From Olsenella uli (GTDB lineage: Bacteria > Actinomycetota > Coriobacteriia > Coriobacteriales > Atopobiaceae): a DNA stretch of 64,000 bases. Below, piece by piece: positions 1 through 64,000 of the stretch. A program made the translations under genes and the position numbers. Location of the stretch: NCBI RefSeq assembly GCF_016900775.1, contig NZ_JACJKN010000011.1:1-64000 (forward strand), given 5' to 3'. A model generated the notes under the pieces. The model ran no database searches and was not told where the DNA came from. It saw only the letters and a program-made list of their open reading frames with translations. Positions within the stretch are counted from its first letter, which is position 1. Every line of letters begins with the position of its first letter.

Positions 1-1
1 C

Positions 2-2422
2 GCCCAGCCCGCCCAGGCGCTCACCAAGACCCAGACCGACATCCTCGGCGTCGTGCTCGCCGTCACGGCGATCGCGATGCTCGTCTCCATCGTCTCGCCC
101 AGCTCGGCGGTGGTGACGAGCGCCGTGCACGACTTTTTGGCCCTGTCCTTCGGGGCCGCGGCCGTGCTCGTGCCGGTGGCCCTGTTCGTCTTTGCCATGA
201 CCTTCTTCCTCGGCGACGAGGGGCCGGTCTCGGGACGCGTGGCCCTGGGGCTCGCCCTCATCGTGCTCGCCGTCATGGCCATGCTCTCGCTCAACCTCGC
301 CGAGGCGGCGGCGAGCCCGGGCATGGTCTTCGAGCCGGCCGTGGCCGAGCTCGCGGGCGGCTACGTGGGCGGCGCCATCGCCTACTGCCTGCTCTGCCTC
401 GTGGGGCAGGTGATCGGCGACGTGGTGCTCGCGGGCGTGGTGCTCGCGGGCGTGGTGGTGTGCGGCTTCTCCATCTCCGACGCCGTGGCCCGCGCGCGCG
501 AGCGGCTCGGCGGCCTCGCCGACGAGCACCACGCCCGCGTCGAGGCGCGCCGCGCCCAGGCCATCATCGACGCCGCCGCGGACGCCCCGGAGGCCCCGGG
601 TGCGGCCGGGACGCAGGCCTCGCTCTTCGACGAGACGGGCGAGCAGGCCACGACCTACATCGGGGACCGCAAGACGACGGTCCTCAAGCGCCGCGCGCGC
701 CTCCTCTCCGAGGACGAGCCGGCCGAGGCCCCGACCACGCTCCTCGAGCGCGGCGAGCGCCCGGCGGCGACGCTCTTCGCCTCCGACGCCGAGGGGGACG
801 GCGCGGGGAGCGTCCCCTCGTTCCTGCGCGGCGGCCGCTCCAAGGGCGAGAAGGGCGCGGCGGGCGAGAAGGCCCCGCGGCGCGCCCCGCGCGCCGAGCG
901 CGGCCAGGTCCCCGCCGCGCCCGAGAGCATCACCCGGCCCGGCGACGCCGACGAGTCCTACCAGCTGCCGCCCCTCTCCATCCTGCGCGCCAACCCCGAC
1001 GCGAGCGGCTCCTACGGCGACGACGAGGAGCTCTCCGCGACCGCGGCCAAGCTCCAGGCCACGCTCGAGGAGTTTGGCCTCACCTCGCGCGTGGAGGGCT
1101 GGATCGCCGGCCCCTCGGTCACCACGTTCAAGATCTCCATGGGCGAGGGCGAGCGCGTGAACAAGATCGTGAACCTCGAGGACGACATCGCCCTCTCGCT
1201 CGCGGCCAAGTCGGTCCGCATCTTCGCGCCCATCCCGGGCACCTCGCTCGTGGGCATCGAGATCCCCAACGACAAGCCCCAGCCGGTCTTCCTCTCCGAC
1301 GTGCTCCCCTACGCCAAGGGCGGCCCGCTCGACTGCGCCTTCGGCCGCGACTCCGAGGGTCGGCCCATCGTCGTTGACCTCGCGGGCCTGCCGCACCTGC
1401 TCGTGGCCGGCACCACGGGCTCGGGCAAGTCGGTCCTGCTCAACGCCATCATCATGTCCATGCTCATGCGCGCCACGCCCGAGCAGGTGCGCCTCATCAT
1501 GGTGGACCCCAAGCGCGTGGAGTTCACGGGCTACGCGGGCCTGCCGCACCTCTACGTGCCGGTGGTCACCGAGCCCCGCCAGGCGGCGAGCGCCCTGCAG
1601 TGGGGCGTGACCGAGATGGAGCGCCGCCTCAAGGTCTTCGAGCACTACAAGGTGCGCGACATCAAGACGTTCAACAAGAACGTCGACGGCGACAAGTACG
1701 CGGAGATGGAGAACCCGCCCAAGCACATGCCGTACTTCGTCATCGTGATTGACGAGCTCGCCGACCTCATGATGGTGGCCGGCAAGGACGTGGAGTCCTC
1801 CATCGTGCGCATCGCGCAGCTGGGCCGCGCGGCGGGCATCCACCTCATCGTGGCCACGCAGCGCCCCTCGGCAGACGTCGTCACCGGCCTCATCCGCGCC
1901 AACATCGACAACCGCGTGGCGCTCTCCGTCGACAACTCCATCAACTCGCGCATCATCCTCGACCAGAAGGGCGCCGAGCAGCTGCTCGGCAAGGGCGACA
2001 TGCTCGTCAAGCTCCGCGGGCGCAAGCCGCGGCGCGCCCAGGGCTGCTGGGTCTCGGACGAGGAGATCGAGCAGACCGTCAAGTTCGTGCGCGAGCAGGT
2101 CACGGCCGACTACCACGAGGACATCCTGACCGCCGTGGTGCCCAACGCCCCCGGCGCCGCCGAGCCCGGCGCGCCCAAGGACGACGACCCCCTCATCTGG
2201 GAGGCCGCGCGCATAGTTGTGGACTCTCAGCTCGGCTCCACCTCCGGCCTCCAGCGCGCCCTCTCGGTGGGGTACGCTAGGGCGGGCAGGATCATGGACA
2301 TGCTGGAGGCGAAGGGCGTCGTGGGCCCCGCCAACGGCTCCAAGCCCCGCGAGGTCCTTCTCGACAAGGAGGGCCTCGAGGAGCTGAAGGTCGCGGATGC
2401 CGCGTACGAGGGGGTGGAGTAG
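2..2422 (+). CDS. ftsK: DNA translocase FtsK/SpoIIIE (5' truncated)
   Basis: This is a hexameric ATP-driven DNA pump that acts at the division septum to clear and segregate chromosomes. The reading frame is open from base 2, so the start lies upstream of the window; the GTG at 53 is internal. In order, the visible protein has several hydrophobic N-terminal segments, a low-complexity Ala/Glu/Arg linker, an alpha-beta motor with Walker A GTTGSGKS near residue 455 (counted from the GTG at 53), Walker B VIVIDELADLMM, and the QRPSADVVTGLIRANI region. It ends in a winged-helix gamma domain (GSTSGLQRALSVGYARAGRI) that reads polar DNA motifs. It is immediately followed by the RodZ-like gene, one base after the stop. 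Only the extent of the missing N-terminus is uncertain. Confidence 0.97.
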   Translation, partial: AQPAQALTKTQTDILGVVLAVTAIAMLVSIVSPSSAVVTSAVHDFLALSFGAAAVLVPVALFVFAMTFFLGDEGPVSGRVALGLALIVLAVMAMLSLNLAEAAASPGMVFEPAVAELAGGYVGGAIAYCLLCLVGQVIGDVVLAGVVLAGVVVCGFSISDAVARARERLGGLADEHHARVEARRAQAIIDAAADAPEAPGAAGTQASLFDETGEQATTYIGDRKTTVLKRRARLLSEDEPAEAPTTLLERGERPAATLFASDAEGDGAGSVPSFLRGGRSKGEKGAAGEKAPRRAPRAERGQVPAAPESITRPGDADESYQLPPLSILRANPDASGSYGDDEELSATAAKLQATLEEFGLTSRVEGWIAGPSVTTFKISMGEGERVNKIVNLEDDIALSLAAKSVRIFAPIPGTSLVGIEIPNDKPQPVFLSDVLPYAKGGPLDCAFGRDSEGRPIVVDLAGLPHLLVAGTTGSGKSVLLNAIIMSMLMRATPEQVRLIMVDPKRVEFTGYAGLPHLYVPVVTEPRQAASALQWGVTEMERRLKVFEHYKVRDIKTFNKNVDGDKYAEMENPPKHMPYFVIVIDELADLMMVAGKDVESSIVRIAQLGRAAGIHLIVATQRPSADVVTGLIRANIDNRVALSVDNSINSRIILDQKGAEQLLGKGDMLVKLRGRKPRRAQGCWVSDEEIEQTVKFVREQVTADYHEDILTAVVPNAPGAAEPGAPKDDDPLIWEAARIVVDSQLGSTSGLQRALSVGYARAGRIMDMLEAKGVVGPANGSKPREVLLDKEGLEELKVADAAYEGVE

Positions 2423-2423
2423 C

Positions 2424-4067
2424 GTGTCTAGGCCTAGGTTCAGCGAGGCGCTCGTCACGAGGCGCCATGACCTCGGGCTCTCCCTCGAGCAGGCCTCCCG
2501 CATCCTGAGGCTGCGCCGGGACGTGCTCGTGGCCTTCGAGGAGGGCGACTACGACCACATGCCCCAGAGCGGCTACGCCCAGGGCATGCTCTCGAGCTAC
2601 GCCCGCTACCTCGGGCTCAACGCGCGCGAGATCGTGGACCTCTTCCAGGAGGAGTTCTACGAGCACCGCCACGGCAGCTCCTCGCACGAGCTGCGGAGAA
2701 GGACGCGCCAGAACCAGTCCGGCCGGGGCGTGTCCGGCTACGACGTGGTGAACGAGGCCGGCTCGCGCCCGAAGGCCTACGTCGAGTACCGGCCGCTGCT
2801 CCCCACCTCGGGCGGCCCCGCCGGCGACATGGGCAACTTCGCCACGACGGCGCCCGCGCGCCCGCGCTCCTCGGTGCCCCTGGCGGGGATTGGCACGCCC
2901 GCGCCCGGGACGCGCGCCGCATACGCAGCGCCCTCCTACGACGGGCGGGGGGCGGGGCAGGAGCACCGCCCCTACAACAGCGGCTCTGCGCGCGAGCGGA
3001 TGGAGGCCTCCGCCTCGCGCCGCCGCCCGGCGCGCTCCCGCCGCCGCGACGACGACCGCTCGGGTCGCCTGCTCGACGAGACGCAGCGCTCGCCGCGCGC
3101 CGTCCCCGACGTGCGCCTGGGCTCCGGCGAGCGCCTCTACCGGCGCGACGACGTGAGCACGCGGCACGTGTCCCCGAGCGAGTACACCGACGACATGCGC
3201 TATGACGACCACGCGAGCCCCTACGCCCCTGCCTCGACCATCTCGGGGCGCCGGTCCTCGCGCAACATCGCCCGCGTGGAGCGGCCGAACGTCCGCCGCC
3301 GCCCGTCCTCGCCGCACCGCCCCTCGGCCCAGCAGGGCAGGGGAGGCCGCCGCCCGCCCGCGCGCGGCGGCGCGCTCGGGTGGCTCCAGTGGTTCTTCTC
3401 GGACGGCCGCCGCGCGCTCCTCGCGATCGTCGTCGCCCTCACCGTCGTGCTCACGGCCATCCTCGTGCTCTCGGTGAGCTCGTGCGTGAGCGCGCCGGCC
3501 CGCTCCGTCGGCCAGACCGTCGCTGTGAACAGCGCCGGCCAGGACGAGCCGGCCTCCGGCGGGCAGGCCGGCGCCGCGGACGACGAGCCGGCGGACGACC
3601 AGGATGCCCAGGACGACCAGGCCGGCGCCGCGGCGACGGGCGACGCGGACGCCGACGCGGGCGGTGCCGCGGACGACGCCTCGGACGAGCCCGCCGACGC
3701 CGAGCCCAAGGAGACCGTGGTCGAGGTGTCCGTGGCGAGCGGCGAGTACACGTGGCTCGAGATCGTGTGCGACGGCGAGAGCGTCGTCGCCGACGACCTC
3801 ACGGGCCCGTGGTCCCAGACCTTCACCGTCTACGACTCGATCTCCATCCAGGCTGGCAACCGCTCCGCCGTGAGCGTGACCGAGAACGGCGAGAAGGTCG
3901 AGTTCAACAAGACGGCGAGCGGCCTTGGGAGCGTGACCATCAAGGGCACCCCGCGCCAGGAGCCCGCGGACGCGGACGCCGACGCCGCGGACGGGACCGG
4001 CGCCGGCTCCGACGAGCCGGCCGCGGACGGCGCCGACGCGCCCGCCGACGCCGCGGCGGGGGAGTAG
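2424..4067 (+). CDS. RodZ-like HTH membrane protein (HTH_25 / DUF4115)
   Basis: The product is a cytoplasmic helix-turn-helix domain anchored by one membrane helix, the architecture of RodZ, which links MreB-type shape machinery to the envelope. I chose GTG 2424 because GAGGGGGTGGAG lies just upstream at the ftsK stop; the longer frame from 2397 would overlap ftsK and lacks a ribosome site. The Xre-like HTH spans residues about 8-70 (LGLSLEQASRILRLRRDVLVAFEEGDYDHMP is its core region, cited only by ends). A long Arg/Pro/Ser-rich linker follows, then a membrane helix near residues 325-345 (LLAIVVALTVVLTAILVL), then an acidic Ala/Asp-rich stretch and a DUF4115-like beta domain. The exact partner is unknown. 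It probably shares a transcript with ftsK. Confidence 0.8.
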   Translation: MSRPRFSEALVTRRHDLGLSLEQASRILRLRRDVLVAFEEGDYDHMPQSGYAQGMLSSYARYLGLNAREIVDLFQEEFYEHRHGSSSHELRRRTRQNQSGRGVSGYDVVNEAGSRPKAYVEYRPLLPTSGGPAGDMGNFATTAPARPRSSVPLAGIGTPAPGTRAAYAAPSYDGRGAGQEHRPYNSGSARERMEASASRRRPARSRRRDDDRSGRLLDETQRSPRAVPDVRLGSGERLYRRDDVSTRHVSPSEYTDDMRYDDHASPYAPASTISGRRSSRNIARVERPNVRRRPSSPHRPSAQQGRGGRRPPARGGALGWLQWFFSDGRRALLAIVVALTVVLTAILVLSVSSCVSAPARSVGQTVAVNSAGQDEPASGGQAGAADDEPADDQDAQDDQAGAAATGDADADAGGAADDASDEPADAEPKETVVEVSVASGEYTWLEIVCDGESVVADDLTGPWSQTFTVYDSISIQAGNRSAVSVTENGEKVEFNKTASGLGSVTIKGTPRQEPADADADAADGTGAGSDEPAADGADAPADAAAGE

Positions 4068-4080
4068 CCGAAGGAAAGCC

Positions 4081-4095
4081 CCCGGCTCCGCCGGG
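4081..4095 (+). terminator. Short GC hairpin between rodZ-like gene and yajQ
   Basis: CCCGGC-TCC-GCCGGG forms a perfect six-base-pair stem with a three-base loop 13 bases after the stop codon. There is no T tract, and the yajQ ribosome site (AGGAAGGAG) begins right after it. It is therefore at best a weak or factor-dependent terminator or a processing hairpin. Confidence 0.35.
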
Positions 4096-4113
4096 CTAGG
4101 AAGGAGATGTGGC

Positions 4114-4611
4114 ATGGCCAAGGAATCGAGCTTCGACGTCGTCTCGACCGTCGACATGCAGGAGGTCGACAACGCCTGCCAGCAGGCCGCGCGCGAGCTT
4201 TCGCAGCGCTACGACCTCAAGGGCACGGGCGCCACGCTCGAGCTCTCCAAGAAGGAGGGGGTCCTCAAGATCTCCGCGCCGTCCGAGTTCGTGGCGTCCC
4301 AGGTGCGCGACATCCTGGGCACCAAGCTCGTGAAGCGCGGCGTGGACCTCGCCGCCGTGCGCTGGTCCGACCCCGAGGCCGCCTCGGGGATGAGCGTGCG
4401 CCAGACGGGCGCCGTGATCCAGGGGATCGACGCCGACACCGCCAAGAAGATCGCCAAGGACATCCGCGACCTCAAGCTCAAGGCCAAGGCCACCGTCGAG
4501 GGCGACAAGCTCCGCGTGAGCTCGGCCTCCAGAGACGTGCTGCAGTCCGTGATCGCCGAGCTCCGCAAGCGCGACTACGGCCAGCCGCTCCAGTTCGTCA
4601 ACTACCGCTAG
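4114..4611 (+). CDS. yajQ: YajQ family nucleotide-binding protein (UPF0234)
   Basis: This is a 165-residue protein of the YajQ family; some members bind cyclic di-GMP or nucleic acid. The start is ATG 4114 with AGGAAGGAG nine bases upstream. Family hallmarks are the N-terminal SSFDVVSTVDMQEVDNA, the YDLKG motif near residue 32, and the C-terminal pattern ending in GQPLQFVNYR. The length matches the usual 160-165 residues. It lies 12 bases before rimO and is probably co-transcribed with it. The physiological ligand cannot be read from sequence. Confidence 0.95.
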   Translation: MAKESSFDVVSTVDMQEVDNACQQAARELSQRYDLKGTGATLELSKKEGVLKISAPSEFVASQVRDILGTKLVKRGVDLAAVRWSDPEAASGMSVRQTGAVIQGIDADTAKKIAKDIRDLKLKAKATVEGDKLRVSSASRDVLQSVIAELRKRDYGQPLQFVNYR

Positions 4612-4623
4612 CGAGGGGGTCAC

Positions 4624-5946
4624 GTGCGCTTTCTCATCGTCACGCTCGGCTGCGCCAAGAACGAGGTCGACTCCGACCGCATGCGCGCCCTGCTGCTCGC
4701 CGACGGCTTCGAGGAGACGCCCGAGGCGGGCGAGGCCGACGTCGCCATCGTCAACACGTGCTCGTTTCTCGCCTCGGCGACGGAGGAGTCCGTCGAGGCC
4801 ACGCTCGAGCTCGCCGAGGAGCGCTCCGAGGGGGTCCGCTCCTGCCCGATCGTGATGTGCGGCTGCGTGCCCTCGCGCTACGGCGACGCCCTCGCCGCGG
4901 AGCTCCCCGAGGTCGCGGCCTTCGTGCGCGCCGAGGACGAGGACGGCATCGCGGGCGTGGTCCGCGGGGTGCTCGGCCTGCCCGTCTCGGGCGCGGCCGC
5001 CCCGCCCGAGACGCTGCGCACCGTCGAGGGCACGAGCTCCTTCGTCAAGATCTCCGAGGGGTGCGACCGCTTCTGCACCTTCTGCGCGATTCCCTACATC
5101 CGCGGGCGCTACCACTCCCGCCCGGCCGACGAGATCGTCTCCGAGGTCCGCGCGCTCATGGAGGGCGGCGTGCGCGAGGTCGTGCTCATCGGCCAGGACA
5201 CGGGCGTCTGGGGCTCGGACCTCGCCGAGGGGGACACCCTCGCCGCGCTCCTGCGCGAGGTGGCCGAGGCCGTGCGGCCCTACGGCGGCTGGGTGCGCGT
5301 GCTCTACCTCCAGCCCGAGGGCATGACCGACGAGCTCATCGCCACCATCCGCGACGTGCCCGAGGTGCTGCCCTACATCGACATCCCCATCCAGCACTGC
5401 TCGTCCCGCGTGCTGCGCGCCATGGGGCGGCCCGGCTCGCCCGACGAGCTGCGTGCGCTCTTCTCGCGGCTGCGCGCGGAGATCCCCGGCATGGTGCTGC
5501 GCAGCACGGGCATGGCGGGCTTTCCCGGCGAGACGGACGAGGAGGCCGACGAGCTCTACGACTTCATCGCCGAGCAGGAGTTCGACTACTGCTCCGTCTT
5601 CGCGTACTCGCCCGAGGAGGGCACGCGCGCCGCGACGATGCCGGACCAGGTGGACGAGGGCATAAAGCTCGAGCGCACGCAGCGCCTGATCGACCTCACC
5701 GAGCAGCTCGGCTTCGCGGCCACCGCCTCCCACGTGGGCGAGCGCGTCCGCGTGATCGTGGACGGCGTCGAGGAGTCAGATGACGGCCCCGAGCTCATCG
5801 GCCACGCCTGGTTCCAGGCGCCGGACTCCGACGGGGCCGTGCACATCGCCTGCGGCGAGGCCGCGGTCGGCGACATCGTGACCGTGGACCTCGTGGACTC
5901 GTTCTGCTACGAGCTCGTGGGCGAGCTCGTCGGGGAGGAGGGCTAG
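4624..5946 (+). CDS. rimO: Ribosomal protein S12 methylthiotransferase RimO
   Basis: This radical-SAM methylthiotransferase adds a methylthio group to an aspartate of ribosomal protein S12. The start is GTG 4624 after GAGGGGG. The N-terminal UPF0004 domain carries the three cysteines of the auxiliary cluster (LGCAKNEVDSD, NTCSF, CGCVPS). The radical-SAM motif C147-x3-C151-x2-C154 (CDRFCTFC) follows, and a TRAM domain ends the protein. LGCAKNEVDS and the 440-residue length favour RimO over MiaB, and a separate MiaB is present at 12.3 kb. The stop lies three bases before pgsA, so this is one operon. Confidence 0.96.
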   Translation: MRFLIVTLGCAKNEVDSDRMRALLLADGFEETPEAGEADVAIVNTCSFLASATEESVEATLELAEERSEGVRSCPIVMCGCVPSRYGDALAAELPEVAAFVRAEDEDGIAGVVRGVLGLPVSGAAAPPETLRTVEGTSSFVKISEGCDRFCTFCAIPYIRGRYHSRPADEIVSEVRALMEGGVREVVLIGQDTGVWGSDLAEGDTLAALLREVAEAVRPYGGWVRVLYLQPEGMTDELIATIRDVPEVLPYIDIPIQHCSSRVLRAMGRPGSPDELRALFSRLRAEIPGMVLRSTGMAGFPGETDEEADELYDFIAEQEFDYCSVFAYSPEEGTRAATMPDQVDEGIKLERTQRLIDLTEQLGFAATASHVGERVRVIVDGVEESDDGPELIGHAWFQAPDSDGAVHIACGEAAVGDIVTVDLVDSFCYELVGELVGEEG

Positions 5947-5949
5947 CGC

Positions 5950-6549
5950 ATGGCCGGCGAGAAGGGCATCTGGACGCCCGCGAACGTGGTGACGTGCGTG
6001 AGGATCGCGCTCATCCCCGTCTTCATGGTGGTGGCCGCGGCCGCCGAGATCCGCGGCGAGGCGCCGCTTGCCGTGGCGGCGTTTGTCATCTACGCCACGC
6101 TCTCGCTCACGGACAAGGTTGACGGCCACCTCGCCCGCTCCCGCAACGAGATCACCGACTTCGGCAAGTTCCTCGACCCCATAGCCGACAAGCTACTCGT
6201 CTTCTCCGCGCTCCTGCTCCTGCTCGAGCAGGGCTGGGTGAGCGTGTGGGCCGTCTTCGTCATCCTGCTGCGCGAGTTCCTCGTGAGCGCGCTGCGCATG
6301 GTTGCCGCCTCGAGCGGCGAGGTCATCGCCGCCGACTCCCTCGGCAAGGCCAAGACCGCCGTCACGATGGTGGCGCTGTGCGGCTTCTACCTGGCATTCG
6401 CGCTGCTCTCCCTCGGCGCGCTCGACCTCGGCGCGACGGTGCTGCTCGTCGCGCGCGCCCTGTTCGCCGCCGCCGTCGTGCTCACCGTGGTCTCGGGCGC
6501 CCAGTACTTCTGGGGCGCGCGCCACGTGGTCTTCGGGAGGGGCGCGTGA
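5950..6549 (+). CDS. pgsA: CDP-diacylglycerol--glycerol-3-phosphate 3-phosphatidyltransferase
   Basis: The enzyme makes phosphatidylglycerolphosphate, the committed step to phosphatidylglycerol and cardiolipin, in the membrane. The protein is 199 residues with about five membrane helices. The CDP-alcohol phosphatidyltransferase signature reads DKVDGHLARSRNEITDFGKFLDPIADK (only its ends are diagnostic: DxxDGxxAR and GxxxDxxxD). It starts three bases after rimO and ends in a GTGA overlap with the cinA-type gene. A second CDP-alcohol phosphatidyltransferase lies at 27.6-28.3 kb. This one has the classic PgsA N-terminus TPANVVTCVRI. Confidence 0.93.
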   Translation: MAGEKGIWTPANVVTCVRIALIPVFMVVAAAAEIRGEAPLAVAAFVIYATLSLTDKVDGHLARSRNEITDFGKFLDPIADKLLVFSALLLLLEQGWVSVWAVFVILLREFLVSALRMVAASSGEVIAADSLGKAKTAVTMVALCGFYLAFALLSLGALDLGATVLLVARALFAAAVVLTVVSGAQYFWGARHVVFGRGA

Positions 6550-7076
6550 GCGGCGGGCGCGCCCCGGCGTGGGACGCCTGCGTGCGCGAGGCCGCCCGCG
6601 CGCTCGACGCCGCGCGCGCCGCGGGCCTCACCCTGGGCTGCGCTGAGAGCTGCACGGGCGGGCTCGTCGCCGGCGCGCTCACCGCGGTCGCCGGGTCGTC
6701 CGACGTCATGCGCGGCGGCGTGGTGAGCTACGCCATCGCCGTCAAGCGCGCAGTGCTCGGCGTGTCCGCGGAGGTGCTCGACGCGCCCGGCGTGGGGGCC
6801 GTCTCGGGGGAGTGCGCGACGCAGATGGCCGAGGGCGCCCGTCGCGTGCTCGGCTGCGACGTGGCCGTGTCGGTGACCGGGATCGCGGGACCGGGCGGCG
6901 CCGAGCCCGGAAAGCCGGTCGGCACCGTGTGGATGGGGCTTGCCACCCCGCGCGGGACGCGCGCCGAGCGCTTCTGCTTCTCGGGCGGCAGGGACGAGGT
7001 CAGGCGTGCCGCCGTCGCGGCCGCGCTCGCGCTCCTTCGTGAAGGCTCCGTGGAGGCCGCGGGCCCTGCGCAATAG
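6546..7076 (+). CDS. CinA C-terminal domain protein (NMN amidohydrolase PncC type)
   Basis: This 176-residue protein has only the CinA C-terminal domain, the type that deamidates nicotinamide mononucleotide in pyridine-nucleotide recycling. I chose GTG 6546, which overlaps the pgsA stop as GTGA; longer frames run through pgsA in another phase. Diagnostic stretches are LGCAESCTGGLVAG, GGVVSYAIAVKRAVLGV and VTGIAGPGGAEPGKPVGTVW. The pgsA-cinA-recA order is common in Gram-positive genomes. The N-terminal molybdopterin-binding domain of full-length CinA is absent, so competence-related functions should not be assumed. Confidence 0.92.
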   Translation: MSGGRAPAWDACVREAARALDAARAAGLTLGCAESCTGGLVAGALTAVAGSSDVMRGGVVSYAIAVKRAVLGVSAEVLDAPGVGAVSGECATQMAEGARRVLGCDVAVSVTGIAGPGGAEPGKPVGTVWMGLATPRGTRAERFCFSGGRDEVRRAAVAAALALLREGSVEAAGPAQ

Positions 7077-7109
7077 GCGCCCCGCTCCGTCGCGGCCGCG
7101 AGCGGCGCC
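7076..7109 (+). terminator. GC-rich stem-loop after cinA-type gene
   Basis: GGCGCC-(CC)-GCTC pairs with GAGCGGCGCC across a short GC loop, directly at the stop codon. No T run follows, so this is a terminator candidate of only moderate strength upstream of the separately promoted recA. Confidence 0.4.
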
Positions 7110-7145
7110 CCTGCCTCGGCCTTCCGGGCGCGCCCGGTGCTACCC

Positions 7146-7195
7146 GTCGGCCGTCCGTCAGCTCCCCGCGCGCCTCGTGTCGGCCGTGCGTCAGC
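7146..7195 (+). repeat. Direct repeat pair upstream of the recA promoter
   Basis: GTCGGCCGTCCGTCAGC at 7146-7162 recurs at 7179-7195 with one mismatch (GTCGGCCGTGCGTCAGC). The start-to-start spacing is 33 bases, about three helical turns, and the second copy ends 28 bases before the -35 box. This could be a protein-binding site on one face of the helix. No known binding motif is recognised. Confidence 0.5.
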
Positions 7196-7222
7196 GGGCA
7201 TCGCTACGATGGTGGCGCGGTG

Positions 7223-7251
7223 TTGACTTAGAACGGTTGTTCGGATACCAT
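7223..7251 (+). promoter_or_regulatory. recA promoter with internal SOS (LexA) box
   Basis: A -35 box TTGACT (7223-7228) and a -10 box TACCAT (7246-7251) are separated by 17 bases. Inside the spacer sits GAAC-GGTT-GTTC (7231-7242), a perfect GAAC-N4-GTTC SOS operator of the Gram-positive/actinobacterial type. LexA bound here would block RNA polymerase directly. The lexA gene is present at 16.7-17.3 kb and its own upstream region carries similar boxes. Confidence 0.9.
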
Positions 7252-7285
7252 CGACGGCGGTAGAACGAGCCTCAAGGGAGTGAGC

Positions 7286-8392
7286 ATGGCCAAGACGAAG
7301 GGCGTTGCCAAGGAGATCCACCCGAGGACCACCGGCGAGGAGCGCGAGAAGGTCCTCGAGTCCACGACGGCGGAGATAGAGAAGAAGTTCGGCAAGGGCG
7401 CGATCATGCGCTTCGGGGACGACGGGCCCAGCCTCGAGGTCGAGGCCATCCCCACGGGCTCGCTCGCGCTCGACGCGGCGCTCGGCATCGGCGGCGTCCC
7501 GCGCGGCCGCATCGTCGAGATCTACGGGCCCGAGTCGTCCGGCAAGACCACGCTCTCGCTCGAGATCCTCGCCGAGGCGCAGGCCATGGGCGGCGTCGTG
7601 GCGTTCATCGACGCCGAGCACGCCCTCGACCCGGGCTACGCCGCCCGCATCGGCGTGGACATCGACGAGGTCCTCATCTCCCAGCCCGACACCGGCGAGC
7701 AGGCGCTCGAGATCTGCGACATGCTCGTCCGCTCGGGCGCGATCGACGTCGTGGTCATCGACTCGGTGGCCGCCCTCACGCCGCGCGCCGAGATCGAGGG
7801 CGAGATCGGCGACTCCACGGTCGGCCTGCAGGCGCGCCTCATGAGCCAGGCGCTGCGCAAGCTCGCGGGCTCGCTCTCCAAGTCCAACACCACCTGCATC
7901 TTCATCAACCAGCTGCGCGAGAAGATCGGCGTCATGTTCGGCAACCCCGAGACCACGCCGGGCGGCCGCGCGCTCAAGTTCTTCTCGTCCGTGCGCATGG
8001 ACATCCGCCGCATCGACTCCATCAAGGTCAACGGCGAGGTCGTGGGCAACCGCGTCCGCGTGAAGGTCGTCAAGAACAAGGTGGCGCCCCCGTTCAAGCA
8101 GGCCGAGTTCGACATCATGTACGGCCAGGGCATCTCCAAGGAGGGCTCGATCCTCGACGAGGGTGTCAAGTACGGCGTCGTCACCAAGTCGGGCTCCTGG
8201 TTCACCTACGAGACTGAGCAGGGCTCGGAGCGCCTGGGGCAGGGCAGGGAGGCCGCGAAGGAGTTCCTCGCCTCCAACCCCGAGCTCAGGGACGAGATCG
8301 ACCACAAGGTGCGCGTTGCCTGCGGCCTCGAGCTCGGCGACGAGCGCGTCGGCGCCCCGGTCGAGCTCGTCGAGGGGGACGTCCTCTCGTGA
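7286..8392 (+). CDS. recA: Recombinase RecA
   Basis: RecA is the ATP-dependent strand-exchange protein of homologous recombination and the co-protease that triggers LexA self-cleavage. I chose ATG 7286 because AAGGGAG lies five bases upstream; an in-frame GTG at 7280 overlaps that ribosome site. The 368-residue protein has Walker A GPESSGKT at residues 81-88, the VVIDSVAAL Walker B segment, and the [20 protein letters not shown] loop-2 region (cited by ends). Its length is somewhat above the usual 345-355 because of an N-terminal extension of about 20 residues. It is preceded by an SOS-controlled promoter and overlaps recX as GTGA. Confidence 0.99.
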
Positions 8393-9042
8393 CGCCCACC
8401 CCGTCGCCCGCGCCTGACTGGGACGTCGCCCTCCCCGCGCGCGGCTCGCACCCCGGCGCGCCCGCACGCGTCGCCCTCGCCGACGGCTCCTCGCGCGCCG
8501 TGCCGGCGGCCGTGGGACGCCGCCTGCAGCGGATGCGCCGCGAGGGGAGGGCCCCTGCGGGCGGAGCCGCGCTCGACGGCGCCATCGACGAGCTGCTCGA
8601 GCAGTGCGCGCGCGAGCGGGTGGAGCAGCTCGTCTCGCGGCGGGACTACTCCGCCGACGAGCTCCGGGCGCGCCTCGCGCGCGACGGCTACCCGCAGGCC
8701 GTGGTCTCCTCGCGCGTCCGGCGCGCCTGCGAGGCGGGCGTCGTGGACGACGCGCGCTACGCCGCCTCCTTCGTCCGCTCCAAGGCGCTCGCCGGCTGGG
8801 GGAGGGCCAAGATCGAGCGCGCGCTCTCGGCGCGCGGGGTCTCCCTCGACGAGCTGGGCGACGCGGCGGACGAGCTCCTCTCGGACGACGAGGAGTACGG
8901 GCGCGCGCTCTCGCTCGCAGAGCGCCGCGTCCGCTCCGGGCGCTCCGAGCTCGGCTCGCTCGTGCGCTTCCTCTGCGGGCGGGGCTTCTCGCCGGGCGTG
9001 GCCTGGCGCGCTGCGCGCGCGGCGCTGGGCGACGACGAGTAG
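8389..9042 (+). CDS. recX: Regulatory protein RecX
   Basis: RecX binds RecA filaments and modulates their activity. GTG 8389 overlaps the recA stop (GTGA), so expression is translationally coupled to recA. The C-terminal two thirds shows the RecX tandem three-helix repeats: [18 protein letters not shown], then [21 protein letters not shown] and [11 protein letters not shown]. The first 65 residues or so are a Pro/Ala/Arg-rich extension not typical of short RecX proteins. The 217-residue length fits actinobacterial versions. It is last in the SOS transcript. Confidence 0.92.
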
Positions 9043-9071
9043 CCCGCTCACCGTCCCTACCACGGCCTCAT

Positions 9072-9100
9072 TTGACATAACGTTACGCGGAACTTACGAT
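9072..9100 (+). promoter_or_regulatory. Strong sigma-A type promoter for rny
   Basis: A perfect -35 TTGACA (9072-9077) and a -10 TACGAT (9095-9100) are separated by exactly 17 bases. Transcription would begin near 9107, leaving an untranslated leader of roughly 185 bases before rny (9293). The leader holds no recognisable riboswitch or terminator, but its length is notable for a genome with otherwise tight spacing. Confidence 0.8.
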
Positions 9101-9292
9101 TGAGTTGCTATTGGAGCGTTCGCTCACGCTGGTTCGCCAGCTGATGTCTATATTTCGTTCGATACCCGTCGGCCGCCCCGCGGCCCACAGCCGAATGCAA
9201 CTTGACAGCGCCTCCGATGGCGGGTTCCGCGGCATCGCCGCGGTCTCCAGAACCACGCTTGACCCACATTCGTCGTCCGAGGAGCAGCAAAC

Positions 9293-10843
9293 ATGGAAAT
9301 CGTATTCGCACTCGTGGGGCTCGCCATAGGAGCGGGCGTCGTCTACTTCATCCTATCCGGCCAGAGCAACTCCAAGGTGAGGGCCGCCGAGGCGCAGCTC
9401 GAGAGCGCCCGCGTCGACGCCGAGCGCGTCCGCGAGGAGGCCGCGCGCCAGGCCGAAAACGCCAAGAAGGAGGCCGTGCTCGAGGCCAAGGAGCAGATTC
9501 TCGCCCTCAGGCAGGCCTCCGAGCAGGAGGAGAAGAAGCGCAAGGGCGAGCTCCAGTCCCTCGAGAACCGCATCATGCAGCGCGAGGAGTCGCTCGACCA
9601 CCGAAACGACGCGCTCGACCGCCGCGAGCACCAGCTCTCGAGCCTCCAGGGGCAGCTCGACCGCCGCAAGAACGACCTCGACGAGATGGAGGTCCGCCAG
9701 ACCGCCGAGCTCGAGCGCATCGCCGGGCTCTCAACCGACGAGGCCCACGACGAGCTGCTCGCCCGCGTCCGCGCCGACGCCGTCCGCGACGAGGCGCAGA
9801 TCCTGCGCGAGTCCGAGCAGCGCGTGCGCGCCCAGGCCGACAAGACCGCGCGCGAGATCGTCTCCACCGCCATCCAGCGCTGCGCCGCCGACCAGGCCGG
9901 CGAGATCACCGTCACCTCCGTCCACATCCCCTCCGACGACCTCAAGGGCCGCATCATCGGCCGCGAGGGGCGCAACATCCGCACCTTCGAGCAGGTCTCG
10001 GGCGTTTCGCTCGTCATCGACGACACGCCGGAGACCGTGGTCCTCTCGAGCTTCGACCCGGTCCGCCGCGAGACCGCGCGCGTCGCGCTCGAGAACCTCA
10101 TCGCCGACGGGCGCATCCACCCGGCGCGCATCGAGGAGCTCTACAAGAAGGCCGAGACGCTCGTCGCCGAGCGCGTCCGCGAGGCCGGCGAGCAGGCCGC
10201 CTTCGACGCCGGCATCCACGACCTGCACCCCGAGCTCGTGAAGACCCTCGGCGCGCTGCGCTACCGCACCTCCTTCGGCCAGAACGTCCTGTCGCACTCC
10301 GCCCAGGTCTCCGCGCTCTGCGGCATCATGGCCTCAGAGCTCGGCGTCGACGAGGTCTCCGCCAAGCGTGCGGGCCTTCTGCACGACCTCGGCAAGGCCA
10401 TCGACCACGAGGTCGAGGGCCCGCACGCCGTGATCGGCGCCGACCTCGCCCGCCGCTACGGCGAGCGCCCCGACATCGTCCACGCCATCGAGGCGCACCA
10501 CGCCGACGTCGAGCCCGACACCGTCCTCGACGTGCTCGTGCAGGCCGCCGACGCCATCTCCGCCGCCCGCCCGGGCGCGCGCCGCGAGAGCGCCGAGAGC
10601 TACATCAAGCGCCTCGAGAAGCTCGAGGAGATCTCCAACGCGCACGAGGGCGTCGAGCGCACCTACGCCATGCAGGCGGGCCGCGAGCTCCACGTCATGG
10701 TCGAGCCGGAGAAGATCTCCGACGCCCAGGCCACGGTGCTCGCCCACGACATCGCCAAGCAGATCGAGGACGAGATGGAGTACCCCGGCCAGGTTCGCGT
10801 GGTGGTCATCCGCGAGTCCCGCGCCGTCGACGTGGCGAAGTAG
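9293..10843 (+). CDS. rny: Ribonuclease Y
   Basis: RNase Y is the membrane-anchored endoribonuclease that starts mRNA decay in many Gram-positive bacteria. ATG 9293 follows GAGGAGC. In order, the 516-residue protein has an N-terminal membrane helix (VFALVGLAIGAGVVYFIL), a long charged coiled coil to about residue 200, a KH RNA-binding domain (DDLKGRIIGREGRNI) and an HD metal-dependent phosphodiesterase domain with the catalytic His-Asp at residues 364-365 (LLHDLGKAID). It is followed three bases later by the GHKL ATPase gene. Confidence 0.97.
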   Translation: MEIVFALVGLAIGAGVVYFILSGQSNSKVRAAEAQLESARVDAERVREEAARQAENAKKEAVLEAKEQILALRQASEQEEKKRKGELQSLENRIMQREESLDHRNDALDRREHQLSSLQGQLDRRKNDLDEMEVRQTAELERIAGLSTDEAHDELLARVRADAVRDEAQILRESEQRVRAQADKTAREIVSTAIQRCAADQAGEITVTSVHIPSDDLKGRIIGREGRNIRTFEQVSGVSLVIDDTPETVVLSSFDPVRRETARVALENLIADGRIHPARIEELYKKAETLVAERVREAGEQAAFDAGIHDLHPELVKTLGALRYRTSFGQNVLSHSAQVSALCGIMASELGVDEVSAKRAGLLHDLGKAIDHEVEGPHAVIGADLARRYGERPDIVHAIEAHHADVEPDTVLDVLVQAADAISAARPGARRESAESYIKRLEKLEEISNAHEGVERTYAMQAGRELHVMVEPEKISDAQATVLAHDIAKQIEDEMEYPGQVRVVVIRESRAVDVAK

Positions 10844-10846
10844 CCC

Positions 10847-11947
10847 ATGGCAGGCGCCCCCGCAGCCGCGGCCCAGGACCTCGTGGGCTTCGTCTCCTCG
10901 ATGGGCGGGGAGCGCGCCCTGCGCGTCGAGGAGAACCTCGGGGAGGGCTTCGTCCGCCTGCGCGTCGCCGAGGCCGAGCGGCGCCAGGCCAAGCACGACG
11001 TCCGCTGCGTCGAGGACGTCGTCATCGAGATGCTGCGCAACGCCCGCGACGCCGGTGCGCGCCACATCTACGTGGCGACGGCCCGCGAGGGCACCCGGCG
11101 CGTGACCACGATGCTCGACGACGGGCGGGGCATCCCGGCCGACATGCAGGAGCGCGTCTTCGAGGCGCGCGTCACCTCGAAGCTCGAGAGCTTCCACATG
11201 GACCGCTGGGGCGTCCACGGCCGCGGCATGGCCCTTTACTCCATCAGGGAGAACGCCCTCTCGGCCGAGGTCGTCTCCTCCGCCCCGGGCAAGGGGGCGG
11301 CCATCAGGGTGGTGACCGACGTCGGCTCGCTCCCCGAGCGTGCCGACCAGTCCACCTGGCCCTCCCTCGGGACGGACGACGACGGAGAGCAGTCCTGCGT
11401 CCGGGGTCCGCACAACATCGTGCGCACGTGCTGCGAGTTCGCCCTCGAGGAGCGGGGCGCCTGCGAGGTCTACCTCGGCTCACCCGCCGAGGTCGCCGCC
11501 ACCGCCCGCGCCCGCATGCGCCCCTCGGCCGACGCCTCGGAGCTCCTCTTCATGGACGCGCTCTCGGAGCTTCCCGTCCTCGAGCGGCTGAGCGCCGCCG
11601 CCGACGCCTCGGAGCTGCTGCGCGTGGCCTCCTCGCTCGGGCTCGAGATGTCTGAGCGCACCGCGCACCGCATCGTCTCGGGCCAGGTGCGGCCGGCCCG
11701 CAGCGTCCTCGCGCGCCTCACGCACCGCGGCGACGCCCGTCCGCAGCGCCCCCGCGAGGTCGACCTCGAGCGCGACCGGCGCGGCCTCAGGATCGCATCC
11801 GCCGACGTCGAGGAGTTCTCGCGGGCGATGGAGCGCGACTTCGCCCTTCTCGCCGAGCGCTACTACCTCTCGCTCTCGTCGGACCCCAAGGTGCGCGTGG
11901 GGCGGGGCAAGATCACCGTCACCTTCGACCTCGAGGAGAGTGACTGA
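10847..11947 (+). CDS. GHKL-type ATP-binding protein of unknown role
   Basis: The first 180 residues or so form a HATPase_c (GHKL) fold. The N box is E61-x3-N65 (IEMLRNARDAGA), the G1 box is DDGRGIP at 91-97, and a glycine-rich G2/lid lies at 122-130 (GVHGRGMAL), the kind seen in histidine kinases, MutL and Hsp90. There is no phospho-acceptor histidine domain, membrane helix or MutL C-terminal domain. The remainder (about 190-366) contains a DnaA/HTH-like helical stretch and no domain I recognise. It starts three bases after rny and precedes spoVS. The ATP-binding fold is confident, but the cellular function is unknown. Confidence 0.75.
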   Translation: MAGAPAAAAQDLVGFVSSMGGERALRVEENLGEGFVRLRVAEAERRQAKHDVRCVEDVVIEMLRNARDAGARHIYVATAREGTRRVTTMLDDGRGIPADMQERVFEARVTSKLESFHMDRWGVHGRGMALYSIRENALSAEVVSSAPGKGAAIRVVTDVGSLPERADQSTWPSLGTDDDGEQSCVRGPHNIVRTCCEFALEERGACEVYLGSPAEVAATARARMRPSADASELLFMDALSELPVLERLSAAADASELLRVASSLGLEMSERTAHRIVSGQVRPARSVLARLTHRGDARPQRPREVDLERDRRGLRIASADVEEFSRAMERDFALLAERYYLSLSSDPKVRVGRGKITVTFDLEESD

Positions 11948-11958
11948 GCGCCGCCTCC

Positions 11959-11987
11959 TTCTCAAACGGACCCGTTACCAGTAGAAT
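11959..11987 (+). promoter_or_regulatory. Probable promoter of spoVS-miaB-miaA-hflX
   Basis: A -10 box TAGAAT (11982-11987) lies 17 bases downstream of TTCTCA (11959-11964, four of six matches to TTGACA). It falls in the only AT-richer part of the gap between the GHKL gene and spoVS, about 58 bases before the spoVS start. Confidence 0.55.
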
Positions 11988-12044
11988 CGTACGAGCGCGA
12001 CAAACGCAGCCGCTCACATGAGCCACGCAGCAGGAGAAAGCAAC

Positions 12045-12343
12045 ATGGACTATCTGAAGGTCTCGAGCAAGTCCTCGCCGGCCTCGGTCGCCGGGGCCAT
12101 CGCCGGACTCGTCAAGGACGGCGTCCCCGTCAACATCCAGTGCGTCGGCGCCGGCGCCGTGAACCAGGCCATCAAGGCCATCGCTATCGCCCGGGGCTTC
12201 CTCATCCCCACCGGCGTCGACATCTCGTGCGCCCCCACGTTCTCCGACATCGAGATCTCGGGGGAGAGCAGGACCGCCATCAGGATCGCGGTGTACGTCC
12301 ACCGCCTCCAGGCGCCCGCCGCCGGGGGAGCGGGGGTGGCCTC

Positions 12344-12347
<4 letters not shown>
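12045..12347 (+). CDS. spoVS: Stage V sporulation protein S (SpoVS)
   Basis: SpoVS is a small Alba-fold protein that in Bacillus affects septation and spore coat assembly; homologues occur in many non-sporulating bacteria. ATG 12045 is preceded by AGGAG with eight-base spacing, which decides against the in-frame ATG at 12018. The 100-residue protein matches the family almost throughout (LKVSSKSSPASVAGAIAG, VGAGAVNQAIKAIAIARGF, SDIEISGESRTAIRI). It has a 14-residue Ala/Gly tail beyond the usual 86. The stop overlaps miaB (GTGA). No sporulation genes are seen nearby. Confidence 0.96.
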
Positions 12348-13710
<1,363 letters not shown>

Positions 13711-13714
<4 letters not shown>

Positions 13715-14655
13715 GCGCGCCGGGCCCCGTCGTCTGCGTCGTCGGGCCCACGGCCTCCGGAAAGAGCGCCGTCGCCGAGCTCGTGGCCGAGCGGCTCGGG
13801 GGCCCCGTCGTCTCCGTCGACGCGATGCAGGTGTATCGCGGCATGGACGTGGGCACGGCCAAGACGCCCGCGGCGGAGCGCCGCGCGCCCCTGCGCATGG
13901 TCGACGTGGCCGACCCCCTCGAGGACTACTCCGTCAGGCTCTTCCAGAGGGACGCCCGCGCGTGCGTCGACGAGGCGCTCGGCCGCGGCGTCACCCCCGT
14001 GCTCGCGGGGGGCACGGGGCTCTACCTCGACGCCGTGATCGACGAGATGGACTTTCCCTCCGGTGAGCGCGGCGCGGCCCTGCGCGGGCGCTACGAGGCG
14101 CTCGCGGACAGGCTCGGCCCCGAGGGCCTCCATGCCCTGCTCGCCGAGCGCGACCCGGCGAGCGCCGCGCTCATCCACCCCAACAACGTGCGGCGCGTCG
14201 TTCGCGCGCTCGAGATGCTCGACGAGGGCGTCTCCTACGCCCGCCACCACGAGGGCCTGAGAAGGCGCGCGCCCCACTACGACGCGCGGATCTGGGGCCT
14301 CACGATGTCGCGCGAGCGCCTCTACGCCCGCATCGACGCGCGGGTGGACCGCATGGTGTCCCAGGGCCTCGTCGAGGAGGTCGAGCGCCTCGCGGCGCGC
14401 GGCCTCACGCCGTCCTCGACCGCCGGCCAGGCGATCGGCTACAAGGAGGTCCTGGCGGCGCTCGCGGGGGAAACGACCCTCGAGGAGGCCATCGAGCTCG
14501 TGAAGCTCAGGAGCCGCCGCTACGCCAAGCGCCAGCTCTCCTGGCTCAGACGCGACGGCCGGGCGCGCTGGGTCAATCTCGACGAGGTGACGCCCGAGGG
14601 GGCCGCCGACGCGATCGTCTCCGAGCTTTGGGGTGAGGCCCGTGCCGCGCTTTAG
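13711..14655 (+). CDS. miaA: tRNA dimethylallyltransferase MiaA
   Basis: MiaA transfers a dimethylallyl group to A37 of tRNAs reading codons that begin with U. It has the P-loop GPTASGKS at residues 10-17, the DAMQVYRGMDVGTAK motif, GGTGLYLDAVID, and the QAIGYKE segment. The 314-residue length is normal. ATG 13711 overlaps the miaB stop, and the gene precedes hflX, an order also seen elsewhere. The extended frame upstream is a shadow of miaB. Confidence 0.97.
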
Positions 14656-16078
14656 CCCGCTCTCCACGGCGCCCGTGCCCGAGCGCGCCATCCTCGTCGG
14701 CGTTGACCTCGGCAGGTCGGAGTGGAGCTGCGAGGAGTCCCTGGCCGAGCTCGCTCGCCTCGCCGAGACCGACGGCGCCGAGGTGGTCCTCACCCTCACG
14801 CAGCGCCTCGACGCCCCCGTCCCGCGGACCTTCATCGGCCGCGGCAAGGTCGAGGAGCTCTGCTCGCTCGTGCGCGAGCTCTCGGTCGACGTCGTCATCT
14901 TCGACGACGAGCTGACGCCCTCCCAGCAGGCCAACCTCGAGCGCGCGGTGGGGGAGCCCGTCAAGATCATCGACCGCACGGCGCTCATCCTCGACATCTT
15001 CGGCGTGCACGCCAGGACGCACGAGGGGCGCCTCCAGGTGCAGCTCGCGCAGCTGCAGTACGTCCTGCCGCGCCTACGCGGCATGTGGAGCCACCTCGTG
15101 GGCGAGCAGACCCGAGGCGGGATCGGCAGCCGCTTCGGCCAGGGCGAGAGCCAGCTCGAGGTCGACCGGCGGCTCGTGCGCTCGCGCATCTCCACCCTGC
15201 GGCGCGAGCTCGAGCGCCTCGAGCGGCGCCGGGGCGTGCAGAGCAAGGCCCGCTGGGACTCCGGCGTCTGGCGCGTGGCGCTCGTCGGCTACACCAACGC
15301 CGGAAAGTCCACCCTGCTGAACCAGCTCACCGGCGCCGGTGTCTATGCCAAAGACGAGCTCTTCGCGACCCTCGACCCCACGACGCGCTCCCTCGTGCTC
15401 GACGAGGGGCGCAAGATCACCCTCACCGACACGGTCGGCTTCATCCAGAAGCTCCCGACGACGCTCGTCGAGTCCTTCAAGTCGACGCTCGCCGAGGTCC
15501 GCGCCGCCGACCTCGTGCTCATCGTCGTGGACGCCTCCGACCCGCACCGCCAGCTCGAGCTCGACGCCGTGCGCTCCGTGCTGGAGGACATCGGCGCCGC
15601 CCAGACCCGCAGCGTCGCGGTGCTCAACAAGTGCGACCTGCTCGGCGCGGACGAGCTGCGCGACGCCCTGGCCGCCCATCCCGGCGCCGTGGCCATCTCA
15701 GCCCGGACCGGCTGGGGCATGCGGGGGCTCCTGTACCGCATCGCGCGCGAGGCGGCCGAGGGCAGCGTTACCATGAGCGTGCTCGTGCCCTACGACAAGG
15801 GCCTGCTCATGAAGATGGTGCACGAGCGCTGCCAGGTCATGCGGGAGAGCTACGTGCAGGGCGGGCTCATGGCAACCGTCAAGGCCGACGAGCGCATGGC
15901 GCGCACCCTCGCCCCCTACCGGGTGCTATCCGAGGGCGAGCTCGAGTGCGGCGCAGAGGGCGAGAAGGACGGGCTGGTGGGCGACGTAGACGACGAGCGC
16001 GTGCCGGCCGACGAAGTTGAGCGGGGCGACGCGCAGCCCGCGCGCCCAGGCGGGGTATCCGCGCTCGGCCCAGAGTGA
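14642..16078 (+). CDS. hflX: GTPase HflX (C-terminal tail runs into antisense gene)
   Basis: HflX is a ribosome-associated GTPase that splits stalled ribosomes. Starts GTG 14633 and GTG 14642 are both possible; I prefer 14642 because GGGGTGAGG lies just upstream. The N-terminal HflX domain (FIGRGKVEEL, FDDELTPSQQANLE, LDIFGVHARTHEGRLQVQ) is followed by a TRAFAC GTPase domain: G1 GYTNAGKST, G3 DTVGF, G4 NKCD. The family normally ends soon after APYRVL. Here the frame continues for about 50 unusual acidic residues across the end of the convergent DUF1624 gene. The last part of the tail is therefore probably non-conserved. Confidence 0.95.
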   Translation: MPRFSPLSTAPVPERAILVGVDLGRSEWSCEESLAELARLAETDGAEVVLTLTQRLDAPVPRTFIGRGKVEELCSLVRELSVDVVIFDDELTPSQQANLERAVGEPVKIIDRTALILDIFGVHARTHEGRLQVQLAQLQYVLPRLRGMWSHLVGEQTRGGIGSRFGQGESQLEVDRRLVRSRISTLRRELERLERRRGVQSKARWDSGVWRVALVGYTNAGKSTLLNQLTGAGVYAKDELFATLDPTTRSLVLDEGRKITLTDTVGFIQKLPTTLVESFKSTLAEVRAADLVLIVVDASDPHRQLELDAVRSVLEDIGAAQTRSVAVLNKCDLLGADELRDALAAHPGAVAISARTGWGMRGLLYRIAREAAEGSVTMSVLVPYDKGLLMKMVHERCQVMRESYVQGGLMATVKADERMARTLAPYRVLSEGELECGAEGEKDGLVGDVDDERVPADEVERGDAQPARPGGVSALGPE

Positions 16079-16672
16079 CCCCAGGGCGACCCCGGAGAGA
16101 TAGAGCATGAGGTAGGGGAGAAGCGGGTAGTAGTCCCCCGAGGCGAAGGAGGGGCCGGGAAGGCCCAGCCACGAGAGCCACCCGGTGGCGTAGAGCCACT
16201 CGGGCACGGCCGCGCTCGCGGGCCCGAGGCCGACCGTGCCGCGCGGGAGGTCGAGCAGCGCGAGGAAGGCCACGAGGAGCACCGCGGCCGCGAGTGGCCC
16301 GCGCGGTCGAAGGCCCGCCCTGGAGAGGGCCCAGGCGGCGAGCGTGCAGGCCGCCATGCAGTAGATGATCCCAAACGAGATGGGCGTGTCGACGGCCGCC
16401 AGGCTCGTAGCCACGAAGATGGCGAGCGCGACGCCGGCGTACTGCAGGCCCCTTCTCAGGTTGTCGCGAGAGAGCGCGAACATGCAGCCGGCTACGAAGA
16501 CGAAGGTCCACGATATGCTCGCCCGCCAGACGTCCTGGAGGGGAGGGGCAAACCACCCGAGGTCGAGCCTGTAGATGAAGCGCAGGTCGTAGCAGAGGTG
16601 GAAGAGGACCATCGAGATGACGGAGAGGCCGCGCACCGCGTCGAAGGCCCCGATCCGCCCGTTGGCCGCCAA
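15926..16672 (-). CDS. DUF1624 / heparan-alpha-glucosaminide N-acetyltransferase-like membrane protein
   Basis: This is a 248-residue polytopic membrane protein of the DUF1624 acyltransferase-related family. The N-terminal RIGAFDAVRGLSVISMVLFHLCYDL motif (cited by ends; RGxxxxxMxxxH core) and the C-terminal GRHALVVYVAHQPVLL are the family signatures. About seven helices are predictable. The start is TTG 16672, 12 bases after the lexA stop, so it probably shares the lexA transcript. Its ribosome site is weak (GGGCGGGC). The last 153 bases overlap the 3' end of hflX on the other strand. The substrate is unknown. Confidence 0.8.
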   Translation of the reverse strand: MAANGRIGAFDAVRGLSVISMVLFHLCYDLRFIYRLDLGWFAPPLQDVWRASISWTFVFVAGCMFALSRDNLRRGLQYAGVALAIFVATSLAAVDTPISFGIIYCMAACTLAAWALSRAGLRPRGPLAAAVLLVAFLALLDLPRGTVGLGPASAAVPEWLYATGWLSWLGLPGPSFASGDYYPLLPYLMLYLSGVALGSLWAERGYPAWARGLRVAPLNFVGRHALVVYVAHQPVLLALCAALELALG

Positions 16673-16683
16673 GCCCGCCCGCC

Positions 16684-17340
16684 CTACGAGATCGAGCGGA
16701 TGAGGGCCGTCACTCGGCCGAGTATGACGGGGTCGTCCACGTAGATCGGCTCCATGCTGTCATTCTCCGGCTGCAGGCGCACGCGGTCGCGCTCGCGGTA
16801 GAAGGTCTTCACCGTGGCGGAGTCATCGATGAGGGCGACGACGATCTCGCCGTTGTGCGCGTCGTGCTGCTCCTTGACGACGATGTAGTCCCCGTCGAAG
16901 ATGCCGGCGTTGACCATCGACTCCCCGCGAACGCGCAGGATGAACGAGCTGGCGTCGCCGACGATTGAGGTGGGGAGGGTGAGCGTCTCCTCGACGTTCT
17001 GCTCGGCGAGGATGGGCGTCCCGGCCGCGACGCGGCCCACGAGCGGCAGCGAGATGAGGTTGCGGTCGACGTCCTGGGAGACGCTCGCCTGCGCGACCTG
17101 CTCCTCGCCGGAGGACGGCTGCTTGTCCACGACCTCGATGGTGCGCGGCTTCTTGGAGTCCCTGCGGATGAGCCCGTGCTCCTCGAGGACCTTGAGGTGC
17201 ATGTGGACCGTCGAGGGGGACGCGAGGCCCACCGCGGCGCCGATCTCGCGCACCGAGGGCGGGTAGCCGTGCTCGGCCGAGTAGGTGCGGATGAAGTCGT
17301 AGATGGCGAGCTGCCGCTTGCCGAGCTTTCCACGTGCCAT
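16684..17340 (-). CDS. lexA: SOS repressor LexA
   Basis: LexA represses DNA-damage genes and self-cleaves when RecA filaments form. ATG 17340 follows AGGAGG. The N-terminal winged helix (residues 1-70, YPPSVREIGAAVGLASPSTV) binds the SOS box. The cleavage bond is A106-G107 (RVAAGTP), and the catalytic dyad is S141 (GESM) and K178 (TVKTFY). The 218-residue length is normal. Two GAAC-N4-GTTC-like boxes lie in the shared region upstream, so it is autoregulated together with the divergent LysM gene. Confidence 0.98.
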   Translation of the reverse strand: MARGKLGKRQLAIYDFIRTYSAEHGYPPSVREIGAAVGLASPSTVHMHLKVLEEHGLIRRDSKKPRTIEVVDKQPSSGEEQVAQASVSQDVDRNLISLPLVGRVAAGTPILAEQNVEETLTLPTSIVGDASSFILRVRGESMVNAGIFDGDYIVVKEQHDAHNGEIVVALIDDSATVKTFYRERDRVRLQPENDSMEPIYVDDPVILGRVTALIRSIS

Positions 17341-17368
17341 GTTGGGCCTCCTTGTTCTCCGTCACCCC

Positions 17369-17406
17369 ATGATACCCGATTCGGCGCGGTTCGCAAACAT
17401 TTGTTC
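17369..17406 (-). promoter_or_regulatory. lexA promoter region with SOS box
   Basis: Read on the minus strand, GAAC-AAAT-GTTT (17406-17395) differs from the perfect SOS half-site pair in one base. It overlaps a possible -35 (TTTGCG) placed 17 bases from a -10 box TATCAT (17374-17369). The arrangement implies repression of lexA by its own product. The -35 match is poor. Confidence 0.65.
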
Positions 17407-17416
17407 GTCAAATCTC

Positions 17417-17444
17417 TTGACACGAACAATTGTACCACCATAAT
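17417..17444 (+). promoter_or_regulatory. Promoter with internal SOS box for the LysM gene
   Basis: A perfect -35 TTGACA (17417-17422) and a -10 CATAAT (17439-17444, five of six) are 16 bases apart. GAAC-AATT-GTAC (17424-17435), one base off the SOS consensus, fills the spacer. This is the same architecture as at recA and predicts LexA control of the LysM protein. Confidence 0.82.
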
Positions 17445-17534
17445 TAGGTACAGACGTTCCAGTATTTCGGGGTCCAATTATTGTCCGGTCCGCGCGATAT
17501 AACCGTCCCAGCACACGCAACGAGAGGGGACACC

Positions 17535-17966
17535 ATGAACCGCACCGCCTGCACCGCCGTCTTCACCTGCGAGGGAACCGCCGCGCTGAAGCCGCGCGCC
17601 CCGCGCCGCCTCACCCTCATCGAGGGCGGCCGCCCCGCCGCCGCGGAGGCGCCGCGTGCCGGCGCGCTCGGGAGGGGGCAGGTCCTCGTGGCGCTGCTCG
17701 CCGGCCTCGCCGTCGTGGCGGCCGTCACGCTCGCCTCCGTCGCCTCGGACGCCGTCATCTCCGCCTCGCGCGCCCGGGCGCTCGAGGGCGTTGCCACGAC
17801 GACGGTCACGGTCGCGCCCGGCGACTCGCTGTGGGGCATCGCGGCCGAGCGCCCCGTCAAGGGCGTGGACACCGCAGAGCTCGCGCGCTGGATCTCCGAG
17901 ACGAACGCCCTCTCCGACGCGACGCTGCGCCCCGGCCAGACCCTCCGGGTGCCCGCGCGGGGCTGA
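17535..17966 (+). CDS. LysM-domain membrane protein, probable SOS cell-division inhibitor (YneA/ChiZ-like)
   Basis: This 143-residue protein has a basic N-terminus, one membrane helix (about 49-70, QVLVALLAGLAVVAAVTLAS) and a C-terminal extracytoplasmic LysM peptidoglycan-binding domain (88-141, TVAPGDSLWGIAAE and LRPGQTLRVP). ATG 17535 is preceded by GAGAGGGGA. YneA of Bacillus and the LysM protein beside lexA in mycobacteria share this layout, position and SOS control, and block division during DNA repair. That analogy, plus the SOS box in its promoter, is the basis for the role. The family assignment is by architecture, not by residue identity. Confidence 0.8.
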   Translation: MNRTACTAVFTCEGTAALKPRAPRRLTLIEGGRPAAAEAPRAGALGRGQVLVALLAGLAVVAAVTLASVASDAVISASRARALEGVATTTVTVAPGDSLWGIAAERPVKGVDTAELARWISETNALSDATLRPGQTLRVPARG

Positions 17967-18062
17967 CCCGTTCCTTTCGAGCGCATTTCAAGAGCCGGCG
18001 ACAGCGCAATCTTTGTGCATTTTGTGATAACTTCACTAGGTGCCGTTTGCCGAGGAGGTTAG

Positions 18063-18512
18063 ATGCGCTGTCCCAAATGCGGTTGCGAGGAGTCGAAGGT
18101 CGTCGACTCGAGGCCCTCGGAGAGCAACGACGCCATCCGTCGTCGCCGCGAGTGCACGAGGTGCGGGTTCCGCTTCACGACGTACGAGCGCTGCGAGGAG
18201 GTCCCGCTGCTGGTCATCAAGCGTGACGGCCACAAGGAGCCGTTCGACCGGCAGAAGCTCATGCGCGGCCTCCTCACGGCCACGGTGAAGCGCGACGTCC
18301 CCATGAGCGCCCTCACGGGGCTCATCGACAACATCGAGTCGTCGCTCAGGGACACCGGCAGGACCGAGGTCTCCTCTGTCGACCTGGGTAGCATGGTGCT
18401 CAAGCGCCTCGTCTCCCTGGACAAGGTCGCCTACGTCCGCTTCGCCTCCGTGTACCGCGACTTCAAGGACGTCGACGAGTTCAGCGAGGAGCTGAGGAGC
18501 CTGAATGACTGA
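18063..18512 (+). CDS. nrdR: Transcriptional repressor NrdR
   Basis: NrdR is the ATP/dATP-sensing repressor of ribonucleotide reductase genes. ATG 18063 follows GAGGAGG. The zinc ribbon uses C3, C6, C31 and C34 (MRCPKC, ECTRC), followed by the ATP-cone domain ([20 protein letters not shown]). The 149-residue length is normal. It overlaps dut by eight bases, pairing a dNTP-supply regulator with a dUTP-removing enzyme. No nrd gene is in the window. Confidence 0.98.
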
Positions 18513-18951
18513 CGAGAGAATCGACCTTCCCATCAAGCGGCTCGACCCCGCGGTCGAGCTCCCGACCTACGCCTACGAGGGCGACGCCGGGCTCGACCTC
18601 AGGGCCAACGAGGACGTGACGCTCGCCCCGCACGAGCGCAGGCTCGTCTCGACGGGCCTCGCCGTGGCGATCCCGGAGGGCTACGCGGGCTTCGTGCAGC
18701 CCAGAAGCGGCCTCGCCCTGCGCGAGGGCCTCTCGATGGCGAACACCCCCGGGCTCATCGACGCCCACTACCGCGGCGAGCTCAAGGTCTGCGCCGTCAA
18801 CCTCGACGACAGCGAGCCCATCCACATCGAGCGCGGCGAGCGCATCGCGCAGCTCGTCGTCCAGCGCGTCCCCGTGGTGAGGCTCGTCGAGGTCGACCAG
18901 CTCGACGAGACCGACCGCGGGGCGGGCGGCTTCGGCTCGAGCGGCGTCTAG
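18505..18951 (+). CDS. dut: dUTP diphosphatase (trimeric dUTPase)
   Basis: The enzyme hydrolyses dUTP to dUMP, keeping uracil out of DNA. All five trimeric dUTPase motifs are visible: [31 protein letters not shown] and the C-terminal [10 protein letters not shown] arm that closes the active site. The length is 148 residues. ATG 18505 lies inside the end of nrdR, indicating coupled translation. Confidence 0.97.
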
Positions 18952-19029
18952 CCCCTAGCGCGGGTTCTCCGCCGCCGCGCGCGGCGTCCGAACAGGGTAC
19001 GTGTCACCAACGGAAAGGGATGTCTTTAC

Positions 19030-20343
19030 ATGGAAAAGTTCTTCAAGGCCCAGCAGAGGGGGTCGAGCGTCGGGCAGGAGCTGCGCGCCGGCCTGACGAC
19101 GTTTCTCGCGATGGCGTACATCATCGCGGTGAACCCCTCGCTGCTCACCGCGGCGGGCATTCCCGCCACCGCCGCCGTCACCGCCACCTGCGTGGGCGCC
19201 GGCATCATGACGATCTGCATGGGCCTGTTCTCCAACCGCCCGCTCGCCTGCGCCTCCGGCATGGGCGTGAACGCGGTCTTCGCCTTCAGCCTGACCGCCA
19301 TCGCGGGCGGCGACTGGCACGCCGCGAGCGCCGTCATCTTCATCGAGGGCATCGCCATCCTCATCCTGGTCCTTTGCGGCCTGCGCGAGGCCATCATGGA
19401 CGCCATCCCCGTGTCGCTTCGCCACGCCATCTCCGTCGGCCTGGGCCTGTTCATCGCCATGATCGGCCTCAAGGACGGCGGCATCATCGTCGCCGACGAG
19501 TCCACGATGGTCGCGCTCGGCGACGTCTTCAGCCCGACCTTCCTCGTCGGCCTCATCTCGATCGTCGCGACGATCGTCCTGTACGCCATGAACGTCAAGG
19601 GCTCGCTGCTGCTCGGCATCATCGTCGCCGTCGTCGCCGGCATCCCGCTCGGCGTGACGCAGCTCCCGGCAGGCATCGTCTCGGGCCTCGACTTCTCGTC
19701 CTTCGGTGCCCCCTTCCTCGCCGACGGGTCCGGCGTGATGGGCATCGCCAAGGTCGTCACCAACCCCACGCTGCTGGTCTTCGCGTTCTCCCTTATGATG
19801 TCCGACTTCTTCGACACCATGGGCACCGCGATGGCGGTGGCCAAGCAGGGCGAGTTCCTCGAGGCGGACGGGCGCGTCCGCAACATCAAGGAGATCCTGG
19901 TCGTCGACTCCGCCGCCGCCGCGGTGGGCGGTCTCGTCGGCGCCTCCTCGATCACCACGTTCGTCGAGTCCGCCTCCGGCGCCGCCGACGGCGGCCGCAC
20001 GGGCCTCACCTCCATCACGGCCGGCGTCCTGTTCATCGTGGCTGCGTTCTTCTCGCCGCTCATCTCCATCGTCAACTCCGCCACCACCTGCGGCGCCCTC
20101 GTCTTCGTGGGCTTCCTCATGATGAGCGAGGTCGCGGAGATCGACTGGTCCGACCTGCTCGAGGGCCTGCCGGCGTTCCTCATCGTCGCGGGCGTGCCGA
20201 TGACCTACTCCATCTCCAACGGCATCGGCTTCGGCTTCATCGCCTACGTGATCGTCGCGGCTGTCACCGGCCAGATTAAGAAGGTGAAGCCCCTCATGTG
20301 GGTCGCGGCCGTCGCCTTCCTCGTCTACTTCCTCGTCGTGTAG
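19030..20343 (+). CDS. NCS2 family permease, AzgA/PbuG type (adenine/guanine/hypoxanthine)
   Basis: This is a purine-base transporter of the AzgA-like branch: 437 residues with 12-14 membrane segments. The opening ELRAGLTTFLAMAYIIAVNPSLL, the GMGVNAVFAF segment and the FFDTMGTAMAVAKQGEFLEADGRV region (all cited in part) are typical of hypoxanthine/guanine permeases of this branch. ATG 19030 has AAAGGGATG upstream. A strong terminator follows at 20361. A second NCS2 protein of the other branch is encoded next, and apt lies at 24.5 kb, so the region is rich in nucleobase salvage. Confidence 0.88.
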   Translation: MEKFFKAQQRGSSVGQELRAGLTTFLAMAYIIAVNPSLLTAAGIPATAAVTATCVGAGIMTICMGLFSNRPLACASGMGVNAVFAFSLTAIAGGDWHAASAVIFIEGIAILILVLCGLREAIMDAIPVSLRHAISVGLGLFIAMIGLKDGGIIVADESTMVALGDVFSPTFLVGLISIVATIVLYAMNVKGSLLLGIIVAVVAGIPLGVTQLPAGIVSGLDFSSFGAPFLADGSGVMGIAKVVTNPTLLVFAFSLMMSDFFDTMGTAMAVAKQGEFLEADGRVRNIKEILVVDSAAAAVGGLVGASSITTFVESASGAADGGRTGLTSITAGVLFIVAAFFSPLISIVNSATTCGALVFVGFLMMSEVAEIDWSDLLEGLPAFLIVAGVPMTYSISNGIGFGFIAYVIVAAVTGQIKKVKPLMWVAAVAFLVYFLVV

Positions 20344-20360
20344 CCAGGCGCGTCTGGCTC

Positions 20361-20395
20361 GGGCCCGGGCCTTGCGCCCGGGCCCTTTCTTCTCT
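20361..20395 (+). terminator. Rho-independent terminator after the AzgA-type permease
   Basis: GGGCCCGGGC (20361-20370) pairs perfectly with GCCCGGGCCC (20376-20385) around a five-base loop. The stem is followed by TTTCTTCTCT. It is a strong intrinsic terminator separating the two permease genes. Confidence 0.92.
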
Positions 20396-20421
20396 GCACG
20401 CACGTCACGAAGGGAGGCCCC

Positions 20422-21696
20422 ATGGGCTCTCAGGAGCGAGAGATCATCGGCGTCGACGACCGCGTCTCGGTCGGGCGCGCCATTCCGCTCGGCATCCAGC
20501 ACATGATGTCCATGTTCGGCTCGACGGTGCTTGTCCCCGTCCTCACCGGGCTCGACCCCAACGTCGCCATCATGTGCTCCGGCATCGGCACGATCTGCTA
20601 TCTGCTCGTCACCGGCAACAAGATCCCGAGCTACCTCGGGAGCTCGTTCGCGTTCATCAGCCCCATCCTCGCCGTCGGCGCCACCCAGGGCCTCGACGCT
20701 GCCATGTCGGGCGTCATCGTGGCCGGCATGGTGTTTCTCGCCGTGGCCGGGATCATCCGCCTCGTCGGCACCGGCTGGCTCGACCGGTTCCTGCCGCCCG
20801 TCCTCGTCGCCTCGGTGATGGTCGTCATCGGCGTCGGCCTCTCCGCCACGGCGGCCGACATGGCCTTCATGACCGACCTTCCGGACGGCACCTCGGCCTT
20901 CTTCGGCGTCGGCGCCGTCGTCGCGGCCGTGACGCTCATCGCCGCCGTCGTCTTCTCGAGCATGGGCGGCATGTTCGGCACCATCCCCGTCCTTCTCGCC
21001 ATCATCGTGGGCTACGTCGTCTCCATCCCGTTTGGGCTCGTCGACTTCGCCCCCGTGGCCGAGGCGGCCTGGATCGGCCTGCCGAGCGTCTCCATGCCGC
21101 GCTTCGACTGGGGCGCCGTGGCGCTCATCGCGCCCGTGGCCGTGGTCGTGGTCATCGAGCACATCGGCCACCTGCTCGCGGTCGGCGAGATCGTGGGCAA
21201 GGACTACCGCTCCATGCTCCCGCGCTCGCTCGCCGGCGACGGCATCTCCACGATGATCTCCGGCTTCCTCGGCGGCCCCCCGACGACCACCTACGCCGAG
21301 AACATCGGCGTCATGAGCGTGACGCGCGTCTACTCCACGCAGATCTTCTGGTACGCGGGCGGCTTCGCGCTCGTGATTGGCGGCTTCTGCCCCAAGCTCG
21401 CCGCCCTCATCCAGTCGATCCCGAGCCCGGTCATGGGCGGCGTGTCGCTTCTGCTCTTCGGCCTCATCGCGTCGAACGGCCTGCGCATGCTCGTCTCGAA
21501 CCGCGTGGACTTCGACGTCAACCGCAACCTGATGATCGCGTCTGTGGTCATCATCCTCGGCGTGGGCATGGAGACCTCAGGCATCGCCATCCCCATCGGC
21601 GACTACACGCTGCCGGGCATGGCCACCTCCGCGCTCGCCGGCATCCTGCTCAACCTCATCCTCCCCGGGCGTTCGTCCGCGCAGGCGGACGCCTAG
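20422..21696 (+). CDS. NCS2 family uracil/xanthine-type permease (NAT/UraA branch)
   Basis: This is a 424-residue nucleobase:proton symporter of the NAT branch. The PLGIQHMMSMFGSTVLVP opening is the classic QH motif. The later GGPPTTTYAENIGVMSVTRVYS segment, cited in part, matches UraA/RutG-like uracil permeases better than xanthine permeases. About 12-14 helices are predicted. ATG 20422 follows AAGGGAGG. It has its own terminator at 21718. The substrate, uracil or xanthine, is not certain. Confidence 0.88.
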   Translation: MGSQEREIIGVDDRVSVGRAIPLGIQHMMSMFGSTVLVPVLTGLDPNVAIMCSGIGTICYLLVTGNKIPSYLGSSFAFISPILAVGATQGLDAAMSGVIVAGMVFLAVAGIIRLVGTGWLDRFLPPVLVASVMVVIGVGLSATAADMAFMTDLPDGTSAFFGVGAVVAAVTLIAAVVFSSMGGMFGTIPVLLAIIVGYVVSIPFGLVDFAPVAEAAWIGLPSVSMPRFDWGAVALIAPVAVVVVIEHIGHLLAVGEIVGKDYRSMLPRSLAGDGISTMISGFLGGPPTTTYAENIGVMSVTRVYSTQIFWYAGGFALVIGGFCPKLAALIQSIPSPVMGGVSLLLFGLIASNGLRMLVSNRVDFDVNRNLMIASVVIILGVGMETSGIAIPIGDYTLPGMATSALAGILLNLILPGRSSAQADA

Positions 21697-21717
21697 CCCG
21701 GCGACGCCGTCGCGCCC

Positions 21718-21760
21718 GAGCGGGCGGCCCCGACATATGGGGGCCGCCCGCTCTCATTTT
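21718..21760 (+). terminator. Strong Rho-independent terminator after the uracil-type permease
   Basis: A perfect 14-base-pair stem is formed by GAGCGGGCGGCCCC (21718-21731) and GGGGCCGCCCGCTC (21740-21753) around GACATATG. It is followed by TCATTTT. Confidence 0.93.
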
Positions 21761-21825
21761 GGCGTTGCGGCGGGGGAGCCTGGGGTACCATCAGAGAGAG
21801 GACAATCCAACCAGGGGAGGATTCA

Positions 21826-22773
21826 ATGGAAGCAACGCGCAAGGACCTCGTCATCGTAGGCGGCGGCCCGGCGGGCCTCGCTGCCGCCATCTACGCGAGC
21901 CGCTCGCTGCTCGACGCGGTCACGCTCGAGCGCGAGGCGCTCGGCGGGCAGGTCATCCTCACGAGCGAGGTGGACAACTACCCGGGCGTCCCGCACGCGG
22001 ACGGCTACGGGCTCGTCGAGGCCATGAGGGGGCAGGCCGAGGGCCTCGGGGCGGACATCAGGATGGAGCCCGTCGAGTCCGTCGAGCATGACGGCGCGAC
22101 CGGCCGCTTCCTGGTGCGCACGCCGTCCGCCGCCTATGACGCCGCGAGCGTGATTGTCTCGGCCGGGGCCCAGCCGCGCAAGGCGGGCTTCGAGGGGGAG
22201 GAGCGCTTCGCGGGCCACGGCGTCTCGTACTGCGCCACGTGCGACGGCATGTTCTATAGAGGCAAACATGTGTTCGTAATCGGGGGAGGGAACTCGGCGG
22301 CAGAGGAGGCGCTCTTCCTGACGCGCTTCGCGAGCAAGGTGACCGTGGTCGTCCGCAAGGACCACCTGCGCGCGCAGGCGTCCGTCGTCTCCGAGCTCGA
22401 GCGCAACGAGAAGGTCGAGCTGCGCCTCATGACGAGCGTCGTGGCCGTGGACGGCGGCGAGCTGCCCTCGAGCGTCACGTTCCGCGACAACGCTACCGGT
22501 GAGACGCACGTTGAGACCTTCGAGGAGGGCTCGTTCGGCATCTTCGTGCTCGTGGGCCGCGTGCCGGAGTCCGGCCTCCTGGGGGGCCTCGTGGAGCTCG
22601 ACGAGGCCGGCTACGCCGTGACGGACGAGCGCATGGCCACGTCGACCCCGGGGCTCTTCGTGGCCGGAGACGTGCGGAGAAAGCCGCTCCGGCAGATCGT
22701 GACCGCCGCGTCCGACGGCGCCGTCGCGGCCACGAGCGCCGCCGCGTACCTCGGGCACCCCGTCGAGGGCTAG
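21826..22773 (+). CDS. trxB: Thioredoxin-disulfide reductase / thioredoxin reductase-like flavoprotein
   Basis: This NADPH- or ferredoxin-dependent flavoenzyme reduces thioredoxin. The 315-residue protein has an FAD-binding GGGPAGLAAA motif near residue 12, the redox-active CATC (SYCATCDG) about residue 140, an NAD(P)-binding GGGNSAAEEA and a C-terminal ATSTPGLFVAGDVR FAD segment. ATG 21826 follows GGGGAGG. A TACCAT -10-like box lies at 21786-21791. No thioredoxin gene is adjacent. The partner and electron donor are not determined, since related ferredoxin-linked reductases look similar. Confidence 0.9.
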   Translation: MEATRKDLVIVGGGPAGLAAAIYASRSLLDAVTLEREALGGQVILTSEVDNYPGVPHADGYGLVEAMRGQAEGLGADIRMEPVESVEHDGATGRFLVRTPSAAYDAASVIVSAGAQPRKAGFEGEERFAGHGVSYCATCDGMFYRGKHVFVIGGGNSAAEEALFLTRFASKVTVVVRKDHLRAQASVVSELERNEKVELRLMTSVVAVDGGELPSSVTFRDNATGETHVETFEEGSFGIFVLVGRVPESGLLGGLVELDEAGYAVTDERMATSTPGLFVAGDVRRKPLRQIVTAASDGAVAATSAAAYLGHPVEG

Positions 22774-22816
22774 GCTCTCCGCGGGACCGCATCGATTCTG
22801 GCACACCGCCTCTTGA

Positions 22817-22858
22817 GCGCCCTCGTCGGGACACCCCTGGCGAGGGCGCGTTCTTCTC
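22817..22858 (+). terminator. Rho-independent terminator after trxB
   Basis: GCGCCCTCG (22817-22825) pairs with CGAGGGCGC (22841-22849) across a 15-base loop that can itself pair GGG with CCC. The stem runs into GTTCTTCTC. Confidence 0.78.
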
Positions 22859-22876
22859 GCCGCCGCGAGGTCCGTC

Positions 22877-22916
22877 TAAAACCGTGATAATATATCTTAT
22901 GTAAAGTAGAGATTAC
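22877..22916. other. AT-rich island between convergent trxB and CLC genes
   Basis: About 40 bases containing GTGATAATATATCTTATG and AAAGTAGAGATTACG are far richer in A and T than anything around them. They lie just beyond the end of the CLC gene. No gene starts here on either strand. This could be a terminator region for the minus-strand operon, a remnant, or a promoter of an unannotated RNA; I cannot decide. Confidence 0.4.
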
Positions 22917-22932
22917 GAAGGAATCCCCCGCC

Positions 22933-24516
22933 TCAGCGGACGCGCTGCGAGGACATGAGGCGGAGCTTGAGGAGGGCGTCGTCGGTCGCGGAGGCGTCCA
23001 CGATGACGAGCAGGCGGTCGAGCGCCTCGATGCGCGTGCCGCCGCTGGGCACCACGTCGCCGCCGGCGCGCTCGATCGTCACGACACGCATGCCGTCCGG
23101 CCACGGCACGTCGCGCACGAGCATGCCCTCGAGACGGCTCCCCGCGCCCACGAGGACGGTCTGGAGCGACTTGCCACCGGCGGCGGGGCCCGCCGGCGCG
23201 CCCGCCGCCTTCTCCTGCGAGCCGAGGAGCGCCGCGAGCAGGTGCTCGTAGAAGGGCTCGGTCTCGGTGAGGTTGGCGGTCACGTAGGCCACGACGGAGA
23301 CGACCGAGGCCGAGAGGAGCGCGTCGAGCGAGCCCGTGAGCTCGAAGACGAGCACCACCGCCGTCACGGGCGCCCTCACGACGCCCGAGAAGAGCCCCGC
23401 CACGCCGAGCGCCACGAAGTTGGGGACGTACTCCCCCGGCATCCCGAGCGCGCCCATGCCGCGCGCGAAGAGCCCGCCCACGAGCGCGCCCATGACGACG
23501 AGGGGCAGAAGCGTCCCGCCGGGCGCCCCGGAGCCAAAGCAGACGGTGGTGTAGAGGTACTTGCCGAGCAGGAGCGCCGCGATGGCGGCGGCCCCGAGCC
23601 CCTCCGGGGACTCGAGGAGCTCGATGATGGCGTCGCCGCCGCAGAGGAGCTCCGGCCACGCGAACGCCATGACGCCGGCGAGCGCGAAGGGCACGGCGAG
23701 GCGCGCGAGCGGGGCGCGCGCAGGCAGCCGCCCGAAGAGGCCCTGGCAGGCGAACATCCCGCGGTTGTGGAGCGCGCCGAGCAGGCCCGCGACGAGGCCG
23801 AGCAGCACCACGAGGCCATAGCTCGCGTGCGGCAGGTCGCCCCCGAGCGCGACGCTCATGACGGGCGCCACGCCGAGCGCCTGCGAGACGAGGTAGTCCG
23901 AGGCGACCGACGAGCACATGACCGAGATGATGAGCGGCGCGGTGAACTCCTTGTGGATCTCCTCGAGGGCGAAGAGGACGCCCGTGAGCGGCGCGTGGAA
24001 GGCGGCGGACATGCCCGCGGCGGCGCCGCAGGTGACGAGCAGGCGCTCCTCTCCCCTCCTCCTGCGCAGCGCGCGCGAGACGGCCTTGCCCGACATGCCG
24101 CCGAGCTGCACGGAGGGGCCCTCGCGGCCGAGCGAGAGGCCCGCGAGGGCGAGCATGGCCCCCTCGGCGAACTTGGCGGGGATGACGCGGCGCCACGGGG
24201 CGTCCATTCGGTCGACGACCTCGGCGTCTATCTGCGGTATGCCGGAGCCCGAGGTGGCTGGCTCCCAGGTAACGAGGGCCGACACGCAGGCGAGAAGGAC
24301 GGCGAGCACCGCGAACCACGCGGCCATGAGCAGGGGGCTTCCCGCGGCCGCGCCGGTGACGAGGCGCAGGAGGCGCTCGGCGTTCGAGAGGACGAGCCGG
24401 TAGAGCGTGATCACCCCGCCGGCGACGAGGCCGACGAGCAGGCCCTCGAGGACGAGGGCGACCTGGAAGCGGCGCGAGAGGCGCCGGACTATCTCATGCT
24501 GGGGGAGGTCCTCCAT
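22933..24516 (-). CDS. CLC-type chloride channel/antiporter with C-terminal TrkA-C domain
   Basis: This is a membrane protein of the ClC family that moves chloride or other anions, often exchanging them for protons. The 527 residues contain the selectivity-filter motifs GSGIPQ and GREGPSVQ near the first third and GSGAPGGTLLP later, with about 11 helices. After the channel domain comes a roughly 75-residue TrkA-C/RCK-C-like domain (RDVPWPDGMRVVTIERAGG) instead of CBS domains. It is the last gene of a minus-strand run that starts with the phosphatidyltransferase, 10 bases after apt. Confidence 0.92.
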   Translation of the reverse strand: MEDLPQHEIVRRLSRRFQVALVLEGLLVGLVAGGVITLYRLVLSNAERLLRLVTGAAAGSPLLMAAWFAVLAVLLACVSALVTWEPATSGSGIPQIDAEVVDRMDAPWRRVIPAKFAEGAMLALAGLSLGREGPSVQLGGMSGKAVSRALRRRRGEERLLVTCGAAAGMSAAFHAPLTGVLFALEEIHKEFTAPLIISVMCSSVASDYLVSQALGVAPVMSVALGGDLPHASYGLVVLLGLVAGLLGALHNRGMFACQGLFGRLPARAPLARLAVPFALAGVMAFAWPELLCGGDAIIELLESPEGLGAAAIAALLLGKYLYTTVCFGSGAPGGTLLPLVVMGALVGGLFARGMGALGMPGEYVPNFVALGVAGLFSGVVRAPVTAVVLVFELTGSLDALLSASVVSVVAYVTANLTETEPFYEHLLAALLGSQEKAAGAPAGPAAGGKSLQTVLVGAGSRLEGMLVRDVPWPDGMRVVTIERAGGDVVPSGGTRIEALDRLLVIVDASATDDALLKLRLMSSQRVR

Positions 24517-24526
24517 CCCGGCCGCG

Positions 24527-25060
24527 CTAGGAGACCTTGACGAGGGTGAAGACCTCGCGGTCGCACGCGTCGGCGATGATCTTGCGGGGCCCCAGGAACG
24601 CGAGCTCGAGGATGAAGGCGAAGCCCTCGACCGAGGCGCCGGCCTGCTCGACGAGGCGGGCGGCGGCGATCGCGGTGCCGCCGGTGGCGACGAGGTCGTC
24701 GACCACGAGGACGCGGTCCTCGGGCGTCAGCGCGTCGCGGTGGATCTGGAGCTCGTCGGTGCCATACTCGAGTGAATAGCTCTGGGAGTAGACGGCGCGC
24801 GGGAGCTTGCCGGGCTTGCGGGCGGGCACGAAGCCGCAGCCGAGCCGGTAGGCCACGGGCGCGCCGATGAGAAAGCCGCGGGCCTCCGCGCCCACGACCT
24901 TGGTGACGCCGCGGCCCTCGAAGTGCCCGGCGATCTCGTCCACGACGGCGCGAAGCGCCTCGGCGTCGTCGAAGAGCGGGGTGATGTCCTTGAAGACGAC
25001 GCCCGGCTCGGGGTAGTCGGGGATGTCGACGATGCGGCTCGCGAAGTCGAAGTCTGGCAC
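24527..25060 (-). CDS. apt: Adenine phosphoribosyltransferase
   Basis: Apt salvages adenine to AMP with PRPP. The 177-residue protein has the N-terminal [17 protein letters not shown] signature, [16 protein letters not shown], and the PRPP-binding loop [13 protein letters not shown]. Start and length are standard. It lies between the FtsR-like regulator and the CLC channel in a minus-strand operon. Confidence 0.97.
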
Positions 25061-25089
25061 GGCCTGTCTCTCCTCTCGGGGGCGCGGGG

Positions 25090-25827
25090 CTATCGCTCGG
25101 CGCCCTTCTCCTTGAACGGCTCTGTGACGCGCCTCTGGATGAGCTCGTCCCTCACGGCGTTGGTGAGGCCGAGCATGCGGGAGAACGCGTGGTTGAAGCG
25201 CTGGCGCGTCTCGTCGGTGGGGTCGAGCTCCACGCCGCCGCCCTTGCGGGCGTAGACGACGAGGGCCTGCTCGAACATGGCGGACTCGCGGTTGGCGGCA
25301 ATGACGTACTGGCGGAGGTTCTTGGGGCCGATCCCGAAGTGGCGCAGCTCGTCGCAGACGCGGATGAGCGGGAAGTCGCGGCCGTCCACGAGGTCGCGGC
25401 CGTGGGGGGACCTCGTGAGCGTGATCACGCCGGCCTCGGAGAGCTGGCGCACGAAGCTCGCGGTGGCGCCCGTGAGCTCGGGCATGCGGTCGATGGGATG
25501 GAGCTTGCCGGCGACCTCCTCGTCGTCGGCGGGCAGCGCGATGGGCTCCGCGCCCCCGAGCTCAGGGCTCGGCTGGCCGGAGTCGGCGCGCTCGAGCTCC
25601 TCCTTGATGACCGAGAGCGGCAGGAAGCGGTTCTTCTGCAGGTAGAGGATGGTCTCGAGGCGGCGCACGTCGCGCTGGGAGTAGAGGCGGTAGCCGCTCG
25701 GCGTGCGCGAGGGGTTGAGCAGCCCCTCATCCTGCAGGTAGCGCACCTTCGAGACGGTGAGGTCGGGGTACTGCTGCTGCAGCCGCTTGACGACCTTGCC
25801 TATGGTCAGGTAACCCGCGTCGGCCAT
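25090..25827 (-). CDS. ftsR: MerR-family regulator, FtsR-like
   Basis: The N-terminal MerR winged-helix domain (residues 7-75, [20 protein letters not shown] and [20 protein letters not shown]) is followed by an alpha-helical effector or dimerisation part. In Corynebacterium and Mycobacterium the MerR regulator FtsR (Rv1828 type), which activates ftsZ, lies directly beside an FHA gene (OdhI/GarA). The same pair occurs here, six bases apart. The gene name therefore rests on family plus context. The 245-residue length fits. Confidence 0.78.
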
Positions 25828-25833
25828 GGGGCC

Positions 25834-26259
25834 TTATGCCTCCGCGTCAATCCTGCGCGGGCGCCCGTTGACGTGGAACACCATGCGGAAGGTGCCGATC
25901 TGGATGGTCGAGCCGTCCTTGAGGCTCGCCTTGCTCACGATGGCGCCGTCGACCCAGGTGCCGTTGAGCGAGCCGAGGTCCTCGATGGTGGCGATCCCGA
26001 GGGCGCTGTTGGAGAGGTCCATGACGGCGTGGCGGCGCGAGACCGTCATGTCGTTCAGGAAGACGCTGTTCTTCGGGTCGCGCCCGAGCGTGATCTCCGG
26101 GGAGTCGAGCTCGAAGGTCTCCCCGATCTGCGGCCCCTTGACGATGGTGAGCGTGGGATGGGCGGGCTTGGCGGCCCCCATGAGGTCGGGGATCGTCGCG
26201 TCTGCGGCCGGCATGCGGAAGATCTCGGTCGAGCCGGCGCTGGTATTGGTGTTGGGCAT
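25834..26259 (-). CDS. FHA-domain protein, GarA/OdhI-like
   Basis: This is a small phosphothreonine-binding protein. In actinobacteria GarA/OdhI inhibits 2-oxoglutarate dehydrogenase and glutamate enzymes under Ser/Thr kinase control. ATG 26259 follows GAGGGGAG; a longer frame has no ribosome site. The FHA domain covers residues about 35-125 with the key ITLGRDPKNSVFLNDMTVSRRH and DLGSLNGTWVDG motifs (first cited in part). The N-terminal NTSAGSTEIFRMP resembles the phospho-acceptor tail of GarA but lacks the exact ETTS motif. Partner enzymes are not in the window. Confidence 0.85.
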   Translation of the reverse strand: MPNTNTSAGSTEIFRMPAADATIPDLMGAAKPAHPTLTIVKGPQIGETFELDSPEITLGRDPKNSVFLNDMTVSRRHAVMDLSNSALGIATIEDLGSLNGTWVDGAIVSKASLKDGSTIQIGTFRMVFHVNGRPRRIDAEA

Positions 26260-26289
26260 GTGTCTCCCCTCGTTTCTTCTCAGACTACC

Positions 26290-26295
26290 ATCATA
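26290..26295 (-). promoter_or_regulatory. Possible -10 box upstream of the FHA gene
   Basis: TATGAT on the minus strand (26295-26290) lies 30 bases before the FHA start and just beyond the ridA stop. No convincing -35 is seen 16-18 bases upstream, so an internal promoter is only possible. Confidence 0.3.
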
Positions 26296-26302
26296 GCGCG
26301 CA

Positions 26303-26683
26303 TCACCTGCACGCGACACAGTCCATCTCAATCAGGGCGCCAAGCGGCAGCTCCGAGACGCCCACGACGGCCCGCGCGGGGGCGGGGGTCGTGAACCTGC
26401 GGGCGTAGACCTCGTTCATCGCGTCCAGGTCGTCGAGGCTCGCGAGGTAGACGGTCGTCTGCGCGACGTCGGCGAGCGTGCAGCCCACCTCGCCGAGGAT
26501 GGACTCGATGATGTCGATGACGCGCTCGGTCTGCTCGGCGATGCCGCCCGCGACGAGCGAGCGCTTGTCGTCGGGCGAGATCGGGAGCTGCCCGGAGGCG
26601 AAGACGAGCCGCCCTGCCGTGGTGCCCTGCGAGTAGGGCCCGATGGCGTCGGGCGCGTCCTGCGCGTTGATCGAGTACTTCAC
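26303..26683 (-). CDS. ridA: RidA family reactive intermediate deaminase
   Basis: RidA hydrolyses reactive enamines/imines made by PLP enzymes such as threonine dehydratase. GTG 26683 with AGGGGAGAGG upstream gives the usual 126-residue length. Diagnostic segments are APDAIGPYSQGTTAGRLVFASGQLP, cited in part, the arginine in TTPAPARAVVGVSELP, and the terminal GALIEMDCVA. It lies between the GcvT-like and FHA genes in the same direction. Confidence 0.95.
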   Translation of the reverse strand: MKYSINAQDAPDAIGPYSQGTTAGRLVFASGQLPISPDDKRSLVAGGIAEQTERVIDIIESILGEVGCTLADVAQTTVYLASLDDLDAMNEVYARRFTTPAPARAVVGVSELPLGALIEMDCVACR

Positions 26684-26728
26684 GTTCCTCTCCCCTCTCG
26701 GGGCGCGGCCCCGGCCCATGCGGCGCGC

Positions 26729-27574
26729 CTATGACGCGAGCCCGCGCGCCCCCACGAAGTCGTCGCCGGCGCGGACGAGCCCCCAGCCCTCGAGCTCCTC
26801 GCGCCCCATCGCCGCAGGACCCCCCTCGCCCAGCCGCGCCGACCAGGGGAGCCGGCCCGCGAGCGCGCGGACGGCGTCCACGCCGACGGGGGACACCTCG
26901 GAAAACGAGAGGAGGCTCCGCCAGATCACGCGCGCCGAGGCGGCGGGCACGAGCAGGAGGTAGGCCTCGTCCGCGGGCGCGGGCACCCGGGCGACGATGG
27001 CCGGGATGGCGTCGAGCATGAGCGAGGCGACCTCGCCCGGGCGGGGCAGGCGCGCCCCCGTGCGGCGCAGGTAGTCCGAGACCACGCGGCCGGACGCGGC
27101 CCCCGCGCAGAGGAGCGGCACGAGCATGCCGCTCGCGTCCTCGACGGAGCTCGCGGCCAGGGGGCCCTCGTCGCCGCCGGCCCCGCGCACGTACTCGAGC
27201 CAGGCCGCGCCGACCTCGCCGCGCGGGGTCGGGTCGAGCAGCACGTGCTCGTGGTCGCCCGTCCTCAGGACGAGGGGGGCGCCCAGCACGCGCCCGTCCC
27301 CGCGCAGCAGCGCCTCGAAGGACGCCTCCCCCACCGCGAGCGGCCCGCCGGCGAGCGCCGCGCGCGCGAGCTCGGGCGCGCGGCCCCCGGAGAGCAGCAG
27401 GTAGGTCGTGCCCGTGAGGTCGGCCACGACGGCCCCGACGAGCGCCTCGCCGAGGTCCTTCTCGCCCTCGCAGGGGTAGGAGGAGACGGCGAGCAGGCCG
27501 GTTGACTCGCTGGCGCGAAAGCGCGCGCCGAGCAGGAGGTGCTCCTCGTAGAGGATGCCCATGCGCGCGCCCAT
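26729..27574 (-). CDS. GcvT/YgfZ-like folate-binding protein (tentative)
   Basis: This 281-residue protein opens with GILYEEHLLLGARFRAS, similar to the first strand and helix of aminomethyltransferase GcvT (YDEHVALGARM-like). It continues with DLTGTTYLLLSGG and a central domain of the same order. The catalytic aspartate region of GcvT is not clearly conserved, and no gcvH or gcvP is nearby, so a full glycine-cleavage role is doubtful. ATG 27574 overlaps the phosphatidyltransferase stop (ATGA); ATG 27559 is an alternative. A folate-binding or Fe-S assembly role (YgfZ-like) is one possibility. Confidence 0.5.
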   Translation of the reverse strand: MGARMGILYEEHLLLGARFRASESTGLLAVSSYPCEGEKDLGEALVGAVVADLTGTTYLLLSGGRAPELARAALAGGPLAVGEASFEALLRGDGRVLGAPLVLRTGDHEHVLLDPTPRGEVGAAWLEYVRGAGGDEGPLAASSVEDASGMLVPLLCAGAASGRVVSDYLRRTGARLPRPGEVASLMLDAIPAIVARVPAPADEAYLLLVPAASARVIWRSLLSFSEVSPVGVDAVRALAGRLPWSARLGEGGPAAMGREELEGWGLVRAGDDFVGARGLAS

Positions 27575-28296
27575 CAGCGCTCGCCTCCCCGGCTGGCGCG
27601 GATGATCGCGAGCGCGGCGCGGGTGTAGACGACGGCCGTCGCGGCCGAGCAGACGACGCCGGCGTAGACGAAGTAGATGCCGAGCGCGGCGGGCTGCGCG
27701 TTTATGCCGGGCAGCCACGAGACGTCGACGAGGCCGAGCCCGTCGATTACGGGCATGCCGAGCAGAAGGTCGCAGAAGCCGAACATGAGCAGGGCCGTGG
27801 CGGCCTTGCCGACATAGGCCACGTCGAGGGGCCGCTCGCGGAAGCGCCGGAGCACGAGGCCGCCCGCGCCGAGGTAGACGTCGCGCCCGATGACGAAGGC
27901 GGGGACCCAGGTGGGAAGCTCCCCCATGACGAGGAGGCCGAGCACGCCGGTGAACAGCAGCACGCGGTCCATGATGGGGTCCATGATCTTGCCGAGCCAG
28001 CTCACCGTCTGGGTGCGCCGCGCGACCTGCCCGTCGAGGAAGTCGGTGACGGCGGCCACCGCGTAGCAGGTGAGGGCGAGCGCGCGGTTGCCGCCGCTCG
28101 TGAACAGGACGAGGAAAGCGGCCGTGAGGGCGAGCCGGCAGAAGGTGATGACGTTGGCGACCGTGAGGACCTGGGTGGAGGGGTTCTCCGACGATCCGAC
28201 GGGCGCGCTGGCGCGGCCGGTCCTCTGTCGCTCCGCGGCGTCCGCGTCCGCGATGTCGCGGAGCAGCGAGGTGATGCGGTCGGTTCTCTCTGACAC
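27574..28296 (-). CDS. CDP-alcohol phosphatidyltransferase family protein
   Basis: This is a second membrane enzyme of the CDP-alcohol phosphatidyltransferase family. The signature DFLDGQVARR, then GKIMDPIMDRV, is intact, with about six helices. I chose GTG 28296 because GAGAGG lies eight bases upstream. ATG 28344 has no ribosome site and sits on a TAATAT -10-like box. The exact alcohol (glycerol-3-phosphate, inositol phosphate or another) cannot be read from the motif. It lies upstream of the GcvT-like gene in an overlapping pair. Confidence 0.83.
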   Translation of the reverse strand: MSERTDRITSLLRDIADADAAERQRTGRASAPVGSSENPSTQVLTVANVITFCRLALTAAFLVLFTSGGNRALALTCYAVAAVTDFLDGQVARRTQTVSWLGKIMDPIMDRVLLFTGVLGLLVMGELPTWVPAFVIGRDVYLGAGGLVLRRFRERPLDVAYVGKAATALLMFGFCDLLLGMPVIDGLGLVDVSWLPGINAQPAALGIYFVYAGVVCSAATAVVYTRAALAIIRASRGGER

Positions 28297-28419
28297 TACT
28301 TGCCTCTCGAGGTCGGGTGTGCACTCCTCAATCGAGATACCCATATTAGCGCACTTTCATTCGGCCGCCCGCCATGCCCGCGCCGCGGGCGGCGCGCGCC
28401 GCGCCGGCGGGGCCCCGCG

Positions 28420-29592
28420 CTACGGGCGCTCGATGACGCGGACGCGCCTCACGCCGGAGATCCGGGCGAGCTCGGCCCCCATCTGCGGCGTGACGTCGCC
28501 CGAGACCTCGATGAGGGTGTAGGCGTTGCTGCCGCGGCTCTTGTTGGTCATGTTCTCGATGTTGAGGCCCGAGGCGGCGAGCGCCGCGGAGAGCAGGCCG
28601 ATGACGCCCTGGACGTTCTCGTGGAAGACGGCCACGCGCTCGTCGCCCTCGCCCACGGGTCCCAGGTCCACCTGGCCATAGTTGACGGAGTTCCTGATGT
28701 TGCCGTTCTCGAGGTAGTCCTTGAGCTCGTTGGCGGCCATGACGGCGCAGTTGTCCTCGGCCTCGCCGGTCGAGGCGCCCAGGTGCGGCAGCACGATGGC
28801 GTTTCTCATGTTGGCGCTCGCGGGGTTGGCAAAGTCGGTGACGTAGCGGCCCACGCGCCCGTCGTCGAGCGCCTCGGCGAGCGCCTGCTCGTCGACAAGC
28901 GAGTCGCGCGCGAAGTTGAGCAGCACGGCGCCGCGCGGCATGCGCGCGATCATGTCCGCCGAGATCATCTTGCGCGTGGCGTCGGTGGCCGGGACGTGCA
29001 GCGTCACGAAGTCGCAGCGGGAGAGCATCTCGCCGAGGTCCGTGACGTGCTCGATCCTGCGGTCGAGGCTCCAGGCCGCGTTGATGGAGAGGTACGGGTC
29101 ATAGCCCATGACCTCGCAGCCGAGGTCGATGAGGGTGTTGGCCACCGCGGCGCCGATGGCCCCGAGGCCCACCACGCCCACGCTCTTGCCCGCGAGCTCG
29201 CAGCCGCCGAACTGCTTCTTGGCCTTCTCGGCCTTCTTGCCGACGTCCGGGTCGTCGCTGTTCTCGGCGACCCACGCGGCGCCCCCGATGACGTCGCGGC
29301 ACGCGAGGAGCATGCCGCAGACGACGAGTTCCTTCACCGCGTTGGCGTTCGCGCCGGGCGTGTTGAAGACGACGACGCCCTGCTCGGCGCAGCGCTCCAC
29401 GGGGATGTTGTTGACGCCCGCGCCCGCGCGCGCGATGGCGAGCAGATTGCCCCCGAGCTCGAGCTCGTGGAGGTTCGCGGAGCGCACCATGAGGGCGTCG
29501 GCGCCCTCCGGCTCGCTCACGAACTCGTATCCCGCGCCGAGGTGGTCGGTCCCGACCTTGGCGATGTTGTTGAGGCAGCAGATCTTGTACAT
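28420..29592 (-). CDS. serA: D-3-phosphoglycerate dehydrogenase
   Basis: The enzyme oxidises 3-phosphoglycerate to phosphohydroxypyruvate, the first step of serine synthesis. ATG 29592 follows GGAGGG; an upstream extension would read through the long inverted repeat and is rejected. The 390-residue protein has the RAGAGVNNIP motif, the NAD-binding GLGAIGAAVANTL, the ARDSLVDEQAL segment, the catalytic LPHLGAST region and a C-terminal ACT domain (VFHENVQGVIGLLSAALA). It lies 142 bases after serC, with a large hairpin in between. Confidence 0.95.
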   Translation of the reverse strand: MYKICCLNNIAKVGTDHLGAGYEFVSEPEGADALMVRSANLHELELGGNLLAIARAGAGVNNIPVERCAEQGVVVFNTPGANANAVKELVVCGMLLACRDVIGGAAWVAENSDDPDVGKKAEKAKKQFGGCELAGKSVGVVGLGAIGAAVANTLIDLGCEVMGYDPYLSINAAWSLDRRIEHVTDLGEMLSRCDFVTLHVPATDATRKMISADMIARMPRGAVLLNFARDSLVDEQALAEALDDGRVGRYVTDFANPASANMRNAIVLPHLGASTGEAEDNCAVMAANELKDYLENGNIRNSVNYGQVDLGPVGEGDERVAVFHENVQGVIGLLSAALAASGLNIENMTNKSRGSNAYTLIEVSGDVTPQMGAELARISGVRRVRVIERP

Positions 29593-29605
29593 GGTTCCCT
29601 CCGCA

Positions 29606-29728
29606 AAATGGGGACGTGTTTTTTCGCGCAGATGATCTGGGACAGGTTTGCATCTGGCTGGCAGGGGGTGCGCGCTCGCCCAGAAGGCCTGTCCCAAATC
29701 TTCTGCGCGAAAAAACACGTCCCCATTT
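29606..29728. repeat. 41-bp-arm inverted repeat between serC and serA
   Basis: The left arm (29606-29646) and the right arm (29688-29728) are inverted copies identical at 39 of 41 positions, around a 41-base loop. Each arm runs from AAATGGGGACGTG through TTTTTTCGCGCAGA to TGGGACAGG. The GGGGAC and GGGACAGG cores recur in the smaller palindromes at 35.3, 41.5, 44.5, 57.2 and 61.1 kb. The hairpin would lie in the serC-serA transcript. Confidence 0.95.
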
Positions 29729-29734
29729 CGCAGG

Positions 29735-30811
29735 TCAGTGAGAGAGCTCGAAGTCCTTCATGAAGGCGACGAGCGCCTCCACGCCCGCCCGCGGCATGGC
29801 GTTGTAGATCGAGGCGCGCATGCCGCCCACGGAGCGGTGGCCCTTGAGGTTGACGAGCCCCGCCTTGGCCGCCTCGGCGACGAACTCCGCGTCGAGCTCC
29901 TTGTTTCCGGTCACGAACGGCACGTTCATGAGCGAGCGGTCGCGCGGCTCGACGGTGGACGAGAAGAGCTCGGACTCGTCGAGGTAGTCGTAGAGGAGCT
30001 TGGCCTTCTCGGCGTTGCGCTCCCCCATCGCGGGGAGCCCGCCGTTCTTCTCGATCCACTTGAAGACCTTGCCGCAGACGTAGATGCCCCAGCAGTTGGG
30101 CGTGTTGTAGAGCGAGCCCGCGTCGATCTGCGTCTTGAGGCGCAGCATCGTGGGGACGCCCGGCAGGTCGTCGGGCACGAGGTCCTCGCGCACGATCACG
30201 ATCTGCACGCCCGCGGGGCCCACGTTCTTCTGCACGCCGGCGTGGATGAGGCCGTAGCGGGAGACGTCGACGGGCTCGGAGAGGAACATCGAGCTCTGGT
30301 CGGCAACGAGGACGTGTCCCTTGGTGTTGGGGAGCTCGGCGAACCTGGTGCCGTAGATGGTGTTGTTCTCGCAGATGTAGAGGTAGCTCGCGTCCTCGCG
30401 GATGGGCAGGTCGGAGCAGTCGGGGATGTAGGAGAAGTTCCTGTCCGCGGAGGAGGCCACGGCCTGGGCGTCGCCCAGGATCTGCGCCTCCTGGAAGGCC
30501 TTCTTGGCCCAGTTGCCGGTGATGACGTAGTCGGCCTTGCCGTTGGTGGCCAGGTTCATGAAGACCGTCGAGAAGAGCAGCGAGTCGCCGCCCTGGACGA
30601 AGATGACCTTGTAGTTCTCCGGGATGCCCATGAGGCCCCTGAGGTCCGCCTCGGCGTCGTCGATGATCTTCTGGAAGACGGAAGATCGGTGACTCATCTC
30701 CATGACGCTCATGCCGCAGCCGGCGTAGTCGAGCATCTCGTCCGCGCACTGCCTGAGGACCTCCTCGGGCAGAACGGCGGGGCCAGCGGAGAAGTTGTAC
30801 ACGCGTGCCAT
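29735..30811 (-). CDS. serC: Phosphoserine aminotransferase
   Basis: SerC is a PLP enzyme that converts phosphohydroxypyruvate to phosphoserine. ATG 30811 has TTGGAGG five bases upstream; a TTG at 30823 overlaps that site. The 358-residue protein shows NFSAGPAVLPEEVL at the N-terminus, EMSHRSSVF, the QGGDSLLF strand and the PLP-lysine segment HAGVQKNVGPAG. Together with serA downstream it encodes two of the three serine-pathway steps; serB is not in the window. A TAAGAT -10-like box lies at 30848-30853 on the minus strand. Confidence 0.96.
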   Translation of the reverse strand: MARVYNFSAGPAVLPEEVLRQCADEMLDYAGCGMSVMEMSHRSSVFQKIIDDAEADLRGLMGIPENYKVIFVQGGDSLLFSTVFMNLATNGKADYVITGNWAKKAFQEAQILGDAQAVASSADRNFSYIPDCSDLPIREDASYLYICENNTIYGTRFAELPNTKGHVLVADQSSMFLSEPVDVSRYGLIHAGVQKNVGPAGVQIVIVREDLVPDDLPGVPTMLRLKTQIDAGSLYNTPNCWGIYVCGKVFKWIEKNGGLPAMGERNAEKAKLLYDYLDESELFSSTVEPRDRSLMNVPFVTGNKELDAEFVAEAAKAGLVNLKGHRSVGGMRASIYNAMPRAGVEALVAFMKDFELSH

Positions 30812-30823
30812 GTCGTCCTCCAA

Positions 30824-31181
30824 TGTCTGGTGCAGAAACGTCTTTCCATCTTAGGCACGCCAGTGTGTCGGGCGGGTTTCCGCCGCGCAAACGCCGTGTG
30901 GCGTGAGCGTCGGCGCGACGGCCCCTCGTGCTGCCGGCGACGTTGCGAAATTCCGGGTCGTGGCAGAAATCGGCCTGCCACGACCCGGGATTTCGCAACG
31001 AGGCGAGAAGAACGCCCAGTTGGCGCCCGATCACGATTGCCATAACCCCCAAAAAGACAACGCTCCAGCCCGGGAATTGCCGCGACCCCCAATCCTGCAA
31101 CGCGTATGCGGGCCCCGGTGCGCCCTGGAGGCACAGAAACACAAAAGAGGCCAGAGACTGCTCCCTGGCCTCGTCAATTCC
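30824..31181. other. 358-bp gene-free stretch between serC and tRNA-Pro
   Basis: Apart from a -10-like TAAGAT for serC and the palindrome at 30941-31000, I see no gene here. Both strands have short frames only, with no ribosome sites. The 31001-31140 part is less GC-rich than the coding regions (CCCCCAAAAAGACAACGC) and resembles decayed or mobile-repeat sequence. Confidence 0.6.
30941..31000. repeat. 60-bp near-perfect palindrome (26-bp arms)
   Basis: The left arm 30941-30966 and the right arm 30975-31000 are inverted copies with a single mismatch around an eight-base loop (AAATCGGC). The arms read CGTTGCGAAAT, then CCGGGTCGTGGCAG. It lies in a non-coding gap and has no T tract, so it is more like a REP or MITE-type element than a terminator. 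Confidence 0.93.
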
Positions 31182-31258
<77 letters not shown>

Positions 31259-31415
31259 GTCGTTGTGCGAGGAAGAACTATAGCACCCTTCCCGGGGCGT
31301 GACAAGTACGAATTTGAGCGCGTTCTTCTCGCGGCAGCCGCCCGCCGAAGGGGCGTTCCGGTGCCGCGGCGTCGCGTCGTACCATGGGTGCGTCACCCGA
31401 CGAAAGGAGAACAGC

Positions 31416-32174
31416 ATGCTCAACCTCGACTTCCACGGGCGCGTCGCCCTCGTCACGGGCGCCTCCTCGGGCCTCGGCGTCGCCTTCGCGCATGCCCTCG
31501 CCGGGCAGGGCGCCGACGTCGCCATCCTGGCCCGCCGCGTGGAGCGCCTCGAGCAGGTGGCCGACGAGTGCCGCGCGCTCGGCGTCCGCTGCCTGCCGGT
31601 GGCCTGCGACGTCTCGAGCGAGGATTCCATCAAGGCCGCCGTCGCGCAGGTGAAAGAGGAGTTCGGCCGCATCGACGTGCTCGTCAACAACGCGGGCGTC
31701 TGCGAGTACGCGCCGCTCGAGGAGCACACGACGGCACAGTGGGACAAGGTCATCGCCACCGACCTCACGAGCGTCTTTCTCATGACGCGCGAGGTGGCCC
31801 CGCTCTTCCGCGAGCAGGGCTACGGCCGCGTGGTCAACATCGCCTCGGTGGGCGCCATCCAGGCGGGCGCCACGCAGATCGGCTACTTCGCGGCCAAGGG
31901 CGCCGTCCTGCAGGTCACGCGCGCGCTCGCGGCCGAGCTCGCGTCCTACGGCGTGCTCGTGAACGCCATCGCGCCGGGCGTCTTCGACACCGAGATGACG
32001 CACGACGCGCTCGAGGCCGAGGGCTCGCTCGTCCTCAAGAACCGCACCGTCCTCAAGCGCTTTGCCGACCCGGTGGAGCTCGTGCCGCAGATGCTCGTCT
32101 TCGCGAGCGAGGCCAACACCTACTGCACCGGCCAGACCATCTACGTCGACGGCGGCCTCACCTCCCAGCTGTAG
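31416..32174 (+). CDS. SDR family oxidoreductase (3-oxoacyl-ACP reductase / gluconate 5-dehydrogenase-like)
   Basis: This is a classical short-chain dehydrogenase of 252 residues. It has the cofactor motif TGASSGLG at residues 14-21, NNAG near 86, catalytic S in NIASVGA, and Y157-x3-K161 (YFAAK). It ends in ANTYCTGQTIYVDGGLTSQL, cited in part. ATG 31416 follows GAAAGGAG; the longer frame has no ribosome site. The substrate is unknown; sugar alcohols or beta-keto acyl groups are both typical. It is monocistronic, with a terminator at 32188. Confidence 0.87.
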   Translation: MLNLDFHGRVALVTGASSGLGVAFAHALAGQGADVAILARRVERLEQVADECRALGVRCLPVACDVSSEDSIKAAVAQVKEEFGRIDVLVNNAGVCEYAPLEEHTTAQWDKVIATDLTSVFLMTREVAPLFREQGYGRVVNIASVGAIQAGATQIGYFAAKGAVLQVTRALAAELASYGVLVNAIAPGVFDTEMTHDALEAEGSLVLKNRTVLKRFADPVELVPQMLVFASEANTYCTGQTIYVDGGLTSQL

Positions 32175-32187
32175 GCCCCCGGCCGGG

Positions 32188-32237
32188 CGAGAAGGACGGG
32201 CGCGTTTCTGGCGCCCGCGGGCCGCCCGTCCTTCTCG
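32188..32237. terminator. Stem-loop between convergent SDR and DUF3737 genes
   Basis: CGAGAAGGACGGGCG (32188-32202) pairs perfectly with CGCCCGTCCTTCTCG (32223-32237); the 20-base loop contains a smaller GCGC...GCGC hairpin. It lies between converging genes and can act for both. Each arm carries one copy of the CGAGAAGGAC word that is abundant in the window. Confidence 0.8.
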
Positions 32238-32248
32238 GCCATTCCGCC

Positions 32249-33097
32249 CTACTCGCCCGTGACCTCCACGATGCCCGTGGCGCCCTCGATGTCGCGGATG
32301 ACCTCACCCACGGCGGGCAGCGTGATGCGGCTTCCCGCGAGCGGGTTCTTGACGCTGTCCACGGGGGTCGTGACTTCGGCCCGGACGTGGCTGCGCTCGA
32401 AGGCGAGGTCGCAGCCCTCCATCCGGCAGTTCACGAGTCGCAGGCCCTCGCAGTAGCAGAGTGGCTGCGTACCCTCGATGACGCAGTTCTCAAAGGTCAC
32501 GTTCTCGCTGTACCAGCCGAGGTACTCGCCCTTCACGCGCGAGTTGCGCACCACGACATGGCGTGCGTGCCAGAAGGCGTCCTTGGTGTCGAGGTCGCAG
32601 TCCTCGAAGACGGCGTCCTCGATGTACTGGAACGAGTACTTGCCCGAGAAGCGCACGTTCCGGAAGAAGAGATGGCTCGAGCGCATCATGAAGTACTCGC
32701 TCTCCGCGGTGCAGTCCTCCATCTCGATTCCGCGCGTGGACCAGCCGAACTCAGGGGACACGATGTCGCAGCCGCTCATGCGGACGTTGCCGCACTCGCG
32801 CAGCGCCTTGATGCCGTGCAGGCGGCTGCCCTCGATCGTGACGTCCTCGGAGTACCAGAGCGCGGCGCGGCAGAGCTCGGTCATCTCCACATTGCGCAGC
32901 GTGAGGCCGCGGTCGTGCCAGAACGGGTAGCGCAGGTTCATGAAGGCGCCCTCCACGGTGACGTCCTCGCACTCCTTGAAGGCGCTCTCCCCGTCCGCCG
33001 GCCCGTCGAAGCGGCAGCTCCGCACGGTCACGTCGCGCGCGCCGTAGAGGGCGCGCTCCTCGTCGAAGGTCCGGTTCTCGATGGTCTTCTCGCTCAT
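32249..33097 (-). CDS. DUF3737 family beta-helix protein
   Basis: This 282-residue protein is made of repeated beta-strand turns (DVTIEGSRL, NVRMSGCDI, HVVVRNSRV, NVTFENCVIEG), the pattern of a right-handed parallel beta helix. The opening ENRTFDEERALYGARDVTVRSCRF, cited in part, is the DUF3737 signature. The function of the family is not established. It has no signal peptide, so it is cytoplasmic. It lies 12 bases after the alpha/beta hydrolase and is third in a probable operon controlled from the LysR divergent region. Confidence 0.85.
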   Translation of the reverse strand: MSEKTIENRTFDEERALYGARDVTVRSCRFDGPADGESAFKECEDVTVEGAFMNLRYPFWHDRGLTLRNVEMTELCRAALWYSEDVTIEGSRLHGIKALRECGNVRMSGCDIVSPEFGWSTRGIEMEDCTAESEYFMMRSSHLFFRNVRFSGKYSFQYIEDAVFEDCDLDTKDAFWHARHVVVRNSRVKGEYLGWYSENVTFENCVIEGTQPLCYCEGLRLVNCRMEGCDLAFERSHVRAEVTTPVDSVKNPLAGSRITLPAVGEVIRDIEGATGIVEVTGE

Positions 33098-33109
33098 AAG
33101 GCCCTTCTT

Positions 33110-34102
33110 CTACTGCTGCAGGTACTTCTCGAAGAACCCCTGGATCTTGTCCCAGGGGATGGCGCCCTTGCCGCCGCCGTCGTAGAGGTCGGTGTGGGTG
33201 GCGCCCGGGACGAGCACGAGCTCCTTGTTGTCCCCCGTGAGGCGCGAGAAGGCGTCCTTGCCCATGTAGCAGGAGTGCGCCGCCGCGCCGTGGAGCACCA
33301 TGACGGCGCTCTCGATCTCGTCCGCGTAGGCGAGGATCGGCTGGTTGAGGAAGCTCTGCGTGCCGATGACGTTCCAGCCCTCGTTGGAGTTGAGCGAGCG
33401 GGGGTGGTAGCCGCGCGCCGTCTTGTAGTAGTCGTGGTAGTCGCGCACGAACTGCGGCGCGCCCGCCGGCAGCGGGTCCACGACGCCGCCGGCGCGCTCG
33501 TAGGTGCCGGACGCGTAGTCGCGCGTGCGCTGGGAGGCGAGGGCGCGGCGCTGGGCCTGGCGGGCCTCGGCGCTGTCGGCCTCGTCGAAGTAGCCCTTTG
33601 CCGCGATGCGGCTCATGTCGTACATCGTGCTCGCCACGGTCGCCTTGACGCGCGGGTCGAGCGCGGCGGCGTTTATCGCGAGGCCGCCCCAGCCGCAGAT
33701 GCCGACGATGCCCACGCGCTCCGCGTCAACGTCGTCGCGGCAGGAGAGGCAGTCCACCGCGGCGAGGAAGTCCTCGGTGTTGATGTCGGGGCTCGCCATG
33801 TAGCGGGGCTCGCCGCCGGACTCTCCGGTGAACGACGGATCGAAGGCGAGCGTGAGGAAGCCGCGCTCGGCGAGCGTCTGCGCGTAGAGGCCCGCGCACT
33901 GCTCTTTGACGGCGCCGAAGGGACCGCACACGGCGATGGCGGCGAGCGGGGCGCCCGCCGCCGCGTCGCGCGGGCGGTAGAGGTCGGCCGCCAGCGTGAT
34001 GCCGTAGCGGTTGTGGAACGTCACCTTCTCGTGGTGGACGGACGCGGACTTCGGGAACGTCTTGTCCCATTCGGCGGTCAGGCCGAGGTTCTTCTCGCTC
34101 AT
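33110..34102 (-). CDS. Alpha/beta hydrolase with Cys nucleophile (DLH/YcjY-like)
   Basis: This is a 330-residue alpha/beta hydrolase. The nucleophile elbow reads GICGWGG, with cysteine in place of the usual serine, as in dienelactone hydrolases. The C-terminal GATHTDLYD supplies the histidine. The opening HEKVTFHNRYGITLAADLY, cited in part, is typical of this branch. ATG 34102 overlaps the stop of the upstream small gene (ATGA). The substrate is unknown. A LysR regulator is transcribed divergently, which often controls such hydrolases. Confidence 0.85.
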   Translation of the reverse strand: MSEKNLGLTAEWDKTFPKSASVHHEKVTFHNRYGITLAADLYRPRDAAAGAPLAAIAVCGPFGAVKEQCAGLYAQTLAERGFLTLAFDPSFTGESGGEPRYMASPDINTEDFLAAVDCLSCRDDVDAERVGIVGICGWGGLAINAAALDPRVKATVASTMYDMSRIAAKGYFDEADSAEARQAQRRALASQRTRDYASGTYERAGGVVDPLPAGAPQFVRDYHDYYKTARGYHPRSLNSNEGWNVIGTQSFLNQPILAYADEIESAVMVLHGAAAHSCYMGKDAFSRLTGDNKELVLVPGATHTDLYDGGGKGAIPWDKIQGFFEKYLQQ

Positions 34103-34344
34103 GGTCTCTCCCCTCGTTGTGCGGGCATCTCGGAGGAAACGCGGGCCAGCAGGTGGTCGATGGCGTCGATGCCGCGCTGGCTCGCGCGCATCTCCTCGAC
34201 CAGGCGCGCCCGCTCGTCGAGCAGGACGCGCTTGGTCTCGCGCACGCGGCCCGCCTCGCAGCAGCACCGGGCGCGGTCGGCCGTCGCGACGTCGCAGGCG
34301 CAGTCGCTGAGGCAGCGCTCGATGTCCGTCGTCAGCTCTCCCAT
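34099..34344 (-). CDS. Small Cys-rich coiled-coil protein, unknown
   Basis: The product has 81 residues. The first 30 carry five cysteines (CLSDCACDV, RCCCEAG); residues 35-75 form a charged amphipathic helix (TKRVLLDERARLVEEMRASQ) resembling the dimerisation helix of MerR regulators, but no DNA-binding part is present. ATG 34344 is preceded by AGAGGAGG at good spacing, and the stop overlaps the hydrolase start, so it is likely expressed. It is the first gene of the operon facing LysR. Metal binding is possible but unproven. Confidence 0.6.
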   Translation of the reverse strand: MGELTTDIERCLSDCACDVATADRARCCCEAGRVRETKRVLLDERARLVEEMRASQRGIDAIDHLLARVSSEMPAQRGERP

Positions 34345-34393
34345 CGCATGCCTCCTCTCTTGGTGACCAGTTTAGCGACGCGGCGTCATCATG

Positions 34394-34429
34394 TATAATT
34401 CCTATGTTGCATGCCTGTGTATGCGCATA
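34394..34429 (+). promoter_or_regulatory. LysR promoter and candidate operator
   Basis: A perfect TATAAT (34394-34399) precedes the LysR gene. It is followed by AT-rich sequence holding the palindrome TATGCGCATA (34420-34429) and repeated GCAT motifs. The region between the divergent LysR gene and the hydrolase operon is the normal place for a LysR-type operator. Confidence 0.55.
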
Positions 34430-34449
34430 TTGCATGGATTAGGAGGAGC

Positions 34450-35325
34450 ATGGAGCTGCGACACCTCAGGTACTTCCTCATGGTCGCGCGCGAGGGCACC
34501 ATCTCGGGCGCCGCCGCGGCGCTGCACGTCTCGCAGCCCTCGCTCTCCCGTCAGATGCAGGAGCTCGAGCGCGACCTCGGGGTGCGCCTCTTCGACCGCG
34601 GGAGCCGCCGCATCGAGCTCACGGAGCCGGGCATGCGGCTGCGGCGGCGCGCCGAGGAGATCGTGGACCTCGTCGGGCGCACGGAGGAGGAGTTTCGCCT
34701 CACGGCGGACACGCTCGCCGGCGAGGTGCGCCTCGGCGGCGGCGAGACGCCCGCGATGGGCCTTCTCGCCGACGTCATGGCGGAGTTCGTGGACGCCTGC
34801 CCGCTCGTGCGCTTCTCGCTCTTCAGCGGCAACGCCGAGAGCGTGAGCGAGCGCCTGGACACGGGGCGGCTCGACTTCGGCGTGTTCGTCGGGCACGCCG
34901 ACCTCTCGCGCTACGAGTTCCTGCAGCTGCCCGCGCGCGACCGCTGGGGCGCCTTCATGCGCGAGGACGACGCGCTCGCCGCGCGCGACGCCGTGACGCC
35001 GGCCGACCTCGCCGGGCGCTCGCTCATCCTCTCGGAGCAGGCGAGCCGCGAGATGGGCGCGTGGTTCCACCGGGACCTCGAGGACCTCGACGTCGTGGCG
35101 ACCTACAACCTGCTCTACAACGCGGCGCTGCTCGCCCGGCGCGGGATGGGCGTCGTCGTGAGCCTCGAGGGCATCGTCGACACGAGCGAGGGGTCGGGGC
35201 TGGCGTTTCGGCCGCTCGAGCCCGCCATATCGGCGGACGTCTTCATCGCGTGGAAGCGCTACCAGTCGTTCTCCCCCGCCGCGGAGGCGTTCCTGTCCGC
35301 CGTGCGCGAGCGGTGGGGCATGTAA
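34450..35325 (+). CDS. LysR family transcriptional regulator
   Basis: This is a 291-residue regulator with an N-terminal winged HTH (MELRHLRYFLMVAREGTISG, then AAALHVSQPSLSRQMQELE) and a periplasmic-binding-like effector domain. ATG 34450 follows AGGAGG. It is divergent from the small-protein/hydrolase/DUF3737 operon and convergent with the isochorismatase gene. The target is probably the divergent operon. The stop codon lies within a palindrome. Confidence 0.93.
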   Translation: MELRHLRYFLMVAREGTISGAAAALHVSQPSLSRQMQELERDLGVRLFDRGSRRIELTEPGMRLRRRAEEIVDLVGRTEEEFRLTADTLAGEVRLGGGETPAMGLLADVMAEFVDACPLVRFSLFSGNAESVSERLDTGRLDFGVFVGHADLSRYEFLQLPARDRWGAFMREDDALAARDAVTPADLAGRSLILSEQASREMGAWFHRDLEDLDVVATYNLLYNAALLARRGMGVVVSLEGIVDTSEGSGLAFRPLEPAISADVFIAWKRYQSFSPAAEAFLSAVRERWGM

Positions 35326-35345
35326 AAGGGGGACGTGCTTTTACA
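35321..35345. terminator. Palindrome shared by two converging stop codons
   Basis: TGTAAAAG (35321-35328) pairs with CTTTTACA (35338-35345) around GGGGACGTG. The TAA of LysR and the TAA of the minus-strand isochorismatase both lie within the arms. It probably acts as a compact bidirectional terminator and shares the GGGGAC core with the other repeats. Confidence 0.75.
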
Positions 35346-35895
35346 GGGCGGCCTCAAGCTCGGCGATGGTCATGAGCGCGGAGCCGTAGCACCTCTCGCA
35401 GTGCTCGAGGGCGCCCTCCTGCGTGCCGCAGAGGAAGGTCATCGTGGCGTCGGTCACGACGACGGAGGCGTAGCCGAGGAAATAGGCGTCGGCCAGCGTG
35501 TGCAGCACGCAGATGTTGGTGTCCGCGCCCACGGCGATGACGGTCGTGATGTCCAGCTCGCGCAGGGTGAGGTCGAGGTCGGTCTGGAAGAAGCCGGAGT
35601 AGCGGCGCTTGGGGACGGTGATGTCGCCCGGGGCCTGTTCGATCTCCGGGAAGACGCGCACCTCGCCGGCGATGCCGTGCTCGCCCCAGAGCTCGAGCTC
35701 GCGGTCCAGCCCGCGAATGTGGGCGTCGTTGCAAAAGATCACCGGCATCCCGGCGGCGTGGCAGGCCGCCACGCAGCGCGCGACGGCCGCGCGGTAGGCG
35801 GCGGTGGCGGCGTCCGGGTCGTAGAGCGAGTCTGCGCCCACGGCCTCGATGGCGTCGATGACGAGCAGGGCTGTCGCGTTCTTGTTGATGTCCAT
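35341..35895 (-). CDS. Isochorismatase/nicotinamidase family cysteine hydrolase
   Basis: The 184-residue protein has the family catalytic triad D14 (LLVIDAIE), K96 (VPKRRYSGF) and C129 (GADTNICVLHT). ATG 35895 follows AGAGAGGGAG. Nicotinamidase, ureidomalonase and other amide hydrolases share this fold; the substrate is not determinable. It is convergent with LysR and divergent from the MGMT-like gene, 53 bases apart. Confidence 0.88.
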   Translation of the reverse strand: MDINKNATALLVIDAIEAVGADSLYDPDAATAAYRAAVARCVAACHAAGMPVIFCNDAHIRGLDRELELWGEHGIAGEVRVFPEIEQAPGDITVPKRRYSGFFQTDLDLTLRELDITTVIAVGADTNICVLHTLADAYFLGYASVVVTDATMTFLCGTQEGALEHCERCYGSALMTIAELEAAL

Positions 35896-35948
35896 GGGCT
35901 CCCTCTCTTCGCGCGGTGGTAGCCTGAGGATAGCTGATTGGAGGCGCT

Positions 35949-36263
35949 ATGGAACGGTCGTTCTTCGAGCGCGCGTGGGACGTGGTGAGGCAGGTCCCCG
36001 CCGGGCGCGTGGCAAGCTACGGGCAGGTGGCCCGCCTCATGGGCGCGCCGCGCTGCGCGCGGCAGGTGGGCTACGCCATGCACGGCAGCCCCGGCATGGC
36101 GGGTGGCGTGCCGTGCCACCGCGTGGTCTTCTCGGACGGATCGCTCGCGCCGGGCTTTGCCTTTGGGGGCCCTGACGAGCAGCGCCGCATGCTCGAGGCC
36201 GAGGGCGTGCGCTTTCGGGCGGACGGGCGCGTGGACATGGCGCGCTCGCAGTGGGAGGCGTGA
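35949..36263 (+). CDS. MGMT family protein (alkyltransferase C-terminal domain only)
   Basis: This is a 104-residue protein equal to the DNA-binding/active-site domain of O6-alkylguanine-DNA alkyltransferases. It retains the acceptor cysteine C56 in VPCHRVV, so it is not of the Trp-containing ATL class. It also has the helix-turn-helix VASYGQVARLMGAP and arginine finger region. ATG 35949 follows TTGGAGG. It could repair alkylated guanine or recruit nucleotide excision repair. Confidence 0.9.
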   Translation: MERSFFERAWDVVRQVPAGRVASYGQVARLMGAPRCARQVGYAMHGSPGMAGGVPCHRVVFSDGSLAPGFAFGGPDEQRRMLEAEGVRFRADGRVDMARSQWEA

Positions 36264-36312
36264 CGGACGGGGCCGCCTCGTTTGGCGCGCGGCCCGGCTC
36301 CGCGTGACGGAT

Positions 36313-36461
36313 GCCAAATTCTCCGCAAAGTGCACCGACTTTCGCCTCATATCTCATGGCCGACCGATTGAGGGGCGCTAAAACCGCAGGTCATACTAGT
36401 TCGATATTGCATATCATGCCAATGACGGTGCGGAAGCGGTGCACTTCGTGGCAAAAATGGC
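36313..36461. repeat. Imperfect terminal inverted repeats in an AT-richer gap
   Basis: Bases 36313-36336 and 36438-36461 are inverted copies matching at 18 of 24 positions, with an exact AAGTGCACCG/CGGTGCACTT core (36328-36337 and 36437-36446). The enclosed DNA is markedly less GC-rich than the flanks (CATACTAGTTCGATATTGCA). No gene is present. It looks like a small decayed mobile element beside the nuclease-like gene. Confidence 0.6.
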
Positions 36462-36483
36462 AGGCCCCCTCAATGGGACATCG

Positions 36484-37527
36484 CTACAGGACGGGAGGGC
36501 TCTCGAGCAGCATGTGCCAGGCCTCCCATCGCTCGGCGTCGTAGGCGTCCGTCCTGCCGTCGCGTCTCGCCGGCCGCTGGCCCAGGGCAATCCTCACCTG
36601 CTCCATGGAGCTGCGCCACCGCGGGAACGACTTGCGCTGCAGCTCGGTAAACGTGAAATGGGTGATCTTGCGCGCGCCATTGATCTGGTTGCCGCGCTCG
36701 ACGTCACTCTGTCGCTTGGCCTCCCCTCCGTGGGTCAGCCTGGGATCGTAGTCTATGCCCACGATGCGCCTGACGCCCGCGGGGTCCCGCGCGAGGATCG
36801 TCACGTCCGGGAATCGGGTGGTGTAGTGCCGCTCGCCGTTTGGGCCCACGCGGTCGAGCACGCGGATCCCCCTGTTGAGGGAGACGTCCTTGCACGCGTA
36901 TCCGCCCAGCCGGTATGGGAGCAGGGCAAGCTCGGCGATTCCGCCCTCGGGCGGCGAGAGCGCCCCGTCGCGGACGAACGCCAGCGCGCGCTCCGCCGCC
37001 CTGACGCCGCGAAGCCCCTTGGCGCGGCGAAGGAAGGCCGCGATGGCCCCCACCGAGGTCAGCGGCTCATCGAAATCCGCCCTGTCCGCCAGCCCCGAGT
37101 CCTCGAACTCGTCGAGCCGATACCCCGAGCAGAGCGCCATGCCCGCATAGGCGGCAACGCGGACGTCCTCGACCGCCGCAATCTGCACGAAGGTGAGCTC
37201 AGGCGAGGTCACCATGAGGTCGTAGCCGCGTATGCCCGCGGGGATGACGGAGCCCCTCGGCAGCTCGCCCGAGCAGAGGTGGCACCTCAGCCCCTCGCGG
37301 CCCCTGCGAAGCCCCCGCTCGGCGACGAGGACGTCGATGGCGCGGCCGGCGCCATCGTCGAGGGGAAGCCTCAGCGCCAGGTAGTCGAGCGCCTCGCGCA
37401 CCTCCTCCGCGCGCGGCGCGCCCGACAGGAGGGGCCGCGACCCCTCCGAGTCCGATCCGTCGTGACGTGACGCGAAGTTCCTGAGCAGCCAGCGAAGGGC
37501 CGTCCAATGTGAGATGCAGAGCGCCAT
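36484..37527 (-). CDS. Hypothetical nuclease-like protein (Vsr/DUF559-like C-terminus)
   Basis: The product has 347 residues. The C-terminal part reads FPDVTILARDPAGVRRIVGI, then DYDPRLTHGG, R-x2-SD-x-ER-x-NQ and ITHFTFTELQ. This is the order of a Vsr/DUF559-type endonuclease core, with candidate acids D241, D259 and D261 plus H266. Residues 81-120 carry a Cys pair (RCHLC) and VTSPELTFVQIA, a layout I associate with multi-copy hypothetical proteins of Coriobacteriia that recall AbiEi-type antitoxins. ATG 37527 follows GGAGGG. The function is unknown. It could belong to a toxin-antitoxin or defence module, but no partner is adjacent. Confidence 0.65.
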   Translation of the reverse strand: MALCISHWTALRWLLRNFASRHDGSDSEGSRPLLSGAPRAEEVREALDYLALRLPLDDGAGRAIDVLVAERGLRRGREGLRCHLCSGELPRGSVIPAGIRGYDLMVTSPELTFVQIAAVEDVRVAAYAGMALCSGYRLDEFEDSGLADRADFDEPLTSVGAIAAFLRRAKGLRGVRAAERALAFVRDGALSPPEGGIAELALLPYRLGGYACKDVSLNRGIRVLDRVGPNGERHYTTRFPDVTILARDPAGVRRIVGIDYDPRLTHGGEAKRQSDVERGNQINGARKITHFTFTELQRKSFPRWRSSMEQVRIALGQRPARRDGRTDAYDAERWEAWHMLLESPPVL

Positions 37528-37875
37528 AGTCCCTCCCTTCCGCGACGTCTCTGGGAGAAGAGCCTCGCAGATGGCGCTCCCGCGCGGCTTTCGATTGGCT
37601 CCCGGCGGCCTGCCGCCCGGCCGACCCGGGCGCGCGAGGCACGTGGCGAGGCGCACTGCGCCTCGGTGAAGCCCCAGATGGCGGCTACCGCTTGGGAGCG
37701 GGCTGCGCCCGCTCGAGGCCCCGCGGGAAACGCGCGGCCATCGCGCGGTTTGACTGTGGGGCCCAAAAGACCGCGAATCCTCCACAGCCGGCGGCGCATC
37801 TTCGGGGAGGGCGCGCGAGCCTGGTCGAGCCGTCGGGTTTGGGGTATAAGGCATCTGGCAACCCAAGGAGGAATC
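37528..37875. other. 348-bp gene-free stretch upstream of the flavodoxin gene
   Basis: No gene is recognised. Two short perfect hairpins are present: CGAGGCGC/GCGCCTCG (37647-37665) and GAGCGGGC/GCCCGCTC (37696-37714). A -10-like TATAAG lies at 37845-37850, about 26 bases before the flavodoxin start, without a good -35. This is probably the promoter/leader region of both divergent genes. Confidence 0.55.
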
Positions 37876-38397
37876 ATGCTCTATACGATCATCTGCAGCT
37901 CCAAGACCGGCAACACCGCCAAGCTCGCGCAGCGCGCCCGTGAGGCGCTGGACGCGCGGGGCGGGCGCGACGCCGGATCGGCGGAGGGCGCCGACCTCGT
38001 GCTGCTGGGCTCATGGACCGACAAGGGCGGGCTTGACCCGGCGCTCGGGGACGTCCTGCCGCAGCTCGCCGGCAAGCGGGTCTTCCTCTTCGGCACCTGC
38101 GGCTTCGGCGGCGACCCGGCCTACTACGACAGGGTGCTCGACAACTTCGCCGCCGCGCTGCCCGCCGACGCGCGAGTCGTGGGGCGCTTCATGTGCCAGG
38201 GCCAGATGCCGCCCGCCGTCCGCGCGCGCTACGAGGGGATGGCCGAGCGGGACCCCGCGCGCTTCCTCCCCATGATCGAGAACTTCGACCGCGCCCTCGG
38301 CCACCCGAGCGCGGACGACCTCGACGCCTTCGAGGCTGCCCTGCGCGGGGCCCTCGCCCGGGACGAGGGGGCGAGCCCGGATGGCGCCCGTGCGTAG
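37876..38397 (+). CDS. Flavodoxin family protein
   Basis: This is a 173-residue FMN-binding electron carrier. The phosphate-binding loop SSKTGNTAKLA lies at residues about 9-19, followed by the LLGSWTDKGG and FGTCGFGG loops typical of flavodoxin-like (BilS/EF-type) proteins. ATG 37876 follows AAGGAGG. It overlaps the DUF2229 gene by 17 bases and is the first gene of a four-gene operon. This suggests it delivers electrons to the activase/dehydratase-like proteins encoded next, in place of ferredoxin. Confidence 0.87.
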   Translation: MLYTIICSSKTGNTAKLAQRAREALDARGGRDAGSAEGADLVLLGSWTDKGGLDPALGDVLPQLAGKRVFLFGTCGFGGDPAYYDRVLDNFAAALPADARVVGRFMCQGQMPPAVRARYEGMAERDPARFLPMIENFDRALGHPSADDLDAFEAALRGALARDEGASPDGARA

Positions 38398-39391
38398 CGC
38401 CCTCGAGCGCCGCGCGCCCTTCGCCGACGTCTCCGTGGTGGGGCTGCCGCGCGCCCTCATGTACTATCGGCTCGGCGCCAAGTGGCGGGCCTTCTTCGAG
38501 GCGCTCGGGCGCAAGGTCCGCGTGAGCGCGCCCTCGGACCGCGCCGTCTTCGAGCGCGGGCAGGCGCTCTCCGTGGACGAGTGCTGCCTCGCCTCCAAGC
38601 TCTACCTCGGCCACGTGGACGCGCTCGCGGACGAGGCGGACGCCGTCTTCGTCCCGTCCTTCGCCATCCCCGGGCCGCTTCGCTCCTACTGCACGAAGTT
38701 CCAGGCCCTGCCCGACCTCGTGACCAGCGCCTTCTCGCTCGCGGAACGTCCGGTCCGGGTGCTCTCGGCGCTGCTCTCCGAGGGCGGCGCCGAGCGCGAC
38801 GAGCGCGGGTCCTACGCGGCGCTCGCCCAGTCGATGGGCGCCTCGCGCCGGGACGGCGAGCGCGCCTGGCGCGCGGCCTGCGCGGCCCAGCGCGAGCGCG
38901 ACGCCTCCCTCGCCCGGGCCCAGGCCGAGCTCGTCGCCGGCGCGAGGCGCCTGCCCGCGGCCGAGCGGCCGCTGCTCATCCTGCTCTCCGCCCACCCCTA
39001 CGTGGCGCACGACCCCTTCGTCGCCGGGCCCGTCGTGGACGCCCTGCGCGCCAACGGCGCCACGGTGCTCTTCGCCGACGAGTTCGACCACGCGCGCGGC
39101 CTGCGCCGCTCGCGCGACTTCTCGCCGTCGCTGCCGTGGATCGTCAACCGCGAGCTCGTGGGCGCCATCTTGGAGCTGCACGAGCGCGTCGACGGCGTCG
39201 TGCTCGTGAGCGCGTTCCCGTGCGGGCCCGACTCCATGACCGACGACGCCATCGCCCTCTGCGTGAAGGGCCGCCCGCTGCTCACGCTCACCGTCGACGC
39301 GCAGAGCGGCACGGCGGGCGTCGAGACGCGCGTCGAGAGCTTCGTCGACATCCTGTCCTACCAGCGCAAGGGAGGCTACCTCCATGAGTGA
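38381..39391 (+). CDS. DUF2229 / acyl-CoA dehydratase activase-related protein
   Basis: The 336-residue protein matches the DUF2229 part of large BadF-type activases. The opening VVGLPRALMYYRLGAKWRAFFEALG, cited in part, is characteristic. Cysteines C68-C69 (SVDECCLASK), C104 (RSYCTKFQ) and one in SAFPCGPDSM are placed like Fe-S ligands of HgdB-fold proteins. ATG 38381 lies inside the flavodoxin end. In many Firmicutes this domain is fused to the activase; here it is a separate gene. The reaction is unknown. Confidence 0.82.
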   Translation: MAPVRSALERRAPFADVSVVGLPRALMYYRLGAKWRAFFEALGRKVRVSAPSDRAVFERGQALSVDECCLASKLYLGHVDALADEADAVFVPSFAIPGPLRSYCTKFQALPDLVTSAFSLAERPVRVLSALLSEGGAERDERGSYAALAQSMGASRRDGERAWRAACAAQRERDASLARAQAELVAGARRLPAAERPLLILLSAHPYVAHDPFVAGPVVDALRANGATVLFADEFDHARGLRRSRDFSPSLPWIVNRELVGAILELHERVDGVVLVSAFPCGPDSMTDDAIALCVKGRPLLTLTVDAQSGTAGVETRVESFVDILSYQRKGGYLHE

Positions 39392-40562
39392 TCGCACCGA
39401 GGCCGACGGGCCGCGCGCCCGGGTGAGCGTCCTTTCCGGCGCGTCGAGGGCCACGACGGCCCTGAGGCGGCGCTCGCGGGGCTCCCGGCACTCGAGGAAG
39501 CGCGTCGCCTTCATGCACTACGGCTACTACGACGTGGCCTTCCAGTACTTCGTCGAGCACGTGCTCGACGCGGACTACGTGCGCATGCCCGCGCCCACGC
39601 GCCGCACGCTCGAGATCGGGACCGAGCACAGCAACGACTACGTCTGCGCGCCCTTCAAGCACATCCTCGGCGACTACGTCGAGGCCCTCGAGGCCGGCGC
39701 CAACGTGCTCGTGCAGTTCACGGGGTACTGCCGGCTCACCTACTACGGCGAGCTGCAGGAGATGGTCCTGCGCGACATGGGCTATGACGACTTCGAGATG
39801 CTCAACTTCTCCTTCGTGGCGGGGAGGTCCTTCAAGGACTACGTCACGTACTGCAAGCGGGTGGTGAACCCCCGGCTCTCCGTGCCGGCGGGCGTGGCCA
39901 ACATGCTCGTGCTCTTCCGCATGGTCGAGGACCTCGACGCCTACAACGACTACTACCTCGCCAACGCCGGCTTCGAGCGCGAGCCGGGCTCCTTCGAGCG
40001 CGCCCGGGAGGCCTTCTTCGACGACATGCGCTGCTGCGCGACCATGTCCGACGTCAACCACGCCTTCCGCCGCGGCATGGGGGCCCTGCGCGCGCTGCCC
40101 ACCGACAAGCCGGAGCGCCCGGTGCGCGTGGGGCTCACCGGCGAGTTCTTCACCGTGATGGACCCGCCGAGCAACCTCGAGCTCGAGCGCAAGCTCCTCT
40201 CGCTCCACGTCGAGCTGGCCCGCGCTATCACCATCACCAACCGCTTCCTGCGCTACAACGAGCCCAACGTCCGCCGCTCCATCGCCGACTACGCGGCCTA
40301 CGACATGGGCCCCACCTCGAGCCTCACCATCGCCGCGGCCAAGCGCTACATGGAGGAGGGGTTCGACGGCGTGGTCCACGCCAAGTCGGCGGGCTGCACG
40401 CCCGAGATCGACTGCATGCCCGTGCTGCAGCGGCTCTCGCGCGACCACCACGTGCCCGTGCTCTTCCTGAGCTACGACACCCAGACGAGCGACACCGGCC
40501 TCGACACGCGCCTCGAGGCCTTCTACGACATGCTTGCGATGAGAAAGGCAAAGACGATATGA
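39384..40562 (+). CDS. 2-hydroxyacyl-CoA dehydratase-like (HgdB-fold) protein
   Basis: The 392-residue protein has an HgdB-like fold with cysteines C88 (NDYVCAPFKH), C116 (FTGYCRLTYYG) and two near residue 336 (SAGCTPEIDCMPV), the usual Fe-S cluster ligands. The first 40 residues are a basic, disordered extension. ATG 39384 follows GGGAGG and overlaps the DUF2229 gene by eight bases. HgdB-type proteins use an ATP-driven low-potential electron from the activase. The substrate could be an acyl-CoA, or, as for double-cubane reductases, a small molecule. Confidence 0.83.
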   Translation: MSDRTEADGPRARVSVLSGASRATTALRRRSRGSRHSRKRVAFMHYGYYDVAFQYFVEHVLDADYVRMPAPTRRTLEIGTEHSNDYVCAPFKHILGDYVEALEAGANVLVQFTGYCRLTYYGELQEMVLRDMGYDDFEMLNFSFVAGRSFKDYVTYCKRVVNPRLSVPAGVANMLVLFRMVEDLDAYNDYYLANAGFEREPGSFERAREAFFDDMRCCATMSDVNHAFRRGMGALRALPTDKPERPVRVGLTGEFFTVMDPPSNLELERKLLSLHVELARAITITNRFLRYNEPNVRRSIADYAAYDMGPTSSLTIAAAKRYMEEGFDGVVHAKSAGCTPEIDCMPVLQRLSRDHHVPVLFLSYDTQTSDTGLDTRLEAFYDMLAMRKAKTI

Positions 40563-41530
40563 CGAGAAGAACGGCGTTTCTCGGCGTCGACACCGGGTCG
40601 ATCTCCACGAAGGGCGTCGTCATAGACGAGCGCGGGGCCATCCTCGCGCGCTCCTACCTCTGGACGGAGGGCGCCCCCACCGACGCCGCGCGCCGCGTGG
40701 TGGACGAGCTCGCCGCGCAGCTCGACCGCGGGGCCTACGAGGTCCGCGCCGTGGGCACCACCGGGTCGGCGCGCCGCCTCGTGGGCGCCATGCTCGGGGC
40801 CCAGGTGGTCAAGAACGAGATAACGGCGCACGCCGTGGGCACCACCTTCCTGCACCCCGACGTCCGCACGATCCTGGAGATCGGCGGCCAGGACTCCAAG
40901 ATCATCTGCGTCGAGAACGGCGTGGCCGTGGACTATGCCATGAACACGCTCTGCGCGGCCGGCACGGGCTCGTTCCTCTCGTCGCAGGCGCACCGGCTGG
41001 GCGTTGCCGTGGAGGAGTTCGGCGACATCGCGGCCACCTCGGAGCACCCCGCCAACATCGCCGCGCGCTGCACGGTCTTCGCGGAGAGCGACCTCGTCCA
41101 CAAGCTCCAGGTGGGCTACGAGAAGCGCGACGTCATCGCCGGGCTCTGCCGCGCGGTGGCTACCAACTACCTCAACAACGTGGCGAAGGGCAAGAGGGTG
41201 GTCGCGCCCGTGGTGTTCCAGGGCGGCGTCTCCAAGAACTCCGGCGTGGTGCGCGCCTTCGAGGACGAGCTCGGCATGGACGTGCTCGTGGACGCCGACG
41301 GGCACCTCATGGGCGCCTTCGGGGCGGCCCTGCTCGCGGCCGACGCCCCCGCCTCCGCGCGCTGCCCCTTCGCCTGGGACGTCGACGACTTCGAGTTCCG
41401 CACGCGCGAGGTCGTCTGCGGGCGGTGCGCCAACCACTGCGAGGTCGTCTGCGTCTACCGCGACGACGACCTGATTGACTCCTGGGGCAACCGCTGCGAG
41501 CGCGGCGCCGTCCGCCCCAAACTCGCCTAA
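40559..41530 (+). CDS. Acyl-CoA dehydratase activase (BadF/BadG/BcrA/BcrD ATPase, HgdC-like)
   Basis: This is a 323-residue ASKHA-fold ATPase. Phosphate-1 motif GVDTGSISTKGVVID lies at 9-23 and phosphate-2 EIGGQDSK at 107-114. Cysteines C132 (LCAAGTGSF) and C171 (ARCTVFAESD) are the pair that binds the inter-subunit [4Fe-4S] in HgdC. A C-terminal extension adds CGRCANHC-x3-C and NRCERG, the linker normally found inside larger fused activases. It overlaps the HgdB-like gene by four bases, and its TAA is part of the terminator palindrome. Confidence 0.9.
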   Translation: MTRRTAFLGVDTGSISTKGVVIDERGAILARSYLWTEGAPTDAARRVVDELAAQLDRGAYEVRAVGTTGSARRLVGAMLGAQVVKNEITAHAVGTTFLHPDVRTILEIGGQDSKIICVENGVAVDYAMNTLCAAGTGSFLSSQAHRLGVAVEEFGDIAATSEHPANIAARCTVFAESDLVHKLQVGYEKRDVIAGLCRAVATNYLNNVAKGKRVVAPVVFQGGVSKNSGVVRAFEDELGMDVLVDADGHLMGAFGAALLAADAPASARCPFAWDVDDFEFRTREVVCGRCANHCEVVCVYRDDDLIDSWGNRCERGAVRPKLA

Positions 41531-41557
41531 AAGGGGACAGGCCCCTTTTAGGCGAGT
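41521..41557. terminator. Bidirectional terminator palindrome after the activase operon
   Basis: A perfect 16-base-pair stem, ACTCGCCTAAAAGGGG with CCCCTTTTAGGCGAGT, has loop ACAGG. The stop TAA of the activase gene lies in the left arm, and the ABC-F gene ends four bases beyond on the other strand. A-rich and T-rich ends make it usable in both directions. The inner 29 bases recur exactly, in reverse orientation, at 57222-57250. Confidence 0.93.
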
Positions 41558-41560
41558 CCC

Positions 41561-43369
41561 CTACTCTATCCCCAGGCGCTCAGAGAGCTCGAGCCACTCG
41601 TCCTCGAGGGCCTCGCGCTCGGCGAGGCACGCGTCGAGCGCCTCCTGCGCGGCCATGAGGGCGGCGTAGTCGCTCGCGTCCACGGTGGCCATCTCCGCGC
41701 GGAGGCGCTCCGGGTCGCCTGCCGTCTTCTCGAGCTTGCGGCTCACCGCGTCGAAGCGCTTCTTGAGCTCGCGGCGCTCCTGGTTGGTGAGACCGCCCGT
41801 GGCGGGGCGAGAAGGACCCTCCGCCCCCGGCTCGTCCGCGGGGGAGGAGGCCGCCCCGCCGCCCTTCTCGCCCAGCAGGCGCAGGTACTCGTCCACGCCT
41901 CCGGGGACGTGGCGCACGTGGCCGTCTATGAGGGCGAACTGGTCGTCGGTCACGCGCTCCATCAGGTAGCGGTCGTGGCTCACCACCAGGAGCGTCCCGG
42001 GCCAGCTGTCGAGTAGGTCCTCCATCACGGCGAGCATGTCCGTGTCCAGGTCGTTGCCGGGCTCGTCGAGTACGAGCACGTTGGGCTCCTCCAGGATGAC
42101 GCACAGAAGCGCCAGACGCCGACGCTGCCCGCCGGAGAGGTCCTTGATGAAGTTCTGCAGCTCGCGCTGCTCGAAGCCCAGCCGCTCGATGAGCTGCGTG
42201 GGGCTCTGCATCTTGCCGCCCACGAGGTAGCTCCGCTTGTAGCGGCCGAGCAGCTCGAGCACCCGCCAGTCGTCCTTCTCGCCGAGCGCGTCCAGGTGCT
42301 GGCTCATGAAGCCAAAGCGCACCGAGGCCCCGATCTTCACGGTGCCGGACGTAGGCGCAAGCGCGCCCGTCATGAGCGCGAGCAGCGTGGACTTCCCCGC
42401 CCCGTTGGCGCCGAGGATGCCGTAGCGGTCGCCGGGGCCGATGAGCCAGTCCACGTCTCTGATCACGGCGGGTCCGCCCGGGTAGGCAAAGCTCACGCCG
42501 GACATCTCGATGACCTGCTTGCCCAGGCGGGAGACGGCAAGGCGCCTGAGCTCGAGCGGGTTTCTGAGCGGCGGGTCGTTGGCGATGAGGGCGCGCGCCG
42601 CCTCCACGCGGAAGCGCGGCTTGCTCGTGCGCGCCTTGGCGCCGTGCGCGAGCCAGTTGAGCTCCTTGCGCAGCGTGTTCTGGCGGCGCTCCTCCATGAC
42701 GGCGGCCTGGCGGTCGCGCTCCACGCGCTGCTGGATGTAGGCTGAGTAGCCGCCCTCGAAGGGCTCGATGCGGCGGTCGTGGACCTCCCACATGTGCTCG
42801 CAGACCTCGTCCAGGAACCAGCGGTCGTGCGTGACCACGAGGAGCGCGCCCTCCCCCGCCGGCCAGCGGCGGCGCAGATGCTCCGCCAGCCACTCGATGG
42901 CGGCGAGGTCGAGGTGGTTGGTGGGTTCGTCCATGCAGATGACGTCCCAGGTGTGGCAGAGCACGCGGGCCAGGTCCACGCGGCGGCGCTGCCCGCCGGA
43001 GAGCTCGCCCACGGGGGCGTCAAGGGAGAGGTCGCCCACGAGCTCGTCCAGGATCTGGCGGATGCGGGCGTCCGAGGCCCAGGTGTACTCCGGCACGTCG
43101 CCGAAGATCGCGCGGCGCACGGGGTCCGCGTCCGCGAGCCGGTCGGCCTGGCCGAGGTAGCCCACGGAGATGCTGCGGCGCCACGTGACCGTTCCGACGT
43201 CCGGCTCGAGCACGCGGGCCACGATCTCCAGCAGCGTGGACTTGCCGTCCCCGTTGCGGCCGACGATCCCGATGCGCTCGCCCTCGTTGATGCCTATGGC
43301 CTGGTCCTCCAGCACGCGCTTGCCGGGCCACTCGTGGCCCACGTGCTCGAGTCCGATGAGGATTCCCAT
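41561..43369 (-). CDS. ABC-F family ATP-binding protein (Uup-like)
   Basis: This soluble protein has two ABC domains. ABC-F members act on the ribosome, and Uup-type members affect assembly and transposon excision. The 602 residues contain Walker A GRNGDGKST (the D is typical of Uup) and GANGAGKST, signatures LSGGQRRRV and LSGGQRRRLALL, a linker with EERRQNTLRKELNWLAHGAKAR, cited in part, and a C-terminal coiled coil. ATG 43369 has AGGAAGG upstream; the upstream extension is rejected. It converges on the activase operon. Confidence 0.92.
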   Translation of the reverse strand: MGILIGLEHVGHEWPGKRVLEDQAIGINEGERIGIVGRNGDGKSTLLEIVARVLEPDVGTVTWRRSISVGYLGQADRLADADPVRRAIFGDVPEYTWASDARIRQILDELVGDLSLDAPVGELSGGQRRRVDLARVLCHTWDVICMDEPTNHLDLAAIEWLAEHLRRRWPAGEGALLVVTHDRWFLDEVCEHMWEVHDRRIEPFEGGYSAYIQQRVERDRQAAVMEERRQNTLRKELNWLAHGAKARTSKPRFRVEAARALIANDPPLRNPLELRRLAVSRLGKQVIEMSGVSFAYPGGPAVIRDVDWLIGPGDRYGILGANGAGKSTLLALMTGALAPTSGTVKIGASVRFGFMSQHLDALGEKDDWRVLELLGRYKRSYLVGGKMQSPTQLIERLGFEQRELQNFIKDLSGGQRRRLALLCVILEEPNVLVLDEPGNDLDTDMLAVMEDLLDSWPGTLLVVSHDRYLMERVTDDQFALIDGHVRHVPGGVDEYLRLLGEKGGGAASSPADEPGAEGPSRPATGGLTNQERRELKKRFDAVSRKLEKTAGDPERLRAEMATVDASDYAALMAAQEALDACLAEREALEDEWLELSERLGIE

Positions 43370-43464
43370 GCCGGGTTCCTTCCTGTCGCGGTTCCGGACC
43401 ATTATAGGGGCCGCCCGCCCCTCTTGCCCCTCGTGGCGCGCCATCCCGCTGTACGATTTGAGGA

Positions 43465-43555
43465 TTTATCGCATGGAATGCCCCGTGGCAACGGGTGTCC
43501 GGACGCGGTAAACAGCCTTCGGACACCCGTTGCCCCGTCGATCTCATGTGATAAA
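43465..43555. repeat. 91-bp nested palindrome, MITE/REP-like
   Basis: The outer ends TTTATCGCATG (43465-43475) and CATGTGATAAA (43545-43555) are inverted with one mismatch. Inside, GGCAACGGGTGTCCG (43487-43501) pairs perfectly with CGGACACCCGTTGCC (43520-43534). It fills most of the 237-bp gap between nfo and the Uup-like gene, which otherwise shows nothing recognisable. Confidence 0.85.
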
Positions 43556-43606
43556 AACGTCAATCGACCGCCCTGCGGCGCGCGGGACGAGAAGAGCGCC
43601 CGCCCG

Positions 43607-44452
43607 TCACTCCCCCGCCGCGAGCCCGCGCAGCAGCGCGATTTCCTGAGCCCAGCCGGCAAGGCCCGGCTGCGGGGTCTCGAGGACCATGGGCAGCCCC
43701 GCGAGCCGCGGGTTGGTGACCACAGCGCGGAAGGTCTCGAGGCCGAGCGTGCCCGCGCCAATCCTCTCGTGGCGGTCCTTGTGGGAGCCGAGCGGGTTCT
43801 TGGAGTCGTTGAGGTGGAGGGCCCGCAGGCGAGAGAGGCCGATCACGCGGTCGAACTCGTCGAGCACGCCGTCGAGGTCGCGCGCGATGTCGTAGCCGGC
43901 GTCGGCCACGTGGCAGGTGTCCAGGCACACGCCGAGAAGCTCGTCGTGCTCCACGCCGTCGATGATGCGGGCCAGTTCCTCGAAGGAGCGGCCGACCTCG
44001 GTCCCCTTGCCCGCCATGGTCTCCAGCAGGACCGTGGTGCGCTGCCCGGGCACAAGCACCTCGTTCAGGCCCTCGCAGATGAGGCGGACCCCCTCCTCGG
44101 CGCCCTGCTTGACGTGGCTCCCGGGGTGGAAGTTGTAGAGGTGGCCGGGCAGGCGCTCCATGCGCGCCAGGTCCTCGCGCATCGCGCGGCGGGCGAACTC
44201 CACGGTCTCGGGCTTCGCGGAGCAGAGGTTGTACGTGTAGGGCGCGTGGGCCACGAGCGGGCCGATCGCGTGCTCGTCCAGCGTGGCGAGAAACGCGGCG
44301 AGGTCGGCGTCGTCAAGCTCGCGCGCGTTGCCGCCGCGCGGGTTGCGCGTGAAGAACGCGAACGTGGTGGCGCCGATGGAGACGGCGTCTTCCGCCATGG
44401 CCGCGTAGCCGTTGGCCGTCGAGAGATGGCAGCCTACAACCAGATTCCTCAC
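43607..44452 (-). CDS. nfo: Deoxyribonuclease IV (endonuclease IV)
   Basis: This AP endonuclease of base-excision repair is a TIM barrel with a trinuclear zinc site. The 281 residues include VGCHLSTANGY, the zinc ligands in FHPGSH, CLDTCHVADAGYD and HLNDSKNPLGSHKDRHERIG, cited in part. GTG 44452 overlaps the coaBC stop (GTGA). A GGGAG ribosome site lies 12 bases upstream, close to the palindromes in the coaBC end. Confidence 0.96.
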   Translation of the reverse strand: MRNLVVGCHLSTANGYAAMAEDAVSIGATTFAFFTRNPRGGNARELDDADLAAFLATLDEHAIGPLVAHAPYTYNLCSAKPETVEFARRAMREDLARMERLPGHLYNFHPGSHVKQGAEEGVRLICEGLNEVLVPGQRTTVLLETMAGKGTEVGRSFEELARIIDGVEHDELLGVCLDTCHVADAGYDIARDLDGVLDEFDRVIGLSRLRALHLNDSKNPLGSHKDRHERIGAGTLGLETFRAVVTNPRLAGLPMVLETPQPGLAGWAQEIALLRGLAAGE

Positions 44453-45720
44453 GCCTGGCTCCCGTCTGCGAATTGGGGACTGTCCCCAATTCGCATATGC
44501 AAATTGGGGACAGTCCCCAACTTGTCGAGGATGGCGTCGGCGACGGCGGGGAGGGGCAGGGTCTCGAGCTGCTCCACGCCGGTGGCGGAGACGAGCGCCA
44601 CGCGGTTGGTGTCCGCGCCGAAGGTGGACTCGGGGCGGCTCACGTCGTTGGCCACGATGAGGTCGGCCCCCTTGCGGCGGAGCTTCTCGGTCGCGTGGGC
44701 GATGAGGTCGTCCGTCTCGGCGGCAAACCCCACCACCACGCGCGACCCCTTCTCGGCGCAGAGCTCCGCCAGGATGTCCGCCGTCTCCGCGAGCGGGATC
44801 GCGTTCAGGTGCTCGCGGGACTTCTTGAGCTTGTGGTCGGCCGGCGCGGCGGGCGCGTAGTCGGCCACGGCGGCGCTGCAGATCGCGGCGTCGGCGTCCG
44901 CGAAGGCCGCGAGCATGGCGTCGCGCATCTGCGCCGCGCTCTCTACGTTAATGCGCCGCACGCCGGCGGGGGTGGCGAGCGTCACGGGCCCGGCCACGAG
45001 GGTGACCTCGGCCCCGCGCCGCGCCGCGGCCGCGGAGATGGCGAAGCCCATCTTGCCCGTGGAGCGGTTGGCGATGTAGCGCACGGGGTCGATGGCCTCG
45101 TGCGTGGGGCCGGCGTTCACGAGCAGCCGGATGCCGGCGAGGTCGCGCGGCGCGAGCAGCGCGAGCGCCACGGCCACGATCTCGTCCACGGCCGCGAGCT
45201 TGCCCTCGCCCACGTCGCCGCAGGCGAGCCGGCCGCTGTCGGGGCCCACGAAGCTCACGCCGCGCGCGCGGAGCGTGGCGGCGTTCGCCTGCGTGGCCGG
45301 GCTCTGCCACATGTGGACGTTCATGCCCGGCGCCACGAGCACGGGGCAGCACCCCCAGCACGCGAGCAGCGTCGTGGTGAGGCAGTCGTCGGCGATCCCG
45401 CAGGCCATCTTCGCCATGACGTTCGCCGTTGCGGGCACCACGACGGCGGCGTCCGCCCACTCGGCGAGCTCGATGTGCGGGATGGCGGAGCCCGGGTGCC
45501 CGTAGAGCGAGGTCGCCACGGGCGCGCCGGAGAGCGCCTCGAAGGTGGCGGCGCCCACGAAGCGCGCGGCGTCCTCGGTCATGGTCACGCGGACCTCGCA
45601 GCCCGCCTTCTGGAGGCCGCGCAGCACCTCGCACGCCTTGTAGGCGGCTATCCCCCCGCAGACGGCGAGAAGGACGCGCGGCCCACGGCCCTCGCGCGCG
45701 GCGGCGCCCTCCCCGCTCAC
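44449..45720 (-). CDS. coaBC: Bifunctional phosphopantothenoylcysteine decarboxylase/phosphopantothenate-cysteine ligase
   Basis: CoaBC carries out two steps of coenzyme A synthesis. GTG 45720 overlaps the Zn-ribbon gene's stop. The CoaC flavoprotein half has GGIAAYKACEVLR, PATANVMAKMA and the APGMNVHMW motif. The CoaB half has NAGPTHEAIDPVRYIANRSTG, cited in part, KLKK and VGFAAET. The normal protein ends soon after the last helix (VADAILDKL). Here GTVPNLHMRIGDSPQFADGSQA, cited by its ends, is added by read-through of the palindromic repeats. Confidence 0.95.
   Translation of the reverse strand: MSGEGAAAREGRGPRVLLAVCGGIAAYKACEVLRGLQKAGCEVRVTMTEDAARFVGAATFEALSGAPVATSLYGHPGSAIPHIELAEWADAAVVVPATANVMAKMACGIADDCLTTTLLACWGCCPVLVAPGMNVHMWQSPATQANAATLRARGVSFVGPDSGRLACGDVGEGKLAAVDEIVAVALALLAPRDLAGIRLLVNAGPTHEAIDPVRYIANRSTGKMGFAISAAAARRGAEVTLVAGPVTLATPAGVRRINVESAAQMRDAMLAAFADADAAICSAAVADYAPAAPADHKLKKSREHLNAIPLAETADILAELCAEKGSRVVVGFAAETDDLIAHATEKLRRKGADLIVANDVSRPESTFGADTNRVALVSATGVEQLETLPLPAVADAILDKLGTVPNLHMRIGDSPQFADGSQA
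44468..44520. repeat. Tandem GGGGAC palindromes inside the coaBC 3' end
   Basis: GCGAATTGGGGAC and GTCCCCAATTCGC form a 13-base-pair perfect palindrome centred at 44481. Next come GCATATGC (44493-44500) and a second palindrome TTGGGGAC/GTCCCCAA (44504-44520). They share the GGGGACAG core of the intergenic repeats but are translated as the last 23 residues or so of coaBC. Confidence 0.9.
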
Positions 45721-46439
45721 TCCTGCCCCTCCTCGGAGGTGATGAGCATGCGGTGGCAGTACGGGCACTCCGTGATCTCGTCCCCGTGGGAGAGGTCGTG
45801 GAACTGGCTCGGCTGGAGCTTCACGCGGCAGACCGAGGGGACGTTGCCGTTGAGGCGCTCGACGGCGAGGCCCCTGAAGCGCTTCCTGGCGGCCTCGTAG
45901 GTGGCGAGGTGCCCGGCCGTGAGCGCGCCCGCCGCGGCCTCGCGCTCACGCGAGAGCGAGACGATCTCGGCCCTGATGCTCTTGGAGCCCTCGTCGAGCG
46001 AGGCCTGCGTGGCCGCGCGCTCAGACTCGATGCGCTCCTCGGTGCGCCGGGCGTTTCGCTCCGCGCGCTCGAGCCGCTCGAGCCGCTCCCGGGCGGGCCC
46101 GAGTGCGTACTCGCACTTCTCGATCCGCTTGGCGAGCGAGGTGAGCTGGCGCTCGTAGTCGCGCAGCTCCCGGTGCGTGAGGGCGCCGGAGTCCGCCTGG
46201 GCCTGGACCTCGGCGGACTTCTCGCGGTAGTGCGCGAGCTCGGCCTCGGTCTCCTCGATCTCTATCTGCGCGTCCTTGCGCTGCCCGACGATGCCCGTGA
46301 GCTCGGCCGCGACCTTCTTGCGCGCGAGCTCGATGGTCCTGAGGCGGGTCTGCTGGGGCATCTTGGCCAGGCTCGAGGCGAGCTTGAGGAGCCTGAGGTC
46401 GAGGTCCTGGAGGGAGAGGAGTGCTGCTGCTTCGGTCAT
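45717..46439 (-). CDS. Zinc-ribbon coiled-coil protein (CT398/zf-RING_7 type)
   Basis: The 240-residue protein has a long antiparallel coiled coil (residues about 10-190) and a C-terminal zinc ribbon (VCRVKLQP, then ECPYCHRMLI). Homologues are widely conserved next to housekeeping genes; in some lineages they act in flagellar or RNA-related processes, but the role is not settled. ATG 46439 follows AAGGGGAACCG. It lies between the cysteine desulfurase and coaBC. Confidence 0.85.
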   Translation of the reverse strand: MTEAAALLSLQDLDLRLLKLASSLAKMPQQTRLRTIELARKKVAAELTGIVGQRKDAQIEIEETEAELAHYREKSAEVQAQADSGALTHRELRDYERQLTSLAKRIEKCEYALGPARERLERLERAERNARRTEERIESERAATQASLDEGSKSIRAEIVSLSREREAAAGALTAGHLATYEAARKRFRGLAVERLNGNVPSVCRVKLQPSQFHDLSHGDEITECPYCHRMLITSEEGQE

Positions 46440-46451
46440 CGGTTCCCCTTG

Positions 46452-47642
46452 CTATCTGCGCCCGCGACGTCGGTCGCCGGCATGGTCACGTACGATGTCG
46501 AGAAGTGCCTCGCCGAGGCGGTCGAGGTCATGGTCGCCCACGCGCTCGTCGAAGGAGACGCGCAGCGACCCGAGGGCGCTCTCGCGCGCCACCCCCATGG
46601 CGAGAAGGACGTGGCTCGCGTCGAGCGAGCCGGAGGAGCAGGCCGAGGCGGCGGAGACCTCGAAGCCGGCCTGGTCGAGCTCGAGGACGAGCGTCTCGGA
46701 GTCGAGCCCGGGCACCATGACGCTCACGATGCCGGGGAGGCGCGACGTCCCGTCGTAGGGCACGGCCGCCGTCTCGAGGACGCCCGTCCCGGGGGCGCAG
46801 AGCTGCCGCGCGAGCCGCTCGGCGCGGCGGGAGACGGCCTCGACGGTCCGGGGCAGCGCCCCGCAGGCCGCGCGGGCCGCCGCGGCGAAGGCGAGGGCGC
46901 CGCGCACGTCCTGGGTGCCCGCGCGCAGGCCGCGCTCCTGGCCGCCGCCGAAGGTGAGCGGACGGAGCGGCGCGCGGCCGCGGACGAGCAGCGCGCCCAC
47001 GCCGACGGGGCCGCCGAGCTTGTGCGCGGCGACGCTCGCGGCGTCGACGTCGGCGAGGCCGAGCGGCAGGTGCCCGAAGGCCTGGACGGCGTCCGTGTGG
47101 AAGAGGGCGCCGGCGGCGTGCGCGGCGCGGGCGAGCTCGCCCACGGGCTGGCAGACGCCGGTCTCGTTGTTGGCCGCCATGACAGAGACGAGGGCGCAGG
47201 TCTTGTCGACGAGGCCCTCGAGCGCCGCGGGCCGCACCACGCCGTCGCGCCCGGGGCGCGCGAGGCGCACCTCGAAGCCGCGCTCGCGCAGGACGGGCGC
47301 GAGGTCGAGGACCGAGTCGTGCTCGATCGCCGAGAGGACCACGCTCCTGCGCCGCGACGCCCGCGCGCGGGCGCCCTCGGCGAGGCCGAGGACGGCGAGG
47401 TTGTTCGACTCGGTGCCGCCCGAGGTGAGGATGACGTCGGAGGGGCGGAAGCGCCCGCCCGCGCACCGGGCGAGGTCTGCCCGGGCGCCGTCGAGGGCGC
47501 GGGCCGCGGCGCGCCCGAGCGTGTGGAGCGAGTTGGGGTTGGCCCCGGCGATCTCGCTCGCCTCGTAGGCGCGCTCGGCGGCGAGCGACTCCTCGCGCGC
47601 GGGCGCGGAGGCGGCGTAGTCCAGGTAGGTGGGTCGCGTCAC
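46452..47642 (-). CDS. Cysteine desulfurase (NifS/IscS family)
   Basis: This PLP enzyme removes sulfur from cysteine for Fe-S clusters or thiolated tRNA. GTG 47642, six bases after rpe, gives 396 residues; upstream sequence belongs to rpe in another frame. It contains YLDYAASAP, TSGGTESNNLA, the PLP-lysine segment SVAAHKLGGPVGVG, and the catalytic cysteine in SAASACSSGS. No iscU or thiI partner is in the window, so the pathway is open. Confidence 0.93.
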   Translation of the reverse strand: MTRPTYLDYAASAPAREESLAAERAYEASEIAGANPNSLHTLGRAAARALDGARADLARCAGGRFRPSDVILTSGGTESNNLAVLGLAEGARARASRRRSVVLSAIEHDSVLDLAPVLRERGFEVRLARPGRDGVVRPAALEGLVDKTCALVSVMAANNETGVCQPVGELARAAHAAGALFHTDAVQAFGHLPLGLADVDAASVAAHKLGGPVGVGALLVRGRAPLRPLTFGGGQERGLRAGTQDVRGALAFAAAARAACGALPRTVEAVSRRAERLARQLCAPGTGVLETAAVPYDGTSRLPGIVSVMVPGLDSETLVLELDQAGFEVSAASACSSGSLDASHVLLAMGVARESALGSLRVSFDERVGDHDLDRLGEALLDIVRDHAGDRRRGRR

Positions 47643-47647
47643 GGGGC

Positions 47648-48328
47648 TCAGGCCCTTCTCGACGTGCCGCTCGTGCCGGACGCGCGGATCGCGGCGATGG
47701 CGGCGGAGCGGTCCGCGGTGCCGAAGACGGAGCTGCCCGCCACGAGCACGCTGGCGCCCGCGGCCGCGACCTCGGCCGCGTTTCTCGCCGTGATGCCGCC
47801 GTCGACCTCGATGGCGGGGCTCACGCCCTGCTCGTCGCACATGCGGCGCAGGCGGCGGAGCTTGCGCAGGGACGACTCGATGAAGCGCTGGCCGCCGAAG
47901 CCGGGGTTCACGGTCATGACGAGCACCATGTCGAGCTCGCAGAGGATGGGCTCGAGCAGGCACACGGGCGTCGCCGGGTTGATGGCAATCGACGCCTTGG
48001 CGCCGCGGTCCTTGATGAGCGAGACGAGCCGGTGGGCGTGGGAGGTCGCCTCGTAGTGGAAGGAGACGACGTCGGCCCCCGCGTCGAGGTACCTCTCGAC
48101 CATCTCGTCGGGGTTGGAGATCATGAGGTGGACGTCGACGGGGAGCTCCGTGGCGGACTTCACGGTGCGCAGCAGGTCGATGCCGAAGGAGAGGTTGGGG
48201 ACGAAGTGCCCGTCCATGACGTCGTAGTGCAGGAGGTCGGCCGAGGAGACGTCGGCGAGTTCGTCGGCGAGGCGGCGGAAGTCGGCGGAGAGGACCGAGG
48301 GGGCCACCCTGATCTCATCGTTCATCAT
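47648..48328 (-). CDS. rpe: Ribulose-phosphate 3-epimerase
   Basis: The enzyme interconverts ribulose-5-phosphate and xylulose-5-phosphate. The 226-residue TIM barrel has APSVLSADFRRL, HYDVMDGHFVPNLSFG, DVHLMISNP, MTVNPGFGGQRF and VDGGI, giving the metal site and the catalytic aspartates. ATG 48328 overlaps the gpsA stop (ATGA). It has a short extra C-terminal tail (ASGTSGTSRRA). Confidence 0.97.
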   Translation of the reverse strand: MMNDEIRVAPSVLSADFRRLADELADVSSADLLHYDVMDGHFVPNLSFGIDLLRTVKSATELPVDVHLMISNPDEMVERYLDAGADVVSFHYEATSHAHRLVSLIKDRGAKASIAINPATPVCLLEPILCELDMVLVMTVNPGFGGQRFIESSLRKLRRLRRMCDEQGVSPAIEVDGGITARNAAEVAAAGASVLVAGSSVFGTADRSAAIAAIRASGTSGTSRRA

Positions 48329-49365
48329 GCGTTCTCCTTGTCTTGCGTTGCGATTCCGTAGAACTCCTCGGTGGGGCGGCGGCCGAGGAGGGCGTCGGTC
48401 GCGGTGAGCACGTCGACCTCCCCGCGGAGCACGGCGTGGACCGCCTCGGTGATGGGCACCTCGACCCCGTGCGCGCGGGCGAGCGCAAGGACGCTCTCGG
48501 CCGCCCGGGCGCCCTCGACGACCATGCGCGTGCGCGCCTCGTAGGACTCGAGCGTCTCGCCGCCGGCGAGCGCCTCGCCGAAGGTGCGGTTGCGCGAGTG
48601 GCGCGAGGTGCAGGTGGCCACGAGGTCCCCCATGCCGGCGAGCCCCATCGGCGTCAGGGGGTCGGCTCCGAGCGCGGCGGCCACCCGGCCGATCTCCGCG
48701 AGGCCGCGCGTCATGATGACGGCGAGCGCGTTGTCGCCCGCGCCGAAGCCGGCCGCCGCGCCGCAGGCGATGGCGACGACGTTCTTGATGGCGCCGCAGA
48801 TCTCCACGCCCGTGACGTCGCCCGAGACGTAGACCCTGAAGCTCTGGCTGACCACGAGGCCCTGGAGGCGCCGGGCGACCTCGGGGGTCTCGGAGGCGAG
48901 CACGGCGGCGGAGAGCTTGCCGAGGCAGACCTCCTCGGCGTGGTTGGGCCCGGAGAGGACGGCGATGCGCCCCCGGTGGCCCAGCTCGTCGGCGACCACG
49001 TCGAGCATGAGCTCGTTGGTGCCGATCTCCACGCCCTTCGTGAGCACGAGCAGCGGGACGTCGTCCGCCACGAGCCCAGCGAGCGAGGCACAGGTCCCCC
49101 TCAGGTAGGAGGAGGGCACGGCGAGGACGACGACCTCGGCGCCCGCGAGCGCGGACGCGCGGTCGGGCGTGGCGCGGACGTTTCCCGGGAGCTCGTAGTC
49201 CGCGAGGTGGCGCGGGTTGCGGCGCGTGGCGCAGATCGCCTCGGCCACGGCGGCGTCACGGCACCAGAGCGTCACCTCGTCCGCGCGCGGGGCGAGCAGC
49301 CCGGCCATCGCGGTCCCCCACGAGCCCGAGCCCACGACGGCCACGCGTCCGGCGCGGCTGCTCAT
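48325..49365 (-). CDS. gpsA: Glycerol-3-phosphate dehydrogenase [NAD(P)+]
   Basis: GpsA makes sn-glycerol-3-phosphate for phospholipids, the acceptor used by the PlsY encoded immediately upstream in the operon. The 346 residues include the Rossmann motif VVGSGSWGTAMAGLLA, LSGPNHAEEV, EICGAIKNVVAIACG with the catalytic lysine, and GMGDLVATCTSRHSRNRTFG, cited in part. Both ends overlap neighbours (ATGA). Confidence 0.97.
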   Translation of the reverse strand: MSSRAGRVAVVGSGSWGTAMAGLLAPRADEVTLWCRDAAVAEAICATRRNPRHLADYELPGNVRATPDRASALAGAEVVVLAVPSSYLRGTCASLAGLVADDVPLLVLTKGVEIGTNELMLDVVADELGHRGRIAVLSGPNHAEEVCLGKLSAAVLASETPEVARRLQGLVVSQSFRVYVSGDVTGVEICGAIKNVVAIACGAAAGFGAGDNALAVIMTRGLAEIGRVAAALGADPLTPMGLAGMGDLVATCTSRHSRNRTFGEALAGGETLESYEARTRMVVEGARAAESVLALARAHGVEVPITEAVHAVLRGEVDVLTATDALLGRRPTEEFYGIATQDKENA

Positions 49366-50063
49366 CGCGCCTCACCGTCGCCCTTCTCGGCCCCCTCGTC
49401 CTTCTCGCCCGACTTGTGGAACGAGAAGCGGCGCTCCTCGCCGTGGATGAGCCGGCGGGCGTTCTCGCGGTGCGACCAGATGACGACGACGGCCGCCACG
49501 ACGATCGGCGCGATGGAGACGGGCGGGAAGCCCAGCACGGCGCACCACGCCGGAAGCGACGCGGCCGCGGCGAGCGAGCCGAGCGAGACGTAGCGCGTGG
49601 GCACGGCGAGAAGGACGAAGACGAGCAGCGCCCCCAGCCCCACCGGCCAGAAGAGCCCGAGCGCCGCGCCGAAGCCCACGGCGATGCCCTTGCCCCCGTG
49701 GAAGCCGAGGTAGGGCGAGAAGACGTGCCCGAGGATGCAGGCGAGGAACACGACCGACATCGCGGTGCCGAAGAGCGTGGTGTGGTCGAGCGAGGCGACG
49801 TCTCCCCCTAGCGCGAGCGCCGCGACGGCCCAGCGGGAGACGAGCATCCAGACGAGGCCCTTCAGGACGTCGCAGGCGAGGGTCGCCGCCGCGGCGGCCT
49901 TGCCCACCGAGCGGGCGACGTTGGTGGTGCCGATGTTGCCCGACCCGACGGTGCGCACGTCGACGTGGCCCATCGCGAGCGCGATCACGAGCCCGAAGGG
50001 GATGCCGCACACGAGGTAGGCGCCGACGGAGAAGACCGCCGTCCAGAGGGCGAGCTCCCCCAT
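49362..50063 (-). CDS. plsY: Acyl-phosphate:glycerol-3-phosphate acyltransferase PlsY
   Basis: This membrane enzyme transfers an acyl group from acyl-phosphate to glycerol-3-phosphate. The three PlsY motifs are present: GSGNIGTTNVARSVGK, the glycine-rich HGGKGIAVGFGA and a C-terminal SHRENARRL. It has about five helices over 233 residues, with a charged tail of about 25 residues. It overlaps der by one base and gpsA by four. Confidence 0.96.
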   Translation of the reverse strand: MGELALWTAVFSVGAYLVCGIPFGLVIALAMGHVDVRTVGSGNIGTTNVARSVGKAAAAATLACDVLKGLVWMLVSRWAVAALALGGDVASLDHTTLFGTAMSVVFLACILGHVFSPYLGFHGGKGIAVGFGAALGLFWPVGLGALLVFVLLAVPTRYVSLGSLAAAASLPAWCAVLGFPPVSIAPIVVAAVVVIWSHRENARRLIHGEERRFSFHKSGEKDEGAEKGDGEAR

Positions 50064-51394
50064 CAGCGCTCACCCCCCTCGGACTTGCGGCGGAACCGCA
50101 GGCGGACGGGCGTGCCCACGAGGTCGAAGCGGGCGCGCAGGCGGTTCTCGAGGAAGCGCTCGAAGTTGTCGTCCACGAGGTCCGGCGCGTTGCACCAGAA
50201 GGAGATCACGGGCGGCTTGGAGCCGGTCTGCGTGGCGTACTGGATCTTGAGGCGCCGACCGCGCTCCGAGCGGGTGTGGCCGCCCTCGCGGATCTCGGCG
50301 AGAAGGTCGTTGAGCTCGGCGGTCCTGAGCTGGGCGGCATGGGCCGCGGCAGCACGGACGGCGAGCTCGAGGACCTTGTCGGTGGCGCGCCCGGTGAGCG
50401 CGGAGACGTTCACCGTGGGGATCCACGGCGCGAAGGCGAGGCGCTTGTCGATGGAGGAGACGATGTCGTTTCTCTGCTGCTCGGTCTCCACGAGGTCCCA
50501 CTTGTTGAGCACGAGCACGAGGCCGCAGCCGCGGTCGATCGCCATGCCGGCGACCTTCTGGTCCTGCTCGGTGACGCCGATCGTGGCGTCCACGACGAGC
50601 AGGCACACGTCGGCGCGGTCGATGGCCTGCAGGCCCCGCACGAGGCTGTAGTACTCGACGTCCTCGTGGACCTGCGTCTTCTTGCGCATGCCGGCGGTGT
50701 CGACGAGCTTGATGGGCTGGCCCTTCCACTCGATCACGGTGTCGATGGCGTCGCGCGTGGTGCCCGCCACGTCCGAGACGATCGAGCGCTTCTTGTTGGC
50801 GAGGCGGTTGGCGAGGCTCGACTTGCCCACGTTGGGGCGCCCGACGATGGCCAGGGACAGCATGTCGTCGGCGGCCTCGTCCTCGGTCGGCTCCGGGAAG
50901 GTGGCGACGATGTCGTCGAGCAGGTCGCCCGTGCCGTGGCCGTGGCCCGCCGAGAGCGGGCGCGGCTCGCCCACGCCGAGGGCGTAGAAGTCCCAGAGGC
51001 CGTCCTGCTCGGTGGCGGGGTCGTCCTTCTTGTTGACGACGAGGAACACGGGCTTGTCCTGACGGCGCAGGACGCGGGCGACCTCCTCGTCCTCGTCGGT
51101 CACGCCGGTGGTGCCGTCCACCACGAAGACGATGACGTCGGCCTCCTCGCAGGCCATGAGCGCCTGCTCGCGGATGCGCGGGGCGAAGACGTCCTTGGAC
51201 TTGGCGGACTCGATGCCGCCGGTGTCGATGAGGGTGAAGTCGCGACCGTTCCAGTCGGCGTCGTGGTACGAGCGGTCGCGCGTGACCCCGCGCGACTCGT
51301 GGACGATGGCGTCGCGGCTCACCGCAATGCGGTTGACGAGCGTGGACTTGCCGACGTTGGGGCGGCCGACCACGGCGACTACGGGCTTTGGCAT
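50063..51394 (-). CDS. der: Ribosome-associated GTPase Der (EngA)
   Basis: Der is an essential double GTPase for 50S subunit assembly. Two consecutive G domains carry GRPNVGKST and GRPNVGKSS, DTGGIE and DTAGMR, NKKD and NKWD. The C-terminal KH-like domain follows to residue 443. ATG 51394 has AAGGAG upstream. It starts the der-plsY-gpsA-rpe run after a 444-bp gap full of repeats. Confidence 0.98.
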   Translation of the reverse strand: MPKPVVAVVGRPNVGKSTLVNRIAVSRDAIVHESRGVTRDRSYHDADWNGRDFTLIDTGGIESAKSKDVFAPRIREQALMACEEADVIVFVVDGTTGVTDEDEEVARVLRRQDKPVFLVVNKKDDPATEQDGLWDFYALGVGEPRPLSAGHGHGTGDLLDDIVATFPEPTEDEAADDMLSLAIVGRPNVGKSSLANRLANKKRSIVSDVAGTTRDAIDTVIEWKGQPIKLVDTAGMRKKTQVHEDVEYYSLVRGLQAIDRADVCLLVVDATIGVTEQDQKVAGMAIDRGCGLVLVLNKWDLVETEQQRNDIVSSIDKRLAFAPWIPTVNVSALTGRATDKVLELAVRAAAAHAAQLRTAELNDLLAEIREGGHTRSERGRRLKIQYATQTGSKPPVISFWCNAPDLVDDNFERFLENRLRARFDLVGTPVRLRFRRKSEGGER

Positions 51395-51838
51395 CTGGTC
51401 TCCTTGCTATTCCATTGGTGCCGCAAGTCTACCACGAGCGGTCGGTTTTGGCCCGTGAGCGCGCAAAACCCCCACGGGTGGGCGGGCCGTCTCCCCCTGC
51501 GCCCGCGGCGGCCCCGGACCCCGGGGCCGCGCCCGACCCCCCGCGCAAACCCGGCGCGATTGGGTGGCATCCTTGATGCGGCGTGCCGCGGGGCATCAAG
51601 GATGCCACCCAATCCCACGGAAGGCGTGGCGAGAGGGACGTGTGGAGGCCGCGCGGGGGGGCGGCTACGAGGCGTCCCCCCCGCGCGGGCATCAAGGATG
51701 CCACCCAGTCGCCCGCGGGTCGTGGCGGCGGGGGCGCCCGGCGCGACGAGGCAGGGGCGAAACGCCCAGTAGCGGGCCGTTCGTGGCACGACGCGCCGCG
51801 CCGCCCTCGCCCTCGGCGGCCCCGGGCCTGCTCGTGGC
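51395..51838. other. 444-bp gene-free gap carrying three copies of a 22-bp repeat
   Basis: No gene is supported on either strand. The stretch holds the repeats described in the next entry, several G- or C-runs, and at its left end the der upstream region. On the minus strand TAGACT near 51430 could be a weak -10 for der. Confidence 0.6.
51558..51710. repeat. Inverted and direct copies of a 22-bp repeat
   Basis: The unit GCATCAAGGATGCCACCCAA, followed by TC, occurs at 51593-51614. It is found inverted without mismatch at 51558-51579 and again, with one base changed, at 51689-51710. The first two form a hairpin with a 13-base loop. The last eight to nine bases of the unit keep the same CCACCCAxTC ending. 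Confidence 0.93.
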
Positions 51839-53221
51839 CTACTCGAGGAGCTCCGCCGCCAGGGCGTCGAGGATGTCCGCCGGGCTCGGCACGCACACGC
51901 AGACGCGCGCCCCGCGCCCCCGCAGCTCCTCGACGATGCGCTCCTGCGTGTCCCCGTCCAGGGTGAGCCGGTCGAAGTTGAACATCACCTCGGGCAGCAC
52001 GACGATGGTGCCCGCGAGGTCGGCCGGCAGCTGGGCGAGCAGGTCCTGCGCCACGATGAGCCCGGTCACGTTGACGTCGCCGCCGAAGTAGTCGTTTCGG
52101 ACCGCGAAGGTGCGCGCGCGGCCTCCCGCCGAGAGCGCCCGGCAGAGGGCCTCGATCGTCTCGGCCGCGGCCTCGCCGCAGACGAGCGAGGCCCGCAGGT
52201 CCTTCTCGCCCAGCGCCTCGCCGACGCGCCGCAGGTCGCCCGCGCGCTCGCGGCGGAGGAGCGCCGTCTCGTCGAGGAAGCTCCGGAGCATGCCGATGCC
52301 GTCGTAGAACTGCGGGTAGCCGTCGTAGGTCTCGGCCGCGGGGACGGGCAGGCGCGCGTCCACGTAGAACTCGTCGGAGAGCTGGAAGCGCGTGATGCCG
52401 AGCGTCTCGCGCGCCCGCTCCTGGTAGGGCTCGATGAGGCGCACGACCGCGCGCGAGGCCTCGACGTCGTCGGAGTAGGAGCGCTTGAAGCGCCGGCTGT
52501 GCTTGGTGTAGCCGAGCGGCACCACGGCGAGCGAGGTGATGCCCGGGCGCGCCTCCACCCAGTCGAGCGTGGCGGCGAGCTCGGCCCCGTCGTTGATGCC
52601 CGGGCAGAGCACGATCTGGGCGTGGACCTCGATGCCGCCCGCGAGCAGCCGCTCGAGGACCTCGATGCCGCGCTCGGCCCGCCGGCCGATGAGCGAGCGG
52701 CGCACCTCGGGCGTGATTGCGTGGATGGAGACGTTCATCGGCGAGAGGCCGCACCGGACGATGCGCTCGGCCTCCTCGTCCGTGACGTTGGTGAGCGTCA
52801 CGAAGTTGCCCTGCAGGAAGGAGAGGCGATAGTCGTCGTCGCGCAGGGTGAGCGAGGCGCGCGCCTCGGGCGGCAGCATCGCCATGAAGCAGAACTGGCA
52901 GGCGTTCACGCAGGTGCGGATTCCGTCGAAGAGGACGTCGGTGAAGTCGATCCCCCAGTCCTGGCCGGGCTCGCGCCAGAGCTCGCAGGGCGTGGTGGTG
53001 CCGTCGCGCGGGTCAAAGACCTCGAGCGCGCAGCAGGCGCCGTCGGCCTCCCAGCGCCAGTCGATGAGGTCACGCGGCGCGACGCCGTTCACGGTGGCGA
53101 TTCGCATGCCGGGCTCGATCCCCGCCTCCCAGGCGGGGCTCCCCTCCTCGACCGACGCCACCCAGGCGCCGAGCGCCCGGTCCCTCGTCGAGGCGTAGTC
53201 CGCGCGCTTCTGCTCGGCCAT
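51839..53221 (-). CDS. DUF512 radical-SAM protein with N-terminal PDZ-like domain
   Basis: The 460-residue protein begins with a PDZ-like fold (GSPAWEAGIEPGMRIATVNG, cited in part). A radical-SAM cluster motif C-x3-C-x2-C (CVNACQFCFMAM) sits near residue 106, followed by the DUF512 C-terminal domain (RNDYFGGDVNVTGLIVAQDL, cited in part). ATG 53221 follows AAGGGAG. The family is conserved beside der in many anaerobes; its substrate is not established. I see no partner peptide gene. Confidence 0.9.
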   Translation of the reverse strand: MAEQKRADYASTRDRALGAWVASVEEGSPAWEAGIEPGMRIATVNGVAPRDLIDWRWEADGACCALEVFDPRDGTTTPCELWREPGQDWGIDFTDVLFDGIRTCVNACQFCFMAMLPPEARASLTLRDDDYRLSFLQGNFVTLTNVTDEEAERIVRCGLSPMNVSIHAITPEVRRSLIGRRAERGIEVLERLLAGGIEVHAQIVLCPGINDGAELAATLDWVEARPGITSLAVVPLGYTKHSRRFKRSYSDDVEASRAVVRLIEPYQERARETLGITRFQLSDEFYVDARLPVPAAETYDGYPQFYDGIGMLRSFLDETALLRRERAGDLRRVGEALGEKDLRASLVCGEAAAETIEALCRALSAGGRARTFAVRNDYFGGDVNVTGLIVAQDLLAQLPADLAGTIVVLPEVMFNFDRLTLDGDTQERIVEELRGRGARVCVCVPSPADILDALAAELLE

Positions 53222-53319
53222 GGCGTGCTCCCTTCTGCGTCGCGGCGCCCCGCCGCCATCCCAGGGCCCGCGAACCTCCGTACCGTATGGGCGAGAAGAA
53301 CGAGGCGCCGTCGCGCCGT

Positions 53320-53347
53320 CGCGGCTGGCGGTTCGCGGCCAGCCGCG
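53320..53347. terminator. Perfect 10-bp GC hairpin downstream of ispH
   Basis: CGCGGCTGGC and GCCAGCCGCG enclose GGTTCGCG, 36 bases past the ispH stop on the minus strand. There is no T tract. It may stop transcription poorly or mark the operon end. Confidence 0.45.
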
Positions 53348-53382
53348 CACGGGGTTTCGGCGGGGCCGCGCGGCGAGGGGCC

Positions 53383-54231
53383 CTATGCCCCCACGAGCTC
53401 GGAGATGCGCGCGCGGACGGCCTCGATCTGGCTTGCCGGGGTGCTCGCGCCGGCGGTGATGCCGATGAGCCCCGCCCCCTCGAACCACTCCGGGCGAAGC
53501 TCGTCGTCCCCCTCGACGTGGTGGGTGCGCGGGCAGCGCGCGGCGGAGATCTCGGCGAGGCGGGTGGTGTTGGCGGAGTTGCGCCCGCCGATGACCACCA
53601 TCACGTCGGCCTCGCGGGCGAGGGCGTCGGCGGCCGCCTGGTGGCCGGAGGTGGCCTCGCAGATGGTGTTGATCACCCGCACCTCCTCCGCGACGCCGAG
53701 AAGCGCCGTCGTCACCTCGGCGAGAAGGACCCGGCGGGCCGTGGTCTGCACGACGACCCCCACCTTGCGGGCGTGCGGGAGGGCGGCCGCCTCCTCGGCC
53801 GAGCCCACCACGACGGCCCCCGGGGCGTGCGGCAGCGTGGCCTCGACCTCGGGGTGGCCCGCCTCCCCCACCACGACGACCTGATAGCCCTCGCGCGAGA
53901 GGCGCTCGGCCGCCTGGTGCACCTTCTTCACGAAGGGGCACGTGGCGTCGAGCACGCGCGCGCAGAGCCTGCGGGCGCGCTCCTCCTCCTCGGGGACGGT
54001 GCCGTGCGTCCGCAGCAGCAGGGTGCCGCCGGCGGCCTCCTCGGGCGAGCCCACCGCGTCCACGCCCCTCTCGGCAAGCCCCGCCACCACGCGCGGGTTG
54101 TGGATGAGCGGCCCCAGGGTGCGCACGGCTCCCGCGCGCTCGTCGGCGGCCGCCTCGACCATCTGGAGCGCGCGCTCGACGCCGTAGCAGGCGCCCGCCT
54201 CGGAGGCGACGCGTATCTCGGCCACGGTCAC
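53383..54231 (-). CDS. ispH: 4-hydroxy-3-methylbut-2-enyl diphosphate reductase
   Basis: IspH is the last enzyme of the MEP isoprenoid pathway, a [4Fe-4S] protein. GTG 54231 overlaps plsC (GTGA). The three cluster cysteines are in EAGACYGVERAL, LDATCPFVKKVH and INTICEATSGHQ; HGTVPEEEE and GGRNSANTTRLAEI also match. The 282-residue length is normal. Downstream lies a small hairpin and the DUF512 gene. Confidence 0.96.
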   Translation of the reverse strand: MTVAEIRVASEAGACYGVERALQMVEAAADERAGAVRTLGPLIHNPRVVAGLAERGVDAVGSPEEAAGGTLLLRTHGTVPEEEERARRLCARVLDATCPFVKKVHQAAERLSREGYQVVVVGEAGHPEVEATLPHAPGAVVVGSAEEAAALPHARKVGVVVQTTARRVLLAEVTTALLGVAEEVRVINTICEATSGHQAAADALAREADVMVVIGGRNSANTTRLAEISAARCPRTHHVEGDDELRPEWFEGAGLIGITAGASTPASQIEAVRARISELVGA

Positions 54232-54965
54232 TCCACCCCCGGGTGCTCGGCGCGCAGCTCGTCGCGCAGCTCGTAGACGCGCCCCATGCCGACGCGCTCC
54301 ATCTCGGCCAGCTGCTCCTTGCGCGAGCCGGGCGGGAGCTCGGACCACTCGACGGGCTCCCCGACCCGCATGTAGACCGGGCGGCGGAAGCGCAGGCGGC
54401 GCGCGCCTATGATCGCCACCGGCTGGACCGGGGCGTGGGCGAGCTGCGCCATGATCGCGTAGCCGCCGTGGGCCTGCTGGTCGGCGTCGTCGCGGACGCG
54501 CGTCCCCTCGGGGTAGATGAGCACGCACTCCCCGCGGGAGAGCATCGCCTTGGCGCGGCGCACCACCTTCATGTCGGCGGTGCCGCGCGCCACGGGAAAG
54601 CCGCCGGCGCGCGAGAAGAGCCAGGTGGCGGGCAAGATCTTGTCGAACTCGCTCTTGTAGACGATCCGCACCGGGACGTGGGCGAGCCACATGGTCACGA
54701 CGACGGCCACTGGGTCGAGCATGGACTCGTGGTTCATGATGACCACCCGGCCGCGCGCGTCGTTCAGGAGGAGCTCCGCGCGCTCGATGCGCCAGGGCCA
54801 CAGGAACTTGGTGACGAGCCACAGGATGCGCACCACGGCGCCGATGAGAAGCCGCCCGGGCAGGGGGTGGTCGGCGAGGGCGTGGTCGTAGTAGTCGTCG
54901 AAGGTGTTGCCGGCGAAGGCGCGCATGTGCCCTCCCCTCTGGCTGCGCGCGTTCTTCTCGCTCAT
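54228..54965 (-). CDS. 1-acyl-sn-glycerol-3-phosphate acyltransferase (PlsC family)
   Basis: This membrane-associated enzyme makes phosphatidic acid. The catalytic H-x4-D reads NHESMLDP, and the acceptor-binding motifs are FPVARG and YPEGTR. ATG 54965 overlaps the cmk stop and has GGGGAGG upstream. An internal ATG at 54926 also has GAGGGGAGG, so a shorter form is possible. With plsY and gpsA downstream it completes early phospholipid synthesis. Confidence 0.92.
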   Translation of the reverse strand: MSEKNARSQRGGHMRAFAGNTFDDYYDHALADHPLPGRLLIGAVVRILWLVTKFLWPWRIERAELLLNDARGRVVIMNHESMLDPVAVVVTMWLAHVPVRIVYKSEFDKILPATWLFSRAGGFPVARGTADMKVVRRAKAMLSRGECVLIYPEGTRVRDDADQQAHGGYAIMAQLAHAPVQPVAIIGARRLRFRRPVYMRVGEPVEWSELPPGSRKEQLAEMERVGMGRVYELRDELRAEHPGVE

Positions 54966-55672
54966 GAGCGCCTCCCCTGCTCGCGCGCCGCAAGCTCGGG
55001 CGAGAGCGCGATCACGGCCGAGACGACCTCGTCGAAGCCGAGCTCGGAGGAGTCGATGTGCCGCGCGTCGGCGGCCGGGCGCAGCGGCGAGGCCTCGCGG
55101 CTGGAGTCGTACGCGTCGCGGCGCACGAGGTCGGCGAGGATCGCGCGCTCGTCGGCCTCGTCCACGGCAACGACGTCGCCCGTGGCGAGGTTGCCGCCCC
55201 CGCGCTGGACGGCGCGCCGGCGGGCGCGCGCCTCGGGCGAGGCGCTGAGGAAGACCTTGACGTCGGCGGCCGGGAACACGACCGTCCCGACGTCGCGCCC
55301 CTCGGCCACGACGTCGCCGCTCGCGCCGAAGGCGCGCTGGAGGGCGACCATGGCCTCGCGAACGCGCGGGTTGGCCGAGACCGGCGAGACGGCGAGCTCG
55401 ACCTCGGGCGTGCGGATCTGGCGGGTCACGTCACGCCCGTCCACGAGGACGCGCTGGGCGTCCCCGTCGGGCCGAAACTCGATCGCGACGTCGTGGGCCA
55501 CGGCCGCCACGGCGTCGGCGTCCTCCGGGTCTATGCCCGCCTCGAGGCACGCGAGGGCGACCGAGCGGTACATCGCGCCCGTGTCGAGGTACGTGAGGCC
55601 GCAGCGACGCGCGACCTCGCGCGCGACCGATGACTTGCCCGAGCCCGAGGGCCCGTCGATGGCGACGATCAT
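54962..55672 (-). CDS. cmk: Cytidylate kinase
   Basis: Cmk phosphorylates CMP/dCMP. ATG 55672 overlaps the pseudouridine synthase stop. The P-loop GPSGSGKSS lies at residues 8-16; LDTGAMYR, EGRDVGTVVFP and the ASPEARARRR lid follow. The length is 236 residues. The rluB-cmk-plsC/der order is common in Gram-positive bacteria. Confidence 0.97.
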   Translation of the reverse strand: MIVAIDGPSGSGKSSVAREVARRCGLTYLDTGAMYRSVALACLEAGIDPEDADAVAAVAHDVAIEFRPDGDAQRVLVDGRDVTRQIRTPEVELAVSPVSANPRVREAMVALQRAFGASGDVVAEGRDVGTVVFPAADVKVFLSASPEARARRRAVQRGGGNLATGDVVAVDEADERAILADLVRRDAYDSSREASPLRPAADARHIDSSELGFDEVVSAVIALSPELAAREQGRRS

Positions 55673-56529
55673 TGGCTCCCCAATCTCCGTGCTCCCCCTC
55701 CGGCGCCGGGCCGGGGGGGTCGCTGTGTCGGCCGCTCGCGCAGCGCGCGGGACTCCGCCTCGCTGAGCTCGCGCCACGCGCCCTCGCGCAGGTCCCCGAG
55801 CGCGAGCGGCCCGAAGGCGTCGCGGTGCAGGGCGAGGACGCGGTGGCCGATCGCGAGCAGCATCTTCTTGACCTGGTGCTTGCGCCCCTCGTGGATGGTG
55901 ATGCCCACGACGGCGTTGGGCTCGCCCCCGCCGGTCCGCCCCGCCCCGCGCGGCGCGACGACCGAGAAGAGCGGGTCCGAGGGCGCGACGAGCTCGGCGC
56001 CGGCCGGCGCCGCGGGCCCGTCCTCGAGCATGATACCGCGTCTCAGGCGCTCGAGGTCGCGCTCGGAGGGCGTGCCCGAGACGAGCGCGACGTAGTGCTT
56101 CTCCACGTGGCGCGAGGGGTGCAGCAGCGCCTGGCCGAGGTCGCCGTCCGTGGTGAAGAGGAGAAGCCCCGTCGTGTCGAGGTCGAGCCGGCCCACCGGG
56201 AAGAGGCCCGGGTGCTCGCGGGCGGGCACGAGGGCAGCGACGGTGGGCCGGCCCTGCGGGTCGCTCATCGTGGTCACGTAGCCCGCGGGCTTGTTGAGCA
56301 CGATGTCGACCGGGCGCGCCTCGAGCCGGCAGGGCGCGCCGTCGACGGTCACGACGTCGCGCTCCGGGTCGACCTTGCTGCCGAGCTCGGTCACCACCTC
56401 GCCGTTCACGCGCACGCGGCCGGCCGTCATGAGGCGCTCGGAGCCGCGCCTGCTCGCGACGCCGGCGCGCGCGAGGAAGCGCTGGAGGCGCATGGGGTAG
56501 ACGCCGCTCTCGCGCGGGGGCTCACCCAT
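55669..56529 (-). CDS. Pseudouridine synthase (RluB/RsuA family)
   Basis: The enzyme converts specific uridines of rRNA to pseudouridine. An N-terminal S4 RNA-binding domain (MRLQRFLARAGVASRRGSER) precedes the catalytic domain with the aspartate in GRLDLDTTGLLL. The last 25 residues or so are a Pro/Arg/Gly-rich tail. Start ATG 56529 overlaps scpB by eight bases; an internal ATG 56493 is an alternative. RluB (23S) is favoured by the scpB neighbourhood, but the target is not read directly. Confidence 0.93.
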   Translation of the reverse strand: MGEPPRESGVYPMRLQRFLARAGVASRRGSERLMTAGRVRVNGEVVTELGSKVDPERDVVTVDGAPCRLEARPVDIVLNKPAGYVTTMSDPQGRPTVAALVPAREHPGLFPVGRLDLDTTGLLLFTTDGDLGQALLHPSRHVEKHYVALVSGTPSERDLERLRRGIMLEDGPAAPAGAELVAPSDPLFSVVAPRGAGRTGGGEPNAVVGITIHEGRKHQVKKMLLAIGHRVLALHRDAFGPLALGDLREGAWRELSEAESRALRERPTQRPPRPGAGGGARRLGSQ

Positions 56530-57199
56530 CGATGCCCTCCCCGTCGTCCGTGCCGTCCTCCAGCAGCTCCGCCTCCTCCTCGAGGTCGGCCTCGGCCTCC
56601 TCGAGGGTGGAGCCGATCGAGCGCCCCGAGAGCCGCTCGCGGATGAAGCGGCGCGCCTCCTCGTCCGGGGCGAAGTCCTCGAGCGGCGGCAGGTCGCGCA
56701 GGCTCCTCAGGCCGAAGTGCTCGAGGAAGAGGCGCGTCGTGCCCCAGAGCTGCGCCTGGCCGCGCTCGCGGTCGCGGCCGACCTCGCGCACGAGGCCCTT
56801 CTCCTTGAGCGAGCCGATGACGCCGTCCGAGTTGACGCCGCGGATGGCGCGGACGCCCTCGCGGGTGACCGGCTGGTGGTAGGCGATGACGGCGAGGGTC
56901 TCGAGCGCCGCCTGGGAGAGCCGGCGCGTGTCCCAGGAGAGCACGTAGTCGGCCACCTCGTCGTGGTAGGCGGGGTGCGTGAAGAGCCGCCAGCCGCCCG
57001 CGGCCTCGCGGAGCTGGAAGCCCCGGTTGGCGTCGGCGTACTCGGCCGCGAGCTCGGCCAGGGCGGAGGCCACCTCCCCCGGCTCGGCGCCCGCCGCGCG
57101 GGCGAGCTCGGTCGCGGGGACCGAGTCGTCCGAGACGAGCAGCAGGGCCTCGAGGAGGCCCTTGAGAGATCCTGACTCGACGCGCTCGAGATCGCTCAT
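56522..57199 (-). CDS. scpB: Segregation and condensation protein B
   Basis: ScpB is the winged-helix partner of ScpA in the SMC condensin. The 225 residues include LLLVSDDSVPATELARAAG, the conserved LSQAALETLAVIAYHQPVTR, cited in part, and GLVREVGRDRERGQAQLWGT, with an acidic tail. ATG 57199 follows GGAAGGGGGC. It lies 57 bases after scpA with a palindrome in between. Confidence 0.96.
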   Translation of the reverse strand: MSDLERVESGSLKGLLEALLLVSDDSVPATELARAAGAEPGEVASALAELAAEYADANRGFQLREAAGGWRLFTHPAYHDEVADYVLSWDTRRLSQAALETLAVIAYHQPVTREGVRAIRGVNSDGVIGSLKEKGLVREVGRDRERGQAQLWGTTRLFLEHFGLRSLRDLPPLEDFAPDEEARRFIRERLSGRSIGSTLEEAEADLEEEAELLEDGTDDGEGIDG

Positions 57200-57221
57200 G
57201 AGCGCCCCCTTCCGCGAGGTC

Positions 57222-57250
57222 GCCTAAAAGGGGCCTGTCCCCTTTTAGGC
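57222..57250. repeat. AAAAGGGG palindrome between scpA and scpB
   Basis: A 12-base-pair perfect stem, GCCTAAAAGGGG with CCCCTTTTAGGC, has loop CCTGT. It is the exact reverse complement of the inner part of the terminator at 41.5 kb. Because it lies inside an otherwise continuous minus-strand run, it may attenuate scpB and the genes after it. Confidence 0.92.
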
Positions 57251-57256
57251 AAATTG

Positions 57257-58087
57257 CTAGTCGTCAGCGGCATCGTAGTCCTCCCCCAGCTCGGCCAGGA
57301 CCGACTCGTCGAGCTCGTAGGCCCCCGCGCCCTCGACGTGGGTGACGTCTATCTCCCCGAAGAGCTCGTCCTGGCGCACGCGCACGAGGCCGCGCTTGTA
57401 GAGCTCGAGCACCGCCAGGAAGTTGGCGACGACCGTCTCGGCGTCGTCCTGGCCGTCGAGGAGCTCGGTGAACGTCACGCTGCCGCGCGCGCGGACCAGC
57501 CTGTCGACGGCGGCGATGGTGAGGGCCACGGGCGCCCGGCGCGGGGCCACGTGCTCGGCCTCGAGCAGAAACGTCTCGCGCCGGGAGTCGATGTCCGCGC
57601 AGATGACGGCGAGGCTCCTGAGCGTGATGCCCTCGAGGTAGTCCGGCATGAGGCCGAGAAACTCCGGGTCGGGGCCCACGGTCCTGGGGTGCATGCGGCC
57701 CTCCGCCTCCGCGCGCGCCGCGAGCGACGCCGCGGCGGAGCGGAACTGCTTGTAGGCCACGAGGCGGGCGATGAGGACCTCGCGCGCCTCGTCGGGCGAG
57801 AGCGCGGCGAGCTCGTCGTCCTCGTCGTCCTCGTCCGGCGCGCGGCGCGAGACGGGCTCGTCGGGGACGAGCGAGGCGGCCTTGATGTCGAGCAGCGTCG
57901 AGGCCACGAGCACGAAGTCGCTCGCGACGTCGAGGTCTATCTCGCGCATGCGCTCGACCTCGGCGAGGTACTGGTTGGCGACCTCGGAGATGGAGATGGC
58001 GCCGATCGTCACCTTCTGCCTCGTCACGAGCTGGAGCAGGAGGTCGAAGGGCCCCGAGTAGGCCTGCGTGCGGACGCGGTAGGACAC
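57257..58087 (-). CDS. scpA: Segregation and condensation protein A
   Basis: ScpA is the kleisin subunit of SMC condensin. GTG 58087 overlaps the M50 gene's stop by one base (TAGTG). The N-terminal FSGPFDLLL-like motif reads YSGPFDLLLQLV; the ISEVANQYLAEVERM region and the C-terminal winged helix (LDGQDDAETVVANFLAVLEL, cited in part) complete it. The length is 276 residues. Longer upstream frames are shadows. Confidence 0.96.
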   Translation of the reverse strand: MSYRVRTQAYSGPFDLLLQLVTRQKVTIGAISISEVANQYLAEVERMREIDLDVASDFVLVASTLLDIKAASLVPDEPVSRRAPDEDDEDDELAALSPDEAREVLIARLVAYKQFRSAAASLAARAEAEGRMHPRTVGPDPEFLGLMPDYLEGITLRSLAVICADIDSRRETFLLEAEHVAPRRAPVALTIAAVDRLVRARGSVTFTELLDGQDDAETVVANFLAVLELYKRGLVRVRQDELFGEIDVTHVEGAGAYELDESVLAELGEDYDAADD

Positions 58088-58782
58088 TAGCCCACCGCCC
58101 AGCCGAGAAGGACGCGCATGAGCGCGCCCGCCGTGGCGTCGAGGTAGGCGGAGAGCGGGTCCACGCGCAGGAGCCCCGGCAGCACGTAGAGCGCCGCGAG
58201 CAGGATGGCCATCGAGTAGCCCTGCAGCTCGTAGTACTTCTCGCGCGCCCGGCCGGAGAGGAAGTACAGCACGACCTTGGACCCGTCGAGCGGCGGCAGC
58301 GGGATGAGGTTGAAGAAGCAGAGCACCAGGTTCACCCGGACGTAGGTGAGGAGCAGCAGGTACGCCCAGGAGGCGACCTCGATTCCGAGCGGGGTGGCGG
58401 CGAGGGCCGCGAGGCCGGAGTGGAGCAGGCCGAGAAGCGCCGCGCCGACGACCGCCTGCAGGAGGTTTGACGCCGGGCCCGCGAGGGCGACGAGCACCTC
58501 GTCGCGGCGCGGGTGGCGCAGCCGGGCGGGGTTGTAGGGGACGGGCCTCGCGAAGGCGAAGACCGGCCCGCCGGCGAGCGCCATGATGAGGGGCAGGACG
58601 ATGGAGCCAAAGCCGTCGAGGTGCGCGCGCGGGTCGAGCGTGAGGCGCCCGGCCTGCTTGGCCGTGGGGTCGCCGAGCCTGAGCGCGGCCCAGCCGTGCG
58701 CGACCTCGTGGACGATGGCGGAGACCATGACGAGCGCCACGGTGAGCGCGATCGAGACGACCCTGTCGGTCAGGTACCCCAA
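58087..58782 (-). CDS. Site-2 protease family (M50) membrane protein
   Basis: This is a polytopic zinc metalloprotease of the S2P/YwhC type. The zinc-binding HEVAH lies at H25-E26-x2-H29, and the third ligand motif is PPLDGSKV. The 231 residues hold about five helices. TTG 58782 has GAGAGGGGG upstream. It lies just before scpA, an order seen in many Gram-positives; the substrate is unknown. There is no PDZ or CBS domain. Confidence 0.93.
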   Translation of the reverse strand: MGYLTDRVVSIALTVALVMVSAIVHEVAHGWAALRLGDPTAKQAGRLTLDPRAHLDGFGSIVLPLIMALAGGPVFAFARPVPYNPARLRHPRRDEVLVALAGPASNLLQAVVGAALLGLLHSGLAALAATPLGIEVASWAYLLLLTYVRVNLVLCFFNLIPLPPLDGSKVVLYFLSGRAREKYYELQGYSMAILLAALYVLPGLLRVDPLSAYLDATAGALMRVLLGWAVG

Positions 58783-58785
58783 GAC

Positions 58786-59086
58786 TTACCCCCTCTCGCG
58801 GCGGCGCGGCGAGCGAGGCACGCGCCCCAGCGCCCAGGCGAGCGCGAGCAACATGATAGCAGCGAGCACGAAGTCGCCCCGCAGCGCGCCGCCGGCGGGC
58901 GTCTGGAACACGAAGAGTCCGGAAATCGCCGCGGGCAGGAGCCGCGTGACGAGGCCGTTGGCGGCGAGCAGCGCCGTGCGGGCGCCGGCCGGGAGGACCG
59001 CGTCGGCCGCGGCGAGCGCGAGCAGCGCCCAGGCGAAGGCGCGGCAAACGATCGCCGCGACGCGGGCAAGGCGGGAGGCGAGGGTG

Positions 59087-59094
<8 letters not shown>
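58786..59094 (-). CDS. Small membrane protein, unknown
   Basis: The product is 102 residues with three hydrophobic stretches ([46 protein letters not shown]) and a basic C-terminus. The start is TTG 59094, overlapping the ABC-F stop by eight bases, and the stop lies three bases before the M50 gene. The tight packing and membrane pattern support it; no family is recognised. Confidence 0.55.
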
Positions 59095-61066
<1,972 letters not shown>

Positions 61067-61104
61067 GTGTGTCTTCCCTGGTTTCCCGTCCTGAAAGTCG
61101 AAAG

Positions 61105-61136
61105 TCGCCTAAAAGGGTCAGGCCCCTTTTAGGCGA
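61105..61136. repeat. AAAAGGG palindrome overlapping the VOC gene stop
   Basis: TCGCCTAAAAGGG (61105-61117) pairs with CCCTTTTAGGCGA (61124-61136) around TCAGGC. The minus-strand VOC gene ends in TCGCCTAA of the right arm. It is a third, slightly diverged member of the 41.5/57.2-kb family and a likely terminator. Confidence 0.9.
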
Positions 61137-61512
61137 TGGTGAGGTGGATCGCGAAGCCGGCGATCTCCTCCTTGAAGTAGATGAGGTAGGTGCGGCCCGA
61201 GCCGTCGGGGCAGAGCGCGCGCGAGGCCTCGTTGAACTCGACGCCGCGCGCCTCGTACCAGGCCTGGGCCGCGTCGATGTCGTCGACGTGCAGGCCGATG
61301 TGGCCCCGCGCGCCGCGGCCGCCGTTGTTCATGACCTCGACGAGGGTCCCGGCGAACGAGGACACGGGGAAGGGCTCCGCGCCGCGCTCGATGCCGAGCA
61401 GGGCGCAGAGGGCGTCCGCCGTCGCGGCGGCCTCGTCGGGCGAGGTGGTGTTGATGCCGACGTGCGCGAGCCTGAGGCCGAAGAGCTCGACGGGGTTCTC
61501 GGATGCGGGCAT
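61129..61512 (-). CDS. VOC (glyoxalase/dioxygenase) family protein
   Basis: This is a 127-residue protein of the vicinal-oxygen-chelate fold. Paired beta-alpha-beta modules (RLAHVGINTTSPDEAAA and GHIGLHVDDIDAAQAWYEA) supply metal-ligand type residues. The substrate is unknown. ATG 61512 follows GAAAGGAG, with a perfect TATAAT upstream, so it is its own transcription unit. Its stop is inside a terminator palindrome. Confidence 0.85.
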   Translation of the reverse strand: MPASENPVELFGLRLAHVGINTTSPDEAAATADALCALLGIERGAEPFPVSSFAGTLVEVMNNGGRGARGHIGLHVDDIDAAQAWYEARGVEFNEASRALCPDGSGRTYLIYFKEEIAGFAIHLTIA

Positions 61513-61542
61513 GGGTGCTCCTTTCGCGATGCAAACCCACCC

Positions 61543-61548
61543 ATTATA
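61543..61548 (-). promoter_or_regulatory. -10 box for the VOC gene
   Basis: TATAAT on the minus strand lies 31 bases before the start codon. No clear -35 is present (GCCCCC at the usual distance), so the promoter may need an activator or be weak. Confidence 0.5.
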
Positions 61549-61576
61549 GGACAGGGGGACCGCATGGGGGCAACCC

Positions 61577-61598
61577 GGCCTCGCCGGCCGGCGAGGCC
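61577..61598 (-). terminator. GC hairpin immediately after the GH3 gene
   Basis: GGCCTCGCC and GGCGAGGCC enclose GGCC, one base beyond the stop codon. The nine-base-pair stem is perfect, but the T run is missing. Confidence 0.55.
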
Positions 61599-61599
61599 G

Positions 61600-62838
61600 C
61601 TAGCCGAGGAGCTCGAGCTTGGCGCGCACGATGCGCGTCACGGACTCGTCGATGCGCGCCTCGGTGAGCTCCCCGGACGCCACGGCGTCGAGGATGCCCT
61701 GGTAGGCGGCGTCGAGGTCGGCGGGCATGAGAATCATGTCGACGCCCGCGAGCAGGGCCTGCACGCCGATGCGCTCGGAGCCGACCTCCTCGACGACCGC
61801 GCCCATGCTGAGCGAGTCGGTGATGACGATGCCGTCGTAGCCGAGCTCCTCGCGCAGAATCTGCTGCACGACCCGCGGGTTGAGCGAGGCGGGGACGTAG
61901 TCGCCGGTGACGTTGGGCAGGGTGATGTGCCCGACCATCACGAACGGCACGCCCGCGTCCATGGCGGCCTCGAAGGGGACGAGCTCGCTCGCGCGGAGCT
62001 CCTCGGCGGTCGTGTTGGCCATGATGGTGCCGTCGTGCGAGTCGCCCACGGCCCCGCCGATCCCCGGGAAGTGCTTGGCGGCGCAGAGGATCCCCGTGGA
62101 GAGGAAGCCCTCGACCTGGGCCCTCACGCGCGGCGCGACGACCTCGGCGCTCGAGCCGAAGGAGCGCCGCACGAGCGTCGAGCCCTCGACGTCCGCGATG
62201 TCCGCGTCGGGGGCGAAGTCCACGTTGAAGCCGAGGTCGGTGAGGTAGGAGCCGATGGTCACGGCAAGCTCGCGCGCCTCCTCGTCGGAGGCGACGTCGG
62301 CCATGTCGCCCACCCGCGTCACGCCAAACGCGGGGTTGGAGCCCACGCGCAGGACCGTGCCGCCCTCCTCGTCGACGGCGAGGAAGCACGGCAGGCCCGT
62401 GAGCTCCTCGTAGTAGGCCTGCGTGTTGGCGAGCATCGCGCGGGTCTGCTCGGGGTCGACGAGGTTCTGGGCGAAGTAGCAGATGCCGCCGACCGGGCGC
62501 TCCTCGAGGGCGGCGCGCGTGGCCTCGCCCGCGGCGACCTGCGTCCCGACGTGCGTGAGGTCCTCGGGGCGCACCACGAAGAGCTGCGCGACCTTCTCCT
62601 CGAGCGTCATCCCCGACACGGCCTGCTCGACGCGCTCCTCGGGGGTCTGGGCGGGCCCCTCCCCGGCGTCGGGCGCTGGCCGGTCGCTCACCTCGCCGAC
62701 CGGCGCCTCGGGGTCCGGGGACGCGGGCGCGCTCCCCTGCGTGAGCGCGGGCCAGGCGGCCCACGCGGCGAGCGCGACGACGGCCAGGACGGCCAGCGTG
62801 ACGAGCGCGGGGGCGACGGGCGATGTTCTTCTGCTCAT
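61600..62838 (-). CDS. Glycoside hydrolase family 3, beta-N-acetylhexosaminidase (NagZ-like), secreted or anchored
   Basis: The 412-residue protein starts with a membrane/signal segment (APALVTLAVLAVVALAAWAA) and a Pro/Ala-rich linker, then a GH3 catalytic barrel. KHFPG (CAAKHFPGIGGAVGDSHDG, cited in part) and the nucleophile aspartate in VITDSLSMGAV match NagZ-type enzymes that release N-acetylglucosamine from cell-wall fragments. ATG 62838 follows GAGAGGATGCC; an upstream extension has no ribosome site. Anchoring outside the membrane suggests peptidoglycan turnover. Confidence 0.9.
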   Translation of the reverse strand: MSRRTSPVAPALVTLAVLAVVALAAWAAWPALTQGSAPASPDPEAPVGEVSDRPAPDAGEGPAQTPEERVEQAVSGMTLEEKVAQLFVVRPEDLTHVGTQVAAGEATRAALEERPVGGICYFAQNLVDPEQTRAMLANTQAYYEELTGLPCFLAVDEEGGTVLRVGSNPAFGVTRVGDMADVASDEEARELAVTIGSYLTDLGFNVDFAPDADIADVEGSTLVRRSFGSSAEVVAPRVRAQVEGFLSTGILCAAKHFPGIGGAVGDSHDGTIMANTTAEELRASELVPFEAAMDAGVPFVMVGHITLPNVTGDYVPASLNPRVVQQILREELGYDGIVITDSLSMGAVVEEVGSERIGVQALLAGVDMILMPADLDAAYQGILDAVASGELTEARIDESVTRIVRAKLELLG

Positions 62839-63001
62839 GGCATCCTCTCGTAGGGAAGCCTCAGGATAGCGCAACGCCGGGCCCCGGCGGCCCCGGGAGT
62901 ATTTGAGCATTCAACGTGAGGTGCGCGGCGCCCCGGGGCCCAGGCGATAGAATGGCGTTGACCACACGCCGCCAACCGAGAGCACGGAGGGGCTGCCCCA
63001 T

Positions 63002-64000
63002 ATGACTTCAGGCACCAGGAGGGTCGCCGCGCTCGACGGCCTGCGCGTCCTCGCCATAGCCGCCATCATCGCCTATCACGCGAACCCGTCCTGGCTTCCC
63101 GGGGGCTATCTCGGCGTGAGCGTCTTCTTCGTCCTCACGGGCTACCTCACGACCCTCTCCATCGAGCGCGAGATCGCGCGCGAGGGCTCCTTCGACTACC
63201 CGCGCTTCCTGCTGAGGCGCGCGGGGCGCCTGCTGCCCTCCATGCTTGTCGCCGTGGGCGCCGCGGGCGTGCTCTGCACGCTCTTCTCGCCGGCCCTCGC
63301 GGCCAAGGTCGCCTCAGACGCGGCTCCCGCGCTGCTCTTCTTCGAGAACATCTACTACATCGTGCGCGAGGTCCCCTACTTCGCGGCCGCCGGCCTGCCC
63401 TCGCCGCTCACCCACCTCTGGTTCGTGGGCGTCACCATGCAGTTCTACCTCGTGTGGCCGCTCGTGCTGCTGCTCCTCTCGCGCGTCGTGCGCCGCCGGC
63501 GGACCGCGTGCGTCGTCGTGGCCGCCCTCGCGCTCGCCTCCTTCGTCGAGATGGCCGCCCTCTACGACCCGCTCGCGGACACCGCGCGCGTCTACTACGG
63601 GCCCGACACGCGCGCGGGCGAGCTTCTCATGGGCGCCCTCGCGGCGCTTCTCACCCGCGGGCGGGGCTGGTCGCTGCGCCTCCCCGCGCGCGGGGAGGCG
63701 CCTGCCCGCGAGGTTCCCGGCTGGGCCTACGACCTTGCCGGGCTCGGCTGTATCGCGGCCGTGGCCGCCATGATGGTCACGCTGAACGGCTACTCCGACG
63801 TCGTCTACCGCGGCGGCATCGCGCTCGTCTCGGTCCTCTCCGCCGTCCTCGTGGGGGTCCTCAGCCGGCCCGCGAGCCTGCTTGCCCGCTTGATCGGGCT
63901 GCGCCCCCTCGCCGCCGCCGGGGCGCGCGGCTTTGCCCTCTACCTCTGGCACTATCCGCTCCTGCTCGTCATGAACCCCGCCACGCGCACGACCGAGCTC
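63002..64000 (+). CDS. Acyltransferase 3 family membrane protein (OafA/YrhL-like), 3' truncated
   Basis: The start is ATG 63002 with GGAGGGG upstream, and the frame is still open at the window end (333 codons seen). The N-terminal RVAALDGLRVLAIAAIIAYH, cited in part, and the SVFFVLTGYLTT motif are the acyltransferase-3 signature; RRAGRLLP and HLWFVGVTMQFYLVWP, cited in part, follow. About eight helices are seen. Members O-acetylate peptidoglycan or other cell-wall glycans, and a C-terminal SGNH domain may lie beyond the window. A TAGAAT -10-like box lies at 62948-62953. Confidence 0.93.
   Translation, partial: MTSGTRRVAALDGLRVLAIAAIIAYHANPSWLPGGYLGVSVFFVLTGYLTTLSIEREIAREGSFDYPRFLLRRAGRLLPSMLVAVGAAGVLCTLFSPALAAKVASDAAPALLFFENIYYIVREVPYFAAAGLPSPLTHLWFVGVTMQFYLVWPLVLLLLSRVVRRRRTACVVVAALALASFVEMAALYDPLADTARVYYGPDTRAGELLMGALAALLTRGRGWSLRLPARGEAPAREVPGWAYDLAGLGCIAAVAAMMVTLNGYSDVVYRGGIALVSVLSAVLVGVLSRPASLLARLIGLRPLAAAGARGFALYLWHYPLLLVMNPATRTTEL

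Follow-up and report, generated by a model that had tools for sequence, protein, structure and literature searches.

What the dehydratase-like gene run of the gut-type bacterium Olsenella uli reduces, and which of its genes belong together, is the question raised by positions 37876 to 41530 of the window (the whole 64,000-nucleotide stretch of DNA that was analyzed). A sequence-only reading had placed four overlapping genes here, with which coordinates and Pfam families agree: the four open reading frames, confirmed on the forward strand, overlap successively by 17, 8, and 4 bases. The first (positions 37876 to 38397) encodes a BilS-family flavodoxin of 173 aa (Flavodoxin_3; 128 bits, 3.7e-37). 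It is followed by genes for a DUF2229 protein of 336 aa, the first HgdB-fold reductase part, Red1 (38381 to 39391; PF09989, 127.9 bits, 5.7e-37); an HgdB-like protein of 392 aa, the second reductase part, Red2 (39384 to 40562), whose match to HGD-D (PF06050; 32.3 bits, 1e-7) is confined to residues 320 to 384; and an activase, a BcrAD_BadFG ATPase of 323 aa (40559 to 41530; PF01869, 175.1 bits, 2.7e-51).

The conserved unit comprises three genes

The order DUF2229, HgdB-like, activase was retained in 44 of 45 loci picked by their HgdB-like match, the trio at the 45th being interrupted by a contig end. This conservation lies far above chance, and the conserved unit consists of three genes (positions 38381 to 41530) rather than of the four, flavodoxin included, whose distribution had been proposed as a check. 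The HgdB-like gene was found in 53 of the 247 genomes of the order (34 in one other family and 12 in a second), and a strong full-length match was present in 5 of the 31 genomes of the genus.

The flavodoxin, previously regarded as the operon's own, is a separate genus-core gene outside the trio's set, since it occurs genus-wide (28 of 31 genomes), is rarely beside the trio (directly upstream in just 3 of the 45 HgdB-like loci), and abuts an ABC-F gene in six of the eight trio-less relatives that were read, an arrangement representing the empty site. In the window, the ABC-F type ATPase gene (positions 41561 to 43369, reverse strand; ABC_tran in two stretches, ABC_tran_Xtn, and ABC_tran_CTD) lies outside the system and is the right border of the trio's insertion site. 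A CoaBC-like coenzyme A synthesis gene is located approximately 3 kb downstream of the trio. The flavodoxin passes the NCBIfam BilS equivalog cutoff (165.2 bits versus 155), a likeness to the BilRS bilirubin reductase; however, the genome's only PF00724 (Old Yellow Enzyme) match is located on another contig, and this BilS-type flavodoxin is not linked to the trio, for which it is a possible electron donor.

Ligand plan shared with large fused proteins

The trio had also been described as a split relative of large fused proteins, a view upheld by the shared DUF2229 and by matching cysteines. The architecture of these fused proteins is that of the plasmalogen synthase PlsA/PlsR and the glycerol ester reductase Ger. 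Eight fused proteins were compared, with Listeria and Fusobacterium proteins serving as stand-ins for validated PlsA/Ger, and their identity as Pls is presumed from architecture and from excerpts of PMC9702350 and PMC12838417. The fused protein encoded by the same genome scored 295 bits against PF09989, and BLAST identity between the DUF2229 part and fused proteins was 22 to 30% over 318 to 335 residues.

In the DUF2229 protein, C104 and C281 were conserved in 41 of 41 rows and C69 in 40 of 41 (one gap), all three being kept in 41 of 41 distant modules; these putative [4Fe-4S] ligands align with C780, C822, and C1009 of the fused protein (profile alignment, 99.8%). The putative cluster ligands of the HgdB-like protein, C88, C116, and C338, were retained in 45/45 sequences of the order and in 41/41 distant modules. 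C88 and C116 align with C1171 and C1206 (profile alignment, 99.1%), and C338 pairs only weakly with C1470 (probability 2.3, E 0.021). The expectation of two HgdB-fold partners was borne out, the two profiles matching each other at 97.7% (E 2.2e-12) and three cysteines being conserved throughout in each protein. Six cysteines of the activase (C132, C171, C287, C290, C294, and C313) were present in 45/45 sequences and in 23/23 distant modules, and all six align with cysteines of the second activase domain (Act2) and linker of the fused protein (profile alignment). C132 and C171 are putative ligands of a dimer-bridging cluster; the C-terminal tail reads CGRCANHC...NRC and does contain the linker cysteines (CGRCANHC) first noted there.

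The ligand plan of the trio equals that of the fused proteins, with three plus three cysteines in the reductase parts, two in the activase, and four in the tail. All 12 have counterparts conserved in 8/8 fused proteins, 11 of them aligning column for column (99.1 to 100% probability) and the 12th (C338-C1470) weakly, and C506 of fused Act2 (8/8 fused proteins) falls outside the shared set. With DUF2229, an HgdB-fold second part, and a BcrAD_BadFG activase all present, sequence comparison strongly places the trio in the DUF2229 (PlsA/PlsR-Ger) branch of BCR/HAD enzymes.

The trio does not contain the first of the two tandem activase domains (Act1 and Act2) of the fused proteins, and its activase, tail included, gave better E-values against the second domain plus linker than against the first in 8/8 comparisons. 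It is therefore not regarded as a fused-type synthase, because it has one activase gene whose best match is Act2 with its linker. The alignment of the HgdB-like protein with fused proteins ends at residues 264 to 281 in seven of eight cases, and in view of this weak C-terminal match its chemistry may have changed. In a midpoint-rooted tree with long branches flagged, whose rows are all other than validated Pls sequences, a single branch with a support of 100 separates the 62 split rows from the 8 fused ones, and the trio did not join the group formed by fused or plsA-plsR-type proteins.

Likeness to PlsA/PlsR (Clostridium perfringens CPE1195/1194; single-gene PlsA of Enterococcus and Lactococcus) thus covers DUF2229, the HgdB-fold part, the activase, the four-cysteine linker, and the ligand set, whereas the trio has one activase rather than two, comprises three proteins rather than one or two, and lies across the main tree branch, its function being predicted from sequence. 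Ger of Thermotoga maritima and Desulfatibacillum alkenivorans, which converts glycerol esters to alkyl ethers, is a PlsA homologue (excerpts of PMC11150832 and PMC13274423), but, compared by description, it has two activation domains (PMC13274423, excerpt) versus the one activase of the trio. A relative of the fused protein was present in 52 of the 53 genomes holding the HgdB-like gene, and the trio is therefore an extra system.

Proposed function and mechanism

The substrate had been expected to be new, a view that we do not retain: the fused relatives appear, by architecture and distribution (excerpts of PMC9702350, PMC12838417, and PMC13274423), to be plasmalogen synthases or glycerol ester reductases, which makes a glycerolipid ester the first candidate. 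The trio thus probably acts on a membrane lipid and not on some new metabolite. With moderate confidence, we propose that the trio is a second, split, single-activase reductase of glycerolipids, acting from ester to ether (or aldehyde level) beside the fused synthase. The genes plsA/plsR, which convert an acyl ester to an alk-1'-enyl ether, are present in Coriobacteriales and Eggerthellales (PMC9702350, excerpt).

In the proposed mechanism, an activase homodimer would be bridged by a [4Fe-4S] cluster held by C132 and C171 of each chain and would be supplied with a low-potential electron by flavodoxin or ferredoxin, possibly by way of a second cluster in the C-terminal tail (C287, C290, C294, and C313). 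ATP hydrolysis would push the electron into the DUF2229/HgdB-like heterodimer, each subunit of which is predicted to hold a single [4Fe-4S] cluster through three cysteines, leaving one iron open, and the heterodimer would reduce the acyl-ester carbonyl of a glycerolipid to the ether or the vinyl-ether/aldehyde level, operating as a second system next to the housekeeping fused synthase. The 45/45 HgdB-like proteins of the order possess a basic N-terminal tail (22 residues preceding V41, net charge +6 to +11), which is compatible with docking on an anionic lipid; the structure model of this protein had a pLDDT of 39.

Gene neighborhoods and competing readings

Genes neighboring split-family modules elsewhere in the phylum point to glycerolipids. 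In three genera (L123, L139, and L142), gpsA overlaps the module upstream, and plsB overlaps it or lies within 12 bases downstream (Pfam, L142 copies), and in four genera (L130, L131, L147, and L149), an acyl-carrier-like gene lies just upstream. These gpsA/plsB and ACP modules are without a linked activase and belong to other branches of the split set. Glycosyltransferase and LPG_synthase_TM genes were present upstream in four of five loci of one family (Pfam, one copy each).

It is rather unlikely, albeit the best placed of the alternatives, that the trio belongs to the PlsA/Ger branch but acts off lipids, as an ATP-driven reductase of another acceptor (a protein or cofactor needing low-potential activation) in stress or redox balance. 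Such a role is suggested by the deep tree separation from the fused proteins, by the 45 loci of the order, among whose recurrent neighbor clusters, read by eye, no lipid gene was seen, and by other classes, in which NfnA/NfnB-like genes (13 loci, more often than lipid genes) and genes of the chaperone type, among them clpB (11 loci, names assigned by eye), lie near the module. These latter neighbors say nothing on lipids, and the NfnA-like gene, where it directly follows the module on the same strand (nine loci), is separated from it by 193 to 1632 bases, a spacing that does not demonstrate a single operon. The retained ligand positions of the fused synthases and the gpsA/plsB and ACP-like genes adjoining related modules also argue against an off-lipid role.

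That the trio is a second plasmalogen synthase, performing the reaction of the fused protein under other conditions, is improbable. Apart from the one missing activase, its parts and ligand plan are those of the fused protein, and in Bacillota plasmalogens go along with a single activation domain and alkyl ethers with two (PMC13274423, excerpt), but nearly every genome with the HgdB-like gene already holds a relative of the fused protein, and the tree separation suggests a different substrate or product.

The sequence-only reading favored a flavodoxin-fed double-cubane-type reductase (DCCP-like) of a small unknown substrate, which we now consider very unlikely. The superfamily is shared, and the best Foldseek hits of the DUF2229 model were DCCP chains (E 5e-5), albeit with TM-scores below 0.3 and Z at most 6.7, amid unrelated folds, for a mediocre model (pLDDT 62.9). 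BzdN, however, provides six cysteines in one subunit for its [8Fe-9S] cluster, while BzdO binds a single [4Fe-4S] cluster with three (Cys95/128/380; PMC11971306, excerpt), the number found in each reductase subunit of the trio; three cysteines conserved throughout per subunit, in place of six, speak against the double-cubane type. The NCBIfam double-cubane model scored 15.7 bits against a cutoff of 350, and the flavodoxin is unlinked.

We give next to no credence to a 2-hydroxyacyl-CoA dehydratase or benzoyl-CoA-type reductase, to which the common activase family (TIGR00241; 203.5 bits versus a cutoff of 125.4), the HGD-D C-terminal domain, and a weak resemblance in sequence between the HgdB-like profile and the HAD beta subunit (E 0.00096) point, given that the HgdB-like protein falls far below all HAD/BCR equivalog cutoffs (HadC model, 15.7 bits versus 700), HGD-D is matched in one subunit only, a PDB search with the DUF2229 profile (E up to 1) retrieved no HAD, BCR, or DCCP chain, and neighbors tested with Pfam included no CoA-ester gene. 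As had been reported, no CoA-transferase, acyl-CoA dehydrogenase, deaminase, or transporter gene was among these tested neighbors. HadBC and HgdAB with their activators share the activase family and HgdB fold, but their solved activators (270 to 276 aa) stop short of the four-cysteine tail; among the five solved activators found (243 to 276 aa), the match to the profile stops at positions 257 to 275. Neither orthology to a characterized CoA dehydratase nor ligand loss was found, and the earlier preference for ATP-driven BCR/HAD-type electron transfer over a classic 2-hydroxyacyl-CoA pathway stands.

Implications for anaerobic ether-lipid synthesis

Returning to the split glycerolipid reductase, we tentatively suggest, as a wider possibility that is itself doubtful, that the split DUF2229 family represents a second, unrecognized class of anaerobic lipid reductases at a step which the fused enzymes leave uncovered. 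Examples would be early synthesis on acyl-glycerol-3-phosphate or acyl-carrier protein, suggested because of the gpsA, plsB, and ACP-like neighbors, or action on lipid classes or ester positions left untouched by the fused enzymes. If so, undescribed ether lipids would be expected in Coriobacteriales and deep-branching Actinomycetota. The split set casts doubt on the label 2-hydroxyacyl-CoA dehydratase that these genes commonly receive. Genes for anaerobic ether-lipid formation (PlsA/PlsR and Ger) were assigned only recently. Excerpts of PMC13274423 describe PlsA and Ger as not yet separable by sequence and the role of extra PlsA homologues without activation domains as unclear. In E. coli, Ger2 of Desulfatibacillum, close to an active Ger, yielded no ether lipid (PMC11150832, excerpt), which counts against the proposed lipid-reductase function. 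A split sister set that keeps the ligand plan turns the question of the extra PlsA homologues into a three-gene expression test.

Gene organization and distribution of the trio

The region from 37876 to 41530 harbors four open reading frames on the same strand which overlap consecutively by 17, 8, and 4 bases and, as the sequence-only reading described, specify a flavodoxin (37876 to 38397), a DUF2229 protein (38381 to 39391), an HgdB-like protein (39384 to 40562), and an activase (40559 to 41530). Their respective Pfam matches are Flavodoxin_3, DUF2229, HGD-D (residues 320 to 384 only), and BcrAD_BadFG. An HgdB-like profile match at an E value of 1e-20 or better was present in 53 of the 247 sampled genomes of the order Coriobacteriales, a few of these matches being partial. 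Across 45 loci of the order, comprising the window and 44 loci fetched for their HgdB-like match, the gene order DUF2229, HgdB-like, activase was retained in 44, the remaining locus being cut by a contig end. Based on script-chosen starts, the DUF2229 and HgdB-like genes overlap or abut in 36 of 44 loci, an overlap of exactly 8 bases being the most common (25 loci); for the HgdB-like and activase genes the figure is 31 of 45, with exactly 4 bases the most common overlap (30 loci). Neighborhood comparison within the order identified no gene family recurring beside the trio across all of its families. The conserved unit is formed by these three genes, which represent a real, conserved, and uncharacterized reductase.

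Strong full-length HgdB-like matches were confined to 5 of the 31 genomes of the genus, with no further strong match among 140 genomes of the family Atopobiaceae. The other family matches were mostly weak and located inside long frames, with three in short frames: genome G012 (C75:578-916; 36% over residues 18 to 124, 196-aa frame), G039 (C57:334-753), and G040 (C1:855861-856280), the latter two each at 30% over residues 51 to 180 of a 471-aa frame. These three genomes belong to other genera of the family, and their short-frame matches are neither fused nor clearly part of a trio. The trio has the same GC content as the window, and its GC3 (0.966 to 0.976) is slightly higher than that of its neighbors (0.943 to 0.957). 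No relative of the HgdB-like protein was found in viral contigs, and a plasmid collection yielded two records at E values up to 0.01, one from Monoglobus (trio) and one from Collinsella (fused protein). The trio may have been acquired horizontally, given its patchy occurrence and differing sites.

Relationship of the trio to fused DUF2229 proteins

The genome of the window also encodes a fused protein of 1,551 aa (open frame of 1,566) with two activase domains and DUF2229, located on contig C1 of G000 at approximately 89 to 92 kb (positions 5649 to 10304 of fetched locus L038). Relatives of its reductase half at an E value of 1e-60 or better were detected in 237 of 247 genomes of the order, with frames of 1,343 to 1,871 aa among the matches listed, and it is probably the housekeeping copy. 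Such a relative accompanies the HgdB-like match in 52 of 53 genomes, the exception being G169, in which the HgdB-like match is partial.

The DUF2229 fused proteins were compared by architecture and distribution with the plasmalogen synthase PlsA/PlsR (Pls); the primary report of plsA/plsR is reportedly Jackson 2021, and that of the glycerol ester reductase Ger is said to be Sahonero-Canavesi 2022. According to PMC12838417, the arrangement Act1-Act2-Red1-Red2, encoded by one open reading frame or by plsA plus plsR, is the architecture of plasmalogen synthase, the genes for which are reported from Coriobacteriales, Eggerthellales, and Listeria in PMC9702350. PMC11150832 reports alkyl ethers as the products of Ger, and no ether lipid in E. 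coli from Ger2 of Desulfatibacillum, a close relative of an active Ger. The Fusobacterium record retrieved here has the two-gene form (975 and 404 aa) and the Listeria record the one-gene form. From architecture and reported distribution, we infer that the fused proteins in this study are Pls. A second fused type, with frames of 1,472 to 1,488 aa, occupies its own tree branch (L039, L041, and L152 at 6990 to 11429) and could be a Ger-like enzyme; in Collinsella, a gene for a TetR regulator overlaps its end.

Eight fused proteins, one of them joined from the two Fusobacterium genes, were aligned and numbered by the own-genome frame. Conserved in all eight are C182 and C221 (Act1); C502, C506, and C541 (Act2); C663, C666, C670, and C689 (linker); C780, C822, and C1009 (Red1); and C1171, C1206, and C1470 (Red2). 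In profile alignments, C69, C104, and C281 of the DUF2229 protein align to C780, C822, and C1009 (99.8%), C88 and C116 of the HgdB-like protein to C1171 and C1206 (99.1%), and C132, C171, C287, C290, C294, and C313 of the activase to C502, C541, C663, C666, C670, and C689 (100%). The HgdB-like alignment ends at residue 325, and the pairing of C338 with C1470 derives from a weak match of the C-terminal pieces alone (probability of 2.3, E value of 0.021). From residues 3 to 8 through 316 to 318, the trio activase aligns at 31 to 38% identity to the Act2-plus-linker stretch in each of the eight fused proteins, with better E values than against Act1. By these alignments, the trio corresponds to Act2-linker, Red1, and Red2 in the form of three separate proteins, without Act1, and its placement in this family is made with high confidence.

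A tree of joined Red1 plus Red2 sequences (21 trios of the order, 41 distant modules, and 8 fused proteins), built by a quick method with midpoint rooting and flagged by the tool for long branches, separated the 62 split rows from the 8 fused ones by a single branch with a support of 100. The trios of the order form one group, beside which stands the trio of a genome of the same class. The split set is apparently a class apart from the fused proteins.

Putative cluster ligands and the double-cubane reading

Within the order, C104 and C281 of the DUF2229 protein are conserved in 41 of 41 rows and C69 in 40 (one gap); four of the 45 DUF2229 rows were left out, L093 because it runs into a contig end and L061, L064, and L094 because of their odd lengths. 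All 45 rows retain C88, C116, and C338 of the HgdB-like protein and the six aligned activase cysteines; C197 (45/45) and C298 (43/45) are further activase cysteines. Less conserved are C68 (37/41) and C294 (34/41) of the DUF2229 protein and C157 (39/45) and C344 (33/45) of the HgdB-like protein. The six reductase cysteines are also kept in all 41 distant modules (drawn from Monoglobus and from the rest of the phylum, including one of the same class), as are the six activase cysteines in all 23 of those modules in which an activase follows.

PMC11971306 provides a yardstick, in which BzdN holds a double cubane by Cys36, Cys73, Cys100, Cys263, Cys293, and Cys327, and BzdO holds a single open-site [4Fe-4S] cluster by Cys95, Cys128, and Cys380. 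With three conserved cysteines per subunit versus the six of BzdN, the proposal of a double-cubane-type reductase fails, and each reductase subunit is predicted to carry a single cluster on its three cysteines. Aligned against each other, the profiles of the DUF2229 and HgdB-like proteins give a match of 294 columns (97.7%, E value of 2.2e-12), from which both parts probably share a common fold.

Structure prediction for the HgdB-like protein reached a pLDDT of 39 from five aligned rows and was left unused. For the DUF2229 model (pLDDT of 62.9), double-cubane protein and 2-hydroxyacyl-CoA dehydratase chains were among the best Foldseek matches (E values of 5e-5 to 2e-3), with TM-scores below 0.3 and unrelated metal-binding proteins between them; a second structure comparison gave Z scores of at most 7.2, with these chains mixed among unrelated folds.

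The split form in other lineages

A phylum sample returned matches at an E value of 1e-5 in 112 of 396 genomes and, since those outside the order lie mostly in short separate frames (among the matches listed), lineages elsewhere in Actinomycetota commonly have the split form. Monoglobus, a member of Bacillota, carries it as well, and there a TIGR03905 TSCPD-domain gene lies approximately 22 bases after the trio (L110, 10698 to 10943). The distant set comprised 41 loci, 40 from the phylum plus Monoglobus; L115 was without a module after gene calling.

In three genera of one family (L123, L139, and L142; Pfam on the L142 copies), gpsA overlaps the DUF2229 gene, and plsB overlaps the HgdB-like gene or follows it within 12 bases. 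L142 (reverse strand) carries two modules and two plsB genes. The order gpsA, DUF2229, HgdB-like, plsB, without an activase, resembles an operon in these Actinomycetota, and a sigma-factor-like gene, named by eye, is present in it in L139 and L142. An acyl-carrier-like gene precedes the module in four genera of two families (gaps of -41 to 67 bases; Pfam on one copy), and in another family a glycosyltransferase and an LPG_synthase_TM gene lie upstream of the module in four of its five loci. NfnA/NfnB-like genes are found near the module in 13 distant loci, in 9 of which an NfnA-like gene comes directly next in the same orientation (gaps of 193 to 1,632 bases). Genes resembling DnaJ, HspR, and ClpB, as judged by eye, were each noted in 11 loci. 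Because the gpsA-plsB and acyl-carrier-associated modules are without a linked activase and lie on tree branches other than that of the order's trios, these neighbors are evidence on the family and not proof for the trio of the window.

The flavodoxin and its junction with the ABC-F gene

The flavodoxin exceeds the NCBIfam BilS cutoff (165.2 versus 155 bits), BilS being, according to PMC10769871, the flavodoxin from the bilirubin reductase operon. The genome has a single Oxidored_FMN match, which lies on contig C13, so that the flavodoxin is without a BilR-type gene beside it. The trio had been credited with its own flavodoxin, a pairing which proved to be a local arrangement, as the flavodoxin is genus-core (28 of 31 genomes versus 5 of 31 for the strong HgdB-like match) and adjoins the ABC-F gene (41561 to 43369, reverse strand) in most of the trio-less relatives read. 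Among the 45 trio loci of the order, it is present in four and immediately upstream in three. The trio lies between the flavodoxin and ABC-F genes in the window and L036, follows the flavodoxin in L034 (a stretch without ABC-F), and occupies another site in L035, where flavodoxin and ABC-F adjoin. Spacing between the two genes is 0 to 92 bases in six of eight trio-less relatives read; of the other two, one has approximately 5.5 kb between them and one is a stretch without ABC-F. In the window, the flavodoxin may serve as electron donor to the trio.

The junction resembles an insertion spot, being occupied by the trio in the window (38398 to 41560) and L036, whereas L173 (5856 to 11375) has approximately 5.5 kb of other DNA there. 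Upstream of the flavodoxin lies a minus-strand open reading frame of 460 aa (36484 to 37866), whose tested stretch (36487 to 37470) is without a Pfam match; among the eight trio-less relatives, similar sequence occurs at the corresponding position in L172 and at a different one in L174.

Proposed function

In the benzoyl-CoA reductase/2-hydroxyacyl-CoA dehydratase superfamily, an activase homodimer with a bridging cluster drives electrons, at the expense of ATP, into a heterodimeric partner that carries two clusters, each with an open site. By analogy, the trio activase would form a homodimer with a bridging cluster, and ATP would drive an electron into a DUF2229/HgdB-like heterodimer with two open-site clusters. 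Particular to this branch is the four-cysteine tail of the activase; the solved activators found stop short of it, and it could plausibly hold the cluster at which electrons enter from the donor. The HgdB-like protein bears a net charge of +6 to +11 over the 22 residues before V41 in all 45 rows, and this basic tail would be compatible with docking on anionic lipid.

Judged by the family, the substrate would be a glycerolipid ester, and a lipid substrate for the trio itself, argued by analogy, is somewhat favored. The trio is more explained than was supposed in the sequence-only reading, which envisaged a new substrate, but it apparently belongs to a separate class. The open-access literature searched yielded no tested function for the split set. 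An activase is placed near sel genes in Slackia by PMC5322559, with nothing to identify it as that of the trio. The corrinoid activases in PMC10418091 belong to another family. An activase/dehydratase pair is mentioned in Anaerosomatales in PMC9686372.
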